Part shown: positions 1-64,000 of the stretch, one piece after another
Layout of the letters: every line of letters begins with the position of its first letter
How positions within the stretch are numbered: the first letter of the stretch is position 1
Assembly: GCA_028710885.1 (NCBI GenBank)
Contig: JAQTTG010000001.1
Location: 124,001-188,000, forward strand
DNA: 64,000 bases
Reading direction: 5' to 3'
Source of the DNA: Sulfuricurvum sp.
GTDB lineage: Bacteria; Campylobacterota; Campylobacteria; Campylobacterales; Sulfurimonadaceae
Notes under the pieces: generated by a model
Told to the model about the DNA's origin: nothing
Databases searched by the model: none
What the model saw: only the letters and a program-made list of their open reading frames with translations
Translations under genes and position numbers: made by a program

Positions 1-2
1 CC

Positions 3-266
3 CTACGAACGCTCGGAGATGAGATTGATTTCCTGGAAATTATCAAAAAAGCAAAATCTCTCGATGGTTCTCACTATAGCGCTATCGTCAATTCACAAAA
101 CTATATTATTGATTTTAAAAATGAAATCCTCTCATCCATCAGTTACAAAGACAATTTTGATAATAAAGTCAATATCCAATTTACTAATCCAGTACAAAAC
201 AAATCGATCGAATCGAGCCGATTTAAAGCGACTATACCTTCTGAGTTTGATATCATTAAAGATTAA
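3..266 (+). CDS. C-terminal part of an unknown protein (5' end outside window)
   Basis: The reading frame that starts at base 3 is open from the window edge to a TAA at 264-266 and gives 87 residues rich in Ile, Asn, Ser and Lys, ending SEFDIIKD. An ATG-initiated frame overlaps it at 19-294, but that translation is basic, low in acidic residues and looks like a shadow. The residue mix (alternating hydrophobic and polar residues, phrases such as HYSAIVNSQNYIIDFKNEI) fits a folded beta-rich soluble or periplasmic domain. I do not recognise the family. It is followed by a 99-base gap before the EF-hand gene. Confidence 0.5.
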   Translation, partial: LRTLGDEIDFLEIIKKAKSLDGSHYSAIVNSQNYIIDFKNEILSSISYKDNFDNKVNIQFTNPVQNKSIESSRFKATIPSEFDIIKD

Positions 267-365
267 AATAAACTTATTTATTGTTACCGCTTAGTTACTA
301 TCATAGCGATATGATTTTCGGTGAGTAAGAATAATTTTCTTGCTACACCCGACAAGGAGCATACC

Positions 366-1022
366 ATGACAGTTAGTTCTAACTATAGTGCGTATTCATC
401 TTACAATACTTCCGGGGTATCTTCGTCAACGCAATCATCTAAGCCCAGCTTTGAAGATCTCGCAAAACAGTTGTTGAGTTCTTTAGACACGGATAAAAAT
501 GGAACCGTAGACTCGGCAGAATTTAGTGCAGCCGCTCAGGCACTCGCATCAAATTCGAGTAACACTGCCAGTAGTTCCAACAATAGTACTTCTGCGACCG
601 ATACCTTCAATAAACTCGATACCAACAGTGATGGTAGTTTAAGTACTGATGAACTGATGGCAGCACTTAAAAATATGAAACCACCTGAACCGCCACAGGG
701 TCAAAATGGTAGTATACCACCACCACCGCCACCTCCAAGTGATTCAACATCCAATTCATCAAATAATTCCAGCACATCTTCAACAACACAAAGTGCAAAA
801 TTATTTTCAGCTTTGGACACTAACCAAGATGGATCGATCAGTGCAAGCGAGTTAGCTGCCCTGTTTGATAATTCCAATACTAATTCAAGCACATCATCAA
901 CATCAAGTACTAAGGCTTCTAATCAGAACAATAATGATTGGCTGCAAAAAATTCTTTCGTATTATGATAGCAATAATACGACATCCACTTCCTCTACTTC
1001 TTTGCTCAGCGTTAGTGCATAA
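366..1022 (+). CDS. EF-hand calcium-binding protein with Ser/Asn/Thr-rich linkers
   Basis: The 218-residue product carries three EF-hand loops, each with the D-x-[DN]-x-[DN]-G pattern and a Glu at position 12: about residues 41-53 (DTDKNGTVDSAEF), 85-97 (DTNSDGSLSTDEL) and 151-163 (DTNQDGSISASEL). Long Ser/Asn/Thr-rich linkers and a run of seven prolines (about residue 118) separate them. I start at the ATG at 366 because AAGGAG lies 7 bases upstream; an in-frame GTG at 321 lacks such a site. There is no signal peptide, so any export would need a non-Sec route. A two-component system and a membrane protein follow, and Ca2+ sensing or surface function is a reasonable inference only. Confidence 0.8.
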   Translation: MTVSSNYSAYSSYNTSGVSSSTQSSKPSFEDLAKQLLSSLDTDKNGTVDSAEFSAAAQALASNSSNTASSSNNSTSATDTFNKLDTNSDGSLSTDELMAALKNMKPPEPPQGQNGSIPPPPPPPSDSTSNSSNNSSTSSTTQSAKLFSALDTNQDGSISASELAALFDNSNTNSSTSSTSSTKASNQNNNDWLQKILSYYDSNNTTSTSSTSLLSVSA

Positions 1023-1027
1023 TGCAC

Positions 1028-1060
1028 CATGCCCTCCTCGGGCATGTTACTTTTTATTTA
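1028..1060 (+). terminator. Rho-independent terminator after the EF-hand gene
   Basis: A 7-bp perfect stem, CATGCCC (1028-1034) and GGGCATG (1040-1046), with a 5-base loop, is followed by a T-rich tail (TTACTTTTTATTTA). It sits 5 bases after the stop codon of the EF-hand gene. The T-run is interrupted, so termination may be partial and let transcription into the regulator genes. Confidence 0.6.
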
Positions 1061-1084
1061 CTTTCTCCCCGATATAATCGAAAA

Positions 1085-1753
1085 ATGATAAATATTTTGA
1101 TGATTGAAGATGATATTGAATTGGCGCAATTGTTGAAAGTACGTTTAAAAAAAGATGAGATTGAGGTTACAATCGCTGCTACACCTTTAGAAGGATTAAA
1201 TTTATTTCAAACAAATCTATTTGATATGTTGGTTCTCGATCTCTCACTGCCCCAGATGGATGGAATGGAGATTTGCCGTCTGATTCGTCAAGAGAGCCAA
1301 ATTCCTATCATTATCTCCTCTGCGCGTTCTGATATACGGGATAAAATGATGGGATTTTCACGTGGTGCGGATGATTTTCTCCCAAAACCATACGATCCAC
1401 AAGAGCTTATTTTTCGTATCGATGCCATTTTACGTCGACTCCATCCAACACTTCCTCATAAAGTATCCCCCTTTGAAGTCAATGAGGAGCGGCATGAAAT
1501 ATCACGTCACACTACGGTGTTAAAACTGACACCTGCAGAATATGACATTGTTTCATACATGATCAAAAAAGATCGCTATGCCATCTCACGTGAAGAGTTA
1601 TTGATGAATATCGGATCAATCAAATACGAAAGCAGTCTCAAAAGCATCGATGTTATTATGGGTAGAATCCGCCAAAAAATCGGCGATGACCCAAAAAATC
1701 CTCGCTACATAATCTCTGTTCGCGGTGTAGGATACAAATTTGTCAATCAATAA
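1085..1753 (+). CDS. OmpR/PhoB-family response regulator
   Basis: The 222-residue protein has an N-terminal receiver domain (about 1-115) with the acidic pair in MIEDD, the phospho-acceptor Asp52 in LVLDLSLP, and Lys101 in LPKPYDP. A C-terminal winged helix (about 125-220) ends with the typical RGVGYKF wing. I choose the ATG at 1085 because the receiver fold begins there; the longer frame from 1022 adds residues translated from the terminator. No clear Shine-Dalgarno sequence precedes it. A TATAAT-like hexamer at 1073-1078 is too close to act for a leadered transcript. It overlaps the kinase gene by 14 bases and so forms a pair with it. Confidence 0.85.
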   Translation: MINILMIEDDIELAQLLKVRLKKDEIEVTIAATPLEGLNLFQTNLFDMLVLDLSLPQMDGMEICRLIRQESQIPIIISSARSDIRDKMMGFSRGADDFLPKPYDPQELIFRIDAILRRLHPTLPHKVSPFEVNEERHEISRHTTVLKLTPAEYDIVSYMIKKDRYAISREELLMNIGSIKYESSLKSIDVIMGRIRQKIGDDPKNPRYIISVRGVGYKFVNQ

Positions 1754-3032
1754 CCACTCCATTATACGGCTTATTAGCCTGTTTTTTTTCTTTGTCTTTA
1801 TCTTGATTAATGGACTATTTTGGATTGCTTATCAACATTTTTATAATGAACACAATAGTGATCAAATGCGTCGATTTCTACTGGCTGAACGACTATTACA
1901 CGACCAACAACGTGATTTTTCGATTGAACTTGGACAACTAATGATCCAAAAATCAGGACTCTCATCAAAACAACTCTTGAGTACAGGAGAAGTTATGAGC
2001 ACTCTTCCATTCGGAAAAATAATTACTCTGCATGGACATACCTATTATATTCATTTTATGCCTCCTCATCCACATAATTTATTTGATAAAAATGCGTTTA
2101 GAGTACCACCGCCTGATAAATTTGATTTATTCACATTTAAACCACTGCATCAACTAGAAATGGTTGGTTTATCTTCATCTGTTCTGGAAGATATACAGCC
2201 TCATACTATGATGATGTTTTGGATTTTTTTAATTTCTGTTGATACCCTCATATTGTTTTTTTTCGCTTTCTTACTGCGTAAACTTCTTCCATTACGCCAA
2301 CTCAAAAATGCCATAATGGCTTATAGAGATGGAGATACGAATTTAAACATTCCGATCAAAGGTGAAGATGAAATTTCACAAATTACTTACGAATTTAATC
2401 GCACACTTGGAAAAATAGCTTCTATGCGTGAAGCACGTTCACTTTTTCTTCGTAATATTCTGCATGAGCTAAAAACCCCCATTATGAAAGGTTCATTGAC
2501 AACTGATTGTTTGGAAATTTCAAATGATCAAGAGAGATTAAAACGTATATTTGCCCGTATGGATTATCTCCTAGGAGAATTTGCCAAAATGGAACGTTTC
2601 TCTAGTGGAGAATGGAAACTTAATTTACAAGAATATCGATTTGTAGATTTACTCGATCATGCATGTGACCTGCTTTTGTGTCATAAAGACATCCTGTGTA
2701 TTGAAGGTGAAGATTCAGACTTAATTATTAATGTCGATTTTGAGCTTTTTGCCGTCGCTTTGAAAAACATTATCGATAATGCATTAAAATATTCAACTAA
2801 TAATCCAATAATTGTTATATCTTCTCATGCTATCAAAGTTTGCAGTATAGGCATGCCACTTAGTGCCGATAAGCAAAACTTTACAAAGCCGTTCAATCGC
2901 CCTTATGAAGATTCTTCATCTGGTCTTGGACTGGGGCTTTATATTACCCATTCTATAATCCATAAACATAATTTTAATTTTTTATATCACCATATAAACG
3001 GGAATAACTGTTTTACTATCATCATAAAATAA
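1740..3032 (+). CDS. Membrane sensor histidine kinase, ArsS-like
   Basis: The 430-residue kinase has a first membrane segment at about 8-30, a periplasmic loop of roughly 125 residues, a second membrane segment at about 158-180, a HAMP-like stretch, and a DHp domain with His242 in LHELKTPI. The ATPase domain shows NIIDNALKYS and GLGLGLYITHS, but the G1-type box is short. The sequence around the H-box and the KMERFSSGEW region resemble the ArsS acid-response kinases of Campylobacterota (family knowledge). The likely start is TTG at 1740, inside the last codons of the regulator gene, which implies translational coupling. The periplasmic loop is rich in His and Pro, so a metal or pH cue is possible. 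Confidence 0.8.
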   Translation: MSINNHSIIRLISLFFFFVFILINGLFWIAYQHFYNEHNSDQMRRFLLAERLLHDQQRDFSIELGQLMIQKSGLSSKQLLSTGEVMSTLPFGKIITLHGHTYYIHFMPPHPHNLFDKNAFRVPPPDKFDLFTFKPLHQLEMVGLSSSVLEDIQPHTMMMFWIFLISVDTLILFFFAFLLRKLLPLRQLKNAIMAYRDGDTNLNIPIKGEDEISQITYEFNRTLGKIASMREARSLFLRNILHELKTPIMKGSLTTDCLEISNDQERLKRIFARMDYLLGEFAKMERFSSGEWKLNLQEYRFVDLLDHACDLLLCHKDILCIEGEDSDLIINVDFELFAVALKNIIDNALKYSTNNPIIVISSHAIKVCSIGMPLSADKQNFTKPFNRPYEDSSSGLGLGLYITHSIIHKHNFNFLYHHINGNNCFTIIIK

Positions 3033-3060
3033 TAGGATATAATTATAAAAAAGGCATATT

Positions 3061-3828
3061 TTGCGCAATCAAACATTATCCATTATTTTTATATCTCTCA
3101 TCTTTGGCTTCTCTGCCAACGCAGAATCTTATAGACTATCCATCAGTGCAGATACAACAAAATTTGATTATGCAGAAACTACTACAGCTGGATTACTTGA
3201 TACTGAAAAAGCTGATTTTGGCAATGTTAACGGATTAACTATCCGAATGGAACCTCGGTATAACGGTATCTATTTTGATGCGGCATTTTCGAGTGGCGAT
3301 ACTAATTATATCGGCAGCATATTACATTCTGGGAATCCCTACGGCTCTTACCGCTCAATTACAAAAAATGAAATTGCTGACTACACCTTTGGCTATAAAT
3401 CAACTACGAAACTTGATCCCTACGGTACATGGGAGATGCCAGTAAGCGTTGGAATTGGCTATCGACGTTGGTTACGACAGGTAGGATATGACGAACTTTA
3501 TGATTGGGGTTATTATGATGTTGGAATCGGTCTGCATTATGCTTTTTCACCAACCGCATCTCTTGGCATAGATGCAAATTTTCGACAAGCATTTAATGCG
3601 CAAATGTACGAAAATCTTAATGGATATACCTACAAACTTCAAAATGTGCATGGCTATAAAATTACAGTACCATTTGAATATTCGATCAGTTCATCCATAA
3701 GTACCTTTATCTCTTATACTTACGATTATTGGAGTATTAATGCTTCAAATATTGTAGGAGGCTATTACGAACCAAATAGCGAAACAAAGAATGAAATACT
3801 ATCTGCAGGCTTGATTTTAAAATTTTAG
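3061..3828 (+). CDS. Outer-membrane beta-barrel protein of unknown role
   Basis: The 255-residue product begins with a signal peptide (hydrophobic core, cleavage likely after SANA) and continues as alternating polar/hydrophobic strands with many Tyr, Gly and Ser residues. It ends in the hydrophobic strand SAGLILKF, with the terminal Phe typical of outer-membrane barrels. The start is TTG at 3061. It lies 28 bases after the kinase gene, so it is probably co-transcribed or a target of the two-component system. I do not recognise a precise family; OmpW- or PagP-like small barrels are alternatives. Confidence 0.6.
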   Translation: MRNQTLSIIFISLIFGFSANAESYRLSISADTTKFDYAETTTAGLLDTEKADFGNVNGLTIRMEPRYNGIYFDAAFSSGDTNYIGSILHSGNPYGSYRSITKNEIADYTFGYKSTTKLDPYGTWEMPVSVGIGYRRWLRQVGYDELYDWGYYDVGIGLHYAFSPTASLGIDANFRQAFNAQMYENLNGYTYKLQNVHGYKITVPFEYSISSSISTFISYTYDYWSINASNIVGGYYEPNSETKNEILSAGLILKF

Positions 3829-3862
3829 AACAAACAAAGGGATAGTTTTACAAAACTCGACA

Positions 3863-5140
3863 CTAAAACAGATAATCAGCGATGATGCGGACATTTGTTT
3901 CATCGTATGCTTTACCCTTATACAAATCCGTACTACTACTGTCATAGTCGATGTACGCGAGCCGTGTACGCAGCCGAAACGCTTTATACGGCTGATAGGT
4001 CACATCGATGTTGTATTCGTCTGAATCGGGTCTGGGATTGAGAGTGAGTGATGCAGGATTGGACTGCATGGCATCATTTTGATCGACGCGCATGTATTTT
4101 AGAGCAATCTCGAAATCTGATGCCGCCCGATAGGCAAGGGTTGTTCCATAGGCATTTGCTCCGGCATTTTCGCTCTCTCCGTCAATTTGGAGGTCCGTAT
4201 AGGTAATAAACCCTCCCCATCCCATTTTTTCATAGCGTCCACCCGTCCCCTGTAGACTTTGATCACCGATTCGAGTATACAAAGCACTCAAACTCCACGC
4301 CCCCTGTGATACGGTTCCTCTAACTCCGAGCAAATAGGTATTCATATTTCCAGCCACACTCAAACCGATACTATTTTCACGCAGGTATTGCATGGCACAC
4401 GATAAAGTTACCCCCTCGGACGACTTCCAAATTTTATTGTCTATGAATTGGAGATACGGAGCATTCATCACATCGCGTACATAGGTGTCGTAGAATTCAA
4501 ATTTAATGAATGATTCGGGAGTGTAAAGCGCTCCAACAACTGCGATATCGCGATCAATACCAAGCGTATAGGTCGGAGAAGAGAATGTATCGGAACCTTT
4601 GTACTTCCATCCCGTAATATAGGCGGCTTTGAGAACTATGTTATGCAGTGAACGGTTCTCGGCATATAATGCTTCGAAACTGTTTGGAAGCATCCGGTTG
4701 TAATAGTCATTTGCCAGCGGCAGGTCAAGTCTCTGCCGTCCGACTTTGACCGAAGTATCCCCCGCTTTATACTGCAGATACATCTCACCGAGGGTATTGA
4801 TAGAACTGCCGTCGAGATTGAGATTATGGGTCTGTCCCGATTCAGGCATATGGGTCAGCGATGTGATACCGTTGCTCGAAAAAAACGAAGCCCCTGCATT
4901 GAGTCCGGCTATCGGTGCCGTTTGATACGAGAGTATCCCGCCTACCGTCATTGCTGTGCGGTCAGTACGTAATTCCCTCTGTCCGTCATACCAGAAAGCT
5001 CTGAGCTGTCCGCTCACTTTCCCCTCTTTGAAGATATCTTCGAGGCTCTCTGCACTGCAAGAGGTGCTGATTATTGCCGAAAGCATCAATACACCGCCGA
5101 ATCCTATAAATCGCTGTGCAGAGTATTGTGATGAAACCAT
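3863..5140 (-). CDS. OprD-like outer-membrane porin
   Basis: The 425-residue protein has a signal peptide ending near SCSA and then the LEDIFKEGKVSGQLRAFWYDG-type opening that is common to Campylobacterota OprD-family porins (shown here only in part; visible at residues 32-52). The body is barrel-like, with motifs such as VKVGRQRLDLPL and a C-terminal Phe (RIIADYLF). It lies 49 bases downstream of the arsB-like gene on the same strand and so probably shares its arsenic-regulated promoter. A role in solute passage across the outer membrane is known for the family. A specific role in arsenic export or uptake is an inference from context. Confidence 0.7.
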   Translation of the reverse strand: MVSSQYSAQRFIGFGGVLMLSAIISTSCSAESLEDIFKEGKVSGQLRAFWYDGQRELRTDRTAMTVGGILSYQTAPIAGLNAGASFFSSNGITSLTHMPESGQTHNLNLDGSSINTLGEMYLQYKAGDTSVKVGRQRLDLPLANDYYNRMLPNSFEALYAENRSLHNIVLKAAYITGWKYKGSDTFSSPTYTLGIDRDIAVVGALYTPESFIKFEFYDTYVRDVMNAPYLQFIDNKIWKSSEGVTLSCAMQYLRENSIGLSVAGNMNTYLLGVRGTVSQGAWSLSALYTRIGDQSLQGTGGRYEKMGWGGFITYTDLQIDGESENAGANAYGTTLAYRAASDFEIALKYMRVDQNDAMQSNPASLTLNPRPDSDEYNIDVTYQPYKAFRLRTRLAYIDYDSSSTDLYKGKAYDETNVRIIADYLF

Positions 5141-5189
5141 TGTGATCCTTGCCGCAAAAAAGTTTGTTATTTTACTGGATAATTGCTTC

Positions 5190-6443
5190 TTATAACAACC
5201 CCACCAACGCTACCAATAACACCGGAGGAGTAACGATCAGCCCTACTTTCATATACTCTCCCCACCCTATTTTCACCCCTTTTTTCGCCAAGACATGAAG
5301 CCACAGCAAAGTAGCGAGCGATCCGATAGGAGTCATTTTCGGCCCGAGATTGCATCCGATGATATTGGCATACGCCAAAGCATGATTTCCCGCTTCGGCA
5401 ATCGCGATGTCCATCACCATGATGGTCGGCATATTGTTCATCACCGAGCTGAGGATGGCAGAGAGAAAGCCTGTTCCGATAACAGCGTAAACATTGCCCA
5501 TAGCCTGTAACTGCGTTATCACCCCTGCTAGATAGGTCGTGAGTCCTCCGTTTTTGAGACCGTAGACGACGACGTAGAGACCTATGCTGAACCATACGAC
5601 CTGCCACGGTGCTGCCTTGATCGTCATGATCGGTTTGGTCGCTTTAAAATAGGTTGCGATGGCGAGGAAGACTAATGCCCCGCCGAGGGCGAATACCGAT
5701 ACGGGGAGATGGAACCGGTCTCCGATAAAATACCCTACCATAAGCAGAGCCAAAAACCACCAGCTGAGGCGGAACATTGTCATGTTCTTGATCGCGGACT
5801 CCGGAGTCGCCAATTGAGTGATATCTATATGGATCGGGATATCTTTTCGAAAGTAGATCCATAATACCGCTATCGAGGCCACGATGCTCAGCAAATTTGG
5901 AAAAAACATCGTTTTAGCGTATTCCCAAAAGCCGATGTGAAAATACCCTGCCGTAACGATATTGGTCAGATTGGAAATCACGAGCGGATTGGAAGCACTG
6001 TCGCCGATAAATCCCCCCGCCATCAAAAATGCGAATACCGCTATCGGGTTCATCTTGAGATGTTTCATTTTGGCGAGCACGATAGGGGTGAGGATCAACG
6101 CCGCGCCGTCGTTAGCGAACAATGCCGAAACCAACGCTCCAAGTATGAGGATATAAACAAACATGAAATGACCGTTACCGCCGGAAAGTCGCGCCATCTT
6201 CAGCGCCGCCCACTCGAAAAAACCGATCTCATCGAGTACCATCGAGAGCAAAATTATCCCGATAAACGCCAACGTCGCATCCCAGACGATCGAGGTGACT
6301 GTCCATACATCATTTAGACTCACTACACCTAAAATCAGCGCTGCTATGGCACCGATAACTGCACTTGTCCCTATCTGCAATCCACGCGGCTGCCATATAA
6401 CAAATATCAGTGTAACTAAAAATACCCCTGCGGCTAAAACCAT
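5190..6443 (-). CDS. arsB: ArsB-type arsenite efflux pump
   Basis: The 417-residue integral membrane protein has about 11-12 hydrophobic segments and motifs of the ArsB/NhaD (ion transporter) superfamily: LSMVLDEIGFFEWAA near residue 65, ALFANDGAALILTPIV near residue 110, and NLGPKMTPIGSLATLLW near the C terminus. ArsB exports arsenite or antimonite across the inner membrane, alone or with ArsA; no arsA gene is visible here. It is transcribed away from arsR, and its start is 36 bases from the arsR-type palindrome, so repression by ArsR and induction by As(III) are expected. It is followed by a porin gene. Confidence 0.85.
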   Translation of the reverse strand: MVLAAGVFLVTLIFVIWQPRGLQIGTSAVIGAIAALILGVVSLNDVWTVTSIVWDATLAFIGIILLSMVLDEIGFFEWAALKMARLSGGNGHFMFVYILILGALVSALFANDGAALILTPIVLAKMKHLKMNPIAVFAFLMAGGFIGDSASNPLVISNLTNIVTAGYFHIGFWEYAKTMFFPNLLSIVASIAVLWIYFRKDIPIHIDITQLATPESAIKNMTMFRLSWWFLALLMVGYFIGDRFHLPVSVFALGGALVFLAIATYFKATKPIMTIKAAPWQVVWFSIGLYVVVYGLKNGGLTTYLAGVITQLQAMGNVYAVIGTGFLSAILSSVMNNMPTIMVMDIAIAEAGNHALAYANIIGCNLGPKMTPIGSLATLLWLHVLAKKGVKIGWGEYMKVGLIVTPPVLLVALVGLL

Positions 6444-6479
6444 AATCGTCTCCGAATCAAATTGAAGAATTGTAGCATA

Positions 6480-6499
6480 ATATCAATATATCTTGATAT
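6480..6499. promoter_or_regulatory. ArsR-type operator between arsB and arsR
   Basis: A perfect inverted repeat, ATATCAA-TATATC-TTGATAT, matches the ATCAA-N6-TTGAT core known for ArsR/SmtB-family operators. It lies 37 bases upstream of the arsB start and 42 bases upstream of the arsR start. One bound repressor dimer could block both divergent promoters. Confidence 0.75.
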
Positions 6500-6541
6500 A
6501 TTATTTTTATTTTGTTACACTGTCACAAATCGGAGGTAATA

Positions 6542-6865
6542 ATGGACGTTTTTTTGGAAACCGTATCGGCACTCAATGATGAAACCCGTATCAAACTCCT
6601 CGCTTTTCTGGATACCCACGGTGCTCTGTGCGTGTGTGATTTACAGGAAAGTTTCGGAATGATCCAGTCACGCCTCTCGCGGCACCTCAAAATCCTCAAA
6701 GACGGGGGGTTTTTACGTGTGGATCGGTGTGGGACATGGGCGTATTACTCTATCCGCTCTCCACTAGATCGATTTCGAAGCGAAGCGCTGGCCGAAATCC
6801 GCTGTCTGGAGATAGAACTCCCTCCACTTAAAAAATTATCTGAAAATGGAGAATGTAAATTATGA
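6542..6865 (+). CDS. arsR: ArsR-family As(III)-responsive repressor
   Basis: The 107-residue winged-helix protein carries the alpha-3 metalloregulatory motif LCVCDL, with Cys30 and Cys32 as the expected As(III)/Sb(III) ligands, and the recognition helix SRLSRHLKILKDGGFL. A third Cys (CRCGTW region, near residue 60) and one near the C terminus (NGECKL) could complete a three-coordinate site. I start at the ATG at 6542, preceded by GGAGGT; the longer TTG start at 6512 would lose this site. It overlaps arsC by four bases (ATGA). It should repress both this operon and arsB through the palindrome upstream. Confidence 0.88.
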   Translation: MDVFLETVSALNDETRIKLLAFLDTHGALCVCDLQESFGMIQSRLSRHLKILKDGGFLRVDRCGTWAYYSIRSPLDRFRSEALAEIRCLEIELPPLKKLSENGECKL

Positions 6866-7266
6866 AAAATGTCCTTATCCTATGTACCGGCAACAGCTGC
6901 CGTTCCATCATGGCCGAAGCACTTATCAATGCCAAGATGGCAGATTGCGTATTCGCCCAAAGCTCAGGAGTCAAAGCGAGCGGCAAAGTCAATCCGAACG
7001 CACAGGCTCTCCTAGAAGAAAAAGGGTATTGGAAAAACGAATACCACTCCAAAGTGATCGATACGGTCATCAATACCCCATTCGATCTTGTTGTCACGGT
7101 CTGCGATCATGCCCATGAGACGTGCCCGATGTTCCCAAAAGCGGTCAAGACGATCCATGTGGCGTTTGAAGATCCAAGCGGCAAGGAGGTGGAAGCGTAC
7201 GCCATAACACTCGATCTTATCGAAGCAACGCTCCTCCCCATCATTAAAATGGAGCTGTGCGACTGA
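6862..7266 (+). CDS. arsC: Thioredoxin-coupled arsenate reductase
   Basis: The 134-residue protein belongs to the low-molecular-weight phosphatase-like ArsC family. The P-loop is CTGNSCRS, with nucleophile Cys8 and Cys13. The redox pair is Cys81 and Cys88 in VCDHAHETCPMF. These are the positions of the Cys10/82/89 triad of the Staphylococcus aureus enzyme. It reduces As(V) to As(III), which the pumps then export. Electrons usually come from thioredoxin; a CxxC mini-thioredoxin is encoded two genes downstream. It overlaps arsR by 4 bases and abuts the permease gene by a shared base. Confidence 0.9.
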   Translation: MKNVLILCTGNSCRSIMAEALINAKMADCVFAQSSGVKASGKVNPNAQALLEEKGYWKNEYHSKVIDTVINTPFDLVVTVCDHAHETCPMFPKAVKTIHVAFEDPSGKEVEAYAITLDLIEATLLPIIKMELCD

Positions 7267-8210
7267 TGTGGCAGGAACTGAGCGGAAAAATCGTACTCGA
7301 ATGGCTGGGGTTTTCTGGCCGTTTCGGCGATGCCGTACACTTTTTTCTCTACGATACGATCAAAATCTGGTTTTTGCTCCTCTCGATCATCTTCGCCGTT
7401 TCGTTTCTGCGCACATGGTTCAACACCGAGAAAGTACGTGCCTATCTGGCAGGAAAACGGGAGTTTACAGGCAATATCCTCGCCGCAGTGTTTGGGATCA
7501 TCACACCGTTTTGTACCTGCTCGGCCATCCCGCTGTTTTTGGGATTTTTGCAGGCTCGCATCCCGATCGGTGTGACGTTTAGCTTCCTCATCAGCGCTCC
7601 ACTGAACAACGAGATCGCGATTGCCATGCTCTTTGGATTGTTCGGATGGAAAATTACCGCCATCTATATTGGATTCGGACTTTTTGTTGCCATATTGGGA
7701 GGCTGGATTATCGGTCGTTTCAACGTCGAGAAATATGTTCTGATCACGGTGCCTCCCCTCTCGGGTGATCTCGAATTACCGACCTATAAACCTGCGTTTA
7801 CAGAGCGCGTTAACGAAGCATGGAGCAATACGCGCGACATTTTCCGAAAAATCTATCTGTGGGTGATGGTCGGGGTCGGGGTCGGGGCGTGGTTTCACGG
7901 CTATGTCCCTGCCGAATTTATCGCAACGTATGCCGGCGGAGATGCCTGGTACACGGTTCCCGTTGCCGTATTAATGGGGATACCGATGTATTCATCCGCC
8001 GCAGGTGTCATGCCGCTGGTCGAAGTTCTAACTCAAAAAGGGATGCTGTTGGGGTCTGCATTGTCGTTTATGATGGCAGTAACGGCACTCAGTCTCCCTG
8101 AAGCGATCATTCTCAAACAAATTCTCCATATCCGTCTGATAGCTCTGTTTTTTGCAATCATTACAGTCGGTATAATGGGGATAGGATTTATCTTTAACAC
8201 CATTTTATAG
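7266..8210 (+). CDS. ArsP/YraQ-like permease (DUF318 family)
   Basis: The 314-residue membrane protein has about eight hydrophobic segments and the family signature TPFCTCSAIPLFLGF (about residues 80-94), with Cys residues implied in ligand handling, and a second related half with GIPMYSSAAGVMPL. ArsP members export trivalent organoarsenicals, but many of these permeases have no proven substrate. I prefer the ATG at 7266, which overlaps the arsC stop (TGATG) and has GGAG 11 bases upstream; a GTG at 7257 is in frame but too close to that site. Its place in an ars operon supports an arsenic-related role. Confidence 0.75.
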   Translation: MWQELSGKIVLEWLGFSGRFGDAVHFFLYDTIKIWFLLLSIIFAVSFLRTWFNTEKVRAYLAGKREFTGNILAAVFGIITPFCTCSAIPLFLGFLQARIPIGVTFSFLISAPLNNEIAIAMLFGLFGWKITAIYIGFGLFVAILGGWIIGRFNVEKYVLITVPPLSGDLELPTYKPAFTERVNEAWSNTRDIFRKIYLWVMVGVGVGAWFHGYVPAEFIATYAGGDAWYTVPVAVLMGIPMYSSAAGVMPLVEVLTQKGMLLGSALSFMMAVTALSLPEAIILKQILHIRLIALFFAIITVGIMGIGFIFNTIL

Positions 8211-8218
8211 GAATTAAT

Positions 8219-8449
8219 ATGAAAATAGAAATACTCGGAACCGGCTGTGCCAAATGCAACGAACTGGAGATGAAAGTGAAACAAGCCGTCGCACAAAGCG
8301 GAAAATTTGTCCAGATCGAAAAAGTCTCCGATCTTCAAAAAATCATGGGCTACGGCGTCATGAGTACTCCAGGTCTCGTAATTGACGGAAAAGTGGTCAG
8401 TACAGGTAAAGTTCTGAGTGTGGATGAAATTATTTCTATGATGGGATAA
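8219..8449 (+). CDS. Small CxxC thioredoxin-like protein
   Basis: The 76-residue protein has the minimal thioredoxin/glutaredoxin fold: beta strand MKIEILGTG, active-site motif CAKC at residues 11-14, the cis-Pro strand MSTPGLVIDGK and a final helix. Such redox-active disulfide proteins often follow ArsP-like permeases. It starts 8 bases after the permease gene and so is in the same operon. It may deliver reductant to ArsC or to the Cys residues of the permease; this is an inference. Confidence 0.8.
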   Translation: MKIEILGTGCAKCNELEMKVKQAVAQSGKFVQIEKVSDLQKIMGYGVMSTPGLVIDGKVVSTGKVLSVDEIISMMG

Positions 8450-8502
8450 TTATAGAATAATACCTACATATTTTTTGGATTTATTTGCGTTAAAATGGCA
8501 AT

Positions 8503-9672
8503 ATGAAAATCAGATCGCTAAACCGCAATATTATCGCGCTGGGAGCCAACAGCTTTTTTACCGATTTTTCCACCGAAATGATCCTCCCTCTTCTGCCGAT
8601 CTTTTTGGAACGATTTTTACACGCGAGTAAAAGTGAAATCGGTTTGATCGAGGGGATGGCGGAGTTTGGGGTTGCGATGCTGATAGCACTCTCAGGATTT
8701 TACTCGGATCGCCTCGGTAAACGCAAAGGAATTACCGTATTCGGGTACGGAATGTCCAATCTCATCAAACCGCTCGCATTTTTCGCCCAAAGCGCTACGA
8801 TGATCGCTATGATCCGTATCGGTGACCGTTTAGCAAAAGGGGTTCGTGTGGCTCCTAGAGATGCCCTCATCAGTGCCTATACTCCTAAAGAGATCAGCGG
8901 TTTTGTATTTGGATTTCATAAAATGATGGACGGTGCGGGTGCGCTTGCAGGTTCACTCACCGCTTTTTGCGTATTGTGGTTTTGGGGAGAGAGTGAATCG
9001 TCCTTTCGAACCGTTTTTGCCATCAGTCTGATACCCGGTCTCATATCTATGATGATCCTCGTTTTTTTGGTTACCGATGTCCCCTTTACTCCCGCCTCCA
9101 TCCGCCGATTTCGACCGGAGGCACTCCCCGCACCGTTTTACTATCTGGTGGGATTTCAAAGCCTCTTTAGTCTTTTTGCCATGAATTACTCATTTATGCT
9201 CCTAAAAGCAGAAAACAACGGTATCGCGTTGGTCATGATCCCCCTCGCCTATGCTCTCTACAACCTCACTCAATCGGCGTTCGCCATACCGATCGGAAAA
9301 GCAGCCGATCGATTCGGTAAACCCGCATTGCTCTCCTTGATCTACTTGGCCTTCGGTTTAGGAGCACTCGCTATGGCATCCGGCTCGATCTGGGGAGTAT
9401 GGCTAGGATTCGGAATTTACGGCTTTTTTGCCGGAGGTTTTAACGCGCTTGCTAAAGCGATCATATCCGATACCGCACCGCAGGAGCTTAAAGCAACCGC
9501 ATACGGAGTCTATTATACGTCGGTCGGCATTATGACGCTCATCTCTCTAAGTAGTGCAGGATGGTTATGGGATCATTATGGAAGCTATGTCCCTTTTATG
9601 ATTGCATCCGGTTCCGCATTGGTTTTATCCATTCTCCTTTTCACGACACGGCGTCAATTAACACATCAATAA
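8503..9672 (+). CDS. Major facilitator superfamily transporter
   Basis: The 389-residue protein has about 12 membrane segments, the MFS loop motif SDRLGKRKG after TM2 (about residue 74) and a related ADRFGKPA motif in the second half. The start TDFSTEMILPLLPIF is seen in MFS members linked to metal or arsenic loci. It is 53 bases after the thioredoxin-like gene on the same strand, so it may extend the ars operon. There is no neighbouring gapdh gene, so a specific ArsJ assignment is not supported. Substrate unknown. Confidence 0.75.
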   Translation: MKIRSLNRNIIALGANSFFTDFSTEMILPLLPIFLERFLHASKSEIGLIEGMAEFGVAMLIALSGFYSDRLGKRKGITVFGYGMSNLIKPLAFFAQSATMIAMIRIGDRLAKGVRVAPRDALISAYTPKEISGFVFGFHKMMDGAGALAGSLTAFCVLWFWGESESSFRTVFAISLIPGLISMMILVFLVTDVPFTPASIRRFRPEALPAPFYYLVGFQSLFSLFAMNYSFMLLKAENNGIALVMIPLAYALYNLTQSAFAIPIGKAADRFGKPALLSLIYLAFGLGALAMASGSIWGVWLGFGIYGFFAGGFNALAKAIISDTAPQELKATAYGVYYTSVGIMTLISLSSAGWLWDHYGSYVPFMIASGSALVLSILLFTTRRQLTHQ

Positions 9673-9743
9673 ACAAGGAAGTATTAATTTTAATATTGGT
9701 ACTATTTATAATAGAAATAAACTAAAAATTTTAAAAGAGAATA

Positions 9744-11459
9744 ATGTTCAACAATATTTCCACAAATGACAAATATATACGCCTCGTATTAGCAATAATA
9801 TTTTTTTATTTCGGAATGGTTTTCCATCCGATGTTCATGCTTGGATCGATTGCGATGTTTATTACAGCAGCTACAAACAGTTGTATTATATATAAGATTA
9901 TGGGAATAAACCGCAAACTGGAGCAATACAATTACTATCTAAGTCTTTTGCCAAAATATACACCTCATCCAACACTCATATTCTCAGAAACTGGCCAACT
10001 CCTTTTTAAAAACAAAGCATCTTATACGTCTGTTCCTCTCTTATTAACATCTCAGCAATTAAACTATGTAGAACATTCACATAATCTGATACATAAAGGA
10101 AATGAATCACTTGCCCGCTACAGTGAGAATCAGAAAACATATCAATTTTTACTCTATGGAAACAAAATCGAAAAAATTATTATGGCGTATGGATCAGATA
10201 TCACAAAAATTGTTGAACGAGAAGCATTACTCCGACACTATGCATTAACAGATGCTCTAACCCAAATTCCAAACCGTCGGCATCTAATCGAAAAATTAGA
10301 ATCTCAATCATCACGGATTCAAATTTTAGCTTTAATTGATATCAAAAACTTTGGTCAAATCAACAGTTTTTACGGGCATGAGATTGGAGACCGCTTTTTA
10401 CAAGCATTTGCAAATTTATTAACAGAGTTTTCAAAGCAAAACAAAACAAAGATGCATCGTATTCAGGGTGATGTTTTTTCTATCTTATCTTCATTAAGTG
10501 ATGAAACAACATGCATTAATAAGTTACATCAATTTTTTGAACAAAAGTTTATCACCCTTGATGAGATCGAATTTTCTGTTGAAGTTACGATCGCATATGC
10601 ATTAAAAAACAATAATGGAAAAAACCTTCTCAATCAGTGCGAAACTACATTAATGGAGGCAAAAAAGAATCGTATTAAAACACTCAAATACGATTCTTTA
10701 GATCACGTTATAGAGCATTATCATCATAATCTTGAGTGTTCAAAACGAATCAAACATATTCTTTCTCATGAAGGAGAGGGGTCGTTTGTCACCTATTTTC
10801 AGCCAATTCAAAATTCTCTAACTGGTGCTATCGAAAAATATGAAGCACTCGCGCGTATTATTGTTAATGGTTCTCTTTATCTTCCGAGTTCATTTATCGA
10901 TCCGGCGAAACAGCTTGGTTTACTTCCAAGAATAACCATGGAAGTACTTGATTCTATACTTCAGCATTATCCAGCTAGTCGTGCAGAATTTTCTATCAAT
11001 ATTACAATACAGGATCTCCAAAAAGAGGGATTCTGTGATGAATTAAAAAAACGGATCAATAGTGTAGGATTTCCTTCTGAAAAACTTGTTCTTGAAATAC
11101 TCGAGGATGAAGAGGTATATGAATATCTCAGTGTTTTAAAAACACTAAAAGCATCCGGTTTCAAAATTGCCATAGACGATTTTGGAACCGGTTATTCCAA
11201 CTTTTCACAATTACAGCGCCTTGAAGTTGACTACATCAAAATAGACGGAAGCCTTATACAATCTATTAACAGCGATCCGAAAAGCTTGGCAGTACTTCGG
11301 ACAATAATCCATTATGCTCAAAATATCGGAGCCAAGACTATCGCTGAATTTGTTGAAAACGAGACTATTGCTAAGACCTTAATAGAAGAAAAAATTGATT
11401 ATTTACAAGGATATGCGATTAGTGAACCACGTTCTCTACTCATAACACTCGATAATTGA
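9744..11459 (+). CDS. DUF2892-like membrane domain + degenerate GGDEF + EAL protein
   Basis: The 571-residue protein opens with a two-helix membrane segment (about residues 8-56) whose pattern ...IRLVLAIIFF...SCIIYKIMGI matches the DUF2892 fold. A PAS-like stretch follows, then a GGDEF domain at about 165-320 whose active-site motif is replaced by QGDVF, so it cannot be a normal cyclase. The EAL domain at about 335-565 keeps YEALARI, the DDFGTGYSN loop and KIDGSLI. The likely role is cyclic-di-GMP hydrolysis or sensing at the inner membrane, with the GGDEF part as a regulator. Its base composition is more AT-rich than that of the ars genes to its left. Confidence 0.8.
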   Translation: MFNNISTNDKYIRLVLAIIFFYFGMVFHPMFMLGSIAMFITAATNSCIIYKIMGINRKLEQYNYYLSLLPKYTPHPTLIFSETGQLLFKNKASYTSVPLLLTSQQLNYVEHSHNLIHKGNESLARYSENQKTYQFLLYGNKIEKIIMAYGSDITKIVEREALLRHYALTDALTQIPNRRHLIEKLESQSSRIQILALIDIKNFGQINSFYGHEIGDRFLQAFANLLTEFSKQNKTKMHRIQGDVFSILSSLSDETTCINKLHQFFEQKFITLDEIEFSVEVTIAYALKNNNGKNLLNQCETTLMEAKKNRIKTLKYDSLDHVIEHYHHNLECSKRIKHILSHEGEGSFVTYFQPIQNSLTGAIEKYEALARIIVNGSLYLPSSFIDPAKQLGLLPRITMEVLDSILQHYPASRAEFSINITIQDLQKEGFCDELKKRINSVGFPSEKLVLEILEDEEVYEYLSVLKTLKASGFKIAIDDFGTGYSNFSQLQRLEVDYIKIDGSLIQSINSDPKSLAVLRTIIHYAQNIGAKTIAEFVENETIAKTLIEEKIDYLQGYAISEPRSLLITLDN

Positions 11460-11517
11460 TCTATTTAATCATTCAAGTGCTACACTACACTCATTTTTTC
11501 AAAAGGATCTTTTCGCA

Positions 11518-13185
11518 ATGTTGCGCTCGATTCATGACTCTCTCGAACCAAAAATTATTACCTTTTTTCGCCGTCAAGGCTATTCGTGGGCTGATTTCAG
11601 TGCCGATGCCATTGCCGGCCTTGCCGTGGCTATTGTTGCTCTCCCTCTTGCAATGGCAATTGCAATTGCCTCTAATCTCCCACCGGAGCGAGGTCTTTTT
11701 ACCGCTATCGTCGCCGGTTTTTTGATCTCGGCTCACGGTGGAAGTCGCTATCAAATCGGTGGACCGACCGCTGCCTTTATCGTAACTGTAGCAACTGTTG
11801 CCATGAAACATGGTTACGAGGGACTGGTGCTTGCAACCATTATGGCAGGGGCTATTTTGATGATCATGGCATTTTTTCGTGCAGGAGAGATGATCAAATT
11901 TATCCCTTATCCTGTTATTGTAGGCTTTACATCCGGTATTGCTCTTCTAATTGCTTTTTCTCAAATTCGCGATTTTTTTGGGCTTTCTATCACCACCGTA
12001 CCACCAGACTTTATTGATAAATTGACTATTTATATTGCCCATTTACATGAGACCAACTTTATTGCTGTATTCGTTGCCATCACTTCAATTGGTATCATTT
12101 TCCTTGCAAAGCGTCATTTTCCTCGCATTCCAGGCCCAATTATCGTCGTAACCCTCTCCGGTCTTACGGTGTGGGCACTAAATCTCCCTGTGGAGACCAT
12201 AGAGAGCCGTTTTGGTGCCATACCGTCCATGCTCCCTACTCCAGTATGGCCTACAATCACATTTGATAAACTTCGTCTACTCCTTCCCGATGCCATTACA
12301 ATTGCGACACTTTCCGCTATAGAATCGCTTTTATCCGCTGTCGTGGCCGATGGAATGACCGGAACTCACCATAAACCAAATGCCGAACTTTTAGGTCAAG
12401 GGATTGCCAATATCGCTTCAGGAATTTTCGGAGGTCTTCCGGCTACAGGTGCAATCGCTCGTACTGCAACCAACATAAAAGCAGGAGCCCGTTCTCCAAT
12501 CGCAGGAATTATGCACGCGGCATGGTTATTCCTCTTTATGCTTCTTCTGGCTCCTCTTATCATTAAAGTACCCCTAGCCGCACTGGCTGCAATTTTAATG
12601 GTTGTCGCATGGAATATGTCAGAAATTAAACATGTCCGTGAGATCATGCATGCTCCACGAAGCGACAGAATCGTCCTTATCCTCACTTTTGTACTCACCG
12701 TATTGGTTGATCTTAATTTTGCTATACAAGCAGGCATCGCTCTTGCTTCCATATTGTTTATCGATCAAATGATGAAAGCGACACAGATACGTGCCGTGAT
12801 AAGTGATGAAGATGATCCTGACTCAATACATAACAAAAGCATTCCTGCAAATGTTGAAGTTTATGAAATTCAAGGTCCCCTCTTTTTTGGTGTTGCTGAA
12901 AAATTGGTCGATACCCTGATGCTCTTTGAAAAGCCACCGAGCGTTTTTATCTTACGTATGCGATATGTGCCGTTAATTGATGCGGCAGGACTTCATGCAC
13001 TTGAAATTTTATATGAAAGACTTCATCATAGCGAAACTCATTTTATTTTATCAGGAGTCAATCCACAAGTACGTCGTTTCATTGGAACATCACATATCGA
13101 TGATAAAATAGGCCAACAAAATATCGTCGACCACATCGATAAAGCGCTCATTCGGGCAAACGAAATTATCTCTAGCAAACATTAA
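11518..13185 (+). CDS. SulP-family anion transporter with STAS domain
   Basis: The 555-residue protein has the SulP membrane domain (about residues 20-430): DAIAGLAVAIVALPLAMAIAIA near the N terminus, GLFTAIVAGF, and the GGLPATGAIARTATNI loop near 305. A cytoplasmic STAS domain follows at about 440-550 (FGVAEKLVDTL, RMRYVPLIDAAGLHAL). SulP proteins carry sulfate, bicarbonate or dicarboxylates; the sequence does not show which. The ATG at 11518 has AAGGA about 10 bases upstream. The gene stands 58 bases after the EAL gene and converges with the next GGDEF-EAL gene, with only 11 bases between stops. Confidence 0.85.
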   Translation: MLRSIHDSLEPKIITFFRRQGYSWADFSADAIAGLAVAIVALPLAMAIAIASNLPPERGLFTAIVAGFLISAHGGSRYQIGGPTAAFIVTVATVAMKHGYEGLVLATIMAGAILMIMAFFRAGEMIKFIPYPVIVGFTSGIALLIAFSQIRDFFGLSITTVPPDFIDKLTIYIAHLHETNFIAVFVAITSIGIIFLAKRHFPRIPGPIIVVTLSGLTVWALNLPVETIESRFGAIPSMLPTPVWPTITFDKLRLLLPDAITIATLSAIESLLSAVVADGMTGTHHKPNAELLGQGIANIASGIFGGLPATGAIARTATNIKAGARSPIAGIMHAAWLFLFMLLLAPLIIKVPLAALAAILMVVAWNMSEIKHVREIMHAPRSDRIVLILTFVLTVLVDLNFAIQAGIALASILFIDQMMKATQIRAVISDEDDPDSIHNKSIPANVEVYEIQGPLFFGVAEKLVDTLMLFEKPPSVFILRMRYVPLIDAAGLHALEILYERLHHSETHFILSGVNPQVRRFIGTSHIDDKIGQQNIVDHIDKALIRANEIISSKH

Positions 13186-13196
13186 ATACGAACCTA

Positions 13197-15542
13197 TTAA
13201 TGGCGTGTTTGGCAGCTTTGTACATCGTAACTGAGTAATTCCTCAAACCGTTGCACTTGCACCGGTTTACTGCATAAAAATCCTTGAAAATATTGGCATC
13301 CATGTCGTTCTAAGAACTCAAATTGCTCAATGGTCTCAACCCCTTCAGCAATAACATCCAATTTAAAGATAGAAGCCATTGCAATAATAGTTTGAACCAA
13401 AACTGCATCATCTGAATCATTCATAATATCACGAATAAAACTTCTATCAATTTTAAGCGTAGAAAATGGTAATCGTTTAAGATATGCCAATGATGAATAT
13501 CCTGTACCAAAATCATCCATTGATATCCCAATACCAAAAGCTCGTAATTGCCCCATTTTCTCAATAACGCTGTCTATCTTATCAATAACCGTAGATTCCG
13601 TTAATTCTATCTCCACCATATACGGTGGAATACCTGATTCATTGATAATACGAATAGTTTTATCCACAAAATCGGCTTGACGAAACTGTATTGCACTCAC
13701 ATTGATTGCTATACGGTTCATAGTCGAAATTCCTGTATTCTTACTTTGGAGACGATTAAATTGTGTGCAGGCTTTTCGCATGACCCATTCACCGATTGGA
13801 ACAATTAAGCCGCTCTCTTCTGCAATAGAAATCATGTCATCAGGCATTATCAATCCCATATCAGGATGATTCCAACGCAATAATGCTTCTGCACCAATAA
13901 TTTTTTTCGTTGAAACTTCTATTAACGGCTGGTAATAAAGTTCCAATTCGCCATTTGAGATTGAATGACGCAAAGCATTTTCCATAAAAAGACGTTTTTT
14001 AATCCATTGGTCCATCTGCTCTTGGTAAAATCGCGTCGTATTTCGTCCCTCTTTTTTTGCTTGATACATTGCTGTATCAGCAAACTTCAATAAATCATCA
14101 GCATTTTGTTCATCTGAACTAACCAACACTATTCCAATACTTGCAGCAGTACAAATACTCTCTTGTTCATCTATAAGAAAAGGAAAGGAAATTGTTTGAT
14201 GAATTTTTTCAGCAATTGATTCGACATTTTTAGCTGCAATATGAGGATCTATTCCAAGCTCATTTATCAAAATGACAAACTCATCCCCACCCAATCTCGC
14301 AACAGTATCTCCTTCACGACAAATCTTATTTAGACGCTTAGCCGTTTCTACCAATAAAACATCACCGACATGATGCCCCAACGAATCATTAATACTTTTA
14401 AAATGATCAAGATCTAAAAACATTACAGCAACCAACGAACGATAGCGTCGATAATGGGCTAACGATTGTTCAATTCGGTCTTTCAATAAAATACGATTTG
14501 GTATATCTGTCAAAGAATCAAAGTAAGCTTGATGTTTTATTTTCTCCTCGGCAATAATTTTATCGGTTCTGTCGGTAACAATAGCAACCCCACCTATAAC
14601 GTTTTGCTGTGCATCATAAATAGGTGTTGTTCTCAAAATTATCCACAACCGAAGCTTATTAAACATTGTTGTGTAATACCCTTCATAATAACCTTTTTGC
14701 CCATCAAAAACAATACTCATTGCCCCATTTAAAGATGTATCAGGAAGTGTTTTGAGATCCAAACCAATCATTTTTTCGCGACTAATTTTCAATATCTGAA
14801 GCATTTCATTATTAGTTTCAATAACCATTAACTCATTATCATAATAAAATATCCCCGCCGGAGCTTCTTTAAAAATTGTTTCAAAACGTTCTTCCGAGAG
14901 ATTCAAAGCTTCAGTTGCTTTTTGATAAAGAATTTTAGAAACCAATGCACTTAAAATATTAGAATGTATTCGCTTAGATGCACTGACCAAAAGTACAAAA
15001 AAGACAGCGACCAAAATCCCCATCATGTGAAATTCAAAACCACCATGCAACCACATCATAGTAAATAAAGGGGCGAGCAATATAAATAAAAATATGACCG
15101 CTAGAGAAAACAAAGATGCCAGTGTCCCAGATGCAATACTTGCAATACCAGCAATCAAAAAAATAAGAAAAAATTGTTGAAGTGTATTGGGAGTTTGATA
15201 GATAAAAAATGCGACACTACCCCATAATGCTGCAGAAGTAAACATCACATATTTAAACTGTCTCTCCCATACCGATGTAGTATATTTATCTATATGATTT
15301 TGATACGATTTCAGTAGCAAAACACGCCAAATAAGCGTAATCAATACCGATAAAAACCATACAATAGTAATTGAGAATAAAGAACTTTGGTAAAAAAAGA
15401 AATAAACTACAAAGCTCCCCAATAATAATGGGTAAACCGAAGCAAATGCTTGTTGATACGCAATACTTACCTGCTCACTACGAACATGCTCACCTTCAGT
15501 ACTATCAGGTTCTATAAAAGTATCTTTTTTTCTAAAAAACAT
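13197..15542 (-). CDS. Membrane PAS-GGDEF-EAL cyclic-di-GMP protein
   Basis: The 781-residue protein has about six membrane helices in its first 190 residues (a MASE-like sensor), a PAS domain at about 215-335, a GGDEF domain with an intact RLGGDEFVIL motif near residue 420, and an EAL domain (about 530-765) with AEALLRW, ELTES, DDFGTGYSSLAYLK and KIDRSFI. Both catalytic motifs look intact, so it could make or hydrolyse cyclic di-GMP. It faces the SulP gene and stands alone. The short gap to flgA (85 bases) probably holds divergent promoters. Confidence 0.85.
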   Translation of the reverse strand: MFFRKKDTFIEPDSTEGEHVRSEQVSIAYQQAFASVYPLLLGSFVVYFFFYQSSLFSITIVWFLSVLITLIWRVLLLKSYQNHIDKYTTSVWERQFKYVMFTSAALWGSVAFFIYQTPNTLQQFFLIFLIAGIASIASGTLASLFSLAVIFLFILLAPLFTMMWLHGGFEFHMMGILVAVFFVLLVSASKRIHSNILSALVSKILYQKATEALNLSEERFETIFKEAPAGIFYYDNELMVIETNNEMLQILKISREKMIGLDLKTLPDTSLNGAMSIVFDGQKGYYEGYYTTMFNKLRLWIILRTTPIYDAQQNVIGGVAIVTDRTDKIIAEEKIKHQAYFDSLTDIPNRILLKDRIEQSLAHYRRYRSLVAVMFLDLDHFKSINDSLGHHVGDVLLVETAKRLNKICREGDTVARLGGDEFVILINELGIDPHIAAKNVESIAEKIHQTISFPFLIDEQESICTAASIGIVLVSSDEQNADDLLKFADTAMYQAKKEGRNTTRFYQEQMDQWIKKRLFMENALRHSISNGELELYYQPLIEVSTKKIIGAEALLRWNHPDMGLIMPDDMISIAEESGLIVPIGEWVMRKACTQFNRLQSKNTGISTMNRIAINVSAIQFRQADFVDKTIRIINESGIPPYMVEIELTESTVIDKIDSVIEKMGQLRAFGIGISMDDFGTGYSSLAYLKRLPFSTLKIDRSFIRDIMNDSDDAVLVQTIIAMASIFKLDVIAEGVETIEQFEFLERHGCQYFQGFLCSKPVQVQRFEELLSYDVQSCQTRH

Positions 15543-15627
15543 TAGTATTTACTTTTCCGTAAAATTTATCCTCATAGAATAACGTAACACAAATGAAAAA
15601 CAAATAGCACTATGTTACAATTCACAA

Positions 15628-16491
15628 ATGAATAAGATATTTATACTAATTTTTCTTTGTCTCAACCTAGTAGCGTATGAATTAAAAGAAAATTATGAAT
15701 ACAATCAGAATACTATCTTTTCCAATGACTTATTTCCTGATCTTACTCAAAAATTTGAAATCCTGAAAATCCCTGATGAAAAGACACAATATCGAGTAGA
15801 CGCACAAGTAATTGCCAAAACATTTGAATTAAATGGTATTCAAGTCGATATCAATCATGTTAGATATATCAATTTTACCAAACACAGTACACTTGATTTC
15901 ACATCAGTGAAACAGCACCTCAAATCGATGTTGGAAGAACGTTATCCTACGATAAGAATCACTGCTATTACGATTCATCCTCGCGGTTATTTAGCTTCAT
16001 TGCCTATTAATCCACAAGGAGTATTTGACAAATATTTTTACCAAAATGGTTCTGGAATATTTTATATCACAGACACTGATGGCATCCGACATTATCTCGA
16101 TTACACCGTTGAAGCAACTATTAATGTTCTGCATACATCAAAACCAATCGAACATCATGAAATTCTCAGTGCTTCCAATGCAGAATTTAAATCAATACCA
16201 TTTAAATCTTTCCGAGATCTGCCCTTAACACTTTTTCCGGATGAGGTATATCGATTTCGTACAAATTTAAAGCCTGATCAATTACTTCTTCAAAAAAATA
16301 TCGAAAAGTTACCTCTTGTATTACGAAATGTCCCTCTTCTTGCCGAGGTTCATAATGGCCCAGTTGTTATAGAGTTTAGCGCCACTGCAACGCAAGAAGG
16401 GGCACTCTATGATATTATTACGATCCTAAAAAGTGATGGCAAGCGTGCCAAAGCAAAAGTAATCGGAGAAAATCGAGTGGAACTTCAATGA
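15628..16491 (+). CDS. flgA: Flagellar P-ring assembly chaperone FlgA
   Basis: The 287-residue protein has a signal peptide (cleavage near LVA) and a C-terminal SAF-type domain (about 155-287) with the pattern I...EILSASNAEF...L...I...PLVLRNVPLLAEV and the closing segment KAKVIGENRVELQ, typical of FlgA. FlgA is a periplasmic chaperone for assembly of FlgI into the P ring. The protein is longer than the E. coli protein because of an N-terminal extension, as is usual in Campylobacterota. It is the first gene of a run in which the next gene overlaps by 4 bases. Placing a flagellar gene with ubiX and coaD is a known Campylobacterota arrangement. Confidence 0.82.
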   Translation: MNKIFILIFLCLNLVAYELKENYEYNQNTIFSNDLFPDLTQKFEILKIPDEKTQYRVDAQVIAKTFELNGIQVDINHVRYINFTKHSTLDFTSVKQHLKSMLEERYPTIRITAITIHPRGYLASLPINPQGVFDKYFYQNGSGIFYITDTDGIRHYLDYTVEATINVLHTSKPIEHHEILSASNAEFKSIPFKSFRDLPLTLFPDEVYRFRTNLKPDQLLLQKNIEKLPLVLRNVPLLAEVHNGPVVIEFSATATQEGALYDIITILKSDGKRAKAKVIGENRVELQ

Positions 16492-17018
16492 AAATCGTAG
16501 TAGGAATCAGCGGTGCCAGCGGTGCGGCATTGGGTCTTAAGCTCGTTCGCGCCCTCCCCTCAGAGATAAAAAAGCACCTGATCGTATCGGATCATGCTTC
16601 TATTGTCTTAGAAAAAGAAGAGAACTTGACCCTCCATAAAAACGATGAGATATGGGCATCGGTAGCATCCGGTTCGTACGGTGCGGATGCTATGATTATT
16701 ACCCCTTGCAGTATGAATACATTGGCAAAAATCGCCTGTGGAATCGCCGATAATCTCATCACCCGCGCTGCAGCGGTCATGATCAAAGAGCGCCGCACCC
16801 TCGTACTCGCTCCACGTGAAATCCCTTTTTCGCCAATTGCGTTAGAGAATATGCACAAACTTTCTATGATTGGAGTTATTATCGCTCCTCCCGTCCTTGC
16901 CTATTACGGCGATCAGGTGGATCTCGCATCAATGGAAAACTTTATGATCGGCAAATGGTTCGACCTCCTCGGCATACAAAATGATCTTTACAAACGTTGG
17001 GATGACAACCATGCATAA
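16488..17018 (+). CDS. ubiX: UbiX-type flavin prenyltransferase
   Basis: The 176-residue flavoprotein shows the UbiX signature: GISGASGAALGLKL at residues 6-19, DAMIITPCSMNTLAKIA(CGI) around 67-83, and the RTLVLAPREIPFS loop near 105. It joins dimethylallyl phosphate to FMN to make prenyl-FMN, the cofactor for UbiD-type decarboxylases, which serve ubiquinone/menaquinone pathways. The start ATG at 16488 overlaps the flgA stop (ATGA). It ends inside the coaD gene. Confidence 0.88.
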   Translation: MKIVVGISGASGAALGLKLVRALPSEIKKHLIVSDHASIVLEKEENLTLHKNDEIWASVASGSYGADAMIITPCSMNTLAKIACGIADNLITRAAAVMIKERRTLVLAPREIPFSPIALENMHKLSMIGVIIAPPVLAYYGDQVDLASMENFMIGKWFDLLGIQNDLYKRWDDNHA

Positions 17019-17502
17019 AATAGCCCTTTATCCCGGAACATTTGATCCTATCACTAATGGTCATTTTGATATTATTGAACGAGGCATCAAACTTTTTGAT
17101 GAAGTAATCATTGCTGTAGCTGATTCACAGGAAAAAAAACCAATGTTTACGTTGCAAGAGAGAGTTGACATGGTGAAATTAGCGGTCAAGGGTCTTGAAC
17201 GTGTACAAGTGCTCGGATTTGACAACCTCACCGTGGAACTTGCCAATACGCTCGGGGCTACCGTATTGATACGGGGACTTCGGGCTGTGAGCGATTTTGA
17301 GTTTGAACTTCAACTGGGATATCTTAATAACTCGCTTGATCCCAACATCGAAACGGTCTATTTGATGCCGAAACTCAAACATGCGTTTATCAGCTCATCG
17401 ATTGTCCGTAATCTGCTGAAATTTAACGGTAAAACGGAGCATCTTCTGCCGAAACCGGTTCAAAATGTTATCGGGAGTATGAAATCATGTACATTGCGAT
17501 AG
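17011..17502 (+). CDS. coaD: Phosphopantetheine adenylyltransferase
   Basis: The 163-residue protein has the nucleotidyltransferase motifs of CoaD: YPGTFDPITNGH at residues 6-17, the RGLRAVSDFEFELQL segment, and the C-terminal ISSSIVRNLLKF loop. It adenylates 4'-phosphopantetheine to dephospho-CoA in coenzyme A synthesis. I choose the ATG at 17011, giving the usual MHKIALYPGTFD start and an 8-base overlap with ubiX; ATGs at 16981 and 17002 would add unrelated residues. It overlaps tmk by 16 bases. Confidence 0.9.
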   Translation: MHKIALYPGTFDPITNGHFDIIERGIKLFDEVIIAVADSQEKKPMFTLQERVDMVKLAVKGLERVQVLGFDNLTVELANTLGATVLIRGLRAVSDFEFELQLGYLNNSLDPNIETVYLMPKLKHAFISSSIVRNLLKFNGKTEHLLPKPVQNVIGSMKSCTLR

Positions 17503-18068
17503 AAGGGATTGATACCGCGGGGAAAAGCACTCAAATCGAAGTACTCCGCTCTCTTTTTCCAGATGCTTTGATTACAAAAGAGCCGGGAGGAACTCCTGCC
17601 GGTGTCGAAATACGCAACATGGTTTTGCACGGCAATCTGAAAAGTAAAACTGCCGAATTATTGTTATTTTTAGCCGATCGAGCCGAGCATACCGAGTCAG
17701 TCATATTGCCTAATATGACTAAACTAATTATCAGTGACCGCTCCGCTGTATCGGGGATGGCGTATGCCAGTGTACAAAATCTCTGCGATGAAGCAACACT
17801 TGTAATGCTAAATCGTCTTGCGACAAACGGATATTTACCAGAAACTGTATTTATTCTCCGTCTCACACCCGAAGAACTCGCACATCGTCTTAGCCAAAAA
17901 GAACATGATATGATCGAATCACGTGGAATAGATTATCTTTTATCAATACAAGATGCGCTCATATCTGCGGCATATGCATTAGGAATACAAACGCATGTAA
18001 TCGATGCGACACAATCGATTGATACAATTACAAAAGAAATTACCACCTTTATCAAGGAAGCCTTATGA
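17487..18068 (+). CDS. tmk: Thymidylate kinase
   Basis: The 193-residue kinase has the P-loop GIDTAGKST (residues 7-15), the TKEPGGTPAG segment that binds dTMP, and the DRSAVSGMAYAS motif near residue 85. It makes dTDP from dTMP. The P-loop has Thr-Ala in place of the usual Gly-x in GxDGAGKST-type loops, a conservative change. The gene overlaps coaD by 16 and hisS by 4 bases, so translation is tightly coupled. Confidence 0.9.
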   Translation: MYIAIEGIDTAGKSTQIEVLRSLFPDALITKEPGGTPAGVEIRNMVLHGNLKSKTAELLLFLADRAEHTESVILPNMTKLIISDRSAVSGMAYASVQNLCDEATLVMLNRLATNGYLPETVFILRLTPEELAHRLSQKEHDMIESRGIDYLLSIQDALISAAYALGIQTHVIDATQSIDTITKEITTFIKEAL

Positions 18069-19282
18069 TCCAATCTTTACGCGGAATGAACGATATCCTC
18101 TCTGAAGAGTATGAACGTTTTGAATATTTTTTGAGCGTTGCTTCCACTATCGCCAAACGATACGGGTTTCACTACATTGAAACACCTCTACTCGAAGAGA
18201 CCGCTTTATTCAAACGATCCGTCGGAGAATCCAGCGACATCGTCGGTAAAGAGATGTATCAGTTTATCGACAAAGGGGAAAATGACGTTTGTCTGCGCCC
18301 AGAAGGTACTGCCGGAGTTGTTCGCGCGTTCGTACAACACAAGCTCGATAAAAAAGGGGGAATTCACCGCTTTTATTACCACGGACCGATGTTTCGCTAT
18401 GAACGTCCTCAAAAAGGTCGCTTAAGAGAGTTTCATCAGTTCGGAGTCGAGAGCTTCGGCGTTGATTCAGTTTATGAAGATGCTTTGATGATCATGATGG
18501 TTGCCGACATTCTCAAAGCACTCGGAATCGGCTATCGTCTAAAGCTCAACTCACTCGGTGATCAACACTGTATGCCAGAGTATCGTAAAAAGCTCGTTAC
18601 CTTTATCGAAAGTTGCGATGATGCCATTTGCGGTGACTGTGAGCGCCGCAAACTCATCAACCCTATCCGTGTATTGGATTGTAAAAATGAACAGTGTCAA
18701 AACCTTTATACGAATGCACCAAAACTGCTTGATAATTTATGCGACGGGTGCCAAAATGATTTTGACACATTGAAAACTATTCTAGATCAACACAACATTG
18801 CATATGAAATCGATACTAATCTTGTACGGGGATTAGATTATTACTCCAAAACTGCATTTGAGTTTGTCAGCGACAATATCGGCTCACAAAGCGCAATCGC
18901 CGGAGGAGGACGGTACGACCGTCTTATCGAGTTTTTGGATGGAAAACCGACTCCAGCTGTTGGATTTGCATTGGGAATAGAGCGCTTGATGGAGCTCATA
19001 ATAATGCCTGAGCCTGTTCGTGAGGGCTACTATCTCGGTGCGATGGATGTTGCAGCATTGATACCTATACTTTTGTGTGCTGAAAAAATCCGTCGAAGTG
19101 ATAAAGCCGTTGTTGAATACGAACCACGCAGTCTTAAAGCACATTTAAAGGGAGCCGATCGTATCAACGCCCGCTATTGCGCGGTAATTGGAGAAAACGA
19201 ATTGACTCAAAACAGTATTTGGGTAAAAGATTTAGTTGAAAAAACTGAGTCTCTTATCCCACTAAATGATTTTTTTGTATAA
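18065..19282 (+). CDS. hisS: Histidyl-tRNA synthetase
   Basis: The 405-residue class II synthetase shows motif 2 (FYYHGPMFRYERPQKGRLREFHQ), the histidine-A motif LVRGLDYYSKTAFEF, and motif 3 (AVGFALGIERL). The C-terminal anticodon-binding domain is short (about 330-405), as in related Campylobacterota enzymes. A CxxC...CxxC set (CGDCERR, CKNEQCQ, CDGCQ) in the insertion domain around 195-240 suggests a small metal-binding or structural module. The gene overlaps tmk by 4 bases and is followed by speA after 10 bases. Confidence 0.9.
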   Translation: MIQSLRGMNDILSEEYERFEYFLSVASTIAKRYGFHYIETPLLEETALFKRSVGESSDIVGKEMYQFIDKGENDVCLRPEGTAGVVRAFVQHKLDKKGGIHRFYYHGPMFRYERPQKGRLREFHQFGVESFGVDSVYEDALMIMMVADILKALGIGYRLKLNSLGDQHCMPEYRKKLVTFIESCDDAICGDCERRKLINPIRVLDCKNEQCQNLYTNAPKLLDNLCDGCQNDFDTLKTILDQHNIAYEIDTNLVRGLDYYSKTAFEFVSDNIGSQSAIAGGGRYDRLIEFLDGKPTPAVGFALGIERLMELIIMPEPVREGYYLGAMDVAALIPILLCAEKIRRSDKAVVEYEPRSLKAHLKGADRINARYCAVIGENELTQNSIWVKDLVEKTESLIPLNDFFV

Positions 19283-19292
19283 GGGAGATGAC

Positions 19293-21122
19293 GTGAGAAC
19301 ATATGGAATAGATATTTGGGGTGAAAACAATTTTATGATTGATCAAGGGAAGATCAAAGTCAACTATAAAAGTTCCCCTTCTCTAATAGAAATCACCCAA
19401 CAAATACGGAAAACAAATCTTCGAGGGCCACTCATATTACGTTTCCCCCATTTAATTAGCAAACAAATTGATGCACTCTACTCTAATTTCCGTCGTGCTA
19501 TTTTTGAAAATGATTATACAGGTAAATTTCACGCAGTTTTTCCTCTCAAGGTCAATCAGTTCCCTGAAGCGGTCGATGCCATCGTCGAACTGGGCGAAAA
19601 ATACAGCTACGGGTTAGAAGCGGGTTCGAAAGCAGAACTAGCACTTGCTATGGCAAAAACTCCTCTTGGTTCACCTATCACAGTCAACGGTTTTAAAGAT
19701 GAAGAGATGGTTACATTGGGCTTTATGGCGGCTCAAATGGGTCATAATATTACCATTACCATTGAAGGGCTCGGTGAGCTTGAGTGGATTATCGATGTCG
19801 CCCAATCGTGCGGCTTAAAAGTTCCAAATATCGGTATCCGTGTTCGTCTTCAGTCTGAGGGAAGCGGTATATGGGCAAAAAGCAGCGGAATGAGTGCGAA
19901 ATTCGGTCTAACGTCTACTGAGCTGATAGAAGCAATGCTGATGCTCCAAGACAATAACATGCTCGAGCACTTCAGCATGATTCATTTTCATATCGGCTCT
20001 CAAATGCAAGATATTGCCCCACTAAAGCGTGTATTACGTGAAGCTGGAAATATCTATGCCGAACTTAAAAAGATGGGTGCTGACAACCTACGCGCCATCA
20101 ATATCGGGGGAGGTCTTGCGGTTGAGTATTCACAGCACACCTCTACCCGCATGCGTAACTATACCCTCGAAGAGTTTTCCAACAGTGTTGTTTTCTTGCT
20201 TCGTGAGATTATGAATGCCAAAGGGGTAACTCATCCTGATATTTTCACAGAGTCTGGACGCTTTATTGTCGCCTCCCACTCTGTTTTGATTGCACCGGTA
20301 CTTGAACTTTTTTCACACGACTATCAGGCTAAATCACTCAAACTTAAAGAGAACAATCCACCATTGATTGAAGAGTTACGTGAGCTAAATTCCCTACTCT
20401 CTCCACGGACATGTATCGAATATATGCATGATGCACTCGATCACATGGAATCATTGCTTACCCTTTTCAACCTCGGACATATCGATTTGCAAGACCGTTC
20501 AAATGCTGAAATTTTAGTGCATCAAATCATCAAAAAGTCTCTTTATCTCTCTCAGGATAATCCTATGCCGGAGATTGAACGTTTACAAGTCAAACTCCAA
20601 GAGCGTTACTTGATCAATAGCTCAATTTTTCAAAGTATTCCGGATTACTGGGGATTACAGCAACAGTTTCCGATCATGCCTCTCGATCATCTCGAAATCC
20701 CGGCTATCCGTGCAGCAAGTCTATGGGACATTACGTGTGACAGCGATGGAGAGATTCGATTTCAACCGGAAACTCCATTATACTTACACGACATTGATTT
20801 AGATGAAGAAGAATATTTCCTAGCTTTTTTCAATGTAGGTGCATACCAAGAGACATTAGGTATGAACCATAACCTCTTCACTCATCCGAGCGAATGCACC
20901 ATTTTAATCAATGACACCGGATATGAAATCGAAAATTTTACTGAGTCTGACAATGTTCTCAATATCCTCGAGGATATCGGATACGATGGTTCTAAACTTC
21001 TGACAAACCTTAAGAATAAACTTGCAATCAGCGATTTTAGGACAGAAGAAGAAAAAAGTGATACACTTCAAAAACTCGAAATGTACCTCTACCAAAATGG
21101 GTACCTGCGAACCACACGATAA
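19293..21122 (+). CDS. speA: Biosynthetic arginine decarboxylase
   Basis: The 609-residue PLP enzyme matches the SpeA family: N-terminal YGIDIWGENNF, pyridoxal Lys in VFPLKVNQ, the GLEAGSKAEL segment, FHIGSQ, GGGLAVEYS and a C-terminal helical part with the acidic LDLDEEEYFLAFFNVGAYQ region. It turns arginine into agmatine, the entry to spermidine synthesis. I choose the GTG at 19293, with GGGAG 7 bases upstream; the ATG at 19266 lies inside hisS and adds MIFLYKGDD. The enzyme is likely cytoplasmic. Full length fits the family (about 610-660). Confidence 0.88.
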   Translation: MRTYGIDIWGENNFMIDQGKIKVNYKSSPSLIEITQQIRKTNLRGPLILRFPHLISKQIDALYSNFRRAIFENDYTGKFHAVFPLKVNQFPEAVDAIVELGEKYSYGLEAGSKAELALAMAKTPLGSPITVNGFKDEEMVTLGFMAAQMGHNITITIEGLGELEWIIDVAQSCGLKVPNIGIRVRLQSEGSGIWAKSSGMSAKFGLTSTELIEAMLMLQDNNMLEHFSMIHFHIGSQMQDIAPLKRVLREAGNIYAELKKMGADNLRAINIGGGLAVEYSQHTSTRMRNYTLEEFSNSVVFLLREIMNAKGVTHPDIFTESGRFIVASHSVLIAPVLELFSHDYQAKSLKLKENNPPLIEELRELNSLLSPRTCIEYMHDALDHMESLLTLFNLGHIDLQDRSNAEILVHQIIKKSLYLSQDNPMPEIERLQVKLQERYLINSSIFQSIPDYWGLQQQFPIMPLDHLEIPAIRAASLWDITCDSDGEIRFQPETPLYLHDIDLDEEEYFLAFFNVGAYQETLGMNHNLFTHPSECTILINDTGYEIENFTESDNVLNILEDIGYDGSKLLTNLKNKLAISDFRTEEEKSDTLQKLEMYLYQNGYLRTTR

Positions 21123-21131
21123 GGATTGAAT

Positions 21132-21833
21132 TTGGGACTATTTTCTGAAATTGCCGAAGATTTTTCGAACGTTTATAAAAATGATCCTGCTATCAGTTCT
21201 CGAATTGAGCTTTTTTTTAATTATCCGGGCGTCTGGGCGATCTTTTGGTACCGCATATCCAATCGACTTTACCGCAGCGGATTTAGATCTTTTGCCCGTA
21301 TTATAATGGGGCTCAACCAGATTGTAACCAACATCGATATTCATCCGGGGGCAACCATCGGGCGTCGTGTCTTTATCGATCATGGTTTCGGTGTTGTTAT
21401 CGGTCAAACTACTGTCATCGAAGACGATGTACTTATTTATCAAGGAGTGACATTAGGTGGAGTCAGTCTGGTTGCCGGTAAACGCCATCCGACGATTAGA
21501 AGCGGTGTGGTTATCGGTGCAGGTGCAAAAGTACTTGGCAATATTACGATCGGAATCAATTCTAAAATCGGCGCCAATTCTGTCGTCGTCCGTGAAGTCC
21601 CCGACAACTCAACCGCAATCGGTATTCCTGCCCATGTAATCCAAAAAGGGCGAGATAAAGATCCATTTAGTCATAATAAACTGCCAGATATTAACAAAGA
21701 GATGTTTGAGTACCTTCTCCGACGTGTCGCAGTTTTAGAACACTATATGGTGCAAGACAATACTGAAATATTAGAACAAGACCTACAACTTGAGAATATT
21801 TATGAATCCTTTATCAAGGCAATGAAAAATTGA
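21132..21833 (+). CDS. cysE: Serine O-acetyltransferase
   Basis: The 233-residue protein has an N-terminal helical part and a left-handed beta helix built from hexapeptide repeats (IHPGATIGRRVFIDHG, VVIGQTTVIEDD, GNITIGINSKIGANSVV). It has the catalytic DHGFGVVIG and the HPTIRSGVVIGAGA loop. It makes O-acetylserine for cysteine synthesis. I prefer the TTG at 21132 (MGLFSEI...), about 7 bases after AAGGA; the TTG at 21126 is directly next to that site. The C-terminal tail is longer than in E. coli CysE. It overlaps the next gene by 4 bases. Confidence 0.85.
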   Translation: MGLFSEIAEDFSNVYKNDPAISSRIELFFNYPGVWAIFWYRISNRLYRSGFRSFARIIMGLNQIVTNIDIHPGATIGRRVFIDHGFGVVIGQTTVIEDDVLIYQGVTLGGVSLVAGKRHPTIRSGVVIGAGAKVLGNITIGINSKIGANSVVVREVPDNSTAIGIPAHVIQKGRDKDPFSHNKLPDINKEMFEYLLRRVAVLEHYMVQDNTEILEQDLQLENIYESFIKAMKN

Positions 21834-22192
21834 TCCTTTATTACCGCATCGCATTTTTTATTGCATTATTTTCTATATCTTTTTTAGCATTTCTTCCTGA
21901 TTATTCAGGGCTTCCACCGATTGTCTCTATAAGCGATAAAATCAATCATGCAACCGCATTTCTAGTCTTATTTATACTTTATCGAAATGCATTCAAACAT
22001 ACGTTCAAAAGGATTGTATTTTCACTCATTGCTTACGCTGTATTTATCGAAGCTGTTCAATTCTTTTTGCCTACACGCAGTGCCTCTGTAGAAGATATTT
22101 TTGCAGACAGTATTGGATTGCTTATAGGAATGTTTCTAGTTCGATGGATAGAAAAAAAGCGCCCCATGATGGGGCGAGAAAGTATTAATTAA
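21830..22192 (+). CDS. VanZ-like small membrane protein
   Basis: The 120-residue protein has four hydrophobic segments and the VanZ-like features KINHATAFLVLFILY, an acidic EAVQFFLPTRSASVEDIFADSIG loop, and a hydrophobic C-terminal helix. The start is TTG at 21830, overlapping the cysE stop. The VanZ family includes a teicoplanin-resistance protein, but most members have no proven role. The last codons of this gene also contain the terminator hairpin used by the convergent traT-like gene (22152-22176). Confidence 0.65.
   Translation: MILYYRIAFFIALFSISFLAFLPDYSGLPPIVSISDKINHATAFLVLFILYRNAFKHTFKRIVFSLIAYAVFIEAVQFFLPTRSASVEDIFADSIGLLIGMFLVRWIEKKRPMMGRESIN
22152..22176 (-). terminator. Terminator of the traT-like gene, inside vanZ-like codons
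   Basis: On the minus strand the hairpin CGCCCCA-TCA-TGGGGCG (7-bp stem, complement of 22160-22176) is followed by C and a run of seven T (complement of 22152-22158). This is a strong rho-independent signal 13 bases past the stop codon of the traT-like gene. It overlaps the coding sequence of the convergent vanZ-like gene, whose PMMGRE codons encode the hairpin. Confidence 0.8.
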
Positions 22193-22947
22193 AAAAGTCC
22201 GGAAAGTGATTTACCCAGTGCATCTTGCAATACCGGTTGCGCTTCTGCGAAATCAAGATTCATTTTATTTGCTGTACTTACCACACGAGTATGATAGGTT
22301 TTCCAATCTACTTTTCCACCTTGAATCTCTTGTTTGACCTTTGTAGAACTTCCCTGAGCAATATTTGCAGATTGGGTTTGGGTTACCACTTCACCTGCCA
22401 AAGGACGTTCACGAATTTGTACATCTGTAATCATACTGTAGTAAGTATCATCGACTAGTGCATCACCGATAAATCCAAGTGCGGCACCTGCGAGACCTAC
22501 CGCTGCCGCATCTCTGTTTCCACCATTAAATGCATAACTCGTCGCTACACCCACTGCAGCACCACCCACTACACCGCCAAATCCACTCGCTAATGCACCT
22601 TGAGCTTCTCTTAAATCACATTTTCCTACTTGCAATACATTCGCTTGTAACATGAAATTTGCTTTTTGTGGGCTCTCAGTAATCGTGTATCCTCGCGATT
22701 TTAGAGAATTAATAATAGTGCTTTTAACATCAATATCTTTATCCGAAGTATTACGAACATCAATATAAATTATCTTTTTATCTGCCTCAGTAGGTTCTAA
22801 AAAGATCGTTTCCGACATCTTAGTCTGTACATCAAGATTACGTTTTTTAATCGCGGTATGTGCCGCACTACAGCCGGTAAATTGAACCGCAACTACACTG
22901 AATATCCCTGCTACTAAAAGCGATTTTGCAATAGTTTTTAACTCCAT
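22189..22947 (-). CDS. traT: TraT-like complement-resistance lipoprotein
   Basis: The 252-residue protein has a lipoprotein signal with lipobox FTGC (Cys at about residue 26). A glycine-rich hydrophobic stretch follows at about 118-150 (ALASGFGGVVGGAAVGVATSYAF and AAVGLAGAALGFIGDALVDDTYYSMI), as in TraT. TraT is the outer-membrane surface-exclusion and serum-resistance protein of F-like plasmids. Here it is among chromosomal genes with no other conjugation gene in view, so it is probably a chromosomal homologue, common in Campylobacterota and other groups. Terminator: see 22152-22176. Confidence 0.8.
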   Translation of the reverse strand: MELKTIAKSLLVAGIFSVVAVQFTGCSAAHTAIKKRNLDVQTKMSETIFLEPTEADKKIIYIDVRNTSDKDIDVKSTIINSLKSRGYTITESPQKANFMLQANVLQVGKCDLREAQGALASGFGGVVGGAAVGVATSYAFNGGNRDAAAVGLAGAALGFIGDALVDDTYYSMITDVQIRERPLAGEVVTQTQSANIAQGSSTKVKQEIQGGKVDWKTYHTRVVSTANKMNLDFAEAQPVLQDALGKSLSGLF

Positions 22948-22979
22948 TTTTCCCTCTCATTTTAAAGATAACTGATTTT

Positions 22980-23013
22980 AAACAAAATTGACTTAAAAAA
23001 TTTAATTTTGTTT
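22980..23013. terminator. AT-rich hairpin between ribBA and the traT-like gene
   Basis: AAACAAAATT (22980-22989) pairs perfectly with AATTTTGTTT (23004-23013), a 10-bp stem with a 14-base loop. It lies just past the ribBA stop on the minus strand. There is no GC-rich stem or following T-run, so it may be a weak terminator, an RNA-stability hairpin or a regulatory inverted repeat upstream of the traT-like gene. Confidence 0.35.
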
Positions 23014-23017
23014 ACAT

Positions 23018-24049
23018 TTATTCAACAGGATTAATTGTCTCTATTACATTCAAGCCAAATCCACTTAAACCGGCAAAATCAGCAATTTTTGATTCTGATA
23101 TCAAACGCATGTGCTTCACACCTAAAGATTTTAAAATTTGAGCACCGATCCCATACTCTTTCATGTTTATATGCTGATGGTGAGGTTTATTGATAAAAAG
23201 CAATACACCGCTATTTTGTTTAAGATAATGGACTGAATCAATTAAATGTCCATATTTACTCTGATTCAGTAATAAATCGATATCAGGAATCACATTATGA
23301 ACTTTGACATTTGCAGTTTCACCTGCATTGTAAAATACAACCGCTGTATGACGGTTATCTTGATGATCAGCGAACTCGTATTTTTTAACATTAACACCAA
23401 AAAACTCGATTTCCTCTTCCGATATTGCTTTTACGAGCGTTTCGTTCGCTAGGCGGAATTCAACGATATCAGATATATAAACTGTTTTAAGACTATGCTT
23501 CAGTGCAAAAAGATCCAAATCATCGCGACGCGCCATGGTCCCATCTTCTTTCATGATTTCACAGATAACAGCAGATTCCGCCAATCCGGAAAGTCGACAT
23601 AAATCTACAGAGCCCTCCGTATGACCGATTCTAACCAGTGTTCCACCTTCTTTTGCAATCAATGGAAAAATATGACCTGGTGCTACCAGTTCAGATGAAT
23701 GAGAAAGCGGATTAGCTAAAATTTTGATTGTCATGTCTCGTTCTGCTGTCGAAATACCCGTAGTAGCTGCTGTAGCATCAACAGAAATTGTAAAAGCCGT
23801 CTCATGCATAGAAGTATTAGATTTGACCATAGGTTCCAAACTAAGACGTTTGGCAATAGTAGGATTGATAGCAACACAAATCAATCCTTTTGCATGTGTT
23901 GCCATAAAATTTACATGATCAGGAGTAGAAAATACAGAGGCATAAACCAGATCTCCTTCGTTTTCGCGATCCTCGTCATCGACCATTATGACCATTCGCC
24001 CTTTTTTAAATTCTTCTATAGCATCCAAGACCCGTTGCACTGCTGACAT
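23018..24049 (-). CDS. ribBA: RibBA: DHBP synthase with degenerate GTP cyclohydrolase II half
   Basis: The 343-residue protein has an intact 3,4-dihydroxy-2-butanone 4-phosphate synthase domain (residues 1-200) with MVDDEDRENEGDLV, the GISTAERDMTI loop and GHTEGSVDLCRLSG. The C-terminal half (200-343) resembles GTP cyclohydrolase II in its end (YGIGAQILKSLGVKHMRL), but the three zinc-binding Cys residues and the RQEGRG catalytic segment are missing. So only the RibB activity is expected; a separate RibA should exist elsewhere. This arrangement is known in Campylobacterota. No FMN riboswitch was seen upstream. Confidence 0.85.
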   Translation of the reverse strand: MSAVQRVLDAIEEFKKGRMVIMVDDEDRENEGDLVYASVFSTPDHVNFMATHAKGLICVAINPTIAKRLSLEPMVKSNTSMHETAFTISVDATAATTGISTAERDMTIKILANPLSHSSELVAPGHIFPLIAKEGGTLVRIGHTEGSVDLCRLSGLAESAVICEIMKEDGTMARRDDLDLFALKHSLKTVYISDIVEFRLANETLVKAISEEEIEFFGVNVKKYEFADHQDNRHTAVVFYNAGETANVKVHNVIPDIDLLLNQSKYGHLIDSVHYLKQNSGVLLFINKPHHQHINMKEYGIGAQILKSLGVKHMRLISESKIADFAGLSGFGLNVIETINPVE

Positions 24050-24154
24050 ATAAACTCTTTTGTATAATATTTGGACTAATTATAAAGTAAAAGGGTTAAA
24101 AAACTATCACAATTTATTTATTCCTCTTTTTAAACGATATTTACAAAATATCTC

Positions 24155-24183
24155 TTGACAAAATGAACAAAAGTGTCTATAAT
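24155..24183 (+). promoter_or_regulatory. Consensus sigma-70 promoter for the tRNA genes
   Basis: TTGACA (24155-24160) and TATAAT (24178-24183) are exact consensus hexamers, separated by 17 bases. The tRNA-Gln gene begins 21 bases downstream of the -10 box. This is the best promoter visible in the window and fits a strongly expressed stable-RNA unit. Confidence 0.85.
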
Positions 24184-24204
24184 TTCGGCCTCACAACACA
24201 ATGT

Positions 24205-24279
24205 TGGGGTATAGGCAAATGGTATGCCAACAGTTTTTGGTACTGTAGATTGAAGGTTCGAGTCCTTCTACCCCATCCA
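24205..24279 (+). tRNA. tRNA-Gln (anticodon TTG)
   Basis: The acceptor strands TGGGGTA (24205-24211) and TACCCCA (24269-24275) pair fully. The anticodon stem ACAGT/ACTGT holds the loop TTTTGGT, giving anticodon TTG for the CAA/CAG codons. The T arm is GAAGG-TTCGAGT-CCTTC. The 3' CCA is encoded at 24277-24279. The base before it, at 24276, is T, whereas tRNA-Gln in well-known bacteria usually has G (or A) at this discriminator position. Confidence 0.88.
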
Positions 24280-24289
24280 CCTTTTATAC

Positions 24290-24366
<77 letters not shown>

Positions 24367-24425
24367 ATCCTAGATATTATTTCTTCTAATATTTAAAGCA
24401 CTTATTTTTACAACCACTTTTATGT

Positions 24426-24502
<77 letters not shown>

Positions 24503-24527
24503 ATAAACCCCCTATAAATTTCACTTC

Positions 24528-25214
24528 TTAATCTAAATGTTTTTGCTTAATGCGCAACATATACTCTGCACCTGATTGAAACTCAAAATCGACTTTGACG
24601 ATCTCGCCGCCAAACTTTTTAGCTATTTTGTATACCAATGAACTAAGATTCTCTTTCTCGTTCATTCGAGAGTTTTTATAATCTACCAATGGAAAAATAC
24701 GGACTTCCTGACCAACGCGCAACATCTCGATGATCGACGCTTCATGAAATGCTTCATCCAGTCTGTCATCATAAACAAATAGCAAGTGCGAACTGAGTAC
24801 CAGATCAAAACTATCATTCCTAAACGGCAATTTTGGAAGTTCTGCAAACCAATAATCGGCAGTGTTGTAATCAGAACAAAACAATTCCAATGCACTGGTG
24901 CGGTATTGTCGATGGTTCTCTATCGAATGATAAAATTCAAAATTATTATCCGCCATCCAGCTCGTATCGGCATAAATTTTCTCGATACTCATTTCCCCTT
25001 GTACGCGCAGGGCATCGCGATCATAACAGTACAGGATATCGCATCCTTGTGCTTTGATACCTCTGGCTTTTGCTTCGGCTATAAATGAACTTGCTCCGCT
25101 TGGGCAGTCCAAAACTCTCATATTTTTCATTGCCGTGACATCTAAATCAAAAAATGCCACATACTCCTCGAAAATACGACCCGTAATGAGGAAATCGTCC
25201 AATATTAACGACAT
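24528..25214 (-). CDS. Class I SAM-dependent methyltransferase-like protein
   Basis: The 228-residue protein has a Rossmann-type start (MRVLDCPSGASSFIAEAKARG, about residues 33-53) with the acidic end of strand 2 (GCDILY) and a later motif FDLVLSSHLLFVYDD (about 138-152), as in SAM methyltransferases. The glycine loop is DCPSGASSF rather than the usual DxGxGxG. Substrate unknown. It is convergent with the tRNA genes, ending 26 bases after copy 2 of initiator tRNA. It stands alone, and a roughly 350-base gap lies on its other side. Confidence 0.7.
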   Translation of the reverse strand: MSLILDDFLITGRIFEEYVAFFDLDVTAMKNMRVLDCPSGASSFIAEAKARGIKAQGCDILYCYDRDALRVQGEMSIEKIYADTSWMADNNFEFYHSIENHRQYRTSALELFCSDYNTADYWFAELPKLPFRNDSFDLVLSSHLLFVYDDRLDEAFHEASIIEMLRVGQEVRIFPLVDYKNSRMNEKENLSSLVYKIAKKFGGEIVKVDFEFQSGAEYMLRIKQKHLD

Positions 25215-25564
25215 AGGTATCCTTGTACTGTTATGTATGATAAGAAAATGGGGTTAGGTTAAAGGTATGTGTTATGGCAGAAGCCAAAAGAGAGCAACTT
25301 GGAAAAATGAGGTTGTGCATTGTAAAAATGGATAGGTCATCTGCTCTCCTTTGTAAATTGTGAGAAAGTGTAGCGTAAAAATTGTTACAGAATTTTTATA
25401 AAGATTACTCAGAGGAAAATTGGTTTTTAAGAATAAGAGCGTAAAATGTTTAAAAATATTTCAATTTGTAAGATTCTGCTTGGATATTTCTGACAAATGG
25501 TATAAATATATAGTTGGGAGTCATAGGATGTACCGAACTTACCTTCATTGAAAAAGGCACTTAC
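25215..25564. other. Gene-free stretch between the methyltransferase and SRPBCC genes
   Basis: About 350 bases of AT-rich sequence with no credible coding frame. It should hold the promoters of both flanking genes. A 7-base inverted repeat, GAGAGCA (25290-25296) and TGCTCTC (25342-25348), spans a 45-base loop; it is too small and widely spaced to call. A TATAAAT-type hexamer near 25501-25507 could be the -10 of the SRPBCC gene. Nothing else recognised. Confidence 0.4.
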
Positions 25565-25972
25565 ATGGCAACGATTTACAAAGATTTCATTGTCGATGCT
25601 TCACCGGATTTCGTTTGGGAAGCTATCAAAGATGTTGGAGCAGTCCACAACCGCTTGGCTCAAGGATTTGTAACCAATACTGAACTTTCTGGCGACATAA
25701 GAATGGTCACATTTTCAAATGGATTTATCGTTCGTGAGCAAATAATCACCATAAGTGATGAGTTATGGCGGCTTTCATATACTGCAATAGGGGGAATATC
25801 ATCTCATCACAACGCCTATTTTCAAATTTTTGGCACCTCTGAAGAGAAGACACAAGTCTTGTGGGTTACCGATTTCTTGCCTGCGGAGATTCAAGATTCG
25901 ATCTCACAAATGGTGGATGCTGGTTCAGTTGCAATACAGCAAACACTCGAGCGAAAATTCCGTGGTGTGTAG
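25565..25972 (+). CDS. SRPBCC (START-like) family protein
   Basis: The 135-residue protein begins with IYKDFIVDASPDFVWEAIKDVGAVHNRLAQG, the typical SRPBCC entry to a hydrophobic ligand cavity, and ends with a long C-terminal helix (MVDAGSVAIQQTLERKFRGV). Members bind lipophilic ligands or act in polyketide cyclisation; the ligand here is unknown. I start at the ATG at 25565; the longer frame from 25514 adds residues not seen in the family. The next gene starts 2 bases after its stop, so the two are one unit. Confidence 0.75.
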   Translation: MATIYKDFIVDASPDFVWEAIKDVGAVHNRLAQGFVTNTELSGDIRMVTFSNGFIVREQIITISDELWRLSYTAIGGISSHHNAYFQIFGTSEEKTQVLWVTDFLPAEIQDSISQMVDAGSVAIQQTLERKFRGV

Positions 25973-25974
25973 AG

Positions 25975-27156
25975 TTGAACCCAACAGAATTTTCACTCTT
26001 TGATACGGCAATAGGAAAATGCGGCATAATATGGAAAGATCCTGACCATGCAAAAGGGGATCAGCATGTAATTGGCTTTCAACTCCCCGAAGCTACTGAG
26101 CAACTAACAGAAGCCCGAATCGTAGAAAGATGGAAGGCAAACAGAGCGAGAATCATTCCGATGTGGATTGACGATATCATCAAGCGCGTGAAGCTACACT
26201 TCAAGGGTAAAAACCAAGACTTTTGTGACATTAAACTAGACCTTGACGGAATAGGTTCATTTGCAAAACAGATTTATGATACAGCGCGAGCAATTCCATC
26301 GGGTCAAACTATGAGCTATGGTCAACTTGCTGAAGCAGCAGGACATTCTGGAGCAGCGCGTGCTGTCGGACTGGCCATGAGCAAGAATCCGATCCCGCTG
26401 ATTATCCCCTGTCATCGTGTTCTTGCCGCAAGTAGCAAGCCTGGAGGCTTCTCCGCACATGGCGGTTTAGCTACAAAAATAAAGATGCTTGATATTGAAG
26501 GGGCAACTTTTGGCTCTCCTGCCACAATCAAGTCTATGAGGGACTTAAAGAGGGCTGCCACCGAACTTGGGAAGAAGGATCCACTGCTCGCGTCTATTCT
26601 ATCGCACCCCATTGACTTCAGACTGATGCCGGAAGACTCAATCTATGAAACCCTAGTGAGAGCTGTGGTACATCAACAGCTTTCTCCAAGGGCAGCAGAA
26701 ACCATTTTGGGCAGGGTTATGACACTTTCTCCTGACCCGAAACTTCCCGAACCCGCTATGTTGCTCAAAATCCCAGATGATCAGTTGAGAAGTGCTGGGC
26801 TATCGCGTTCTAAGATTAAAGCCCTCAAAGATATCGCGACACATGCTCTTAACGGGACGATTCCCAGTTCTGAAGAGATATTAATGCTCAATAATAATGA
26901 GATTATCAAACGATTGACATCCATTTATGGCGTTGGCCGCTGGACAGTTGAAATGATGCTTATTTTCAATCTCGGCCGTATAGATGTCTTACCTGTAGAT
27001 GATTATTCTCTCAGGAGCAGTATTGCTAAAGTCTATGGGATGGACGGCATACCGACCCCAAAGCAAGTAGAGAGATTAGGTGAGATATGGCGACCATATC
27101 GAACGGTTGCGTCGCTGTATTTTTGGAATCTGAAGGATAAAACATTGAACCAATAA
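25975..27156 (+). CDS. Fused O6-alkylguanine-DNA methyltransferase and AlkA-like glycosylase
   Basis: The 393-residue protein joins two repair enzymes. Residues 1-175 form an Ogt/MGMT domain: GQTMSYGQLAEAAGHSGAARAVGLAMSKNP (helix-turn-helix with the Arg finger) and the active-site PCHRV with Cys146. Residues 205-390 form an HhH-GPD glycosylase of the AlkA type: VHQQLSPRAAETI, the hairpin LTSIYGVGRWTVEMM (about 314-328) and the catalytic Asp pair VDDYSLRSS near 342-343. It should remove O6-alkylguanine directly and excise N-alkylated purines. The start is probably TTG at 25975; upstream in-frame codons overlap the SRPBCC gene. Codons look less AT-biased than the neighbours, suggesting transfer. 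Confidence 0.82.
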   Translation: MNPTEFSLFDTAIGKCGIIWKDPDHAKGDQHVIGFQLPEATEQLTEARIVERWKANRARIIPMWIDDIIKRVKLHFKGKNQDFCDIKLDLDGIGSFAKQIYDTARAIPSGQTMSYGQLAEAAGHSGAARAVGLAMSKNPIPLIIPCHRVLAASSKPGGFSAHGGLATKIKMLDIEGATFGSPATIKSMRDLKRAATELGKKDPLLASILSHPIDFRLMPEDSIYETLVRAVVHQQLSPRAAETILGRVMTLSPDPKLPEPAMLLKIPDDQLRSAGLSRSKIKALKDIATHALNGTIPSSEEILMLNNNEIIKRLTSIYGVGRWTVEMMLIFNLGRIDVLPVDDYSLRSSIAKVYGMDGIPTPKQVERLGEIWRPYRTVASLYFWNLKDKTLNQ

Positions 27157-27230
27157 GAATACGAAATTAGAAATTAGGGGTCATGTATCCAATCTTCCCT
27201 TTTGAAGTTACTCCATTTGGAAGTCATAAA

Positions 27231-28049
27231 TCATACATGCAAAACAGAGATAAAACTATTCGCATTAAACTCTATACTGTCATCTTTTGAGAGGGATTTC
27301 AAATGCTCTATATACTCTTTTTCAAATTTTTCATAGTTTGATTCAAGCTGACTCAATAATCCTTGATAGCCTGTAGAGTTGAGGAGTTTCCACCACTCTT
27401 GTATCTGCATCGGAAACTTTATCTCTACCTCACGCACTTCTAACTTTTTATGTGTGACTTGGCTTGAAAACTCTTGTATTTCATCTTCTGTTGAGAGTTT
27501 TCTATTCTCCAGTCTTTGTGGCGGTTTTATACCATAGTTCTCTTCCAGCATCTCTAAAAATATTTTCGAGTACGGCTGAAATGCATCCTCGCTAAAGGTC
27601 GAAAAGATAAACTTTCCATCCTCTTTTAACATTGCGCATACATCACAAAAAAACCTATCCATATTTGGATAAAAGAAAATCCCATAGCCACAGGTGATAA
27701 GATCAAACTTCATATCACCAAACGCTAAATTTTCGACATCCTGCACGTGATAGGTGATGTTATCGATACCCTGCTCTTTTGTTTTTGATCGAGCAATATT
27801 GAGCATTTCATCGGAAATATCAATGCCGAAAATCTTCGCATTCGGGAATTTTTTACCAAGCTCAACGGCGATATTTCCCGTACCGGTCGATAAATCCAGT
27901 ATATGAAGCTCATCACTATCCAGTTCTATAAGTTCTACCATCTTTTGTGCAGAGATTATAAACTGTATATTCTCATCATAACTCTTCGCTACATTGTCAA
28001 ATGTACTTTTAATGCCATCTTTGATTTTTTGATGTTCTTCGTTACCCAC
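27231..28049 (-). CDS. Class I SAM-dependent methyltransferase (UbiE-like)
   Basis: The 272-residue protein has N-terminal FDNVAKSYDENI, motif I ILDLSTGTGNIAVELG (about residues 49-64), FGIDISDEMLNIAR (motif II), and QDVENLAF / FDLITCGYGIFF. The C-terminal 100 residues are a helical lid. It makes a SAM-dependent methyl transfer to an unknown small molecule; MenG/UbiE, arsenite or other substrates are all possible. It is an isolated minus-strand gene, 75 bases from the repair gene, which converges on it. Confidence 0.75.
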   Translation of the reverse strand: MGNEEHQKIKDGIKSTFDNVAKSYDENIQFIISAQKMVELIELDSDELHILDLSTGTGNIAVELGKKFPNAKIFGIDISDEMLNIARSKTKEQGIDNITYHVQDVENLAFGDMKFDLITCGYGIFFYPNMDRFFCDVCAMLKEDGKFIFSTFSEDAFQPYSKIFLEMLEENYGIKPPQRLENRKLSTEDEIQEFSSQVTHKKLEVREVEIKFPMQIQEWWKLLNSTGYQGLLSQLESNYEKFEKEYIEHLKSLSKDDSIEFNANSFISVLHV

Positions 28050-28132
28050 TTTAAGTCCTCATACATTCATAAACCTATAATATTATCAGATGTATTTCTA
28101 AAATCCAGCTTGGTTCCGTATTAAATATTTAC

Positions 28133-28792
28133 TCAAACTATTTCGGCAGTCAAAGCCACGACCATCCCGTCTAGATAATAATGAATACTATAGTGATCGA
28201 TACCGCAGTCTTTTAATAATCTAATCGCTTCGACTAGTGGAAATTTCTTTGCATATCCAAGCCAAAACCTAAATGCCGCCTCCGAAAAGCCGAACAATCC
28301 ATTCCGATACACGAATAAATCGATTTTATTTTTATCAATCGATTCGGATAAAAACAAATAAGATACTTTCCCCGTTTGTTTACATAGTCGGATCGTCTCG
28401 TTTACAAATGCTTTGGGCGATGCTACGACATTGATTACTGAAGCCGCCAGTACAACATCAAATGAGCAATCTTCGAAATAGGTATTTGTAGCATCAAGTA
28501 CCCGAAAATCGATTGCTGGATAACGTTGTACAGCTCTTTTTATCATGTTAGCAGAACGATCAATACCCACGATTTCGTGTCCGAGATTGTCGAGATGAGC
28601 AGCCATATATCCTGTAGCTGTACCTACATCGAGAATTTTTGATGTATGCTCTAAAGAAAGGTTCTGCACCCATAATTCTAACATCTGTTTATACCAATCC
28701 AATCGACTGACTCTATCAAACAACTTTGCTGGATAAAGCTGCCATACAACGATACAGGCGGTATAAAACCATCGTGAAAATGTCAACCTCAT
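28133..28792 (-). CDS. Class I SAM-dependent methyltransferase
   Basis: The 219-residue protein has motif I ILDVGTATGYMAAHLD, motif II IVGIDRSANMIKRAV, and FDVVLAASVINVVASP. I start at the ATG that overlaps the upstream stop (ATGA at 28789-28792), which gives MRLTFSRWFY; the ORF extends 16 codons further into the upstream gene. Its N terminus is a hydrophobic segment, so membrane association is possible. It is coupled to the four-helix membrane protein gene, which may act with it. Substrate unknown. Confidence 0.75.
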   Translation of the reverse strand: MRLTFSRWFYTACIVVWQLYPAKLFDRVSRLDWYKQMLELWVQNLSLEHTSKILDVGTATGYMAAHLDNLGHEIVGIDRSANMIKRAVQRYPAIDFRVLDATNTYFEDCSFDVVLAASVINVVASPKAFVNETIRLCKQTGKVSYLFLSESIDKNKIDLFVYRNGLFGFSEAAFRFWLGYAKKFPLVEAIRLLKDCGIDHYSIHYYLDGMVVALTAEIV

Positions 28793-29169
28793 GCCAACTC
28801 TTTTTTTGGCATCCAGATACTTAGAAAAAGAATAATCCATCCTGCATTAAACATCGGAAAAGCCGAAATCGACAGCGATACGACATCCGTAGCAGTGTAA
28901 TAAATCCCCGCAAGCAAATCGATGAGTTGTATAAGTATCATCACCTGAATCCACAATCGGTAGCGTATCGGCTCATTCGAAATATACAACAATGCAGCAC
29001 CGTAACCGAGAAAACGAGATGCGAGCATCGATAGAGGATAATAAATATCCTGTTGCGGTACACTATGACCAATAGATGCGAGAAAAAAAGCAGGGGCAAA
29101 CAGATACATCCCTCCCAACACGACTTGAATGGTTCCGACAAGACGCAATAGCCATATAGTTTTACGCAT
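28789..29169 (-). CDS. Four-helix membrane protein paired with methyltransferase
   Basis: The 126-residue protein has four hydrophobic segments: about 5-28, 44-64, 68-90 and 100-120. A likely start is the ATG at 29169, with AGGAG 5 bases upstream. I do not recognise a family; the shape resembles small DoxX/YphA-like membrane proteins. It is transcribed divergently from the HxlR-type regulator gene and overlaps the methyltransferase gene by 4 bases, so the two are co-translated and probably regulated by HxlR. Confidence 0.6.
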   Translation of the reverse strand: MRKTIWLLRLVGTIQVVLGGMYLFAPAFFLASIGHSVPQQDIYYPLSMLASRFLGYGAALLYISNEPIRYRLWIQVMILIQLIDLLAGIYYTATDVVSLSISAFPMFNAGWIILFLSIWMPKKELA

Positions 29170-29223
29170 ACTTTCTCCTAGCAATTCTAAATTTATTGAA
29201 GTATTGTAGCTCTTATACTATAC

Positions 29224-29243
29224 TTAGGGAAGTAGTTACCTAA
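29224..29243. promoter_or_regulatory. Candidate HxlR operator
   Basis: TTAGG-N10-CCTAA is a perfect 5-base-arm inverted repeat centred between the divergent starts of the membrane-protein gene (29169) and the HxlR gene (29262). HxlR-type regulators bind such palindromes. The sequence shows the repeat; the binding is inferred. Confidence 0.45.
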
Positions 29244-29261
29244 AAGATAGTAGGAGTTATT

Positions 29262-29621
29262 TTGGAAAAAATTATGGAAATATCGTGTTCTAAAGATACT
29301 TGTCCTGTAAAATTAGCAGCAGAAATCATTGAAGGAAAATGGACGACGCTCATCATTCGAGAACTTTTTTCTGGAAAGAAACGGTATTCTGAACTACAAC
29401 GCGCCCTCAATAAAATCAGTCCAAAAGTACTATCGGCACGTCTAAAGTTTCTCGAAGAGCGGGGTTTAATTACACGAGCAGTCTTTGCGACCATTCCTCC
29501 TACAACCGAATATGCTTTAACACCAATCGGTTATAAACTCGAATCTCTCTTGCTCGCAATGGCGGAATTTGGCAATGAATTAATCAAAAAAGAAATTAAC
29601 GTAAAGATCATATCTCCATAA
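29262..29621 (+). CDS. HxlR-family transcriptional regulator
   Basis: The 119-residue winged-helix protein shows the HxlR pattern: CPVKLAAEIIEGKWTTLIIRELF, the KRYSELQRALNKISPKVLSARLKFLEERGLI recognition region, and the TEYALTPIGYKLE wing. It has Cys residues at the start (CSKDTCP), which in related HypR/YodB-type regulators sense disulfide or quinone stress. A TTG start at 29262 has GGAG 5 bases upstream; the next ATG (29274) is poorly spaced. It is divergent from the membrane-protein/methyltransferase pair. Confidence 0.8.
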   Translation: MEKIMEISCSKDTCPVKLAAEIIEGKWTTLIIRELFSGKKRYSELQRALNKISPKVLSARLKFLEERGLITRAVFATIPPTTEYALTPIGYKLESLLLAMAEFGNELIKKEINVKIISP

Positions 29622-29646
29622 AGTAGATGGTATATTTTTTGCTTGC

Positions 29647-29663
29647 AACTATACACTATAGTT
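29647..29663. promoter_or_regulatory. Perfect palindrome upstream of the 190-residue protein gene
   Basis: AACTATA-CAC-TATAGTT has 7-base arms and a 3-base centre, and lies only 3 bases before the AGGAG of the next gene. It overlaps the likely promoter or leader. It could be an operator of the adjacent HxlR regulator or another repressor, or form an RNA hairpin close to the ribosome site. Confidence 0.5.
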
Positions 29664-29678
29664 TAAGGAGAATTAAAT

Positions 29679-30251
29679 ATGAATATTAATACTCTTAATA
29701 ATTCCATGCTTGTATCCAGTACCTATACGGCTAATTCAACATACAAGTCACCACCTGAACTTCAGAATTCGTCACAACCGACGACTGGCTATGTCGATAA
29801 AGTAACCATTTCCGACGAAGCTAAAGCACTTTTGGCTACCGAAAACAATTCTGCTCCCACTCAACAAAGAACCTATGCACAGGAAAGGTTATTACAAGCG
29901 GCAAGTTCGGATCAATCAAGCGCAGCACAAATTGCAAGTGGCATGGCTAACACGCCAAGCACAATATTCTTTAATATTAGTGATCAAGCAGGTGTTGGGG
30001 ATGGCAAAGGCGAGTTTGTTAGAAAATTATCAAGCACAGGGGAAATTGTGGATGAAGATTATGTGACAAAATTCAACAAAGAAGCTTCTGCTATCGATAC
30101 CCAACGTCGATTAATCTACGATACAGAAAAAGCAAAAGGGACCGATCCGTTAAAAATACTTGAGAAAATGATTGATTTTACGAACAAACAATCACAGGGC
30201 TATCTCGATGCTACAGGTTGGGGATGGCAAGGGAGCACTCCCCCTGCCTAA
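29679..30251 (+). CDS. Hypothetical protein, Ser/Thr/Asn-rich N terminus
   Basis: The 190-residue protein has no signal peptide. Residues 1-35 are Ser/Thr/Asn-rich. A motif VDKVTISDEAKALLA (about 38-52) recalls FlgM and other flagellar-regulator-like small proteins, but the rest does not fit FlgM. The second half is helical with acidic and lysine residues and ends in GWGWQGSTPPA. The gene has AGGAG and a palindrome upstream. Its last 41 bases overlap the convergent trpF gene. Function unknown; the N-terminal style matches the EF-hand protein at 366. Confidence 0.55.
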   Translation: MNINTLNNSMLVSSTYTANSTYKSPPELQNSSQPTTGYVDKVTISDEAKALLATENNSAPTQQRTYAQERLLQAASSDQSSAAQIASGMANTPSTIFFNISDQAGVGDGKGEFVRKLSSTGEIVDEDYVTKFNKEASAIDTQRRLIYDTEKAKGTDPLKILEKMIDFTNKQSQGYLDATGWGWQGSTPPA

Positions 30252-30795
30252 TAAATGTGACTCCGTTTCTAGCAATAGTAATAAATTCTCTCATCATTTC
30301 GATATCTTTGACCCCCTCTTTTTCTACACCGCTCGAAATATCGATACCGAAAGGTTGTAGATTTTCTATGACTGAACAAATATTATCTTTATTTAATCCG
30401 CCTGATAGGATTATCTCGCCGGCAATCTCTTTGACCCATTCGGGGAACTCTTCAAATACTCCGCTGCCGATGCTGGCATCATAAAAAAAGTAGTCATAGT
30501 TCAAATCTTTTGGAGGTGGCTCTTTGGATGATAGTGCTAGATTTGGCACTTGTATAACCTCATATATCTGTGTGAAATCAAAAAATTCTGCCGCTTCTTT
30601 TACATCTTCAGCAGTCATACCGACGACGAACGTTTTGATTCTCCCTTTCGCATAGTTCGCCAACTCTATGGCATCTTTAGGTTCACAGTAGCGTTTGCTT
30701 TTAGGATAGGTTACGACTCCGATCGCGTCATAACCGTATTCGATCGCTTTATCGATTTGTTCTTTCGTCTTTAGTCCGCATACTTTTATAAACAT
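30211..30795 (-). CDS. trpF: Phosphoribosylanthranilate isomerase
   Basis: The 194-residue (beta/alpha)8 enzyme has the N-terminal KVCGLKTKEQI with the catalytic Cys7, GVVTYPKSKR near residue 27, the FFYDASIGSG segment, LSGGLNKDNI and FGIDISSGVEKEGVKD (phosphate loop, with the second catalytic Asp). It isomerises PRA to CdRP in tryptophan synthesis. The stop lies inside the convergent 190-residue gene. Its start is embedded in the last codons of the small gene at 30786-30923. No other trp genes are in view. Confidence 0.88.
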   Translation of the reverse strand: MFIKVCGLKTKEQIDKAIEYGYDAIGVVTYPKSKRYCEPKDAIELANYAKGRIKTFVVGMTAEDVKEAAEFFDFTQIYEVIQVPNLALSSKEPPPKDLNYDYFFYDASIGSGVFEEFPEWVKEIAGEIILSGGLNKDNICSVIENLQPFGIDISSGVEKEGVKDIEMMREFITIARNGVTFIRQGECSLAIPNL

Positions 30796-30923
30796 GATGA
30801 TCCTTTGGGATGTTCAAACCGATCGAATTCAAATAACCCAAGAACTCGTCTGGGATTTTTCGTACTGTTTGTGATTACAACATAAGGGGTCTCTTTGGCG
30901 TTTAAATGATCGATAAAAAACAT
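30786..30923 (-). CDS. 45-residue conserved-looking protein between lysA and trpF
   Basis: A short frame reads MFFIDHLNAKETPYVV, then ITNSTKNPRRVLGLFEFDRF, and ends EHPKGSSCL. The ATG follows a good Shine-Dalgarno region (AGGAG and GGAG within 12 bases). The composition, with balanced charges and a VVITNSTKNPRRVLGLFEF core, is typical of a real folded peptide rather than a random frame. It starts 9 bases after the lysA stop, and its end overlaps the trpF start by 10 bases, so it looks like a coupled operon member. I do not recognise its function. Confidence 0.6.
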   Translation of the reverse strand: MFFIDHLNAKETPYVVITNSTKNPRRVLGLFEFDRFEHPKGSSCL

Positions 30924-30932
30924 CTCCGACTC

Positions 30933-32135
30933 CTAAATATAATCGCGTTCCAGCGCGACCACATCGTCAAACGTCTCTCTTCTACGGATAAGACGTACAT
31001 TATCTCCCTCCACCGCTACTTCTGCCGAGCGGCCGCGAGTATTATAATTGCTCCCCATACCGAATCCATACGCTCCGGCACTGTGAACGACCAATAGATC
31101 ATTATGATTCATCATCGGAAGCGGATAGTTTTTCGCCAGAAAATCGCCGCTTTCGCATACGGGACCTACAACATCGGCAACACTCTCGTCTCCCGATTTA
31201 TCCAACGCTTCGATGCGATGATACGCTTTATACAGACTCGGACGGATCAAATCATTCATAGCCCCGTCTACGACGACGAATCGTTTATCACCATTACGTT
31301 TTTCGTAAAGTACTTTCGTTAGAAGGTACCCCGCATTCGCCGTCAAAAATTTTCCCGGTTCGCAGATAATCGTCACGTCGATCCCTTTGAGAGCCGAGAG
31401 AATCGCCTGCGCATAATCATACGGCTCAATCGTCGTCTCATCGTTGTAGCGGACACCCAAACCGCCACCGATATCAAAGAATTTCAATTCAATATCGATT
31501 GCTTGAAGAGAGCGGAGCAGATCGGCAACAATCACCGCTGCTTCATAAATCGGTTCAAGCTCGGTCAATTGGCTACCGATATGAAAATGGATACCTACCG
31601 GATCAAGATGCGGTGAATTTTTAGCATGGATATACATCCGTTTTGCGGCGACAATCTCTACACCGAATTTATTATCATGGAGACCTGTCGAGATATACGG
31701 ATGGGTTTTAGGGTCGATATTCGGATTGATACGAATACTGATACGGGCTTTCGCACCAAGTTCATTGGCGATCAATTCGACACGTGCAAGCTCAGCTTCA
31801 CTTTCCACATTGATATAAAGAATATCGGATTCGATAGCCTCTTTGATCTCATCATCGCGTTTGCCGACTCCGCTGAAAATAACGCGATACTTTGGAATTC
31901 CTGCCATCAATGCACGGCGCACTTCCCCAATAGATACACAATCGGCACCTGAACCGAGTTGTGCGAAATGTTTGACAACACTGAGATTCGAATTAGCTTT
32001 TACAGCGTATGCCAAAAGGGATTTTCTGCATCTGAATGCCTCTTTAAGCGCTTCAAACTGTTTGCTCATCGCATCAAAATCATACACATACAATGGCGTC
32101 CCGTACGTTTGTGACAAAGCTTGAAAATCAATCAT
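30933..32135 (-). CDS. lysA: Diaminopimelate decarboxylase
   Basis: The 400-residue PLP enzyme has the Lys in LLAYAVKANSN, VSIGEVRRAL, HFHIGSQL, DIGGGLGVRY, the CEPGKFLTANAG motif and the CESGDFLAK catalytic segment. It decarboxylates meso-DAP to lysine. I start at the ATG at 32135, with AGAGG 7 bases upstream; the open frame runs on to 32246 but the added residues are not part of the family. It is downstream of a FAD monooxygenase gene, which it follows by 82 bases. Confidence 0.9.
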   Translation of the reverse strand: MIDFQALSQTYGTPLYVYDFDAMSKQFEALKEAFRCRKSLLAYAVKANSNLSVVKHFAQLGSGADCVSIGEVRRALMAGIPKYRVIFSGVGKRDDEIKEAIESDILYINVESEAELARVELIANELGAKARISIRINPNIDPKTHPYISTGLHDNKFGVEIVAAKRMYIHAKNSPHLDPVGIHFHIGSQLTELEPIYEAAVIVADLLRSLQAIDIELKFFDIGGGLGVRYNDETTIEPYDYAQAILSALKGIDVTIICEPGKFLTANAGYLLTKVLYEKRNGDKRFVVVDGAMNDLIRPSLYKAYHRIEALDKSGDESVADVVGPVCESGDFLAKNYPLPMMNHNDLLVVHSAGAYGFGMGSNYNTRGRSAEVAVEGDNVRLIRRRETFDDVVALERDYI

Positions 32136-32217
32136 CCGATAATCCTCTTGATTCATTTTTTTTGATTTTACCCTAATTCTCGTTAGCTCACCTCTCATCA
32201 GTGATTCGAGAAGGATT

Positions 32218-33360
32218 TTAAAACCCTCCGAGTATCGCCCTCTCAAACTCTCTTTGATTCATGCTATTGGGGGTAATTTTCATGATAAACTCCCGAATCG
32301 GCTGAAAAAATGGCGATATGTTATGTGACATACGTCCAATAAAGCGTGACCGATTCCGAATATAAGAAACTCTTTTGAAACGCTTTTGGGAATACAGAGA
32401 TACAGCTCCATCAAACGTATTACACTTCAACAATTCGCCAAATGCGTACGCGCTTTCTATCCCCAGTGCCGCACCCTGCCCCAGATTGGGTGTCGTGGCA
32501 TGTCCTGCATCACCGACGAGAATCACTTTACCTTTAGCCAAAGCCACAGAGGATAAATCTGCGATTGGATTAAATAAAAGTTCCGTTGCAGCAGTATCCA
32601 ACGATGCGACTACATGCTGCCAATCTCCTCTGAAATCTTTAAAATATTCCAATACCTCGGTGAAATCCATCGCCTCTTCACCGCCGCGCGTCGTAGCAAG
32701 CAAAAAACAGTAGATTTTATCTTCTCCTATCGGAAAAATACCGATCCGTTTGTTCTTGGTATCCCAAAATTCAGAGCTACTTTTTACATCAAGTGCAGCT
32801 GGACGATCACACACAAAACGCCAACACACATATCCTGCATCTCTGAGCGGTACTCGTTTAACGTATAAATCCCTGAGCACCGAACGTAACCCATCAGCAC
32901 CGATTACATAGTCATATTCTTCATTTTTTCCATTCTCATATACCACTTTCAAGGTGTCATTCTCTTGTGTAATACCTATCACTTTATGGGAAAGACGTAT
33001 TGTAGAAGTATCGACAGAGTGGAGCAATACCTCATGCAGCCGCTTGCGGTGAACAGCCACCGTAGGATACGTGGTTTCTTCTCTAAGCTTTTTCAGATCG
33101 AACCGTCCAATAGTGTCACCGATTTGATCGTATAACATAATCTCGTCCAACGATTGGGCGTATTGCATCAGCGGCTCTTCCAGAGCACACTCTCGAAAGA
33201 TTTTCATCACATTGGCACCCAGTAATATTCCCGCACCATCAGAACGAAGCACGTCACTTTTTTCGACAAGTACGGGCTTGTATCCTAAATACTCCAGCCG
33301 ATTTTTACACATCAACCCCGCTACTCCACCGCCGACGATGAGGATTCTTTCGGGGTTCAC
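32218..33360 (-). CDS. FAD-dependent monooxygenase
   Basis: The 380-residue flavoprotein has the Rossmann motif ILIVGGGVAGLMCKNRL, the second GADGLRSVLRDLYV motif that binds FAD, and VILVGDAGHATTPNLGQGAALGIESA, the third FAD motif of aromatic-hydroxylase type enzymes. Its substrate is unknown; similar proteins act on aromatic or tetracycline-like ring compounds. The start is GTG at 33360, 2 bases after the TetR stop. It lies in the redox operon whose regulator is the TetR protein upstream. Confidence 0.8.
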   Translation of the reverse strand: MNPERILIVGGGVAGLMCKNRLEYLGYKPVLVEKSDVLRSDGAGILLGANVMKIFRECALEEPLMQYAQSLDEIMLYDQIGDTIGRFDLKKLREETTYPTVAVHRKRLHEVLLHSVDTSTIRLSHKVIGITQENDTLKVVYENGKNEEYDYVIGADGLRSVLRDLYVKRVPLRDAGYVCWRFVCDRPAALDVKSSSEFWDTKNKRIGIFPIGEDKIYCFLLATTRGGEEAMDFTEVLEYFKDFRGDWQHVVASLDTAATELLFNPIADLSSVALAKGKVILVGDAGHATTPNLGQGAALGIESAYAFGELLKCNTFDGAVSLYSQKRFKRVSYIRNRSRFIGRMSHNISPFFQPIREFIMKITPNSMNQREFERAILGGF

Positions 33361-33362
33361 AG

Positions 33363-33968
33363 TTAGTCCTTGAAGCTCAAAACGCTAAGAGTACGCACTA
33401 ACAATGCCATGTTTTCCTCATATATGCGAATATCTTGTTTCACTTTCATGAGGGTCAACGTCCCCTCAATCGATGAGACGATGAATCGCGCCACCGAGTC
33501 CGGATCAAACGAAGTACCCATCTGCCCTGAATCCTGAGCACTTTTCAGATCTTTTGAGATCAGAGCAATCCATCGATCCATCAGTAATTCGAGAAGGGTT
33601 TTAAAATCCTCATCCAATGCGCTCATCTCCTGAATCATTTGGTTCAGCGGACATCCGTATTTAAAATCGAAAGGACAATCTCCGATAATCGTCGCTTTCG
33701 GCAATGCCCTGAAAAGTTCACTCAGTGCCGCGAGAGGATCCTCATATCGTTCAAAATACCCTCCCCAGAAACGGTCTATAAAGTTTTCGCCGACAACACG
33801 CATCGCTTCTATCGCCAGCTCTTTTTTAGAACCGAAATAGTGGTACATTCCCCCTTTGGAAGTACCCGCCTTTTTGAGCAGATCGATCAGATTGCTCGCA
33901 TTGTATCCTTCATGGTAAAGCGATTCGAACATCGTTTGAATCAAAATGTCTCTCATATTTTCTTTCAT
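33363..33968 (-). CDS. TetR/AcrR-family repressor
   Basis: The 201-residue protein has the N-terminal DNA-binding domain (about 1-50) with the helix-turn-helix NASNLIDLLKKAGTSKGGMYHYFGSKKELAIEA, diagnostic of TetR repressors. The C-terminal ligand domain contains two Cys in GDCPFDFKYGCPLNQ (about residues 96-108), a possible redox or electrophile sensor. It is placed between a peroxiredoxin gene and a FAD monooxygenase gene, 2 bases from each. It probably binds the three ACAGAC-type palindromes at 36253-36305 and 36814-36831 and so represses its own operon. Confidence 0.85.
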   Translation of the reverse strand: MKENMRDILIQTMFESLYHEGYNASNLIDLLKKAGTSKGGMYHYFGSKKELAIEAMRVVGENFIDRFWGGYFERYEDPLAALSELFRALPKATIIGDCPFDFKYGCPLNQMIQEMSALDEDFKTLLELLMDRWIALISKDLKSAQDSGQMGTSFDPDSVARFIVSSIEGTLTLMKVKQDIRIYEENMALLVRTLSVLSFKD

Positions 33969-33970
33969 GA

Positions 33971-34519
33971 TTAAATTATACCATCACGATACTTTTCAAG
34001 CGTCTCGAATGCAATATGATCCCCGATGTCTTTGCCGTAGTAAGCGATCTCTATTTTCCCAGAGGGATCGATCAGAAAATCGGCGGGAAGACGCTGTATC
34101 TCGTTTTCGATACTGCCGGGGAAAAATCCGCGAAGAAAAACCGATTTGAGTATTTGATGCGGTCTAAAAAGAAAAGCTTTGAGCAGTCCGATCCACGATG
34201 TTTCTACACCGTAACGTTTATAGATCTCTAAATTCGGATCACCGATGATGGGGTAGTTTAGGCTCTGTTTTCCCACATATTCGGCAAGCTTTTCATCGGG
34301 TGATTGAAATATGGCGATCATTTCTATCCCATGTGCACGAAAAGTATCATACTTTTGTATCGATTCATGTACCCTCAGATTGCAAAACGGACATGACGCA
34401 TACCGATAAAAACTGAGCAAAAGATATTTTCCATGATATTTATCCAGATCAATTACATCTCCTTGAAAACTTCGAGCGCTAAACCAAGGTGCACTCTCCC
34501 CCTCCACCAGACGGCTCAT
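33971..34519 (-). CDS. Peroxiredoxin-like (AhpC/TSA) protein
   Basis: The 182-residue thioredoxin-fold protein has FYRYASCPFCNLRVHE near residue 37, with a CPFC pair in the peroxiredoxin or redoxin site, and the QSLNYPIIGDPNLEIYKRYGV segment. It belongs to the peroxiredoxin-like family related to AhpC/TSA. It has no signal peptide and is cytoplasmic. It overlaps the preceding redoxin gene by 4 bases and is followed by tetR after 2 bases. It may reduce peroxides or electrophiles whose levels are sensed by the TetR protein. Confidence 0.75.
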   Translation of the reverse strand: MSRLVEGESAPWFSARSFQGDVIDLDKYHGKYLLLSFYRYASCPFCNLRVHESIQKYDTFRAHGIEMIAIFQSPDEKLAEYVGKQSLNYPIIGDPNLEIYKRYGVETSWIGLLKAFLFRPHQILKSVFLRGFFPGSIENEIQRLPADFLIDPSGKIEIAYYGKDIGDHIAFETLEKYRDGII

Positions 34520-35226
34520 CGATGGTCCTTTTTGAGTTGACGGAGTACTTCGATGATCTCTTTGGGTTCGGCTCGGTTACGAAAATCATCGTCGATGTAA
34601 GCATACCGGATGATTCCGCCCTGATCGATGACATACGCGACCGTCAACGGAAGCTCTTCTTTGTGCTCAGGATAATAATCACCCAATCCGAAACGATCAT
34701 CCATCAAAGAGAGCAATTTCGGTTTAACAGTATAGACGATGCGGTATTGTTTGGCAACCATGTTGTTGACATCGCTGAGGATATCGAAATCGATTGCATG
34801 ATCTTGCTGAGTGACCTTTCCCATGTTCGGTACTTCCGGTGCGATAGCGACCAATCTACCCCCTGCATTTTTAATCGCATCATGATATTTTTGATAATAA
34901 GCAAGCTGAATATTACAATACGGGCACCATCCTCCGCGATACCAGATAAGGACGACCGGAGAGCGTTTTAGTGCTTCATCCAAAGTAAAAACATTTCCAT
35001 GAATATCTTTGAGAGTAAATCCGATAGCTCTGTCTCCGACCTTCGGAATATTTTTTTCTAAATGATAGCTATGGCGTTCGTTCAGATCATCCTCGACTGC
35101 ACGGATTGCCTCTTGCGAGCCTTGTTTATGAAACAGGGCATTGTACTCATCCAACTCGCTTTTGAGTGTTGTATCCGCTCCAAAAAGAGATATCACTGAT
35201 AAACAAATAATCAGTACCTTTTTCAT
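34516..35226 (-). CDS. Periplasmic redoxin / peroxiredoxin-like protein
   Basis: The 236-residue protein has a signal peptide (cleavage near LFGA), a helical part of about 50 residues, and a thioredoxin-fold domain with YRGGWCPYCNIQLAYYQ, the CPYC motif of the peroxiredoxin-like family. It ends with a helix typical of AhpC/TSA proteins. The signal peptide places it in the periplasm, unlike its neighbour. It overlaps both the epimerase gene and the cytoplasmic peroxiredoxin gene by 4 bases. Thus the operon encodes a redox protein for each compartment. Confidence 0.75.
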   Translation of the reverse strand: MKKVLIICLSVISLFGADTTLKSELDEYNALFHKQGSQEAIRAVEDDLNERHSYHLEKNIPKVGDRAIGFTLKDIHGNVFTLDEALKRSPVVLIWYRGGWCPYCNIQLAYYQKYHDAIKNAGGRLVAIAPEVPNMGKVTQQDHAIDFDILSDVNNMVAKQYRIVYTVKPKLLSLMDDRFGLGDYYPEHKEELPLTVAYVIDQGGIIRYAYIDDDFRNRAEPKEIIEVLRQLKKDHR

Positions 35227-36233
35227 TGGACATCCTTCACCATTTTCATAGGACTCTTTTGACGTTTTTCTATTTCGCGTATTTGTCTACCAACGGCATC
35301 TTTCCAGTGAATGGTTGGTGTGTATCCGAGTAATTCGGCTGCTTTTTGATTATCGGTTCCGGTATTTTTCAGAAGATGAACGATAGAACGTGTTACCAAT
35401 GGATCGAAAGGCATCAGTGGGTCGAGCCTCTCCATAAAATGACCGAACAGATGCGCGATAGGAAACGAAACACTAAAATGGGGAAACGGATACCCAAATT
35501 GCGTATGAATAAATTCGAGCACTTCCCGAACGGTTGGAACCTCAGTACCTAAAACATTGATCCCCTCATACGTATGCGGCATGGAGGGAGCGAACGCAGC
35601 TTTGACAAACGCCTGAGCGATATCCTCGCCCCCTATCAACGGCATTTGGGTCTTTCCCCCCTCGACCAAAGGGACTAGATGGGTTTTCAGACGAGGCAAA
35701 AGGATCGGCAAAAGCCCAAGAGAGTAGTGTTCACCGACAAAGAGACCGCATCGCAAGTTAATCACCTCAAAACTCGCATTTGCTCTGTGTCGCAAATACT
35801 CTTCTATCTCGATAACATTATCCAGATGCGGCCAAAAATGTCTTTTAGTCCCTTGTGCATTGGCATCGTTGGCAACATTCCCATTCGCCGCGCTGGCCGT
35901 GGAGAGATTAATAAAGCGTTTAACTTTGGCAGCTATCGCCGCATCGATGAGGGCAATAGTCGGCTCAAAAAACAGTTCTCTCGATTCTCGCTCATGGGCA
36001 TACAACGCCGTCCACGAAAACGCGTTAATAACGACATCTACATCACGAAACAGATTTTCTAAATAGATTCGGTCTCGAATATCACCTTGAGCAATCGTAT
36101 TATTCTTTAATTTCGGATGGATATGTGCAGCATTTCGGCACGCCAATACCATTTCGCACTCTTCATTTTGTAACTCTAATGCGACATGTGACCCTACAAA
36201 TCCAGTAGCACCTAGCACAACAATCCGTTTCAT
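35223..36233 (-). CDS. NAD(P)-dependent epimerase/dehydratase family protein
   Basis: The 336-residue extended short-chain dehydrogenase begins with VVLGATGFVGSHVALEL (NAD(P)-binding Gly motif) and DVVINAFSW. The usual YxxxK is not clear in this copy; the region NLSTASAANGNV holds the Ser site. It is most like atypical SDRs that act as NADP-binding regulators or quinone/steroid reductases. It is the first gene of the operon controlled by the two palindromes at 36253-36305. Substrate unknown. Confidence 0.72.
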   Translation of the reverse strand: MKRIVVLGATGFVGSHVALELQNEECEMVLACRNAAHIHPKLKNNTIAQGDIRDRIYLENLFRDVDVVINAFSWTALYAHERESRELFFEPTIALIDAAIAAKVKRFINLSTASAANGNVANDANAQGTKRHFWPHLDNVIEIEEYLRHRANASFEVINLRCGLFVGEHYSLGLLPILLPRLKTHLVPLVEGGKTQMPLIGGEDIAQAFVKAAFAPSMPHTYEGINVLGTEVPTVREVLEFIHTQFGYPFPHFSVSFPIAHLFGHFMERLDPLMPFDPLVTRSIVHLLKNTGTDNQKAAELLGYTPTIHWKDAVGRQIREIEKRQKSPMKMVKDVQ

Positions 36234-36252
36234 GATTCTCCTCCATTTCTAT

Positions 36253-36270
36253 ACAGACTAAATAGTCTGT
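36253..36270. promoter_or_regulatory. TetR-type operator 1
   Basis: ACAGACT-AAAT-AGTCTGT is a perfect inverted repeat with 7-base arms. It lies 20-37 bases upstream of the epimerase start. The same design occurs at 36288-36305 and 36814-36831. Confidence 0.75.
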
Positions 36271-36287
36271 TTTGAGAGCATGATACC

Positions 36288-36305
36288 ACAGACCGTTCAG
36301 TCTGT
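36288..36305. promoter_or_regulatory. TetR-type operator 2
   Basis: ACAGACC-GTTC-AGTCTGT pairs in 6 of 7 arm positions with the same spacing as operator 1, 35 bases away centre to centre. It lies in the 87-base gap between the membrane-protein gene (stop at 36321) and the epimerase gene. Confidence 0.72.
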
Positions 36306-36320
36306 CAAGAGATTTAGCAA

Positions 36321-36785
36321 TTAAAAACGAAAAAACGGACGACTGATAATCGGTGAGAATTCCCAAGGAATTGCCGCAAGGATAAGAAGAAGTGCGATTG
36401 TATACCAAACAACAATGGTTCTAAATTTGGAGTTATCAGCTTTTTGACGTTTTGCAATCATAGAACCAAGTGTAATAACGAAAATAGCTAAGAGCATGGT
36501 GATACTATGTTCCAGTCCAAAAAAACGGATCTCGCGTATATGGACCGCTTCTTTAAAATGAGTCATGAAATAACCGCTTATCGGGCTAGTGAAATAAAGC
36601 CCTATCCCAAATAAAAGCTGAATATGCGCAAACGTGGCTACCGAATGTCTCAGGGTATTATCATAGGATAAAAACGGCTTTTGCCCCTTCCACCCTCTAA
36701 ATGCACGCACAATCAAATAGATCAAGCTTATAACGACAACCCAACGAAACCAAGAGTGTAACAATAATAACGCTGTATAAATCAT
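36321..36785 (-). CDS. Four-helix membrane protein, possible haem or quinone protein
   Basis: The 154-residue protein has four hydrophobic segments and conserved-looking His residues: LLLHSWFRWVV at the start, RHSVATFAHIQLLFGIGLYF near residue 46 and GLEHSITMLLAIF near 90. The HSWFRW start is common in small cytochrome-b-like membrane proteins. A haem role is only suggested. Its promoter region contains the third TetR palindrome (36814-36831), so it is probably in the same regulon. Confidence 0.55.
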   Translation of the reverse strand: MIYTALLLLHSWFRWVVVISLIYLIVRAFRGWKGQKPFLSYDNTLRHSVATFAHIQLLFGIGLYFTSPISGYFMTHFKEAVHIREIRFFGLEHSITMLLAIFVITLGSMIAKRQKADNSKFRTIVVWYTIALLLILAAIPWEFSPIISRPFFRF

Positions 36786-36813
36786 GTATAAAATCCAGTT
36801 TTAGAGATATTCA

Positions 36814-36831
36814 ATAGACCAATTGGTCTGT
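36814..36831. promoter_or_regulatory. TetR-type operator 3
   Basis: ATAGACC-AATT-GGTCTGT has 6 of 7 arm positions paired and the same 7-4-7 design as operators 1 and 2. It lies 29-46 bases upstream of the membrane-protein start. Confidence 0.72.
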
Positions 36832-36883
36832 AAGTATATCATATAGATTTTTGCACATACCAGTTAAACACACAACGCATCTC

Positions 36884-37162
36884 TTATGCTCTATATGCCA
36901 AAACGGCGAATATGCATCCCATAGATACTGCAAACGGGGTATACAAGCGGGTATCATAGTATGCGAATTTGGATGTTTTTATTTTCTTAAACAACCCCAC
37001 CGTATTAAATTCACCGATACTTCTAAGGATAAATATTGTGGAAATAATCCATCCGATTGCAATCGAGTAAGAACGATAAAATGACGAAGATAGATCCCGA
37101 AAATAGAGAACATACGCAACAAAAGCAAATCCGAATAAAACCAATCCCACAACTATTGTCAT
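36884..37162 (-). CDS. DUF3995-like membrane protein, possibly N-truncated
   Basis: The 92-residue product has three hydrophobic segments and the end RSIGEFNTVGLFKKIKTSKFAYYDTRLYTPFAV, which resembles the C-terminal part of DUF3995 proteins. Those proteins are usually longer, about 130-145 residues with an additional N-terminal segment. Upstream of the ATG the same frame stays open for about 48 codons to a TAA, without an ATG, GTG or TTG. So the gene may be a shortened or decayed copy. Function unknown. Confidence 0.55.
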   Translation of the reverse strand: MTIVVGLVLFGFAFVAYVLYFRDLSSSFYRSYSIAIGWIISTIFILRSIGEFNTVGLFKKIKTSKFAYYDTRLYTPFAVSMGCIFAVLAYRA

Positions 37163-37356
37163 GATTTTACCGGGATTTATTAACCGCTCGCCATTTATAG
37201 TCGGATCGGAGCGGTTATATTGGTGATCGTGGCACTCTTTTATCTGAATCTCAAAAAATCGTTGGTTTATCCGACGTGTTGGTATTGATTCAAATTTTTA
37301 TTATGACTACGCAAGAATGGATTGATACAATATCGACAAAAGTCTAAGGGTAAACT

Positions 37357-37887
37357 ATGGGTAGCCAAACCGCATCTTTAAATGAATATGACAAAACATT
37401 TATATCAGAGCAAAAGATTTTTTTTATTGCCAGTTGCAGCGGTAAAGAGGTTAATCTCAGCCCAAGAGGATATGACTGCTTTCGTGTAATCGGAGATAAT
37501 GAAGCCTTATTCCTCGACTATCCAGGAAGCGGTAACCGTACTGCCCGCGACATCGAAAACGATGGTGAAGTAACGGTCGTTTTTTGTTCATTTGGTCAAA
37601 AACCTCAAATTCTTCGCCTCTTTTGCAAAGGGGAAACCATCGACCGAAACGACGAATCATTCAGAACTTTGTTTGATCCAGACGATCTGCGTGGGATGAG
37701 ACGTTTCGTGAGACTTCATATCTATTGTGTCGAACACAGTTGCGGAATGAGTGTTCCACTCTATGAGTTTAAAGAAGAACGCAAAACAATCAAAGAGTGG
37801 TGTGCCAAAGATGCCGATAACGGCAAAGTCGATGAGTACATTGCCGATCATGCAATCCCTGTCGATTTGAGCCAATATAATAAATGA
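37357..37887 (+). CDS. Pyridoxamine 5'-phosphate oxidase-like FMN protein
   Basis: The 176-residue protein fits the split-barrel FMN-binding family: FFIASCSGKEVNLSPRGYDCFRVIGDNEALFLDYPGSGNRTARDIENDG is visible at residues 22-70, with the GSGNRTA loop for flavin phosphate, followed by VTVVFCSF and ILRLFCKGE. Family members reduce F420, FMN-linked or unknown substrates. It is not the PdxH enzyme itself. It begins 37 bases after a 14-codon frame and stands alone between minus-strand genes. Confidence 0.8.
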   Translation: MGSQTASLNEYDKTFISEQKIFFIASCSGKEVNLSPRGYDCFRVIGDNEALFLDYPGSGNRTARDIENDGEVTVVFCSFGQKPQILRLFCKGETIDRNDESFRTLFDPDDLRGMRRFVRLHIYCVEHSCGMSVPLYEFKEERKTIKEWCAKDADNGKVDEYIADHAIPVDLSQYNK

Positions 37888-37976
37888 ATCTCTCCTACCA
37901 ATACTATCGACTGAACTGAAAACGGCATAAAAAGATGGAAAGCTGATGATTTAAAGGTCGTCCAATCATAAATCAA

Positions 37977-40259
37977 TTAATCGCTTAGATTAACTTTAGA
38001 AACTTGATTGCGTCCATTATTTTTTGCAGTATACAATGCTTCATCAATTTTTCCAATGCTCTCATGAACACCTTTTGTTCTATCTAAAGTTCCTACTCCA
38101 ACACTGATTGTCAACTGAAAATCTAAGCCAAAAGGATAGATTTCTACTGCTTTACGTAAATTTTCAGCTGCAATAGCCGTCTCTTCTAGTGATGTATGAG
38201 GCAATACAACAAGAAATTCTTCACCACCCCATCTACCAATCATATCTGTTTGACGAAGTGTCTTATTAAATATTTGTGCCATTTGTTGTAAAATAAAATC
38301 TCCACTTTGATGACCTTGTGTGTCATTAACTATTTTAAAATAGTCGATATCTATCATCATTATTCCACACTCATACTGTTTATATCGCTCAATTTTTTTA
38401 TGTTCCATATACAGTATTTCATCAATTTTCTGACGGTTAAAAAGTCCTGTTAATTTATCAATTATAGAGAGCTCCAATAATTTTGTATTATATTTTTTCA
38501 AAATTATATATCGCCAAATGAATGCAAAAAGTACTAAAAAGATAACTGCAAAAAACTTCCACATCATTTTATAGTCAAACCATGCAACTTGCTCAATCGT
38601 AGAAGCCCAACGATTGTAAATATTTTGCATTGTCGCATCACCAAGTTGATTAACAAGTTTTTCAAAAATATTATAAAGCATCGGATCATCTTGACGTATT
38701 GCAACGCTTAACTCATCTTTTTCATTCAAACGTGATGAAACTTTTAAACTACCGATATACATTTGTTGAATATAAGAAGATGCTACAAGAAGATTATCAA
38801 TATAACCATACAATTGCCCATTTTCCACTTGTTTCAACCCATCATTTACTGATTCAACTTCAACAATATTTAGTGTTGGGTATAGTCTCTTAATACGGTT
38901 AAACGTTGCATAGCCTTTAACTATACCTATCTTTTCACCTTTGAAAGAATTAATATCTTCCCTAAAAGGTTTTTCCATAGTGGTGACCATAACCAATGGT
39001 ACCGACAAATAGGTAGATGTAAAATTTAAATATTTTAAACGTTCAGGGGTTTTAGCAGCAAGAGATAAAATATCACATTGATGAACTTTAGCATACTCCA
39101 ATGATTGATTCCATGTTTTTGTTTGAACCAGTTCGATAGGTATTCCAAGCTTTGAACGAAATTCTTTCATCACATCAGCCGCAATGCCTATATGTTTTCC
39201 ATCTCGGATTGCCTCAAGTGGATACCATTCTGGATCAACACACATCATGATTTTTTTCTTCTTAAGAAGATAATTTTTTTCATCAGACGATAACTGAAAT
39301 TTATTTTTTGAATTAGCTATGACATCTCGAAATAGAAATGGTGCAAGCTTTTGATCTTCCTGAATTACCCCTGCACGTAAAAGTTGTTTAAAAAGACGGG
39401 TTGTCATCTCTTCATTTGTTTCTCCTACGGCATAAAAATCGATCATCATTAATTGTTTAATAGCGTGCGCCTCATATTCGAGAGATTCTGAAGACTTTTT
39501 AACACCATATTTTTGTCTAAGAATTTTAATCATCTCTTCTTGATGATCCAGTGCATATTCCCAACCTCGATTGGTAGCATCAATAAAGTGCTGAGACCTC
39601 GATGGATGATCAAGCGCCTCAGTTTCAGAGGTGAAAAGATTGCCGGCATTCATAACAAATCCATATTCAATCGGATCAATAATATCATAGGGGATATGAA
39701 GCTTGTCGAGATAATACAATTGATTTGATCGGTATGCACTCATTGCATCCACTTGACCTTTGATAAAAGAATCAATGGTAAAAGTTTGATCAATTAAATG
39801 TGAATTGGCAGATGTAATGCCAAAATGAGAGAGCAACAGTGACAATGAGCTGTGTTTCAGTTCATTTGGGGTACCCATAATAGTCTTGCCGATTAAATTG
39901 GCAGGATTAGCAAGCCCTTTTCGAGTTACTAATATTAGCGGTGAGTGTTGTAGATAAGTGGCCATAATAACAATTGGCTTTATCTTTCCATTGTCCACTA
40001 CTATACTGCTATTATATACACCATAATTGGCTTTATTATTCAACACATCCGATACAACATCAACACCTTCGCGGTATTCACGTAATTCGACATCTAGACC
40101 TGCGTCACGGTAATACCCTTTTTCTTTTGCAGCGATATACCCTGCATATTCAAACTGATATTTCCAATCGAGCTGGATAGAGACTTTTTCATTATGTGTT
40201 GCATTTAAAGCACTACATATAACGATAAATAGAATAAAAAAACGGATGAATATCTTCAC
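37977..40259 (-). CDS. Double solute-binding-domain GGDEF diguanylate cyclase
   Basis: The 760-residue protein has a signal peptide, an NMT1/THI5-like domain (about 25-245; VSIQLDWKYQFEYAGYIAAKEKGYY), a second SBP_bac_3 domain (about 335-560; MCVDPEWYPLEAIRDGKHIGIAADV), one membrane segment (about 568-592) and a GGDEF domain with an intact GRWGGEEFLVVL motif. So two periplasmic ligand domains control one cytoplasmic cyclic-di-GMP synthase. The NMT1 domain usually binds thiamine-pyrimidine or other small aromatic molecules, the second amino acids; which ligands bind here is unknown. Confidence 0.85.
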   Translation of the reverse strand: MKIFIRFFILFIVICSALNATHNEKVSIQLDWKYQFEYAGYIAAKEKGYYRDAGLDVELREYREGVDVVSDVLNNKANYGVYNSSIVVDNGKIKPIVIMATYLQHSPLILVTRKGLANPANLIGKTIMGTPNELKHSSLSLLLSHFGITSANSHLIDQTFTIDSFIKGQVDAMSAYRSNQLYYLDKLHIPYDIIDPIEYGFVMNAGNLFTSETEALDHPSRSQHFIDATNRGWEYALDHQEEMIKILRQKYGVKKSSESLEYEAHAIKQLMMIDFYAVGETNEEMTTRLFKQLLRAGVIQEDQKLAPFLFRDVIANSKNKFQLSSDEKNYLLKKKKIMMCVDPEWYPLEAIRDGKHIGIAADVMKEFRSKLGIPIELVQTKTWNQSLEYAKVHQCDILSLAAKTPERLKYLNFTSTYLSVPLVMVTTMEKPFREDINSFKGEKIGIVKGYATFNRIKRLYPTLNIVEVESVNDGLKQVENGQLYGYIDNLLVASSYIQQMYIGSLKVSSRLNEKDELSVAIRQDDPMLYNIFEKLVNQLGDATMQNIYNRWASTIEQVAWFDYKMMWKFFAVIFLVLFAFIWRYIILKKYNTKLLELSIIDKLTGLFNRQKIDEILYMEHKKIERYKQYECGIMMIDIDYFKIVNDTQGHQSGDFILQQMAQIFNKTLRQTDMIGRWGGEEFLVVLPHTSLEETAIAAENLRKAVEIYPFGLDFQLTISVGVGTLDRTKGVHESIGKIDEALYTAKNNGRNQVSKVNLSD

Positions 40260-40364
40260 AAATACCCTTATAAAAAGACTATTATATTCTATCCGTGCAA
40301 AGATAAAACTTATCGTTTAGACATTGTTATATGATTATTTTAGAAAATTTTTAAATTTTAACTG

Positions 40365-40380
40365 GCCATTTAAAAATGGC
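40365..40380 (-). terminator. Possible weak terminator after the PPIase gene
   Basis: GCCATT-TAAA-AATGGC forms a 6-bp stem with a 4-base loop (7 bp with a 2-base loop if extended). It lies 34 bases past the stop of the peptidyl-prolyl isomerase gene. The flank is AT-rich but has no uninterrupted T-run. Confidence 0.35.
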
Positions 40381-40413
40381 ACAGTATAAAGATTTTTTTA
40401 GGAAAGAAAGAAT

Positions 40414-41211
40414 TTATTTTCGTTGCATTTTCTTAGTATTTTTAGATGCATTGGTCGTTTTAGTATCACTGCTTTCTAAAATTTTATTTGCTTCATTCTC
40501 AACAGTTTGTTGACGAATCATGTTGCTCAAATATCCTTTTGCCTCGTCAAGCGTTGCCGGGTGCTGAGGCTTGATTTCATCAATCAAAATTACATCCCAC
40601 ATATCTTGTCCGATTGCAAGTTTTGTCAAACTGCCACTTTCTTTGTCTTTTAATGAACTACTAATGACGGGGGGAAGTGCAGCAGAATCTACCCATCCGA
40701 TAGAACCGCCTCTTTGTTTTGAATTTTGATCAAGACTCTGTGCTGAAGCCAACGAAGCAAACAACTGATTCCGCTCATCTCCTGATTTGGCATTTAGTTG
40801 CTTCAAAATATCATCAGCAGCCGTTTCTTTAGCAACAGCTATATGACGTAATTTGTAGCTAGGTGCAACATTGAGATCTTTCGCATTTTCATAAGCTTTT
40901 TGAATCTCTTCATCTGTAGGTTTCGTTGCTTCTGCGATACGCTTTGACCACAAATCAAGCGCTAAGGTCTCAGAAAGACGAATGTACTCAGGATCGCTTT
41001 TTAATTTTACAGTAAGTACTTCAGCCAGTTTTATCCGCTTTTCATATTCTGTAGTAATTTTTTGTTTTACATCATCAGGAGCTGCATCAAAATCAACATG
41101 TAATATTTGAGCTGAAAATTGTTTTATCTCATCTGGTGCGACAATATGTGCCTGTAAAGATGATGAAATCAATAATGCTGCCAACACTGGTGCTAGAGAA
41201 TACTTTGACAT
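40414..41211 (-). CDS. Periplasmic PpiC-type peptidyl-prolyl isomerase
   Basis: The 265-residue protein has a signal peptide (cleavage near LQA), a helical SurA-like N-terminal part (about 30-115) and a parvulin domain (about 118-210) with YKLRHIAVAKE, GGSIGWVDSAALPPVI and IGQDMWDVILIDEIK. It ends with a basic, Lys/Thr/Asn-rich tail. Such proteins fold secreted or outer-membrane proteins. The gene stands alone, with 242 bases to the HDOD gene, which starts divergently. Confidence 0.8.
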   Translation of the reverse strand: MSKYSLAPVLAALLISSSLQAHIVAPDEIKQFSAQILHVDFDAAPDDVKQKITTEYEKRIKLAEVLTVKLKSDPEYIRLSETLALDLWSKRIAEATKPTDEEIQKAYENAKDLNVAPSYKLRHIAVAKETAADDILKQLNAKSGDERNQLFASLASAQSLDQNSKQRGGSIGWVDSAALPPVISSSLKDKESGSLTKLAIGQDMWDVILIDEIKPQHPATLDEAKGYLSNMIRQQTVENEANKILESSDTKTTNASKNTKKMQRK

Positions 41212-41453
41212 AGAATTTTCCTTGTTTTATTGTTATGACGACAAGTTTAACAAAGTTTTGTAACAAAATAGCTCAAGAGATAAAATACCAATAAATAATT
41301 ATATTTATTTATTACTATTCGCTATATTTCTACAGTGGGCTTACGTATATTTTATCCCGTCTAAATTTAATTTATCGAAGTGACCTAAACATAATATTTT
41401 GTGTTACAATACTTTCAGATCGCATTTTTATCTCAATAATAAAAAGGAAAAAA

Positions 41454-42263
41454 ATGGATATTCTTTCCCAAAATATTCAAAATATAACTGCACTACCGCC
41501 GATACCGGACAGTCTACTAGAAATACAACACATTTCTAATGATCCATATAGCTCATTAAAAGATCTTGCTAATGTAATACAAAAAGATCCTATGCTGACA
41601 GCCAACATATTAAAGCTTGCAAATGCCCCGATTTATGGGCTTGAAGAACATGTAAATACTATTCAGCAAGCAATATCACTCTTTGGTATTTCAAGTATTG
41701 TCGGGTTTGCCATGGTACATGCCATTGAATCCACACTTAATGTCGATTTTTTGCCATACAAAATTAACAGTGCAAAATTTTTAGAAATAGCAAATATGCA
41801 AAATGCACTGGCATTTCACTGGAAAGATGGCTTAGACAATGCAAAAACTAATATTTTTCTCACTGCCTCATTTCTCATGAGTGTTGGTTCTTTGCTCATA
41901 TCAGATTATATTATAAAAGAAAACCTCACGCAAAAATTTCAAAGTGCCTTATCGGAAAACAATACTTTGGACGAAATAGAAACTGAGATTTGTGGTTTCA
42001 GCCATAAGATGATCAGTGCGGCTATGTTTGAAGTATGGGATTTCGATCAACGGATTGTTCAGGCTATTCGTCAAAGCACCTTTGCCGGTGCATCACAAGA
42101 AGCGATTGACATCGTCAGCTCACGTCTTGCAGTCATATCAGCTGCGGTAAACTTAAAAGAGCAATTGAGTGAAAATTCGATTGCATCAGCCATTGAGCTT
42201 GCCAGTAATTTAGGATTAGACGCTCAAGAATTTAAAAATATTATTGAACGAATTAGTGAATAA
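41454..42263 (+). CDS. HDOD-domain protein, first gene of the chemosensory cluster
   Basis: The 269-residue protein is an HDOD domain throughout: ALPPIPDSLLEIQHISNDPYSSLKDLANVIQKDPMLTANILKLANAP is visible at residues 12-60, then SLFGISSIVGFAM. HDOD proteins are catalytically degenerate HD-fold proteins that act as scaffolds in signalling. Its position directly before cheY (34 bases) suggests it is an output or scaffold of the chemosensory system. No partner domain is fused. AAAGGAA precedes the ATG. Confidence 0.82.
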   Translation: MDILSQNIQNITALPPIPDSLLEIQHISNDPYSSLKDLANVIQKDPMLTANILKLANAPIYGLEEHVNTIQQAISLFGISSIVGFAMVHAIESTLNVDFLPYKINSAKFLEIANMQNALAFHWKDGLDNAKTNIFLTASFLMSVGSLLISDYIIKENLTQKFQSALSENNTLDEIETEICGFSHKMISAAMFEVWDFDQRIVQAIRQSTFAGASQEAIDIVSSRLAVISAAVNLKEQLSENSIASAIELASNLGLDAQEFKNIIERISE

Positions 42264-42297
42264 ATCCTTACATTAGAATTTAGATAAAGGGGAATAA

Positions 42298-42660
42298 ATG
42301 GCAAAAATTTTAGTTGTTGATGACGCAAGTTTAATTCGTATGGTTGCTCAAAAAGCAATCTTAGAAGCTGGTCACGAAGCTATTCTTGCAGAGAATGGTG
42401 CACAAGGAGTTCAGATGTTTCAAAACACTCCCGTAGATTTCATATTTAGTGATATCAATATGCCTGTTATGGGTGGATTTGATATGATTCGTGAGATCAA
42501 AAAACTTCCTGGAGGTTCCTACATCCCTATAGTCATGCTGACTACTGAAAGCAATGATGAGCTTAAACTAGTGGGACGTGAGCTGGGTGTTAAAGCTTGG
42601 TTATTGAAACCATTTAATAAAGAAAAATTTCTTCTTGTAATACAAAAATTGTGTCGATAA
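42298..42660 (+). CDS. CheY-like single-domain response regulator
   Basis: The 120-residue receiver has the acidic pair Asp8-Asp9, the phospho-acceptor Asp52 in FSDINMP, Thr82 and Lys104 (LLKPFN), so all active residues are present. It has AAGGGG 8 bases upstream. It is the only stand-alone receiver in the cluster with an intact phosphorylation site, and so is the likely phosphate target of CheA together with CheV and CheB. Whether it binds the flagellar motor or another output cannot be told. Confidence 0.88.
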   Translation: MAKILVVDDASLIRMVAQKAILEAGHEAILAENGAQGVQMFQNTPVDFIFSDINMPVMGGFDMIREIKKLPGGSYIPIVMLTTESNDELKLVGRELGVKAWLLKPFNKEKFLLVIQKLCR

Positions 42661-42664
42661 TAGC

Positions 42665-42937
42665 ATGAAACTTTTGATTCAAGGATTGACAATACAAGAA
42701 GTTGAAAAAGGATTGTCTGAACTTCAAAATGCTCTCACAAAATGGGATGCTCAAGAATTTTTAGATATGTCTAATATCGAACGCATCGATATGTGCGGTA
42801 TTCAATTACTTTTATCTTTCCAAAAATCTCTCCATGAATCAGGAATGACCTTAAAATTTTCCGGGCTTTCTCCTTTTATACTAGAATCATTCATTTTATC
42901 TGGCTGCTCAGATTTACTTGGAATATCTCATGAATGA
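42665..42937 (+). CDS. STAS-domain protein in the chemosensory operon
   Basis: The 90-residue protein is a single STAS fold: EFLDMSNIERIDMCGIQLLLSFQKSL is the central strand-helix and aligns with the anti-anti-sigma motif, but the usual D-S/T-x-G phosphorylated Ser is replaced (DMCG). It is placed 4 bases after cheY and overlaps cheA by 8 bases. It may bind CheA or a receptor as a scaffold rather than act as a phosphorylation-controlled anti-anti-sigma factor. Confidence 0.75.
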   Translation: MKLLIQGLTIQEVEKGLSELQNALTKWDAQEFLDMSNIERIDMCGIQLLLSFQKSLHESGMTLKFSGLSPFILESFILSGCSDLLGISHE

Positions 42938-45032
42938 AGAACTACAATACTTCTATGAAGATGCAAAAGACCAATTAAGCTTTATGGAGCAAGGTCTCAT
43001 GGATATTGTCGAGCAAGGTGTCAATGATGAAGCAATTGGAGCAATCTTTAGAGCAATGCATACTATCAAAGGTACAGCCGGTATGTTTGATTTTAACGCT
43101 ATTGTCTCTTTTACCCATATTGCAGAAAACCTTTTAGACTCTGTACGTCAAAAAAAAGTCCCCCTTGATGAAAACTTATTAGAATTACTGCTACAAGTTA
43201 AAGACCATGTAGAAAAGCTAATCGAATCAGCTATTGCGAATACCGATTTAAGTCAAGAAACTATTACTACCGATGCTCTTTTACGAAATAGCCTCTCTGA
43301 ATCTTTAACAAGCAAAATTGTAAATAACACTGATATCACCGTTCAGAATGCACCGACAAATGATGAACCGGACGAACGTGTCTGGCATATTTCTCTCCGT
43401 TTAAAAGAAGATTTTTTCAAAACTGGAATGGATATACTCTCTATTTTTGATTTTTTTTCTTCAGTTGGAGATATAATCAGTATCCTGCCTGTCATAGACA
43501 ATATTCCAAATATTAATGATATAGATCCCCTTCACTCCTATATTGGATTTGAAATATTCTTTTTAACTGCGGCACCACTTTTAGAAATTGAAGAAATTTT
43601 TGAATTTGTTGCTGAAGACATTGACCTGATTATTATCTCATCTGATGATCAAGAACAGTTGCAACAATTAATGTTGCAACGTCCTGAAATCATTGATATT
43701 TTAGCAACTGCATCGTTGTATAAACAAACATTGAATAAACAAAATGATGAACAAGATCAAAGTTCATCCACTCCTCAACCAAAAGATGAAACTTTTCTCC
43801 CATCAGTTCCATCCATTGCACAAAATACTTCTTTGTTAAAAGAAAGCAATAACAAAATCACTCAATCAAAAGCAACCTTTCTTCGCGTAGATTTTCAAAA
43901 AATAGATCTTCTTATTAATCAAGTCAGTGAAATGGTAATTGCCAATGCAAAAATTACTCAAATGACTGAAAAATATGATGATCCTGACTTAGATGAAACG
44001 ACAGCTTCTTTAGCAGAAATGCTAGATACCCTACGTGATGCTGTTATGAATATTCGTATGGTTCAAGTCGAAGAGTCTTTCTCAAAACTTCGCAGAAATG
44101 TGAGTGACGTTGCTAAAAAAGTTGGTAAGTCTATTGAATTTACAATAAATGGTGGAGAAACTGAGCTTGATAAATCGGTAGTCGAAAAGCTGAGTGATCC
44201 GCTAATTCATATGTTACGTAATTCAATAGATCATGGGATAGAAAATGCGCAAGAACGTCTTGCTGTTGGTAAACCTGAACAAGGACAAGTGTGGCTACGC
44301 GCACATCCTGAGTCAGGAAGTATTGTTATCGAAATTGAAGATGACGGACGTGGTTTAAATACTCAAGTTATCTTAAATAAAGCTATTACTAAAGGGCTGG
44401 TCTCTCCTAACGATACATTAACTGATGATGCAATTCATATGCTTATTTTTCATCCAGGCTTTTCAACAGCTGAAAACATCTCTGATATCTCTGGAAGAGG
44501 TGTTGGAATGGATGTTGTCAAACAAAATATTGATGCATTAAAAGGCCGTATCGATATTCTCAACAATTTTGGTTATGGATGCAAATTTATTATTACCCTC
44601 CCCTTGACGTTAGCTATTATTGACGGTTTTTTAATTCAAGCCGGATCAACCAAATACATAATTCCCCAAGACATGATCCAAGAAGTTATAGAATTCAAAT
44701 TACATTATTTAGTTGAAGTTGGAGGTTCAACTCTTCTAAATCTAAGAGGGGAACTTCTTCCATTATTAAACATAAAACATCATTTTTCAGATTCTGATAC
44801 TATCATGCACTCTAGAGAAAACATTGTTGTCGTACGGTATGGTTCATATATGGCAGGATTGATTGTCGATGAGCTTTTTGGTGAACAGCAAACCGTTGTT
44901 AAATCTTTAGGTTCATTGTTCCATAAAGTCCCTGGTATATCTGGGGGCTCAATTTTAGGAAGTGGAGAAATCGCTCTCATTTTTGATATTCCTGCACTTA
45001 TTGAATACGTAATCCATCATGACAACAGATAA
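42930..45032 (+). CDS. cheA: Chemotaxis histidine kinase CheA
   Basis: The 700-residue kinase has an Hpt (P1) domain with His44 in FRAMHTIKGTAGMF, a middle part (about 140-265) that may bind response regulators, a P3 dimerisation domain (about 320-390), the ATPase (P4) with HMLRNSIDHGIE, DDGRGL and SGRGVGMDVV, and a CheW-like P5 domain to the end. I start at the ATG at 42930, with GGA 7 bases upstream; the TTG at 42918 is in frame but lacks support. It should phosphorylate the CheY, CheV and CheB of the cluster. Confidence 0.9.
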   Translation: MNEELQYFYEDAKDQLSFMEQGLMDIVEQGVNDEAIGAIFRAMHTIKGTAGMFDFNAIVSFTHIAENLLDSVRQKKVPLDENLLELLLQVKDHVEKLIESAIANTDLSQETITTDALLRNSLSESLTSKIVNNTDITVQNAPTNDEPDERVWHISLRLKEDFFKTGMDILSIFDFFSSVGDIISILPVIDNIPNINDIDPLHSYIGFEIFFLTAAPLLEIEEIFEFVAEDIDLIIISSDDQEQLQQLMLQRPEIIDILATASLYKQTLNKQNDEQDQSSSTPQPKDETFLPSVPSIAQNTSLLKESNNKITQSKATFLRVDFQKIDLLINQVSEMVIANAKITQMTEKYDDPDLDETTASLAEMLDTLRDAVMNIRMVQVEESFSKLRRNVSDVAKKVGKSIEFTINGGETELDKSVVEKLSDPLIHMLRNSIDHGIENAQERLAVGKPEQGQVWLRAHPESGSIVIEIEDDGRGLNTQVILNKAITKGLVSPNDTLTDDAIHMLIFHPGFSTAENISDISGRGVGMDVVKQNIDALKGRIDILNNFGYGCKFIITLPLTLAIIDGFLIQAGSTKYIIPQDMIQEVIEFKLHYLVEVGGSTLLNLRGELLPLLNIKHHFSDSDTIMHSRENIVVVRYGSYMAGLIVDELFGEQQTVVKSLGSLFHKVPGISGGSILGSGEIALIFDIPALIEYVIHHDNR

Positions 45033-45042
45033 AGGAGAAAGC

Positions 45043-45915
45043 ATGAATAATTATACTAGCGGCGAGGAAATTTTCTTTGACGATCATGAGTTGATTGTCA
45101 GTATGACAGATAAAAAGGGATATATCATTTACGCTAATGATGTATTTTGTAAAGTTGCAGGATATGAGCATTCCGAAGTTATCGGGCAGCCACATAATTT
45201 TATACGCCATCCGGATATGCCGCGCAGTGTTTTTAAATTACTTTGGGACCGTGTACTAGCGGGGAAATCCATTTATGCTTTTGTTAAAAATCGTGCCAAA
45301 AATGGAAATTACTACTGGGTTAAAGCATTTGTTACCCCTATTATTGAAAATGGTGAGATTGTTAAAATTGCTTCTTATCGTCGTCCGATTTCACAATTTA
45401 TTAAAGAAGAGATTTCTAAAGTTTATTCTGCTCTCATTGAACATGAAAAATACAATAAACTTGAAGACTCATTTCAATTTTTTCTCGATTATTTAGCCGA
45501 GAGAGGTATTACATACGATCTTTTTATAGATCGCCTTTCTATGAATAAATCCATCAGTAATGTCGGTGTAATGAATATCGATTTTGATCAATTCTATATT
45601 GATCATGTGATTTTTAAACACAACATTATCTATGCCGCTAAAGAAAAAAAATGGTCGACTGAAGTAGTCAAACCATGTTGTTGCCGTTTTGGAGTAAGTC
45701 TCAAACAACTTGATTCCATGCCGTTTACAGCACATCCCTCTTGGGGCAAAGTACACCAATATCATAATGAAGTACATTCTCTTATGCAAGAGTATTTAGA
45801 AAAAGCATCACAAGATGCAGCTTCAAATGTATTAAATGAAATTCTCGATAAAGTCGAAAACGATACGAAATTGCTATTTAGCAATCTTCATAACGCTATC
45901 GATACGTACCGATAA
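45043..45915 (+). CDS. PAS-CZB sensor protein without a receptor signalling domain
   Basis: The 290-residue protein has a PAS domain (about 10-115) of the Aer type (MTDKKGYIIYANDVFCKVAGY, VIGQPHNFIRHPDMPRSVFKLLWD, KNRAKNGNYYWVKAFVTPI). A C-terminal CZB-like zinc-binding domain follows (about 180-275), with FDQFYIDHVIFKHNII, CCCRFGVSL and WGKVHQYHNEVHSLM. These are usually the two ends of a soluble chemoreceptor, but here the MCP signalling part is missing. The strong AAAGGAG site fixes the ATG at 45043. The next gene encodes a receptor, so the two may work together. Confidence 0.75.
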   Translation: MNNYTSGEEIFFDDHELIVSMTDKKGYIIYANDVFCKVAGYEHSEVIGQPHNFIRHPDMPRSVFKLLWDRVLAGKSIYAFVKNRAKNGNYYWVKAFVTPIIENGEIVKIASYRRPISQFIKEEISKVYSALIEHEKYNKLEDSFQFFLDYLAERGITYDLFIDRLSMNKSISNVGVMNIDFDQFYIDHVIFKHNIIYAAKEKKWSTEVVKPCCCRFGVSLKQLDSMPFTAHPSWGKVHQYHNEVHSLMQEYLEKASQDAASNVLNEILDKVENDTKLLFSNLHNAIDTYR

Positions 45916-45942
45916 AGTGTAGTTATGAAAGAGGAAAATAAT

Positions 45943-47769
45943 ATGAATACAAATAACACAAGTTTAGCACATACTATTGCAGCTGTGAGATCAATCAAAA
46001 ACGGTTTTCTTAATGATGAATTTGTTACGTATGATGAAGAGTACAGTGAACTCTTCATGGAGATCAATAGTTTACGAGTTACTCTTCAAAGTATGAATTT
46101 AGAAACTCAAAATATGAATAATGCGATTTTGCATGGAGATTTGGATTATAGGATTGCTACGGATGCCTATCAGGGCGATTTATTTCAATTTATCAATGCG
46201 ATCAATTACAATGTTGATTTATGTGCTTGTGCAACTCGTGATATTTCGTATGCCATCGAACGAATCAAAAACGGTGACTTTACTGCACGTGTAACAACAA
46301 CATATCATGGTGATTTTGATGCATTAAAAAATGCTGTTAATACATTAGGAGAAGTACTTCATAATCTACATGTTGATGCTTCATTATCTGCTCGCGCAAT
46401 GCAAAACGGTAATTTAGGAATTAGGCTTAATGCTCAACACTACAATGGAGATTTTGTCAAAATTGTAGAACAGCAAAATGCATCAACCGAAGCTGTTGTT
46501 ACCGTACTTAATAACTTACAATCCGTTTTAGTTGAATATGTCAATGGCAATCTCAATGCAAAAGTTGAAACTGTATACAATGGTGACTATGCCAATATTA
46601 CAGAAGCCCTTAATACTATGGGAACGATGTTCAATCAATCAATCTCAGAAGTAACACGAGTAATGGCTGCTTTGAGCCGAGGGGAGCTTGGTGAGAGAAT
46701 AGAAATTGAACTTCCGGGAGATTTAGATGCCATAAAGGTTTCAACCAACCAATCGTTGCAAACCTTAGCTGATATTGTTGCTGAACTAAGCGACACGCTG
46801 GATCGTTTAGAAAATGGCGATTTAACACGACGCATCGCTCAAGAGCTCCCAGGCGAACTAGCCCTCATTAAAAATTCTGTAAACAAATTTATTGATAGTC
46901 TGGCTCAAATGATTACAAAAATAGTCATTAGTGCCAATGAAATCACCATGGCTTCTAGTGAAGTAAGCAAATCTTCAAATTCCCTCTCTCACGGTGCAGA
47001 AATACAAGCATCTTCAATCGAAGAAACAACCAGTTCTATAGAAGAGATGAACGGTTCTGTCAATGAAACGGCAAACAATGCTAAAAAAACGAATGAACTG
47101 GCATTTGAAACCTCTGAAATGGCAAAAAATGGTGGTGATTCAGTTGCTAAAACGGTTGAAGCTATGCGTAATATCGCTGACAGAATCAAAATTATTGAAG
47201 ATATTGTGTACCAAACAAATCTCCTCGCGCTAAATGCGGCTATAGAAGCAGCAAGAGCCGGAGAACACGGAAAAGGATTTGCCGTTGTAGCTGCAGAAGT
47301 ACGAAAACTTGCTAAACGCTCACAAATAGCGGCAAAAGAAATCAGTGAAATTACAGGTAAAAGTGTAGCCATTTCAGAAGAAGCCGGATCGTTAATTTCT
47401 CAAGCATTGCCAAAAATTCTCGAGACAGCTGCACTAATACGCGATATCTCTGTTGCAGCAACAGAACAAGATGCCGGTATTGGACAGATCAGTATCGCTA
47501 TGAATCAACTCGATCAAGTAACGCAAGAAAATGCCAGCGCATCTCAAGAGCTTGCAGCAACAGCAACTGAGCTTAATGCACAGGCTTCATCACTGACAGA
47601 TATGATGAAATTTTTTCGTCTTAAAGAAGATAATTCTAACCCTTCTTTCAAAGAGAGCTCTTCTGTCTTTATGAATACGCCAGTTGCTCATGAACAACAA
47701 CGCGATTATACGCTTGGGACTCCACAAACACATCATGAGCTTGACCTTCGTGAGTTTGATAGCTATTGA
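45943..47769 (+). CDS. Cytoplasmic chemoreceptor with tandem HAMP-like repeats
   Basis: The 608-residue protein has no membrane segment. Residues 1-320 contain about seven HAMP-like units of 44-47 residues, each with a [NH]G[DNE][LF] start and a [YE]xGD[FLY] second part, at about residues 20, 64, 111, 155, 202, 247 and 292; the first is degenerate. The MCP signalling domain follows, with the hairpin [36 protein letters not shown] near residue 430. The C terminus ends REFDSY, not a standard CheR/CheB pentapeptide. GAGG lies 8 bases before the ATG at 45943. Confidence 0.85.
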
Positions 47770-47783
47770 TGATGGAGACAAAT

Positions 47784-48290
47784 ATGACGTTGTGGGATGA
47801 TGAAGACGATTTAGACCTTAGTATTAAAGAAGGTGATCAGTATTTATTATTTTATTCCAATGAGGTATTGTTTGGCATTAGTTCTGCAAAAGTTGTTGAA
47901 ATTGTCGAATATCCTGTTATCACTAAGGTCCCCATGACAAATAACGCGGTCTTGGGTGTTGCCAACATTAGAGGAAATATCGTTGGAGTCATCGACCTTT
48001 CGATCATTCTTTGGAATAATGCGACTTCTGTATCAGCACGAACTTCTTTGGTAATCGTTACAATAGAGATTAATGATGAATATCTTAATGTTGGACTTGT
48101 TGTTGATGAAATTTTTGAAGTTGATAGTCTCCCTCAAACTGACATATTGAATCGCCCTCCTTTTGGACTCACAATCGATAAAAAATACATTGATTCGATA
48201 GCAACATATAAAAATAGCTATCTGATGTTACTTAATCTTTCAAATGTTCTAAATGTTGAATATCTCTCACAAGGAGTAGATGCTTCATGA
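47784..48290 (+). CDS. cheW: Chemotaxis adaptor CheW
   Basis: The 168-residue protein has the CheW double beta-barrel: YLLFYSNEVLFGISSAKVVEIVEYPVITKVPMTNNAVLGVANIRGNIVGVIDLS is visible at about 16-80, then LVVDEIFEVDSL. It has an acidic N terminus (DDEDDLDLS). GGAG lies about 7 bases before the ATG at 47784. It links the receptor to CheA. It overlaps cheV by 4 bases. Confidence 0.88.
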   Translation: MTLWDDEDDLDLSIKEGDQYLLFYSNEVLFGISSAKVVEIVEYPVITKVPMTNNAVLGVANIRGNIVGVIDLSIILWNNATSVSARTSLVIVTIEINDEYLNVGLVVDEIFEVDSLPQTDILNRPPFGLTIDKKYIDSIATYKNSYLMLLNLSNVLNVEYLSQGVDAS

Positions 48291-49228
48291 ACCTATCATC
48301 AGAAAATGAGTTTGATTATATGATGGACGAAGATGAGCTTGACCTCGTAAAATTAGTAACTTCAAATGCTAATGATGCAAATCAATACCTGATATTTGAA
48401 GGCTCAAATCAAGAGTTTTATGCAATTAATGTTGCAAAAATCGAAGAAATTTTGGTTTATAACGAAATGGAAGTAGCTAAAAATACCGATGGCGGATTTA
48501 TAATAGGAACAGCTGAAATTAGAGGTAAGATGACCCCTTTACTCATTTTTGATGCTTGGTTTGGAAATCCGATTCTTGAAAAAAATCAGTATGAATTAAT
48601 GATCCTAGCCTCTTATGGAGGTCATAGAATCGCTATGATTGTTAAAAAGATTGAAGATATCATTGTTATTGAATCAAAAGAAATGCAAAACACTTCACAA
48701 AACAACATCAATACAACATTTATAGCTAATATAAAAATTCAAGGAACTCAACATCTGTGTACAATTTTTGACAGTGACAAAATGCTGTTAGATATTTTTC
48801 GCGAAGAAACAGAAGAAACACATTCAGCATTAGAAGCATTATCTCGCCGCGAAATATCAGCTAAAACAATCTTTTTTGCTGATGATAGCCGCTTTATTCG
48901 TCAAATGGTACAAAAATTATTTCAAAAATTAGGGGTAGACTCCAAAATTTTTGAAAATGGGTTAGACCTTATAGAAGCCCTAAAATCATTTCCAACTAAT
49001 GAGATTGCTTTAATTATTACTGATATAGAGATGCCGATAAAAAGTGGTCATGAAGTTATATCAGCAGTTCGTGGCGATCAACGATATCGTGATATCAAAC
49101 TGATTGTTCATACGAATATGGCCAATGAACAAATGGAAGATTCATTAATACGACAAGGTGTTAATCGAGTGATAGGAAAGATAAATATTGCATCATTAGA
49201 ATCAGCGATTGAGGATCTTATACGATGA
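48287..49228 (+). CDS. cheV: Chemotaxis protein CheV (CheW-receiver fusion)
   Basis: The 313-residue protein has a CheW-like domain (about 30-175) with YLIFEGSNQEFYAINVAKIEEILVY and IGTAEIRGKMTPLLIFDAW, then a receiver domain (about 195-310) with FADDSRFIRQMV, the phospho-acceptor Asp in IITDIEMP and the Lys region VIGKINIA. CheV is an adaptor and phosphate sink typical of Campylobacterota. The Lys motif is GKIN rather than KPF, a mild change. It overlaps cheR by 4 bases. Confidence 0.86.
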   Translation: MNLSSENEFDYMMDEDELDLVKLVTSNANDANQYLIFEGSNQEFYAINVAKIEEILVYNEMEVAKNTDGGFIIGTAEIRGKMTPLLIFDAWFGNPILEKNQYELMILASYGGHRIAMIVKKIEDIIVIESKEMQNTSQNNINTTFIANIKIQGTQHLCTIFDSDKMLLDIFREETEETHSALEALSRREISAKTIFFADDSRFIRQMVQKLFQKLGVDSKIFENGLDLIEALKSFPTNEIALIITDIEMPIKSGHEVISAVRGDQRYRDIKLIVHTNMANEQMEDSLIRQGVNRVIGKINIASLESAIEDLIR

Positions 49229-50037
49229 TGGTTTCATCCATTACGCTCAGTGCTCAAGAATTTACCCTGATCCAAAAAATTGTATTTGACGAAGCTGGTA
49301 TTACTTTGGATGAGAGCAAACTCAGCATGGTTCAAAATCGTCTTTTTAAACGGATGAATCACTACAATTTTGCAAAATTCAATGATTATATTCGTGTTGT
49401 ACAATTTAATCGTGATGAACGTATAGAGATGATTAATCAAATAACCACTAACGAAACCTATTTTTTTCGTGAATCAGCCCATTTTAATTTTTTAGAATCA
49501 GTTGCACTCCAACATAAATCGTATGAACTTTTTAGTGTATGGAGCGCTGCTGCTTCTGTAGGTGCGGAAGCGTATTCTATTGCTATGTTACTTGATGAAA
49601 TACTTGGAGAAAAAAACTACGCTATTCTTGGTACTGATATCAATACTGATGTTTTACAAAAAGCACGCCTTGGTCTGTATCCTGAAAGTTGGGTAGATAA
49701 AATACCGCTTAATTACCGAACGAAATATTGCCTAAAAGGTAAAGGTCCCTATTCTCGACAATTTTTAGTTTCACCAAATATTATTAATCATGTCACATTT
49801 AAAGAAGCAAATCTTTTGAAAGAGCAAACAGGTATTGGACAATTTGATATTATATTTTTACGTAACGTTTTAATCTATTTTAATGATGCGACGCGTGAAA
49901 TTGTTGTCAATAATGTTATTAAAAATTTAAAAGTAGGAGGATATCTCATTATTTCTTTAACTGAAACAATAAAACATCTTCCTATTCGTGATTTAACTCA
50001 TATTGAAGCATCAATCTATAGAAAGGAAGCAGAATAA
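49225..50037 (+). CDS. cheR: Chemoreceptor methyltransferase CheR
   Basis: The 270-residue enzyme has the N-terminal helical domain (QNRLFKRMNHYNFAKFNDY), the NETYFFRES segment, the SAM site SVWSAAASVGAEAYSIAMLLDEI (about 105-127), LGTDINTDVLQKAR and the FDIIFLRNVLIYFND motif. It methylates Glu residues of the receptor. The SAM-site Cys and Gly-Glu-Glu of the usual SAACSTGEEPYS are Ala and Val-Gly-Ala here. The gene overlaps the ParA-like gene by one base. Confidence 0.86.
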   Translation: MMVSSITLSAQEFTLIQKIVFDEAGITLDESKLSMVQNRLFKRMNHYNFAKFNDYIRVVQFNRDERIEMINQITTNETYFFRESAHFNFLESVALQHKSYELFSVWSAAASVGAEAYSIAMLLDEILGEKNYAILGTDINTDVLQKARLGLYPESWVDKIPLNYRTKYCLKGKGPYSRQFLVSPNIINHVTFKEANLLKEQTGIGQFDIIFLRNVLIYFNDATREIVVNNVIKNLKVGGYLIISLTETIKHLPIRDLTHIEASIYRKEAE

Positions 50038-50861
50038 TGATTCATAATAATGCAAAGATTTTAACTGTATCCACAAAAGGTGGCGTTGGAAAATCAACTA
50101 TAGCAATTCAACTCATTGCACCTGCTTTATTTGAGCTCTCACTTGGAAAAAGTATCAGTTTTTATGAATGTGATGATGAAAACAGTGATAGCTTAAGTTA
50201 TGGAGCTTCTCGTCTCGTTAATCGTAATCTAGTCCGTGTTGATACACCATTTTTACGTGATGAGCTTCTAGAAATAATGTTACAAGAGCAAAATACCTGT
50301 ATTGATATTGGGGGAAATAAAAGTACTACACTTGTTCTCGAAGCATTAGATTCATCAGGCGCTATACATTTTGTAGATTTAGCAATTATCCCTATGCTTG
50401 ATGGAGAGCAAGATGGTTTAAATGCCCTTGACGTTTACAATAGACTGCGAAATATGCGCCCTGAATTACCTATTTTATTCGTATTGAATCGTGTCAAAGA
50501 CATCCGATATGTTGAACATCAATTTGATAATTATTTTGGAGATATACGTGGTGTATTTCAAAATATTCACTCTATAAAAGACCACATAGAAGAAAAAGAT
50601 ATCTCCAACTACATCGCCATATCTGAAAGTGATATGATTAAATATAGCCGCCGCTTTGGGCTAACCGTATATGAAATTGCAACACAAGAACGTGATTTTA
50701 TCAGTCGTTTAAAAAATGATGGAATGGTTAAAGCTGATTTGACAGAGGCTAAATTACTAAGTTTCAAACATTTTGTTGAACGAGAGTGCAGAAGCTATTT
50801 AACCAATACCCTAATGCCTGCGATTAATATAATTCATTCTATACTCAGGAGAGAAGCATGA
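50037..50861 (+). CDS. ParA/Soj-like ATPase of the chemosensory cluster
   Basis: The 274-residue protein has the deviant Walker A KGGVGKST (residues 14-21) and a ParA-like end of strand with DIGGN and VDLAIIPMLDGEQDGLNALDVY. It lacks an N-terminal DNA-binding domain. ParA-like proteins position large cytoplasmic complexes, and PpfA/ParC-type members do so for cytoplasmic chemoreceptor arrays (known in Rhodobacter and Vibrio). Lying between cheR and a pseudo-receiver gene, and with a soluble receptor in the same operon, it is best read as the positioning ATPase of this array. Confidence 0.78.
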   Translation: MIHNNAKILTVSTKGGVGKSTIAIQLIAPALFELSLGKSISFYECDDENSDSLSYGASRLVNRNLVRVDTPFLRDELLEIMLQEQNTCIDIGGNKSTTLVLEALDSSGAIHFVDLAIIPMLDGEQDGLNALDVYNRLRNMRPELPILFVLNRVKDIRYVEHQFDNYFGDIRGVFQNIHSIKDHIEEKDISNYIAISESDMIKYSRRFGLTVYEIATQERDFISRLKNDGMVKADLTEAKLLSFKHFVERECRSYLTNTLMPAINIIHSILRREA

Positions 50862-51763
50862 ATACAGCTTATAATGGCTATTTACAAGTATTAGCTCATA
50901 AAAAACGAATTCTCGTATTTGATGATGATACTGTTGTTCTCCGCATGCATCCGGAATTTTTAGAGGCATTCGATACCTATAATTGCTACTCAGCAACTGA
51001 AACAACAGATACTCACTTAATCTCCATTCTTACAGTAGGTAAAATTGACGCTGTAATTATTGAATCAGCAAATCCGTCTGATACACTCAGAATTTGCCGC
51101 CATATTAATCAATACGATTGGAAGATTGCACTTGTCGTTATTGTTCCAGACGGTGCTTTGGTCCCCGAATACCGAGAATCGAATGCCATTGTAGATACTA
51201 TGCTTTGCCGCCCGTTTGAGCAATCCGTTCTCATTAAAAAAATGGTTACTGCTTTAGCTGCCAAACAAGCAATGATGCAGTTATCCCATTCTTTAGGATT
51301 AGAATCGCTATTAAATGATCAAGGTGATATCGAGACATTTAAAAATACATTTGAAGGAAATATTCTTTTAATATGTGAAACACTGAAAAATCATGCACAA
51401 CGACTTGAAAATGGTGAATTATCACCAGAATTATTTAAAGATATAGCCAACTCGGTGGAAAAAATATCCCAAATATTCAGTCACCATCATTACACAAAAC
51501 ATGTTGCCAAGATTTTTGATAATTTGGCACTATATCTAGAACAATATGATTTTTCAAATACCAATATCTCCGTTTTAGAAGGATTTGATTTCCTGACAAA
51601 AGTGGTCGAAGATATTATTGTTTATATGAAAGATTTTTTCATCAATAGAATTTTTTCAGATGTCTACGTATTCGAACATTCACTTGATAATTCCATAGAA
51701 TTTATGAAAAATCATTTGGAAAGTCGCGCTGACACCCAAAGCGAAATGGAGTTTTTTGAATGA
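50858..51763 (+). CDS. Pseudo-receiver protein 1 of the chemosensory cluster
   Basis: The 301-residue protein begins with a receiver-like domain (about 15-130). The acidic pocket Asp22-Asp24 is kept, but the phospho-acceptor position is Glu69 (DAVIIES) and the conserved Lys is Arg (LCRPFEQ). The rest is helical, with TKHVAKIFDNLALYLEQYD and a C-terminal YVFEHSLDNSIEFMKNHLE segment, ending SEMEFFE. It is not phosphorylatable in the usual way, and the Glu may mimic the phosphorylated state. It overlaps the ParA-like gene and cheB by 4 bases each. See the related protein at 52807. Confidence 0.65.
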   Translation: MNTAYNGYLQVLAHKKRILVFDDDTVVLRMHPEFLEAFDTYNCYSATETTDTHLISILTVGKIDAVIIESANPSDTLRICRHINQYDWKIALVVIVPDGALVPEYRESNAIVDTMLCRPFEQSVLIKKMVTALAAKQAMMQLSHSLGLESLLNDQGDIETFKNTFEGNILLICETLKNHAQRLENGELSPELFKDIANSVEKISQIFSHHHYTKHVAKIFDNLALYLEQYDFSNTNISVLEGFDFLTKVVEDIIVYMKDFFINRIFSDVYVFEHSLDNSIEFMKNHLESRADTQSEMEFFE

Positions 51764-52794
51764 TAAAAGTGTTTGTTATAGATGACTCAGCCATGGTTCG
51801 TCACGGTTTTAGAAAATTGCTAGAGGGGATTGAAGACATTCAACTCATAGGAGAAGCAGAAAATCCGATTGATGCTTTTGAAGTTTTTAAAAAAACAGGT
51901 CTTCCTGATCTATTTCTACTAGATATCGAAATGCCAAAAATGGATGGGCTTACTTTTTTAAAAAAAATCAATGAGCAGCGTCCCATTCCCGTTATCATCT
52001 GTTCAACATTGACCGTAGAAGGATCACCTGCTGCCATTGATGCATTACGCTTAGGGGCAGTTGAAGTAATTGAAAAGCCAAGATTAAACCTGAGTGGCTT
52101 TTTTCAAGATTATAAAAATGAATTTATTGATAAAATTCGCGCTGCAGCAGCCTCGAAAATCAGCCATATTAAACACCAAACTTTACAACCGGTTGTCAAA
52201 AAACCCACAATTAGCACAACACCATCAAAATCAATTGTTGCCATAGGTTCTTCTACAGGTGGTGTTCAAGCTATCGAAGAGATTATTGTCCATTTAAAAG
52301 CCGGCCATCCGGGAATAGTCATCACACAACATATGCCTCAAGGATTTACAAAATCATTTGCAAACAGACTTGATCAATTAGCACCACATTCTATAGTTCG
52401 TGAAGCAGTCAATGATGAAATAATAGAAAATGGTAAAATACTTATTGCCCCGGGTGGATTTCATATGGAGGTTTATAGTATCGGTGGTCTTTTCAAAGTT
52501 TTAGTTAAAGATTTCCCAAAAGTAAATTCTCACAAACCAAGTGTCAATGTTTTATTTAAATCAGTAGCCAAAAGTGCCGGCAGAAATGCCACTGGATTTA
52601 TACTAACTGGGATGGGAAGTGATGGCGCATTGGGACTTAAAATGATGAAAGATGCAGGGGCACATACCTATGGAGAGTCTGAAGTTTCGGCTATTGTTTA
52701 CGGTATGCCACGTGTCGCCAAAGAAATGGGAGCAATAGATCGAGAGCTCTTACTCACAGAAATAGCTTCAGTTATAAATTCAACTATTGTATAA
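51760..52794 (+). CDS. cheB: Chemoreceptor methylesterase CheB
   Basis: The 344-residue enzyme has a receiver domain with Asp55 (LLDIEMPKMDG) and Lys (IEKPRLN), a linker, and a methylesterase domain with the catalytic set Ser164 (IGSSTGG), His191 (ITQHMPQG) and Asp288 (GMGSDGALG), matching the E. coli triad positions. It demethylates or deamidates the receptor. It overlaps the preceding pseudo-receiver gene by 4 bases. The following pseudo-receiver gene starts 12 bases later. Confidence 0.9.
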   Translation: MIKVFVIDDSAMVRHGFRKLLEGIEDIQLIGEAENPIDAFEVFKKTGLPDLFLLDIEMPKMDGLTFLKKINEQRPIPVIICSTLTVEGSPAAIDALRLGAVEVIEKPRLNLSGFFQDYKNEFIDKIRAAAASKISHIKHQTLQPVVKKPTISTTPSKSIVAIGSSTGGVQAIEEIIVHLKAGHPGIVITQHMPQGFTKSFANRLDQLAPHSIVREAVNDEIIENGKILIAPGGFHMEVYSIGGLFKVLVKDFPKVNSHKPSVNVLFKSVAKSAGRNATGFILTGMGSDGALGLKMMKDAGAHTYGESEVSAIVYGMPRVAKEMGAIDRELLLTEIASVINSTIV

Positions 52795-52806
52795 AAAGGA
52801 TGTATC

Positions 52807-53898
52807 ATGGATAAAAACACTATTTCAATTATTGCTGAACTCGCAAAAAGAATGCGTATCATGATAGTCGATGCTGATAATACTATGCTAGCGGCTTATA
52901 AAGATTTTTTAGAATCATTCTTTGTTGAAGTGCATTGTACTGAACAATCCAAAGACGCTTATTTACTCTGGCGCGCTGATACAGACCGTTATGATATTAT
53001 CATAATGGCTATGGATGATGCAAATGCAAGCAATCTTGAACTTTTTAAACGAATACGGAAAAAATCATATGAACAAAAAGTGATTATCGCTCTAGCAAGT
53101 AATGACTATAACGAACTACGGGATATTGTATCCAACGGAATTGAAGGTGTAATCACAGGACCCGCAGACAAGACATCTCTTTTAACTATATTTTATCGTT
53201 CTCTTCGTGACATTTCTGATCGTAAATTATTGCATTCGTATATAACACAATTGAGTATTATGGCGAAAGACAATGCAGACCTTCGTGTCCGTACCAGAAA
53301 CCAAAATGTATTTATTGAAAATATGTCAGAAGCAGAAAATCCAGATATTTCATCGGAAGAAATAACCAAATCAACCAATTCACTCGTCGAAAAATATGCT
53401 ATACGCTCATCATTTAAAGATGACTCAATGGCAAAAGCAATACGTGAAATTGATGTTTTTTCTTTGGAAAAAATCGATGTATTCCGTGAAAAAATTCATA
53501 CCTATTATCAACAATTAATTGATTTGGATATTGCAGATGCAGCTACAAGCAAATCAGCCATAATAGTAACCTCAAATGGTCTGTTAAAAATGATCGAAGT
53601 CATCAACTCTTTAGGCTTATTTCCAGTTACCGTTCAAGCAGCATTGCATATGACTACTTTCCTAAAAGAATTAGATCCAAATGTATTTGAAGACGAAGAG
53701 AAAAAACATCTAATTATTGACATTTTAACAGCTCTCTTTGATGATTTGGACAAATGGATTGAAACCGTATTTATTAAACAAGATTTAGAGTTTGTAAATT
53801 ATTTTGATGCATCATTTGCGAATACATGTTTGGAACTCGAAGCTGCATTTACTTCAGAATCCGTAAATAATGATGATGATGCACTAGAGTTCTTTTAA
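52807..53898 (+). CDS. Pseudo-receiver protein 2 of the chemosensory cluster
   Basis: The 363-residue protein begins with a receiver-like domain (about 15-130; RIMIVDADNTMLAAYKDFL), but the phospho-acceptor position is Ala68 (IIIMAMDD) and the Lys region reads ITGPADK. The rest is helical, and the end (LEFVNYFDASFANTCLELEAAF and a final DDDALEFF) can be lined up by eye with that of the protein at 50858. It is therefore a related, non-phosphorylatable protein. It is likely a scaffold or phosphatase-type partner of CheY/CheA. Function not known. Confidence 0.62.
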   Translation: MDKNTISIIAELAKRMRIMIVDADNTMLAAYKDFLESFFVEVHCTEQSKDAYLLWRADTDRYDIIIMAMDDANASNLELFKRIRKKSYEQKVIIALASNDYNELRDIVSNGIEGVITGPADKTSLLTIFYRSLRDISDRKLLHSYITQLSIMAKDNADLRVRTRNQNVFIENMSEAENPDISSEEITKSTNSLVEKYAIRSSFKDDSMAKAIREIDVFSLEKIDVFREKIHTYYQQLIDLDIADAATSKSAIIVTSNGLLKMIEVINSLGLFPVTVQAALHMTTFLKELDPNVFEDEEKKHLIIDILTALFDDLDKWIETVFIKQDLEFVNYFDASFANTCLELEAAFTSESVNNDDDALEFF

Positions 53899-53947
53899 GA
53901 ATCTATCGTTAGAATTTCACATTATTGATATAAAAACAAGAGATAAA

Positions 53948-54178
53948 ATGGATTTAAAACAAGCGTTAATTGACTTCGGATGTAGCACAGAATTTGTAGA
54001 AATTGCTTTAAATTATGGACAATTTTATAATCCGGAGTCTGATATAGAACTATTTATAGAATATGTTGAAGATGAACATGCCAAAGTAGAACAGGCTGAA
54101 TTAATCAAAAAAATGGATAAAGAGATAGTTGATGCGTCTGGATTATTTGAAGAATTCGAAGACGAAAATGAGCTTTAA
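53948..54178 (+). CDS. Small acidic protein at the end of the chemosensory cluster
   Basis: The 76-residue protein is acidic and helical (LKQALIDFGCSTEFVEIALNYGQFYNPESDIELFIEYVEDE) with a tail SGLFEEFEDENEL. It follows the second pseudo-receiver gene by 49 bases and overlaps the convergent DTW gene by 4 bases. I do not recognise it. Its last residues recall the acidic-aromatic ends of the two pseudo-receiver proteins. Confidence 0.55.
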   Translation: MDLKQALIDFGCSTEFVEIALNYGQFYNPESDIELFIEYVEDEHAKVEQAELIKKMDKEIVDASGLFEEFEDENEL

Positions 54179-54849
54179 CGAAATTCATCTCGCTTCTTAA
54201 ATCGTACATTCGTACCATTTTCCCCGGAAGCACATTTAATTTGAAACTCTACCATTGAATTAAATGGATCTAAAAAATGTTCAATTGAAGTTTTCTCGAT
54301 TTTTTCCAACCCATGAAACTGCAATAACTCCAAAATAACCAGGGTGGATTCTATGGTTGAAAGACAGAACTCTTTTGGCTGTTCTTTGATTTTGAACTGA
54401 GAGCATTTGGAATGGGTGAAACTGATCTTTGGTAAGGATTTTAAATTATTACTTACGCGAAGCATCTTAACTGAACATGGCCATGTCGAATCGATTATAA
54501 AGATAATTATTTGCTTTCCATCGGATTCAATTTTTTGTGTATTTAAATTTAAACTATTTTTGTCAGGGTAAAGAACATAACATAGATTTTGTTTATTATT
54601 AATCATAGCGTTAACAGCACTATGGTTGGTAAAATCTGCCTCGATAAAGAGTTCAGAATTCGGTAACGACAGATGAGTCAGACGACCGGTACCATTTTTT
54701 GTTTTCTTAAACTCTTTAGGATGCATCAAAATAACAAATTTTGTGTTGGTTTTGATCGGTCTGACACATTGACACATACATGAACTGAGTGGTCGATAGC
54801 AAATATAACACTTCTTCCTAACTTCTACTTCTTCTTTATCCACAATCAT
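54175..54849 (-). CDS. tapT: DTW-domain tRNA aminocarboxypropyltransferase
   Basis: The 224-residue protein has an N-terminal zinc-binding region (CYICYRPLSSCMCQCV), MHPKEFKKTKNGTGRLTHLSL, and DSTWPCSVKMLR (about 118-129), the D-T/S-W motif of the DTW family. Family members add the acp group from SAM to uridine in tRNA (position 47) or in related RNAs. The DTW residues are present as D-S-T-W. The gene converges with the chemosensory cluster. Confidence 0.75.
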   Translation of the reverse strand: MIVDKEEVEVRKKCYICYRPLSSCMCQCVRPIKTNTKFVILMHPKEFKKTKNGTGRLTHLSLPNSELFIEADFTNHSAVNAMINNKQNLCYVLYPDKNSLNLNTQKIESDGKQIIIFIIDSTWPCSVKMLRVSNNLKSLPKISFTHSKCSQFKIKEQPKEFCLSTIESTLVILELLQFHGLEKIEKTSIEHFLDPFNSMVEFQIKCASGENGTNVRFKKRDEFR

Positions 54850-55046
54850 CCTAAATCAATCCTATTATTTAAAATCGCAATTCTACCTGATTAAAAATAC
54901 TCTTATAATGCACAAGCGATTAAAAGTAGTTCAAAGTCTCTTTTATACTAAACTTTGCTAAAATAAATACAATCATATAGCACAATAAATCTATTTTATT
55001 CTCTATAAAGACAAAGTTTTACTTGAGTCAATCGGAGTTATCAAAA

Positions 55047-57566
55047 ATGTTTTCCAATAAACCAAAAACTTTTTCTCTAAGTAGATTTCTTATTTTATTA
55101 ATATTAATTTTTTCTCTCATTATTGCTTATTTTGTCTGGTCTCTCTCGAAAACATTTTACGATAATCGAGCACAAGAGTTATTTGAAGCAAAGGTTCAAA
55201 CCAACGTTGATCATATTGAAAAACGCATATTAATGTATGAAAATGTTTTACGAAGTGGTGTTGCTTTTTTTCAAGGAAGTGATAATGTTAGCCGTCAAGA
55301 ATGGCATCAGTTTACCCAAACACTCGATATTCCAAAATATTATCCCGGTATGCAAGGAATCGGATATTCTCTCATGATAGATTCTGGACAAATCTCTCAT
55401 ATCGAGCACCAAATGCGTATCGAGGGATATCCGAATTTCATATTAAAACCAAAAGGGATCAGAGAACAATACAGTTCCATTCTTTACCTTGAACCCATGG
55501 ATAAACGAAATATTCAAGCCATTGGATATGATATGTATTCAAATCCAGTCCGCCGTTTAGCTATGGAAAGAGCCAGAGACACTGGCCTTGCATCAGCATC
55601 AGCACCGGTTAAGTTGGTCCAAGAAATAGATTCAAATGTCCAACCTGGTATTCTAATGTATTTGCCATTTTATAAGACAGGTGCAAAAACAGATACCGTT
55701 CAAGAACGACAAAAAGCGCTTGTTGGATATGTATATAGTCCTTATCGAATGAATAATCTCCTAAATGTTATAGTCCCGCAAGATTCAATAGTAAATTATG
55801 AAATTTATGATGGTGAAAAAAAAATAGCATCAAATTTGCTCTATCGCTCATTTACGCCTACATACTATATCTCAAAACACCATACTCATAAAGTCATTAA
55901 TGTAAGCGGACGTCAATGGCACCTTTATTTAAATAGTACGCAAGAATTTGATCATATAACAGATAGTAAACACCCTATTCTTCTCACTTTGGGTGGTATA
56001 TTAATTTATTTCATATTAGTTATAATTATTATAATATTATATAGAAATTATAAAAAACTCAAAAAACACTCTATCCAAATGCAACTCATTGAAAACGCTT
56101 TACGTCAGGAAAAAGAGACTGCTCAAAATTATCTCGATATTGTTGACGTTTTAATTGTTGTGCTTGATACTAATAAGAATGTAAAACTGATTAACCGACG
56201 CGGATGCGAGATTCTCGGATACACATTCGATGAAATTATTGGAAAAAATTGGATCAATAATTTTTTACCAAAACGTTTTCAAGAAGAGGTAAATAATGTC
56301 AGTAAGAGACTTGAACTCTCTGATAAAACAGCATACTATTATGAAAATCCAGTACTAACAAAAGATGGAGATGAACGGATAATAGCATGGCACAATACGC
56401 CATTGTTTGATCAAAATAATAAATTCATCGGTATTTTATGTTCGGGAGAAGATATCACAGAAATACGTGAAGCTCAAAATCAGCTGATCGAAAGTGAACA
56501 GTTTTATAAAACCATTGTCTCTTCAATGGATAAAGCCATATTTATCTTGGATAAAAATATTATCATTGATTGCAATCCTATAGCGCTTTCATTATTTAAT
56601 TCTTCAAAAAAAGAGCTTATAGGCAATAATATTCTCTATTTGAGTGACCACATTGAATGTGGAAATCAAAATTTTGAGCAATATCTTCAAAATGCTTATG
56701 CTGGTCATTTAACACGGGTTCAATGTTCCTATGTTCTTGATGGGGAAATAAAAAATGTTAAAATTCTTGATATTACCCTCTCAAGTTTTGGAAATAATGC
56801 AGAAAAACTTATCATGCTTGTTCGCGACATAACACAAAAACTGGAAGAAGAACGCTTTTTCAAAATGCATACTCGCCAAGCACAAATGGGTGAGATGATC
56901 TCTATGATTGCACATCAGTGGAGACAACCACTTGCTATTATCAACGCTATTACGTCCCAACTACGTTTAAAAGAGATGATGAAAGAGAATGAAGATGCCG
57001 ATTTTATTGAGGATTTAATAAAAATTGAGCAACAAAGTGTCCATCTCTCTCAAACCATCACTGCCTACAGAGATTTTTTTAGACCAAATAAACCCAAAGA
57101 AACTGTCTCTATTTTAGATATAGTCAACCAAACTGTTGATTTAGTTGATCATGCACTAAAAAGCAAAGGTGTTGATCTGCAAATCGTTATAATTCACAAT
57201 ACCAATATAACAATTTATCGTAATGAAGTATTACAAGTCTTGATTACTCTGTTTAAAAATGCATTAGATGCTTTTGAAGATCAAAATATTATCAATAGAA
57301 AAATCATTGTGACAGTCGATTCAGATAATCAATACGCAATCATTACAATTCTAGATAATGCAGGTGGTATTCCTACGGATATAATAGATAAAATATTTAT
57401 CCCTTATTTCTCAACTAAACATGAAAATATTGGTACAGGACTAGGTCTCTATATGAGTAAAATGATAATTGAAGATCATTGTAATGGCAAATTAGAAGCT
57501 TATAATCACTCCGATGGAGCATCTTTTGTAATAAAATTGCTTTTAGATGAAAAAAAAGATATTTAG
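55047..57566 (+). CDS. CHASE-PAS-PAS membrane sensor histidine kinase
   Basis: The 839-residue kinase has a membrane segment at about 12-34, a periplasmic CHASE domain (about 60-285; VFQGS-like FFQGSDNVSRQEWHQFTQ, IGYSLMI), a second membrane segment (about 310-332), two PAS domains (about 365-480 and 490-595) and a kinase domain with the H-box IAHQWRQPLAIINAITSQL (His near 624) and N/G boxes NALDAFEDQN and GTGLGLYMSKMI. I prefer the ATG at 55047, with GGAG about 9 bases upstream, over the TTG at 55023. No response regulator is fused or adjacent. Confidence 0.85.
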   Translation: MFSNKPKTFSLSRFLILLILIFSLIIAYFVWSLSKTFYDNRAQELFEAKVQTNVDHIEKRILMYENVLRSGVAFFQGSDNVSRQEWHQFTQTLDIPKYYPGMQGIGYSLMIDSGQISHIEHQMRIEGYPNFILKPKGIREQYSSILYLEPMDKRNIQAIGYDMYSNPVRRLAMERARDTGLASASAPVKLVQEIDSNVQPGILMYLPFYKTGAKTDTVQERQKALVGYVYSPYRMNNLLNVIVPQDSIVNYEIYDGEKKIASNLLYRSFTPTYYISKHHTHKVINVSGRQWHLYLNSTQEFDHITDSKHPILLTLGGILIYFILVIIIIILYRNYKKLKKHSIQMQLIENALRQEKETAQNYLDIVDVLIVVLDTNKNVKLINRRGCEILGYTFDEIIGKNWINNFLPKRFQEEVNNVSKRLELSDKTAYYYENPVLTKDGDERIIAWHNTPLFDQNNKFIGILCSGEDITEIREAQNQLIESEQFYKTIVSSMDKAIFILDKNIIIDCNPIALSLFNSSKKELIGNNILYLSDHIECGNQNFEQYLQNAYAGHLTRVQCSYVLDGEIKNVKILDITLSSFGNNAEKLIMLVRDITQKLEEERFFKMHTRQAQMGEMISMIAHQWRQPLAIINAITSQLRLKEMMKENEDADFIEDLIKIEQQSVHLSQTITAYRDFFRPNKPKETVSILDIVNQTVDLVDHALKSKGVDLQIVIIHNTNITIYRNEVLQVLITLFKNALDAFEDQNIINRKIIVTVDSDNQYAIITILDNAGGIPTDIIDKIFIPYFSTKHENIGTGLGLYMSKMIIEDHCNGKLEAYNHSDGASFVIKLLLDEKKDI

Positions 57567-57752
57567 TGCTTTGCAGTAGCAAAATATCTTAAACCACAAA
57601 TTCAAATACATTTATAAACGACAGGATATAAGATTGAATAGTATCTTGTCATGTGAAAAAGGGAGAGACTTCCAGTAATTTAGTTATTATTTATCTCCTT
57701 TTAACCCCATCTTATCTATACTCTTTATAAATTCTTGCCGTAAGTAGAACTC

Positions 57753-58418
57753 GTGAACTCTTTTCAAAATCTTGCTTTACTTGAAAATCTATACCGACTA
57801 AAATCATTGGGATACTCTTATGTGGATCCTATTACCCCTAATATACAAAACAATCAATCAGCAGCGCTTCCAAGCTCATTGAACTCACTATATGAATCCA
57901 TACAACAATGCTATCTTTGTGATTTGAGTAAATCACGCCGTCAAAGTATGAGCGGTTTTGGAAATCCTAATGCAAAAATTGTTTTTGTTGATGCATTTGT
58001 TTCCCCTGCTGAAGATGAAGCAGGAGAGTATTATCTTGGACGTTCCGGAACAATGTTACGGGATATGATTGAAAAAGTATTACTCCTCAATATTAACGAT
58101 GTTTATTTTACCCATGCCGTTAAATGTAAACCTTTTGGTTTTCAAAATCCATCACCTAGCGAATGCAATAGTTGCTCACCTTTTTTATCTAAACAATTGG
58201 AACTTATAAAACCTCGTATCATTGTTCCATTAGGACCAGATACATATCGCATGCTAACGGGAGAAGAAGATGGATTTGAGAAAATGAGAGGTAAAATTAT
58301 TCCCTTTAATAATTCTATTTTAATCCCTGTATTCCATCCGTTGTTTCTTATCCGAAACCCTTCATTTAAAAAAGATGCTATGCGTGATTTACAAGTCATT
58401 AAAGGAGAATTATTTTGA
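57753..58418 (+). CDS. 4Fe-4S uracil-DNA glycosylase, family 4-like
   Basis: The 221-residue protein has four Cys in the family 4/5 spacing: Cys53-x2-Cys56 and Cys125...Cys141 (VKCKPFGFQNPSPSECNSC). The C-terminal motif VFHPLFLIRNP fits the catalytic loop 2. The first motif, normally GEAPG, reads VDAFVSPAEDEAG, so the catalytic residue context is changed. Uracil excision is likely but not certain. The start is GTG at 57753 with a weak ribosome site. It is 186 bases after the kinase and overlaps the next gene by 4 bases. Confidence 0.75.
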   Translation: MNSFQNLALLENLYRLKSLGYSYVDPITPNIQNNQSAALPSSLNSLYESIQQCYLCDLSKSRRQSMSGFGNPNAKIVFVDAFVSPAEDEAGEYYLGRSGTMLRDMIEKVLLLNINDVYFTHAVKCKPFGFQNPSPSECNSCSPFLSKQLELIKPRIIVPLGPDTYRMLTGEEDGFEKMRGKIIPFNNSILIPVFHPLFLIRNPSFKKDAMRDLQVIKGELF

Positions 58419-59479
58419 AACTATTTTTAGCCTTACTTCTTATATTAATTCCGCTATATTCCAATGGAAAAAGTCTGATAATTCATAATAGTAATAATAC
58501 ACTTTCTGACAATATCTTTTCTTTTAAAGCAAATTCAGAAATAAAAATTGCACTCTTATCTTCTCCAAAAACGATTGGGAAATATTCTCAATCAGTCTTT
58601 AATGTATCATTGGCAACTCTCATGAGCCGACACAATGACAACTATACGATCAAACAATATGATATCAATGATGAATCTACAGAGTCACTAACACACGCCC
58701 TGTCTCAAATAAATCACGACGGTATGAATGCGATACTTGCTCCCTTAACATTAAATGGAGCAAAAAATTTATCGTTGATCAATCCAAATATTCCAACTTT
58801 TATCCCGACTGTTCATCGACGTTATATCTCTGACTCCCCAACATCTATTGTATTTGGTGCTATTGATTACAAGGCACAAATTGAGGCACTTTTACCATAT
58901 ATGTCCAATTCAATCGCAGTCTTTTATGACAATTCGCCCGTCGGAATGCAACTCAAAGATGATACGCAAGAAGTCTTTTTTTCTCAACACGCTGATAAAA
59001 AGAAAAGTGATACATATGTAATTGACGCTAAAGGAGAGAATATTATTTCACACTTTTCTAAGCCGTCTTCGTTCACAAAACGAAGTGTAATATTACATAT
59101 TCCAGTTGTTAAAAGTGCCATTTTATGTGCGCATATGACCTTTACAGGGGTAAAAGAACAAAATATCTTATCAACACAGATCAACGTTGATCCAACCCTG
59201 TTGACCCTAACACAATATCAAGACCGTAAAAATATGATACTTGCTAATTCTATAACAGAATTTCCACCTGCAATTTATGAAACAAATGAATTAATGAATA
59301 ATGATCTTACATATGACTGGATTAATTACGCATCAAGTGTTGGTATCGATTATTTAGTCTCACTTCTATCTAATACACCACGTGAATACACAATGAGAAT
59401 AGTTAATTCTCAAATAATTTACCCTGTCGAGTTGGTTCGACCAAAAGAGTATGGATTTGAGCCAATCAATGAGCAATAA
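58415..59479 (+). CDS. Secreted protein resembling a periplasmic binding fold
   Basis: The 354-residue protein has a signal peptide (cleavage near SNG) and then alternating strands and helices with EIKIALLSSPKTIGKYSQSVFNVSLATLMSR, NAILAPLTLNGAKNLS, and AIDYKAQIEALLPYMSNSIAVFYD, like type 1 periplasmic-binding or LpoA-type folds. No exact family recognised. The start is TTG at 58415, overlapping the uracil glycosylase stop. The Crp-type gene overlaps its end by 11 bases. Confidence 0.55.
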   Translation: MKLFLALLLILIPLYSNGKSLIIHNSNNTLSDNIFSFKANSEIKIALLSSPKTIGKYSQSVFNVSLATLMSRHNDNYTIKQYDINDESTESLTHALSQINHDGMNAILAPLTLNGAKNLSLINPNIPTFIPTVHRRYISDSPTSIVFGAIDYKAQIEALLPYMSNSIAVFYDNSPVGMQLKDDTQEVFFSQHADKKKSDTYVIDAKGENIISHFSKPSSFTKRSVILHIPVVKSAILCAHMTFTGVKEQNILSTQINVDPTLLTLTQYQDRKNMILANSITEFPPAIYETNELMNNDLTYDWINYASSVGIDYLVSLLSNTPREYTMRIVNSQIIYPVELVRPKEYGFEPINEQ

Positions 59480-60122
59480 TAATTCTACACTTCAGCAAAT
59501 TGAGCTCTTCAGTCATTTATCCACAGCACAAATTTTTGAACTTGATAAAATTACCAAAGTACATCACTATGAAAAAAATGAAATTGTATTTTATGAAGGA
59601 GATGAAAGCCGTAATTTTAACATTCTGATTGTAGGAGAAATTTCTGTTTTTAAATCTTTATCTTCTACGGAAACAACTGAAATACACCGTTTCATTGCAC
59701 CATCGCTGATTGCAGAAGTTGCTACATTAAAACATATTCCCTACCCTGCTTCGGCACAATGTTTATCCAAATCTACACTTTTGCACATAGAGCGTGTTCC
59801 ATTTTTGGAACTTTTACGCAATGATGCAGGTCTCAGTATCGGACTCATTGCTTCATTGACACAAAAAATTGGAACTCTCGAGCACGCGTTACAATATCAT
59901 ACAGCCCCTACAGCTTTAGCAAAAGTCACACGTTTATTACGTGATGATCCACATATCTTCTCACGACTTAAAGGGATTGAGATTGCACATCGCCTTGCTA
60001 TTACACCAGAAACACTCTCTCGTACTCTTAAAAAACTTAAACAAGAAAAAGTCATATCTCTTTCTAAATCAACTGATATACATATTCATGATTTTATAAA
60101 ACTCGAAAGTTACTGTGGATAA
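59469..60122 (+). CDS. Crp/Fnr-family transcriptional regulator
   Basis: The 217-residue protein has a cyclic-nucleotide-binding-like domain (about 15-130; YEKNEIVFYEGDESRNFNILIVGEISVFK) and a C-terminal helix-turn-helix (LAITPETLSRTLKKLKQEKVISL). There is no N-terminal Cys cluster of the FNR iron-sulfur type. The R-arginine/Glu phosphate-binding set for cAMP is not clearly present, so the effector is unknown. I start at the ATG at 59469. It overlaps the preceding gene by 11 bases. The ferritin-like gene follows 60 bases later and may be its target. Confidence 0.78.
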   Translation: MSNNNSTLQQIELFSHLSTAQIFELDKITKVHHYEKNEIVFYEGDESRNFNILIVGEISVFKSLSSTETTEIHRFIAPSLIAEVATLKHIPYPASAQCLSKSTLLHIERVPFLELLRNDAGLSIGLIASLTQKIGTLEHALQYHTAPTALAKVTRLLRDDPHIFSRLKGIEIAHRLAITPETLSRTLKKLKQEKVISLSKSTDIHIHDFIKLESYCG

Positions 60123-60182
60123 TTATTTTCCTTTAAGATGTGCAGTGATACAGTTAAGCTATCTAAAATCAAGGAGTTTATC

Positions 60183-60689
60183 ATGGGTAAAAGAGGTATT
60201 TCTCTCCTTCGTGGTATCGAAGCTCAAACTGTATATGATTTATTAAATAAAGCGTACTGTGATGAATGGCTTGCATATTATCAATATTTTATTGAATCTA
60301 AAGTAGTCAAAGGTCTAATGAAAGATGCAGCTATCGTTGAACTCACCCAGCATGCCGCAGATGAACTACGACATGCAACAATGTTATCCGACCGTATCAT
60401 CCAGCTCGGCGGTATACCTGCACTGCATCCGGCACAATGGCTAGAAAACTGTAATTGCGGTTACGAAGCACCCACTGATCCTGATGTACGTAAAGTTTTG
60501 GACCAAGCAATAAAAGGTGAACAATGTGCAATCGGCGTATATTCAAATATTTTGGATATTACACGTGAAAAAGACATCATTACTTATGATTTAATCTCTC
60601 AAATATTAGCGGATGAAGTTGAACATGAAGAAGACCTTCAAGCACTATTTGATGATATAGAAGAATTTATTGAACAGTTCAAGAAATAA
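60183..60689 (+). CDS. DPS-like (thioferritin-type) ferritin
   Basis: The 168-residue four-helix protein has di-iron ligand motifs: Glu28 (CDEWLAYYQY), Glu61/His64 (ADELRHA), Glu113 (KGEQCAIGVY) and Glu145/His148 (ADEVEHEED). A Cys pair in NCNCGYEAP (Cys90 and Cys92) and Cys115 add the thiol cluster seen in archaeal and Bacteroides DPS-like (thioferritin) proteins. It should store iron and detoxify peroxide. The ATG at 60183 has AAGGAG 8 bases upstream; the longer frame from 60138 is not needed. Confidence 0.75.
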   Translation: MGKRGISLLRGIEAQTVYDLLNKAYCDEWLAYYQYFIESKVVKGLMKDAAIVELTQHAADELRHATMLSDRIIQLGGIPALHPAQWLENCNCGYEAPTDPDVRKVLDQAIKGEQCAIGVYSNILDITREKDIITYDLISQILADEVEHEEDLQALFDDIEEFIEQFKK

Positions 60690-60690
60690 C

Positions 60691-61143
60691 ATGATTAAAA
60701 AAATAGTTTTTACGTGCGTATTGTTATTCTCATCGTTACAAGCTGCTGATATTATCGCCTTGGTAAATACACTTGATCGTAATGACTCAAAGATGTTTGA
60801 ATCGCAAATTCATACCGTACAAGATGCAAATACCATGCGTGATGACAATAATAAAACAATTCTGATGTATGCATGTTGGATTGGTAATGAAGAAGCGGTT
60901 AAATATCTCATTTCAAAAGGTGCAAATGTCAATGCCCAAGATACAGGTGGAGCGACCGCTTTACATCTAGCCGCTTGGAAAGGTTTCACTTCAATAGCAT
61001 TATTTCTACTAAAAAACGGGGCTTCAGGAGAGCCGATGAGTAAAGATGGAATGACCCCACTAGATATTGCGATGATGCAAGGAAATCAAACAATAGCTGA
61101 TGCAATTAAAAAGGCAGCACCTAAGTTGAAGCCACTACTATAA
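60691..61143 (+). CDS. Secreted ankyrin-repeat protein
   Basis: The 150-residue protein has a signal peptide (MIKKIVFTCVLLFSSLQA) and then about three ankyrin repeats (DDNNKTILMYACWIGNEEAVKYLISKGANV is visible at 52-81, TGGATALHLAAWKGFTSIALFLLKNGAS at 88-115, and KDGMTPLDIAMMQG). It starts 2 bases after the ferritin-like gene and is probably cotranslated. A protective or scaffold role in the periplasm, as for AnkB-type proteins near catalase, is possible. It overlaps the thioesterase gene by 6 bases. Confidence 0.72.
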   Translation: MIKKIVFTCVLLFSSLQAADIIALVNTLDRNDSKMFESQIHTVQDANTMRDDNNKTILMYACWIGNEEAVKYLISKGANVNAQDTGGATALHLAAWKGFTSIALFLLKNGASGEPMSKDGMTPLDIAMMQGNQTIADAIKKAAPKLKPLL

Positions 61144-61509
61144 TGAGGTTAAAAATACTTTCTCAGAATCAGGAATTTTCCCCATTTTTCCTGTAAAGTC
61201 GATATAAACCAATACTATCTTCATTGAAAAAAGTTTCTCCTTTGAGCGAAAAACCTCCTGAAGAAGTGTGAATGAAGCATTTTTGAGCTCCAAAAGTGTT
61301 GTCTTTACTTCTAAAATATCAGCGAATTTTGCACTTTTTAGATAATCTGCTTCAATATGTTTGGCTATAAAATGACCGCCATTCAAAACAGGAGAACGTC
61401 CTGCATCGAAAAATAGCTGACTTCTTGCCCTCTCGCAATAATTAAGATAGTTGGAATGGTAAACAATACCACCCAAATCAGTGTCTTCGTAGTAGACTCG
61501 TATTTGCAT
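61138..61509 (-). CDS. ybgC: YbgC-type acyl-CoA thioesterase
   Basis: The 123-residue hot-dog-fold protein has the signature RVYYEDTDLGGIVYHSNYLNYCERARSQLF (catalytic Asp in YEDTD near residue 10), typical of Tol-Pal-associated YbgC thioesterases. It hydrolyses short acyl-CoAs or malonyl-type CoA. In many genomes it is next to tolQR; here it is isolated, facing the ankyrin gene. The helix-strand order is complete. Confidence 0.82.
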   Translation of the reverse strand: MQIRVYYEDTDLGGIVYHSNYLNYCERARSQLFFDAGRSPVLNGGHFIAKHIEADYLKSAKFADILEVKTTLLELKNASFTLLQEVFRSKEKLFSMKIVLVYIDFTGKMGKIPDSEKVFLTSL

Positions 61510-61743
61510 CTTTTAATCCCCCATTTATCTAACTAAAAACATGCCCATAACCGTGTCTAAAAACTCAATATTTTTAATCGTATATCATTTGAAATTGGCA
61601 ATGATACAAATGCATGACGTAAATTATAAAGCACCCTTGCTTTTACTCCACTTGTTTACGGTTTACATTTAAAATTTGCCGCAACTACATCATGAGTATT
61701 TAAAAACCGCAAAATTTGCCTCCGCAATTGACACCTCTCACCT

Positions 61744-62148
61744 TTATCTATCCTGTCTAGTATACCTTTTTGTCAGCCTGCAAAAATCGTAAAAATCACT
61801 CAGCATCAAATAGCGAAACTCTATATCTTCAAATTGTTTCTTCATGACCGGTTCGCCTTGTAAAAAGTATTTCACATCTTTTTGAAACTCTTTCGGGTAT
61901 TCCAGTTTTTCCGCTTGCAACGATGAGAAACACTCTATGAAATCCGAAAAAAGTTTTATCACGATCTCCTCTTGCTCCTGCGATTTATCCTCGAGAAAAT
62001 CGGTAATGTCTTCAAATCTCTCACATATACGTACCAAACACTGATGCACAAAATTCTCCCTGCAAACAACTCTGGGATACGATATACATAAAGTATTCTC
62101 ATAAAAACAGACGTTCATGCATGATTTATGCATTTTCTGAAACATCAT
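61744..62148 (-). CDS. Hypothetical Cys-rich acidic protein
   Basis: The 134-residue product is acidic and helical in its second half (FEDITDFLEDKSQEQEEIVIKLFSDFIECF) and has six Cys in the first 45 residues (SCMNVCFYENTLCISYPRVVC, ENFVHQCLVRIC). The start is uncertain: ATG codons lie at 62148, 62145, 62133 and 62118, and no ribosome site is clear. It is divergent from the 108-residue gene with only 15 bases between starts. I do not recognise the family. Confidence 0.5.
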   Translation of the reverse strand: MMFQKMHKSCMNVCFYENTLCISYPRVVCRENFVHQCLVRICERFEDITDFLEDKSQEQEEIVIKLFSDFIECFSSLQAEKLEYPKEFQKDVKYFLQGEPVMKKQFEDIEFRYLMLSDFYDFCRLTKRYTRQDR

Positions 62149-62163
62149 AATCAGGAGGATACT

Positions 62164-62490
62164 ATGGTATGCAAACTAAACCAGATAATCGATTTTGTAC
62201 GTACCTACAAACTGCTTGACGATATGGATGATGAATCGATCTCAGAGACGTTTCACTCTTTCCCGCATTGTTGCTCATGGGATAAAGGATTAGGGTTTGC
62301 TGAACTCGATGATTCCCGCCTTGATCTTGCTGTAGACAAAATTATGGAAGTGCTCGATGAAAATTACGAGCATGAATACACCGCGCCACAGATAAAAGCG
62401 ATTGCGACTTCATTTTTTGGTATTTTCGATGCTGCCGGTGCACCTAAAAGCCCAGTTCCTTTTGTGATTGTCGTATTGGCGAGAGTTTAG
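62164..62490 (+). CDS. Hypothetical protein of a small thioredoxin-linked cluster
   Basis: The 108-residue protein has helical segments and a Cys pair in HSFPHCCSWDKG (about residues 34-45), with a hydrophobic end AAGAPKSPVPFVIVVLARV. AGGAGG lies 7 bases before the ATG at 62164. The next gene encodes a thioredoxin-like protein 25 bases later and shares the strand, so the two may act together. Family not recognised. Confidence 0.55.
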   Translation: MVCKLNQIIDFVRTYKLLDDMDDESISETFHSFPHCCSWDKGLGFAELDDSRLDLAVDKIMEVLDENYEHEYTAPQIKAIATSFFGIFDAAGAPKSPVPFVIVVLARV

Positions 62491-62515
62491 AAAAGACAAC
62501 AGGAGTCTACGAAAT

Positions 62516-62884
62516 ATGCTCATATTGACAAAAGAGAATTATGATAAAACCGTTCAAGAGAACGAGATAGTGGTGATCGATTTTTGGTCGCAGTGGTGTA
62601 CTCCGTGCAAACAGTATGGACCGATATTTGAAAAAGTATCTGAAATATATCCCGACATAACATTTGCAAAACTGCTTACGGACGAAGAAACCGCTCTTTC
62701 AGACTATTTCTTTGTCCAGAATCTTCCGACGACTGTGTTTATGAAAGAGAAGACGGTTATTTTCAAAATACCGGGATTACTATCTGAAGAGGAACTCGTT
62801 GATCTCATCGAGCAGACAAAAGCGACCGATATGGATAGATTTCGTGCGGAAAAAGCGGCGAAAAAAGCGGCTCGCAAACGATAG
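62516..62884 (+). CDS. Thioredoxin-like protein with WCTPC site
   Basis: The 122-residue protein has the thioredoxin fold: strand VVIDFWSQWCTPCKQYGPIFEKV (active site at about residues 28-32), the cis-Pro strand NLPTTVFM, and the final helix. The WCTPC in place of WCGPC may change the redox potential. A basic tail KAAKKAARKR follows. It belongs to a set with two hypothetical genes. AGGAG lies 10 bases upstream. Confidence 0.82.
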   Translation: MLILTKENYDKTVQENEIVVIDFWSQWCTPCKQYGPIFEKVSEIYPDITFAKLLTDEETALSDYFFVQNLPTTVFMKEKTVIFKIPGLLSEEELVDLIEQTKATDMDRFRAEKAAKKAARKR

Positions 62885-62902
62885 CCATAAGAAGGAAAGC
62901 AG

Positions 62903-63223
62903 ATGCCATTAAATCGACTGGAACGATATTTCGAGGACTACACCTACATACGAAAAGGCCATTATCCCGTCACGGATTTGATTGTCTATGCGTACATGGG
63001 CGATGCGTGGACTGAAGCCAACAAATCACACCAGATTGCCATCAGCGAGGGACTCATCAGGTCAATCGAAGCAAAACATTTCGAACTCGGGCGAGACGAT
63101 GTCGAACGTCTTTTTGAACTCTATGATCTCAAGGGTAAAGCGGAACGCGGAGAACTGGCAGATGTTGTGATGCTGCAAACGGCATTTATGAATATCATCG
63201 AAATGCATCACTTATCGCATTAA
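62903..63223 (+). CDS. Hypothetical protein after thioredoxin gene
   Basis: The 106-residue protein is mostly helical with many His and acidic residues (YTYIRKGHYPVTDLIVYAYMGDAWTEANKSHQIAISEG) and an end MNIIEMHHLSH. A good AAGGA site precedes the ATG at 62903. It ends the small cluster. I do not recognise it. Confidence 0.55.
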   Translation: MPLNRLERYFEDYTYIRKGHYPVTDLIVYAYMGDAWTEANKSHQIAISEGLIRSIEAKHFELGRDDVERLFELYDLKGKAERGELADVVMLQTAFMNIIEMHHLSH

Positions 63224-63314
63224 TCACCGTCTTAAAAAGTGTCTACTTTGGGGGTCATTCCATCATACTCATTTTGTAATGTAGCCATTCCACATCCCCA
63301 CAATTTAGATCATT

Positions 63315-64000
63315 TTAATAGTTGCGATCTATCAAACCAGCTTCACTAACAGCAATTGCAAATTCTGCTTGTATTATACTGTCAAGTGATGCCACCAATT
63401 TTTTATGCTCGGCAACAAGTTTTTCTCTGTATTCTGGATTGGTATCTTTAAATACACTATCAAAACATTCCGCATACATATCGAATTCACAAAGTATTTT
63501 GTCTATTTCTCGGTGATAATCGATCCCTCCAATAGACTTGATCTCAATATGATTAGCTTCAAGCTTTTCAAGATTCCAGATCGTCCCTTTTTTCGTTTTA
63601 ATTTCTCTTGCTTTAGATTTTGTCCTATTTTGCAAAATGTCCATTACATTGTGACTATAGCCTATACGAGGCTGCCATGATGATAGCAATTGTTTATCGT
63701 GACACATGAGCATGTAAATATAAAATGCAATATTTCTACCATCCTTTTGGATGGTAGAAATATGAAAATGTAATCCTGTATCCTGATTTGTGTAACCGAA
63801 CTCTTCAATAATTGGCAAGATATGGCTGATATAGTGTTTGACACCCGCTCGCGATGTAATCGGGATAGATATTTCTATTCCGTGACTTTCAAGCGATTGA
63901 TCAGGTTTGATTTGAACACAATAGTTTTTATCTTCATCGGTCGGTAGAGTTGTCAAATCTACTAGAATATCGACATTTGTAAAGAAAAGTATTTTATTTT
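63315..64000 (-). CDS. Amidoligase-like protein (5' end outside window)
   Basis: The frame is open to the window edge: the codons beyond 63956 read KILFFTNVDILVDLTTLPTD, in frame with the rest, so the TTG at 63956 is unlikely to be the start. The protein shows VQIKPDQSLESHGIEISIPI and TGLHFHIS (about residues 30-80), the conserved features of amidoligase-type (COOH-NH2 ligase) proteins, which form amide or isopeptide links. The rest is helical. Its neighbours do not explain its substrate. Partial at the 5' end. Confidence 0.55.
   Translation of the reverse strand, partial: NKILFFTNVDILVDLTTLPTDEDKNYCVQIKPDQSLESHGIEISIPITSRAGVKHYISHILPIIEEFGYTNQDTGLHFHISTIQKDGRNIAFYIYMLMCHDKQLLSSWQPRIGYSHNVMDILQNRTKSKAREIKTKKGTIWNLEKLEANHIEIKSIGGIDYHREIDKILCEFDMYAECFDSVFKDTNPEYREKLVAEHKKLVASLDSIIQAEFAIAVSEAGLIDRNY

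Follow-up and report, generated by a model that had tools for sequence, protein, structure and literature searches.

The gene at positions 45943-47769 of the window (the whole stretch of DNA that was analysed, 64,000 nucleotides) encodes a soluble methyl-accepting chemoreceptor in which the presence of a seven-unit HAMP rod is close to certain. As judged from gene order and family precedent, this receptor likely takes its signal from a separate PAS-CZB protein, and the two together are best understood as a version of the CetA/CetB energy-taxis receptor that is poly-HAMP and free of the membrane. The receptor gene and its parts are listed below with the evidence used for each.

45943-47769, + strand: soluble poly-HAMP methyl-accepting chemoreceptor (608 aa from ATG 45943)
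45943-46077, + strand: HAMP unit 1, degenerate, without the second glycine (two helices and a connector in the model; GDF kept in orthologs)
46069-46209, + strand: HAMP unit 2 (model, unit comparison, single-unit scan)
46207-46347, + strand: HAMP unit 3 (HAMP_2 E 2e-8; conservation)
46342-46482, + strand: HAMP unit 4 (model, unit comparison, single-unit scan)
46480-46620, + strand: HAMP unit 5 (HAMP_2 E 1e-7)
46615-46755, + strand: HAMP unit 6 (HAMP_2 E 5e-5)
46750-46890, + strand: HAMP unit 7, adjoining the signalling domain (HAMP_2 E 5e-6, HAMP E 4e-5)
47008-47058, + strand: methylation-site-like EE pairs (sequence inspection)
47095-47574, + strand: MCP signalling domain, class 34H (Pfam MCPsignal; HMMER alignment)
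47752-47766, + strand: C-terminal CheR-tether pentapeptide EFDSY (genome MCP and ortholog comparison)

The start codon at 45943 is preceded by a good ribosome site (GAGGAAA), and an alternative in-frame ATG at 45925 would add six residues. Receptor residue numbers (glycines, motifs) are counted from 45925, and helix numbers of the structural model from 45943. Scanning the whole protein against Pfam recovered HAMP_2 (E 7e-35), HAMP (4e-15), and MCPsignal (8e-32), with no other domain above the cut-off. The glycines of the seven units were located at residues 27, 71, 117, 162, 208, 253, and 298, which gives spacings of 44, 46, 45, 46, 45, and 45 residues. A strict GxL...GD...N pattern fitted six of the units, and never more than one in 2000 composition shuffles. 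When units were scanned singly, HAMP matches were clear for units 3, 5, 6, and 7 (E 2e-8 to 5e-5) and weak for units 2 and 4 (E 0.04 and 0.1). Unit 1 scanned alone gave no Pfam HAMP match and was counted as a HAMP unit because its GDF is conserved in orthologs and because of the structure model.

The sequence-only reading had described a soluble receptor with about seven tandem HAMP-like units and no visible ligand-binding domain, and this description was borne out: seven units (one of them degenerate) were recognised by Pfam together with the model, the Pfam scan contained no ligand-binding domain, and no membrane span was predicted. Transmembrane anchoring was ruled out given that the receptor has no hydrophobic membrane segment (maximum Kyte-Doolittle-19 value of 1.09). 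The spacing had been proposed to alternate between 44 and 47 residues; the measured values reject such a fixed alternation, and what survives of it is an alternation by subtype that is limited to units 2-5. Unit 2 is closer to unit 4, and unit 3 to unit 5, than to their neighbours, and the glycine-to-glycine connector lengths of units 2-5 are 13, 12, 13, and 12, so these units alternate between two subtypes. Units 6 and 7 are alike. The DExG motif is absent from residues 1-330 and a single glycine is present in units 2-7, not in unit 1; the mark of a poly-HAMP chain is the lack of DExG combined with a single glycine at the connector-AS2 junction (PMC3570549).

The receptor was modelled as a monomer with AlphaFold2, using nine orthologs as input (mean pLDDT 83.6, pTM 0.51), and the low pTM is expected for a long rod modelled in this form. 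Eight long helices (residues 4-19, 32-63, 78-109, 124-154, 170-200, 215-245, 260-290, and 305-338) and seven short connectors were predicted, forming a helix-connector-helix repeat of about 45 residues. The top three PDB matches found by Foldseek were the three Aer2 poly-HAMP crystal structures, and the structure prediction that had been proposed as a check thus came out in favour of HAMP-like units. VIA-align Z was ~8 against these crystals and likewise against single HAMP structures, a value within chance reach for helical repeats; the HAMP assignment is therefore carried by the sequence evidence. The receptor would presumably form a homodimer with parallel four-helix HAMP bundles.

The candidate sensor is encoded directly upstream.

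45019-45915, + strand: PAS-CZB protein, the proposed detached sensor (Pfam, structure and ortholog comparison)
45082-45414, + strand: Aer/CetB-type FAD-PAS domain (Aer PAS 8dik, E 8e-28; model Z 19.7)
45604-45795, + strand: CZB-like domain with candidate zinc ligands H196, C222, H249, and H253 (Pfam CZB, 21.9 bits; ligand columns)

The PAS model was superposed on the Aer PAS crystal structure 8dik over 127 aligned residues (Z 19.7, rmsd 1.1). FAD is contacted in Aer by H53, R57, W70, N85, and R115 (PMC9668731), and the equivalents of Aer H53, R57, H58, W70, N85, and R115, along with that of the stabilising G28, were invariant in all 15 PAS-CZB orthologs. The Pfam CZB score of 21.9 bits falls under the cut-off of 29.4, but the match spans 63 of the 64 positions. 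The 3His/1Cys ligand pattern of the CZB proteins TlpD, McpA, and DgcZ (PMC8262984, PMC13370339) is kept in most members (13/15), being broken in locus L066 and having its cysteine replaced in L078. Unlike in those proteins, the CZB of the window is joined to a PAS without an output domain and the motif Trp is missing: the sequence is CRFGVSL in place of CX(L/F)GXW(Y/L), and 14 of 15 orthologs have lost the Trp. A sequence comparison of the CZB with solved structures gave no match to DgcZ, and the Foldseek lists for the PAS-CZB protein were filled by the PAS domain, with the CZB fold left without structural confirmation. The PAS-CZB architecture is absent from the seven CZB groups listed in PMC8262984, and a text search of one open-access library found no paper on such a protein. 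At the CZB cysteine, a CCC triplet (residues 220-222) is shared by the nine closer orthologs, counting that of the window, and by L074, and its third cysteine alone fits the zinc-ligand position. In L077 (Sulfurimonas, 10001-11141), a PAS-only protein without CZB lies beside a poly-HAMP receptor that is cut by the contig end, a natural test of CZB dispensability. Given the invariant PAS pocket, the loss of CZB ligands in L066 and L078, and the absence of the CZB in L077, the PAS was taken as the constant input and the CZB as optional.

Both genes lie within a che operon, the other members of which are as follows.

41454-42263, + strand: HDOD protein upstream of cheY (Pfam)
42298-42660, + strand: CheY (Pfam)
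42918-45032, + strand: CheA (Pfam)
47766-48290, + strand: CheW (Pfam)
48287-49228, + strand: CheV, CheW plus receiver (Pfam)
49225-50037, + strand: CheR with GxG loop insert (profile search; insert alignment)
50037-50861, + strand: ParA-like ATPase with deviant Walker A, KGGVGKS (profile searches, homolog search)
50858-51763, + strand: receiver-like protein without a Pfam match, conserved in these operons (profile and locus comparison)
51760-52794, + strand: CheB (profile search)
52807-53898, + strand: receiver-domain protein closing the operon (Pfam, locus comparison)

Complete PAS-CZB genes were present in 9 of 151 family genomes sampled and in 7 of 397 phylum genomes (window's genome included), and all full-length matches in the genome collection belonged to Campylobacterota, as judged by title or by sequence identity with genomes of the window's family or order. 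In each of the 15 distinct loci found, the PAS-CZB gene is directly upstream of the receptor gene, and the partner is always membrane-free with five to seven HAMP matches plus a degenerate first unit. The order cheY, cheA, PAS-CZB, receptor, cheW, cheV, cheR, receiver gene, cheB was kept with small variations, followed as far as contigs reach. The C-terminal half alone (residues 160-300) of the receiver-like protein is recognisable in distant loci. Aer-type PAS genes without CZB have an MCP directly downstream in 51 of 70 loci; about half of these MCPs have a membrane segment, and they gave 0-2 HAMP matches, counted with a profile built from the PAS-CZB group that may undercount HAMPs in other loci. 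The split PAS/MCP design is thus general, and its seven-HAMP soluble version is special to the PAS-CZB group.

The closest known arrangement is CetA/CetB of Campylobacter jejuni (PMC2628428, PMC3558505), in which a separate Aer-type PAS protein is likewise encoded beside a HAMP-containing chemoreceptor, and the PAS family to which CetB belongs was already suggested to pass its signal on to a HAMP protein distinct from it (PMC2628428). As in CetB, the FAD-pocket residues are kept and the Aer-stabilising positions naturally hold G and V/I. CetA differs in being a membrane protein with one HAMP, whereas the window receptor is soluble with seven; further, the PAS of the window is joined to a CZB, and receptor and PAS-CZB have a che operon to themselves. 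The receptor was not filed as CetA because it has neither the membrane anchor nor the single HAMP. On contig C13 (~198231-200150), ~27 kb downstream and outside the window, a CetB-like PAS gene was observed ahead of the gene for a membrane receptor, so the genome holds both membrane and soluble split receptors.

The suggestion that the rod receives its signal from the upstream PAS-CZB protein gained strong, indirect support from the adjacency in 15/15 loci and from the Aer/CetB FAD-type PAS, and the contact itself is presumed. The PAS would bind FAD and report the redox or energy state, and the CZB would presumably bind zinc and add a zinc or oxidant input. The PAS-CZB protein would then dock laterally on the HAMP rod, possibly along the N-terminal half. 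Which face it would use is guesswork, since units 3 (0.59) and 7 (0.60) are only modestly more conserved than the others; a conserved stretch formed by the end of unit 2 and unit 3 contains near-invariant N94, D98, and Y127. The HAMP units would switch one after another and alter the activity of the CheA encoded in the same operon, with a signal direction from sensor to kinase, an array location, and an output that are likewise presumptive. CheR, tethered by the C-terminal pentapeptide, and CheB would adapt the signal. Such a HAMP-chain relay is an old question that has usually been studied where sensor, membrane, and HAMP are fused. Because the sensor and the seven-HAMP rod appear here as two separate soluble proteins, the relay could be reconstituted in vitro from any number of units, the sensor being added or left out. 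The pair would extend the CetA/CetB principle beyond membranes, and Aer-type flavin sensing and zinc/oxidant sensing would be joined within a single small protein, the PAS-CZB.

The adjacency of the two genes may reflect shared regulation only. An unlikely alternative is that the HAMP rod serves as a spacer and clustering scaffold, setting array height and oligomerisation, while the PAS-CZB protein acts elsewhere, for example on CheA or CheW. The model for this would be FrzCD of Myxococcus xanthus, also a soluble receptor with tandem HAMPs, in which a basic tail and two HAMPs precede a signalling domain without an obvious sensor; its tail binds the nucleoid, its di-HAMP has been proposed to control oligomerisation, and the HAMPs tune DNA binding and oligomer state (PMC12077210). 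Lysine-rich N-terminal tails are frequent in orthologs whose operons have no ParA gene (FrzCD-like in L047, L048, L049, L050, L052, L053, and L054), unit number varies from 6 to 8 among orthologs as would be expected of a spacer, and the rod of L187 has no adjacent sensor. However, FrzCD has two HAMPs and a DNA-binding tail, whereas the window receptor is tail-less, unlike its closest sister (79% identical), which has a basic tail, and has a ParA in its operon. The strict pairing with PAS-CZB in 15/15 loci, and the genetic tie of CetB-type PAS proteins to HAMP receptors (PMC2628428, PMC3558505), also argue against a rod that acts only as a spacer.

A quite improbable reading, of a kind put forward for poly-HAMP osmosensor kinases, makes the rod its own sensor of a physical or cytoplasmic cue (ionic strength, pH, or crowding), with PAS-CZB as a mere modulator. 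No sensor domain is fused to the receptor, and a poly-HAMP histidine kinase chain (9trk) was aligned to residues 104-328 with an E of 1e-6. Further che clusters, found by searching with the HAMP rod alone, bear on this reading from both sides. L187 encodes a pure poly-HAMP receptor together with a ParA, with no adjacent PAS gene and no visible sensor, so rods do occur without a sensor encoded next to them. In the receptors of L179 and L185, a HAMP is followed by an in-line cysteine-rich PAS, further HAMPs, and the signalling domain, and those of L180 and L182-L184 combine a membrane four-helix domain with HAMPs. The CheA tree grouped the two in-line PAS loci with the 15 detached-sensor loci in one clade (100/100), within which the in-line pair lies beside two detached-sensor loci (93/90), and it placed the membrane-sensor group outside this clade. 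A single kinase lineage thus works with both detached and fused PAS sensors. Because an Aer-type sensor always adjoins the receptor in the PAS-CZB group, and because the same type of rod and kinase occurs in sister operons with a fused PAS or membrane sensor, a separate input appears to be the normal condition. The in-line PAS of L179:12199-14361 and L185:5004-6131 is rich in closely spaced cysteines and histidines (CYNQFHADDCN..CACDMAM..MCDHECQ), which may form a metal or iron-sulfur site. The L185 receptor (5004-7530) is encoded in two overlapping frames, and a HAMP segment in it is repeated directly, a pattern that suggests a frameshift, repeat slippage, or an assembly error.

On sequence grounds, the receptor belongs to a che system that is F8-like and accessory. 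Compared with Tsr (36H), its signalling domain shows two symmetric 7-residue gaps, one heptad fewer on each side of the hairpin, which implies class 34H. The 34H class has been assigned to F8, and the 40H and 28H types to F3 (PMC9321776). The CheR-tether pentapeptide (motif as in PMC7184735) is carried by this receptor only among the 16 MCPs of the genome, and by 12 of 14 complete orthologs. The CheR of the operon has the GxG loop insert, which Salmonella CheR shares and B. subtilis CheR lacks; the 34H receptor with pentapeptide and the CheR with insert thus lie in the same cluster, and the P. syringae F8 system is reported to have this combination (PMC11253619). Because the genome also encodes an 823-residue F3-like CheA (contig C11) and a third CheA, the system was regarded as accessory. 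Membership of the receptor in the main flagellar (F3) array, for which this F3-like CheA and the 16 MCPs could speak, is highly improbable given a signalling domain that falls two heptads short of 36H (the types assigned to F3 being 40H and 28H), its status as sole pentapeptide-bearing MCP, and an operon with its own CheA, CheW, CheV, CheR, and CheB.

Two other systems resemble the accessory system of the window. The F8 receptor PSPTO_0912 of Pseudomonas syringae (PMC11253619) is also a 34H receptor with a pentapeptide, unique in its genome, with a GXX-insert CheR in its cluster; it has a transmembrane region, whereas the window receptor is a poly-HAMP rod with a detached sensor. Aer2 (McpB; Pseudomonas, Vibrio; F7; PMC7184735, PMC3570549) is soluble and poly-HAMP with a pentapeptide tail and an accessory che operon, and is the best NCBIfam and Foldseek match of the receptor. 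Unlike the window receptor, which has no fused PAS and a domain of 34H length, Aer2 contains an in-line heme PAS and is 36H. Orthology to Aer2 was rejected, as the NCBIfam Aer2 score was 267 bits against a cut-off of 1200 and derived mainly from the C-terminal part, and the receptor has no in-line PAS and is not 36H.

The ParA-like gene overlaps its che operon neighbours at both start and stop. It is absent from all 13 sister operons whose contigs span cheR to cheB, and the window operon is the sole detached-sensor locus found with a ParA. A one-off insertion, as this absence suggests, was rejected once homologs turned up in further che clusters with poly-HAMP receptors: within the family sample, each of the 11 close homologs (window's included) lies in a che cluster, adjoining cheR or cheB, and the clusters of strong homologs mostly have poly-HAMP receptors. 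Three weak homologs in the family sample are not in che clusters. The ParA-like ATPase is a possible counterpart of the PpfA/ParC array-positioning proteins, and its recurrence between cheR and cheB in this operon family makes it a testable partner for placing cytoplasmic arrays. Among ParA-linked soluble receptors, the four complete ones have no lysine or arginine in the first 15 residues, whereas at least three are present in 11 of 14 ParA-less receptors. Net charge differed between the two groups (Mann-Whitney p 0.012, a post hoc comparison of related sequences with uncertain start codons), and ParA-linked versus basic-tailed receptors are a lead on array placement only. It is tentatively suggested that a single Campylobacterota che-operon family might combine a poly-HAMP rod with swapped sensors (a membrane four-helix domain, an in-line PAS, or a diffusible FAD-PAS/CZB joining flavin redox and zinc inputs), its soluble arrays being perhaps spaced by a dedicated ParA or a basic DNA-binding tail. 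L075, titled as a Helicobacter pylori PMSS1 MAG, grouped with Arcobacter-type loci in the CheA tree, and its organism label is probably wrong.
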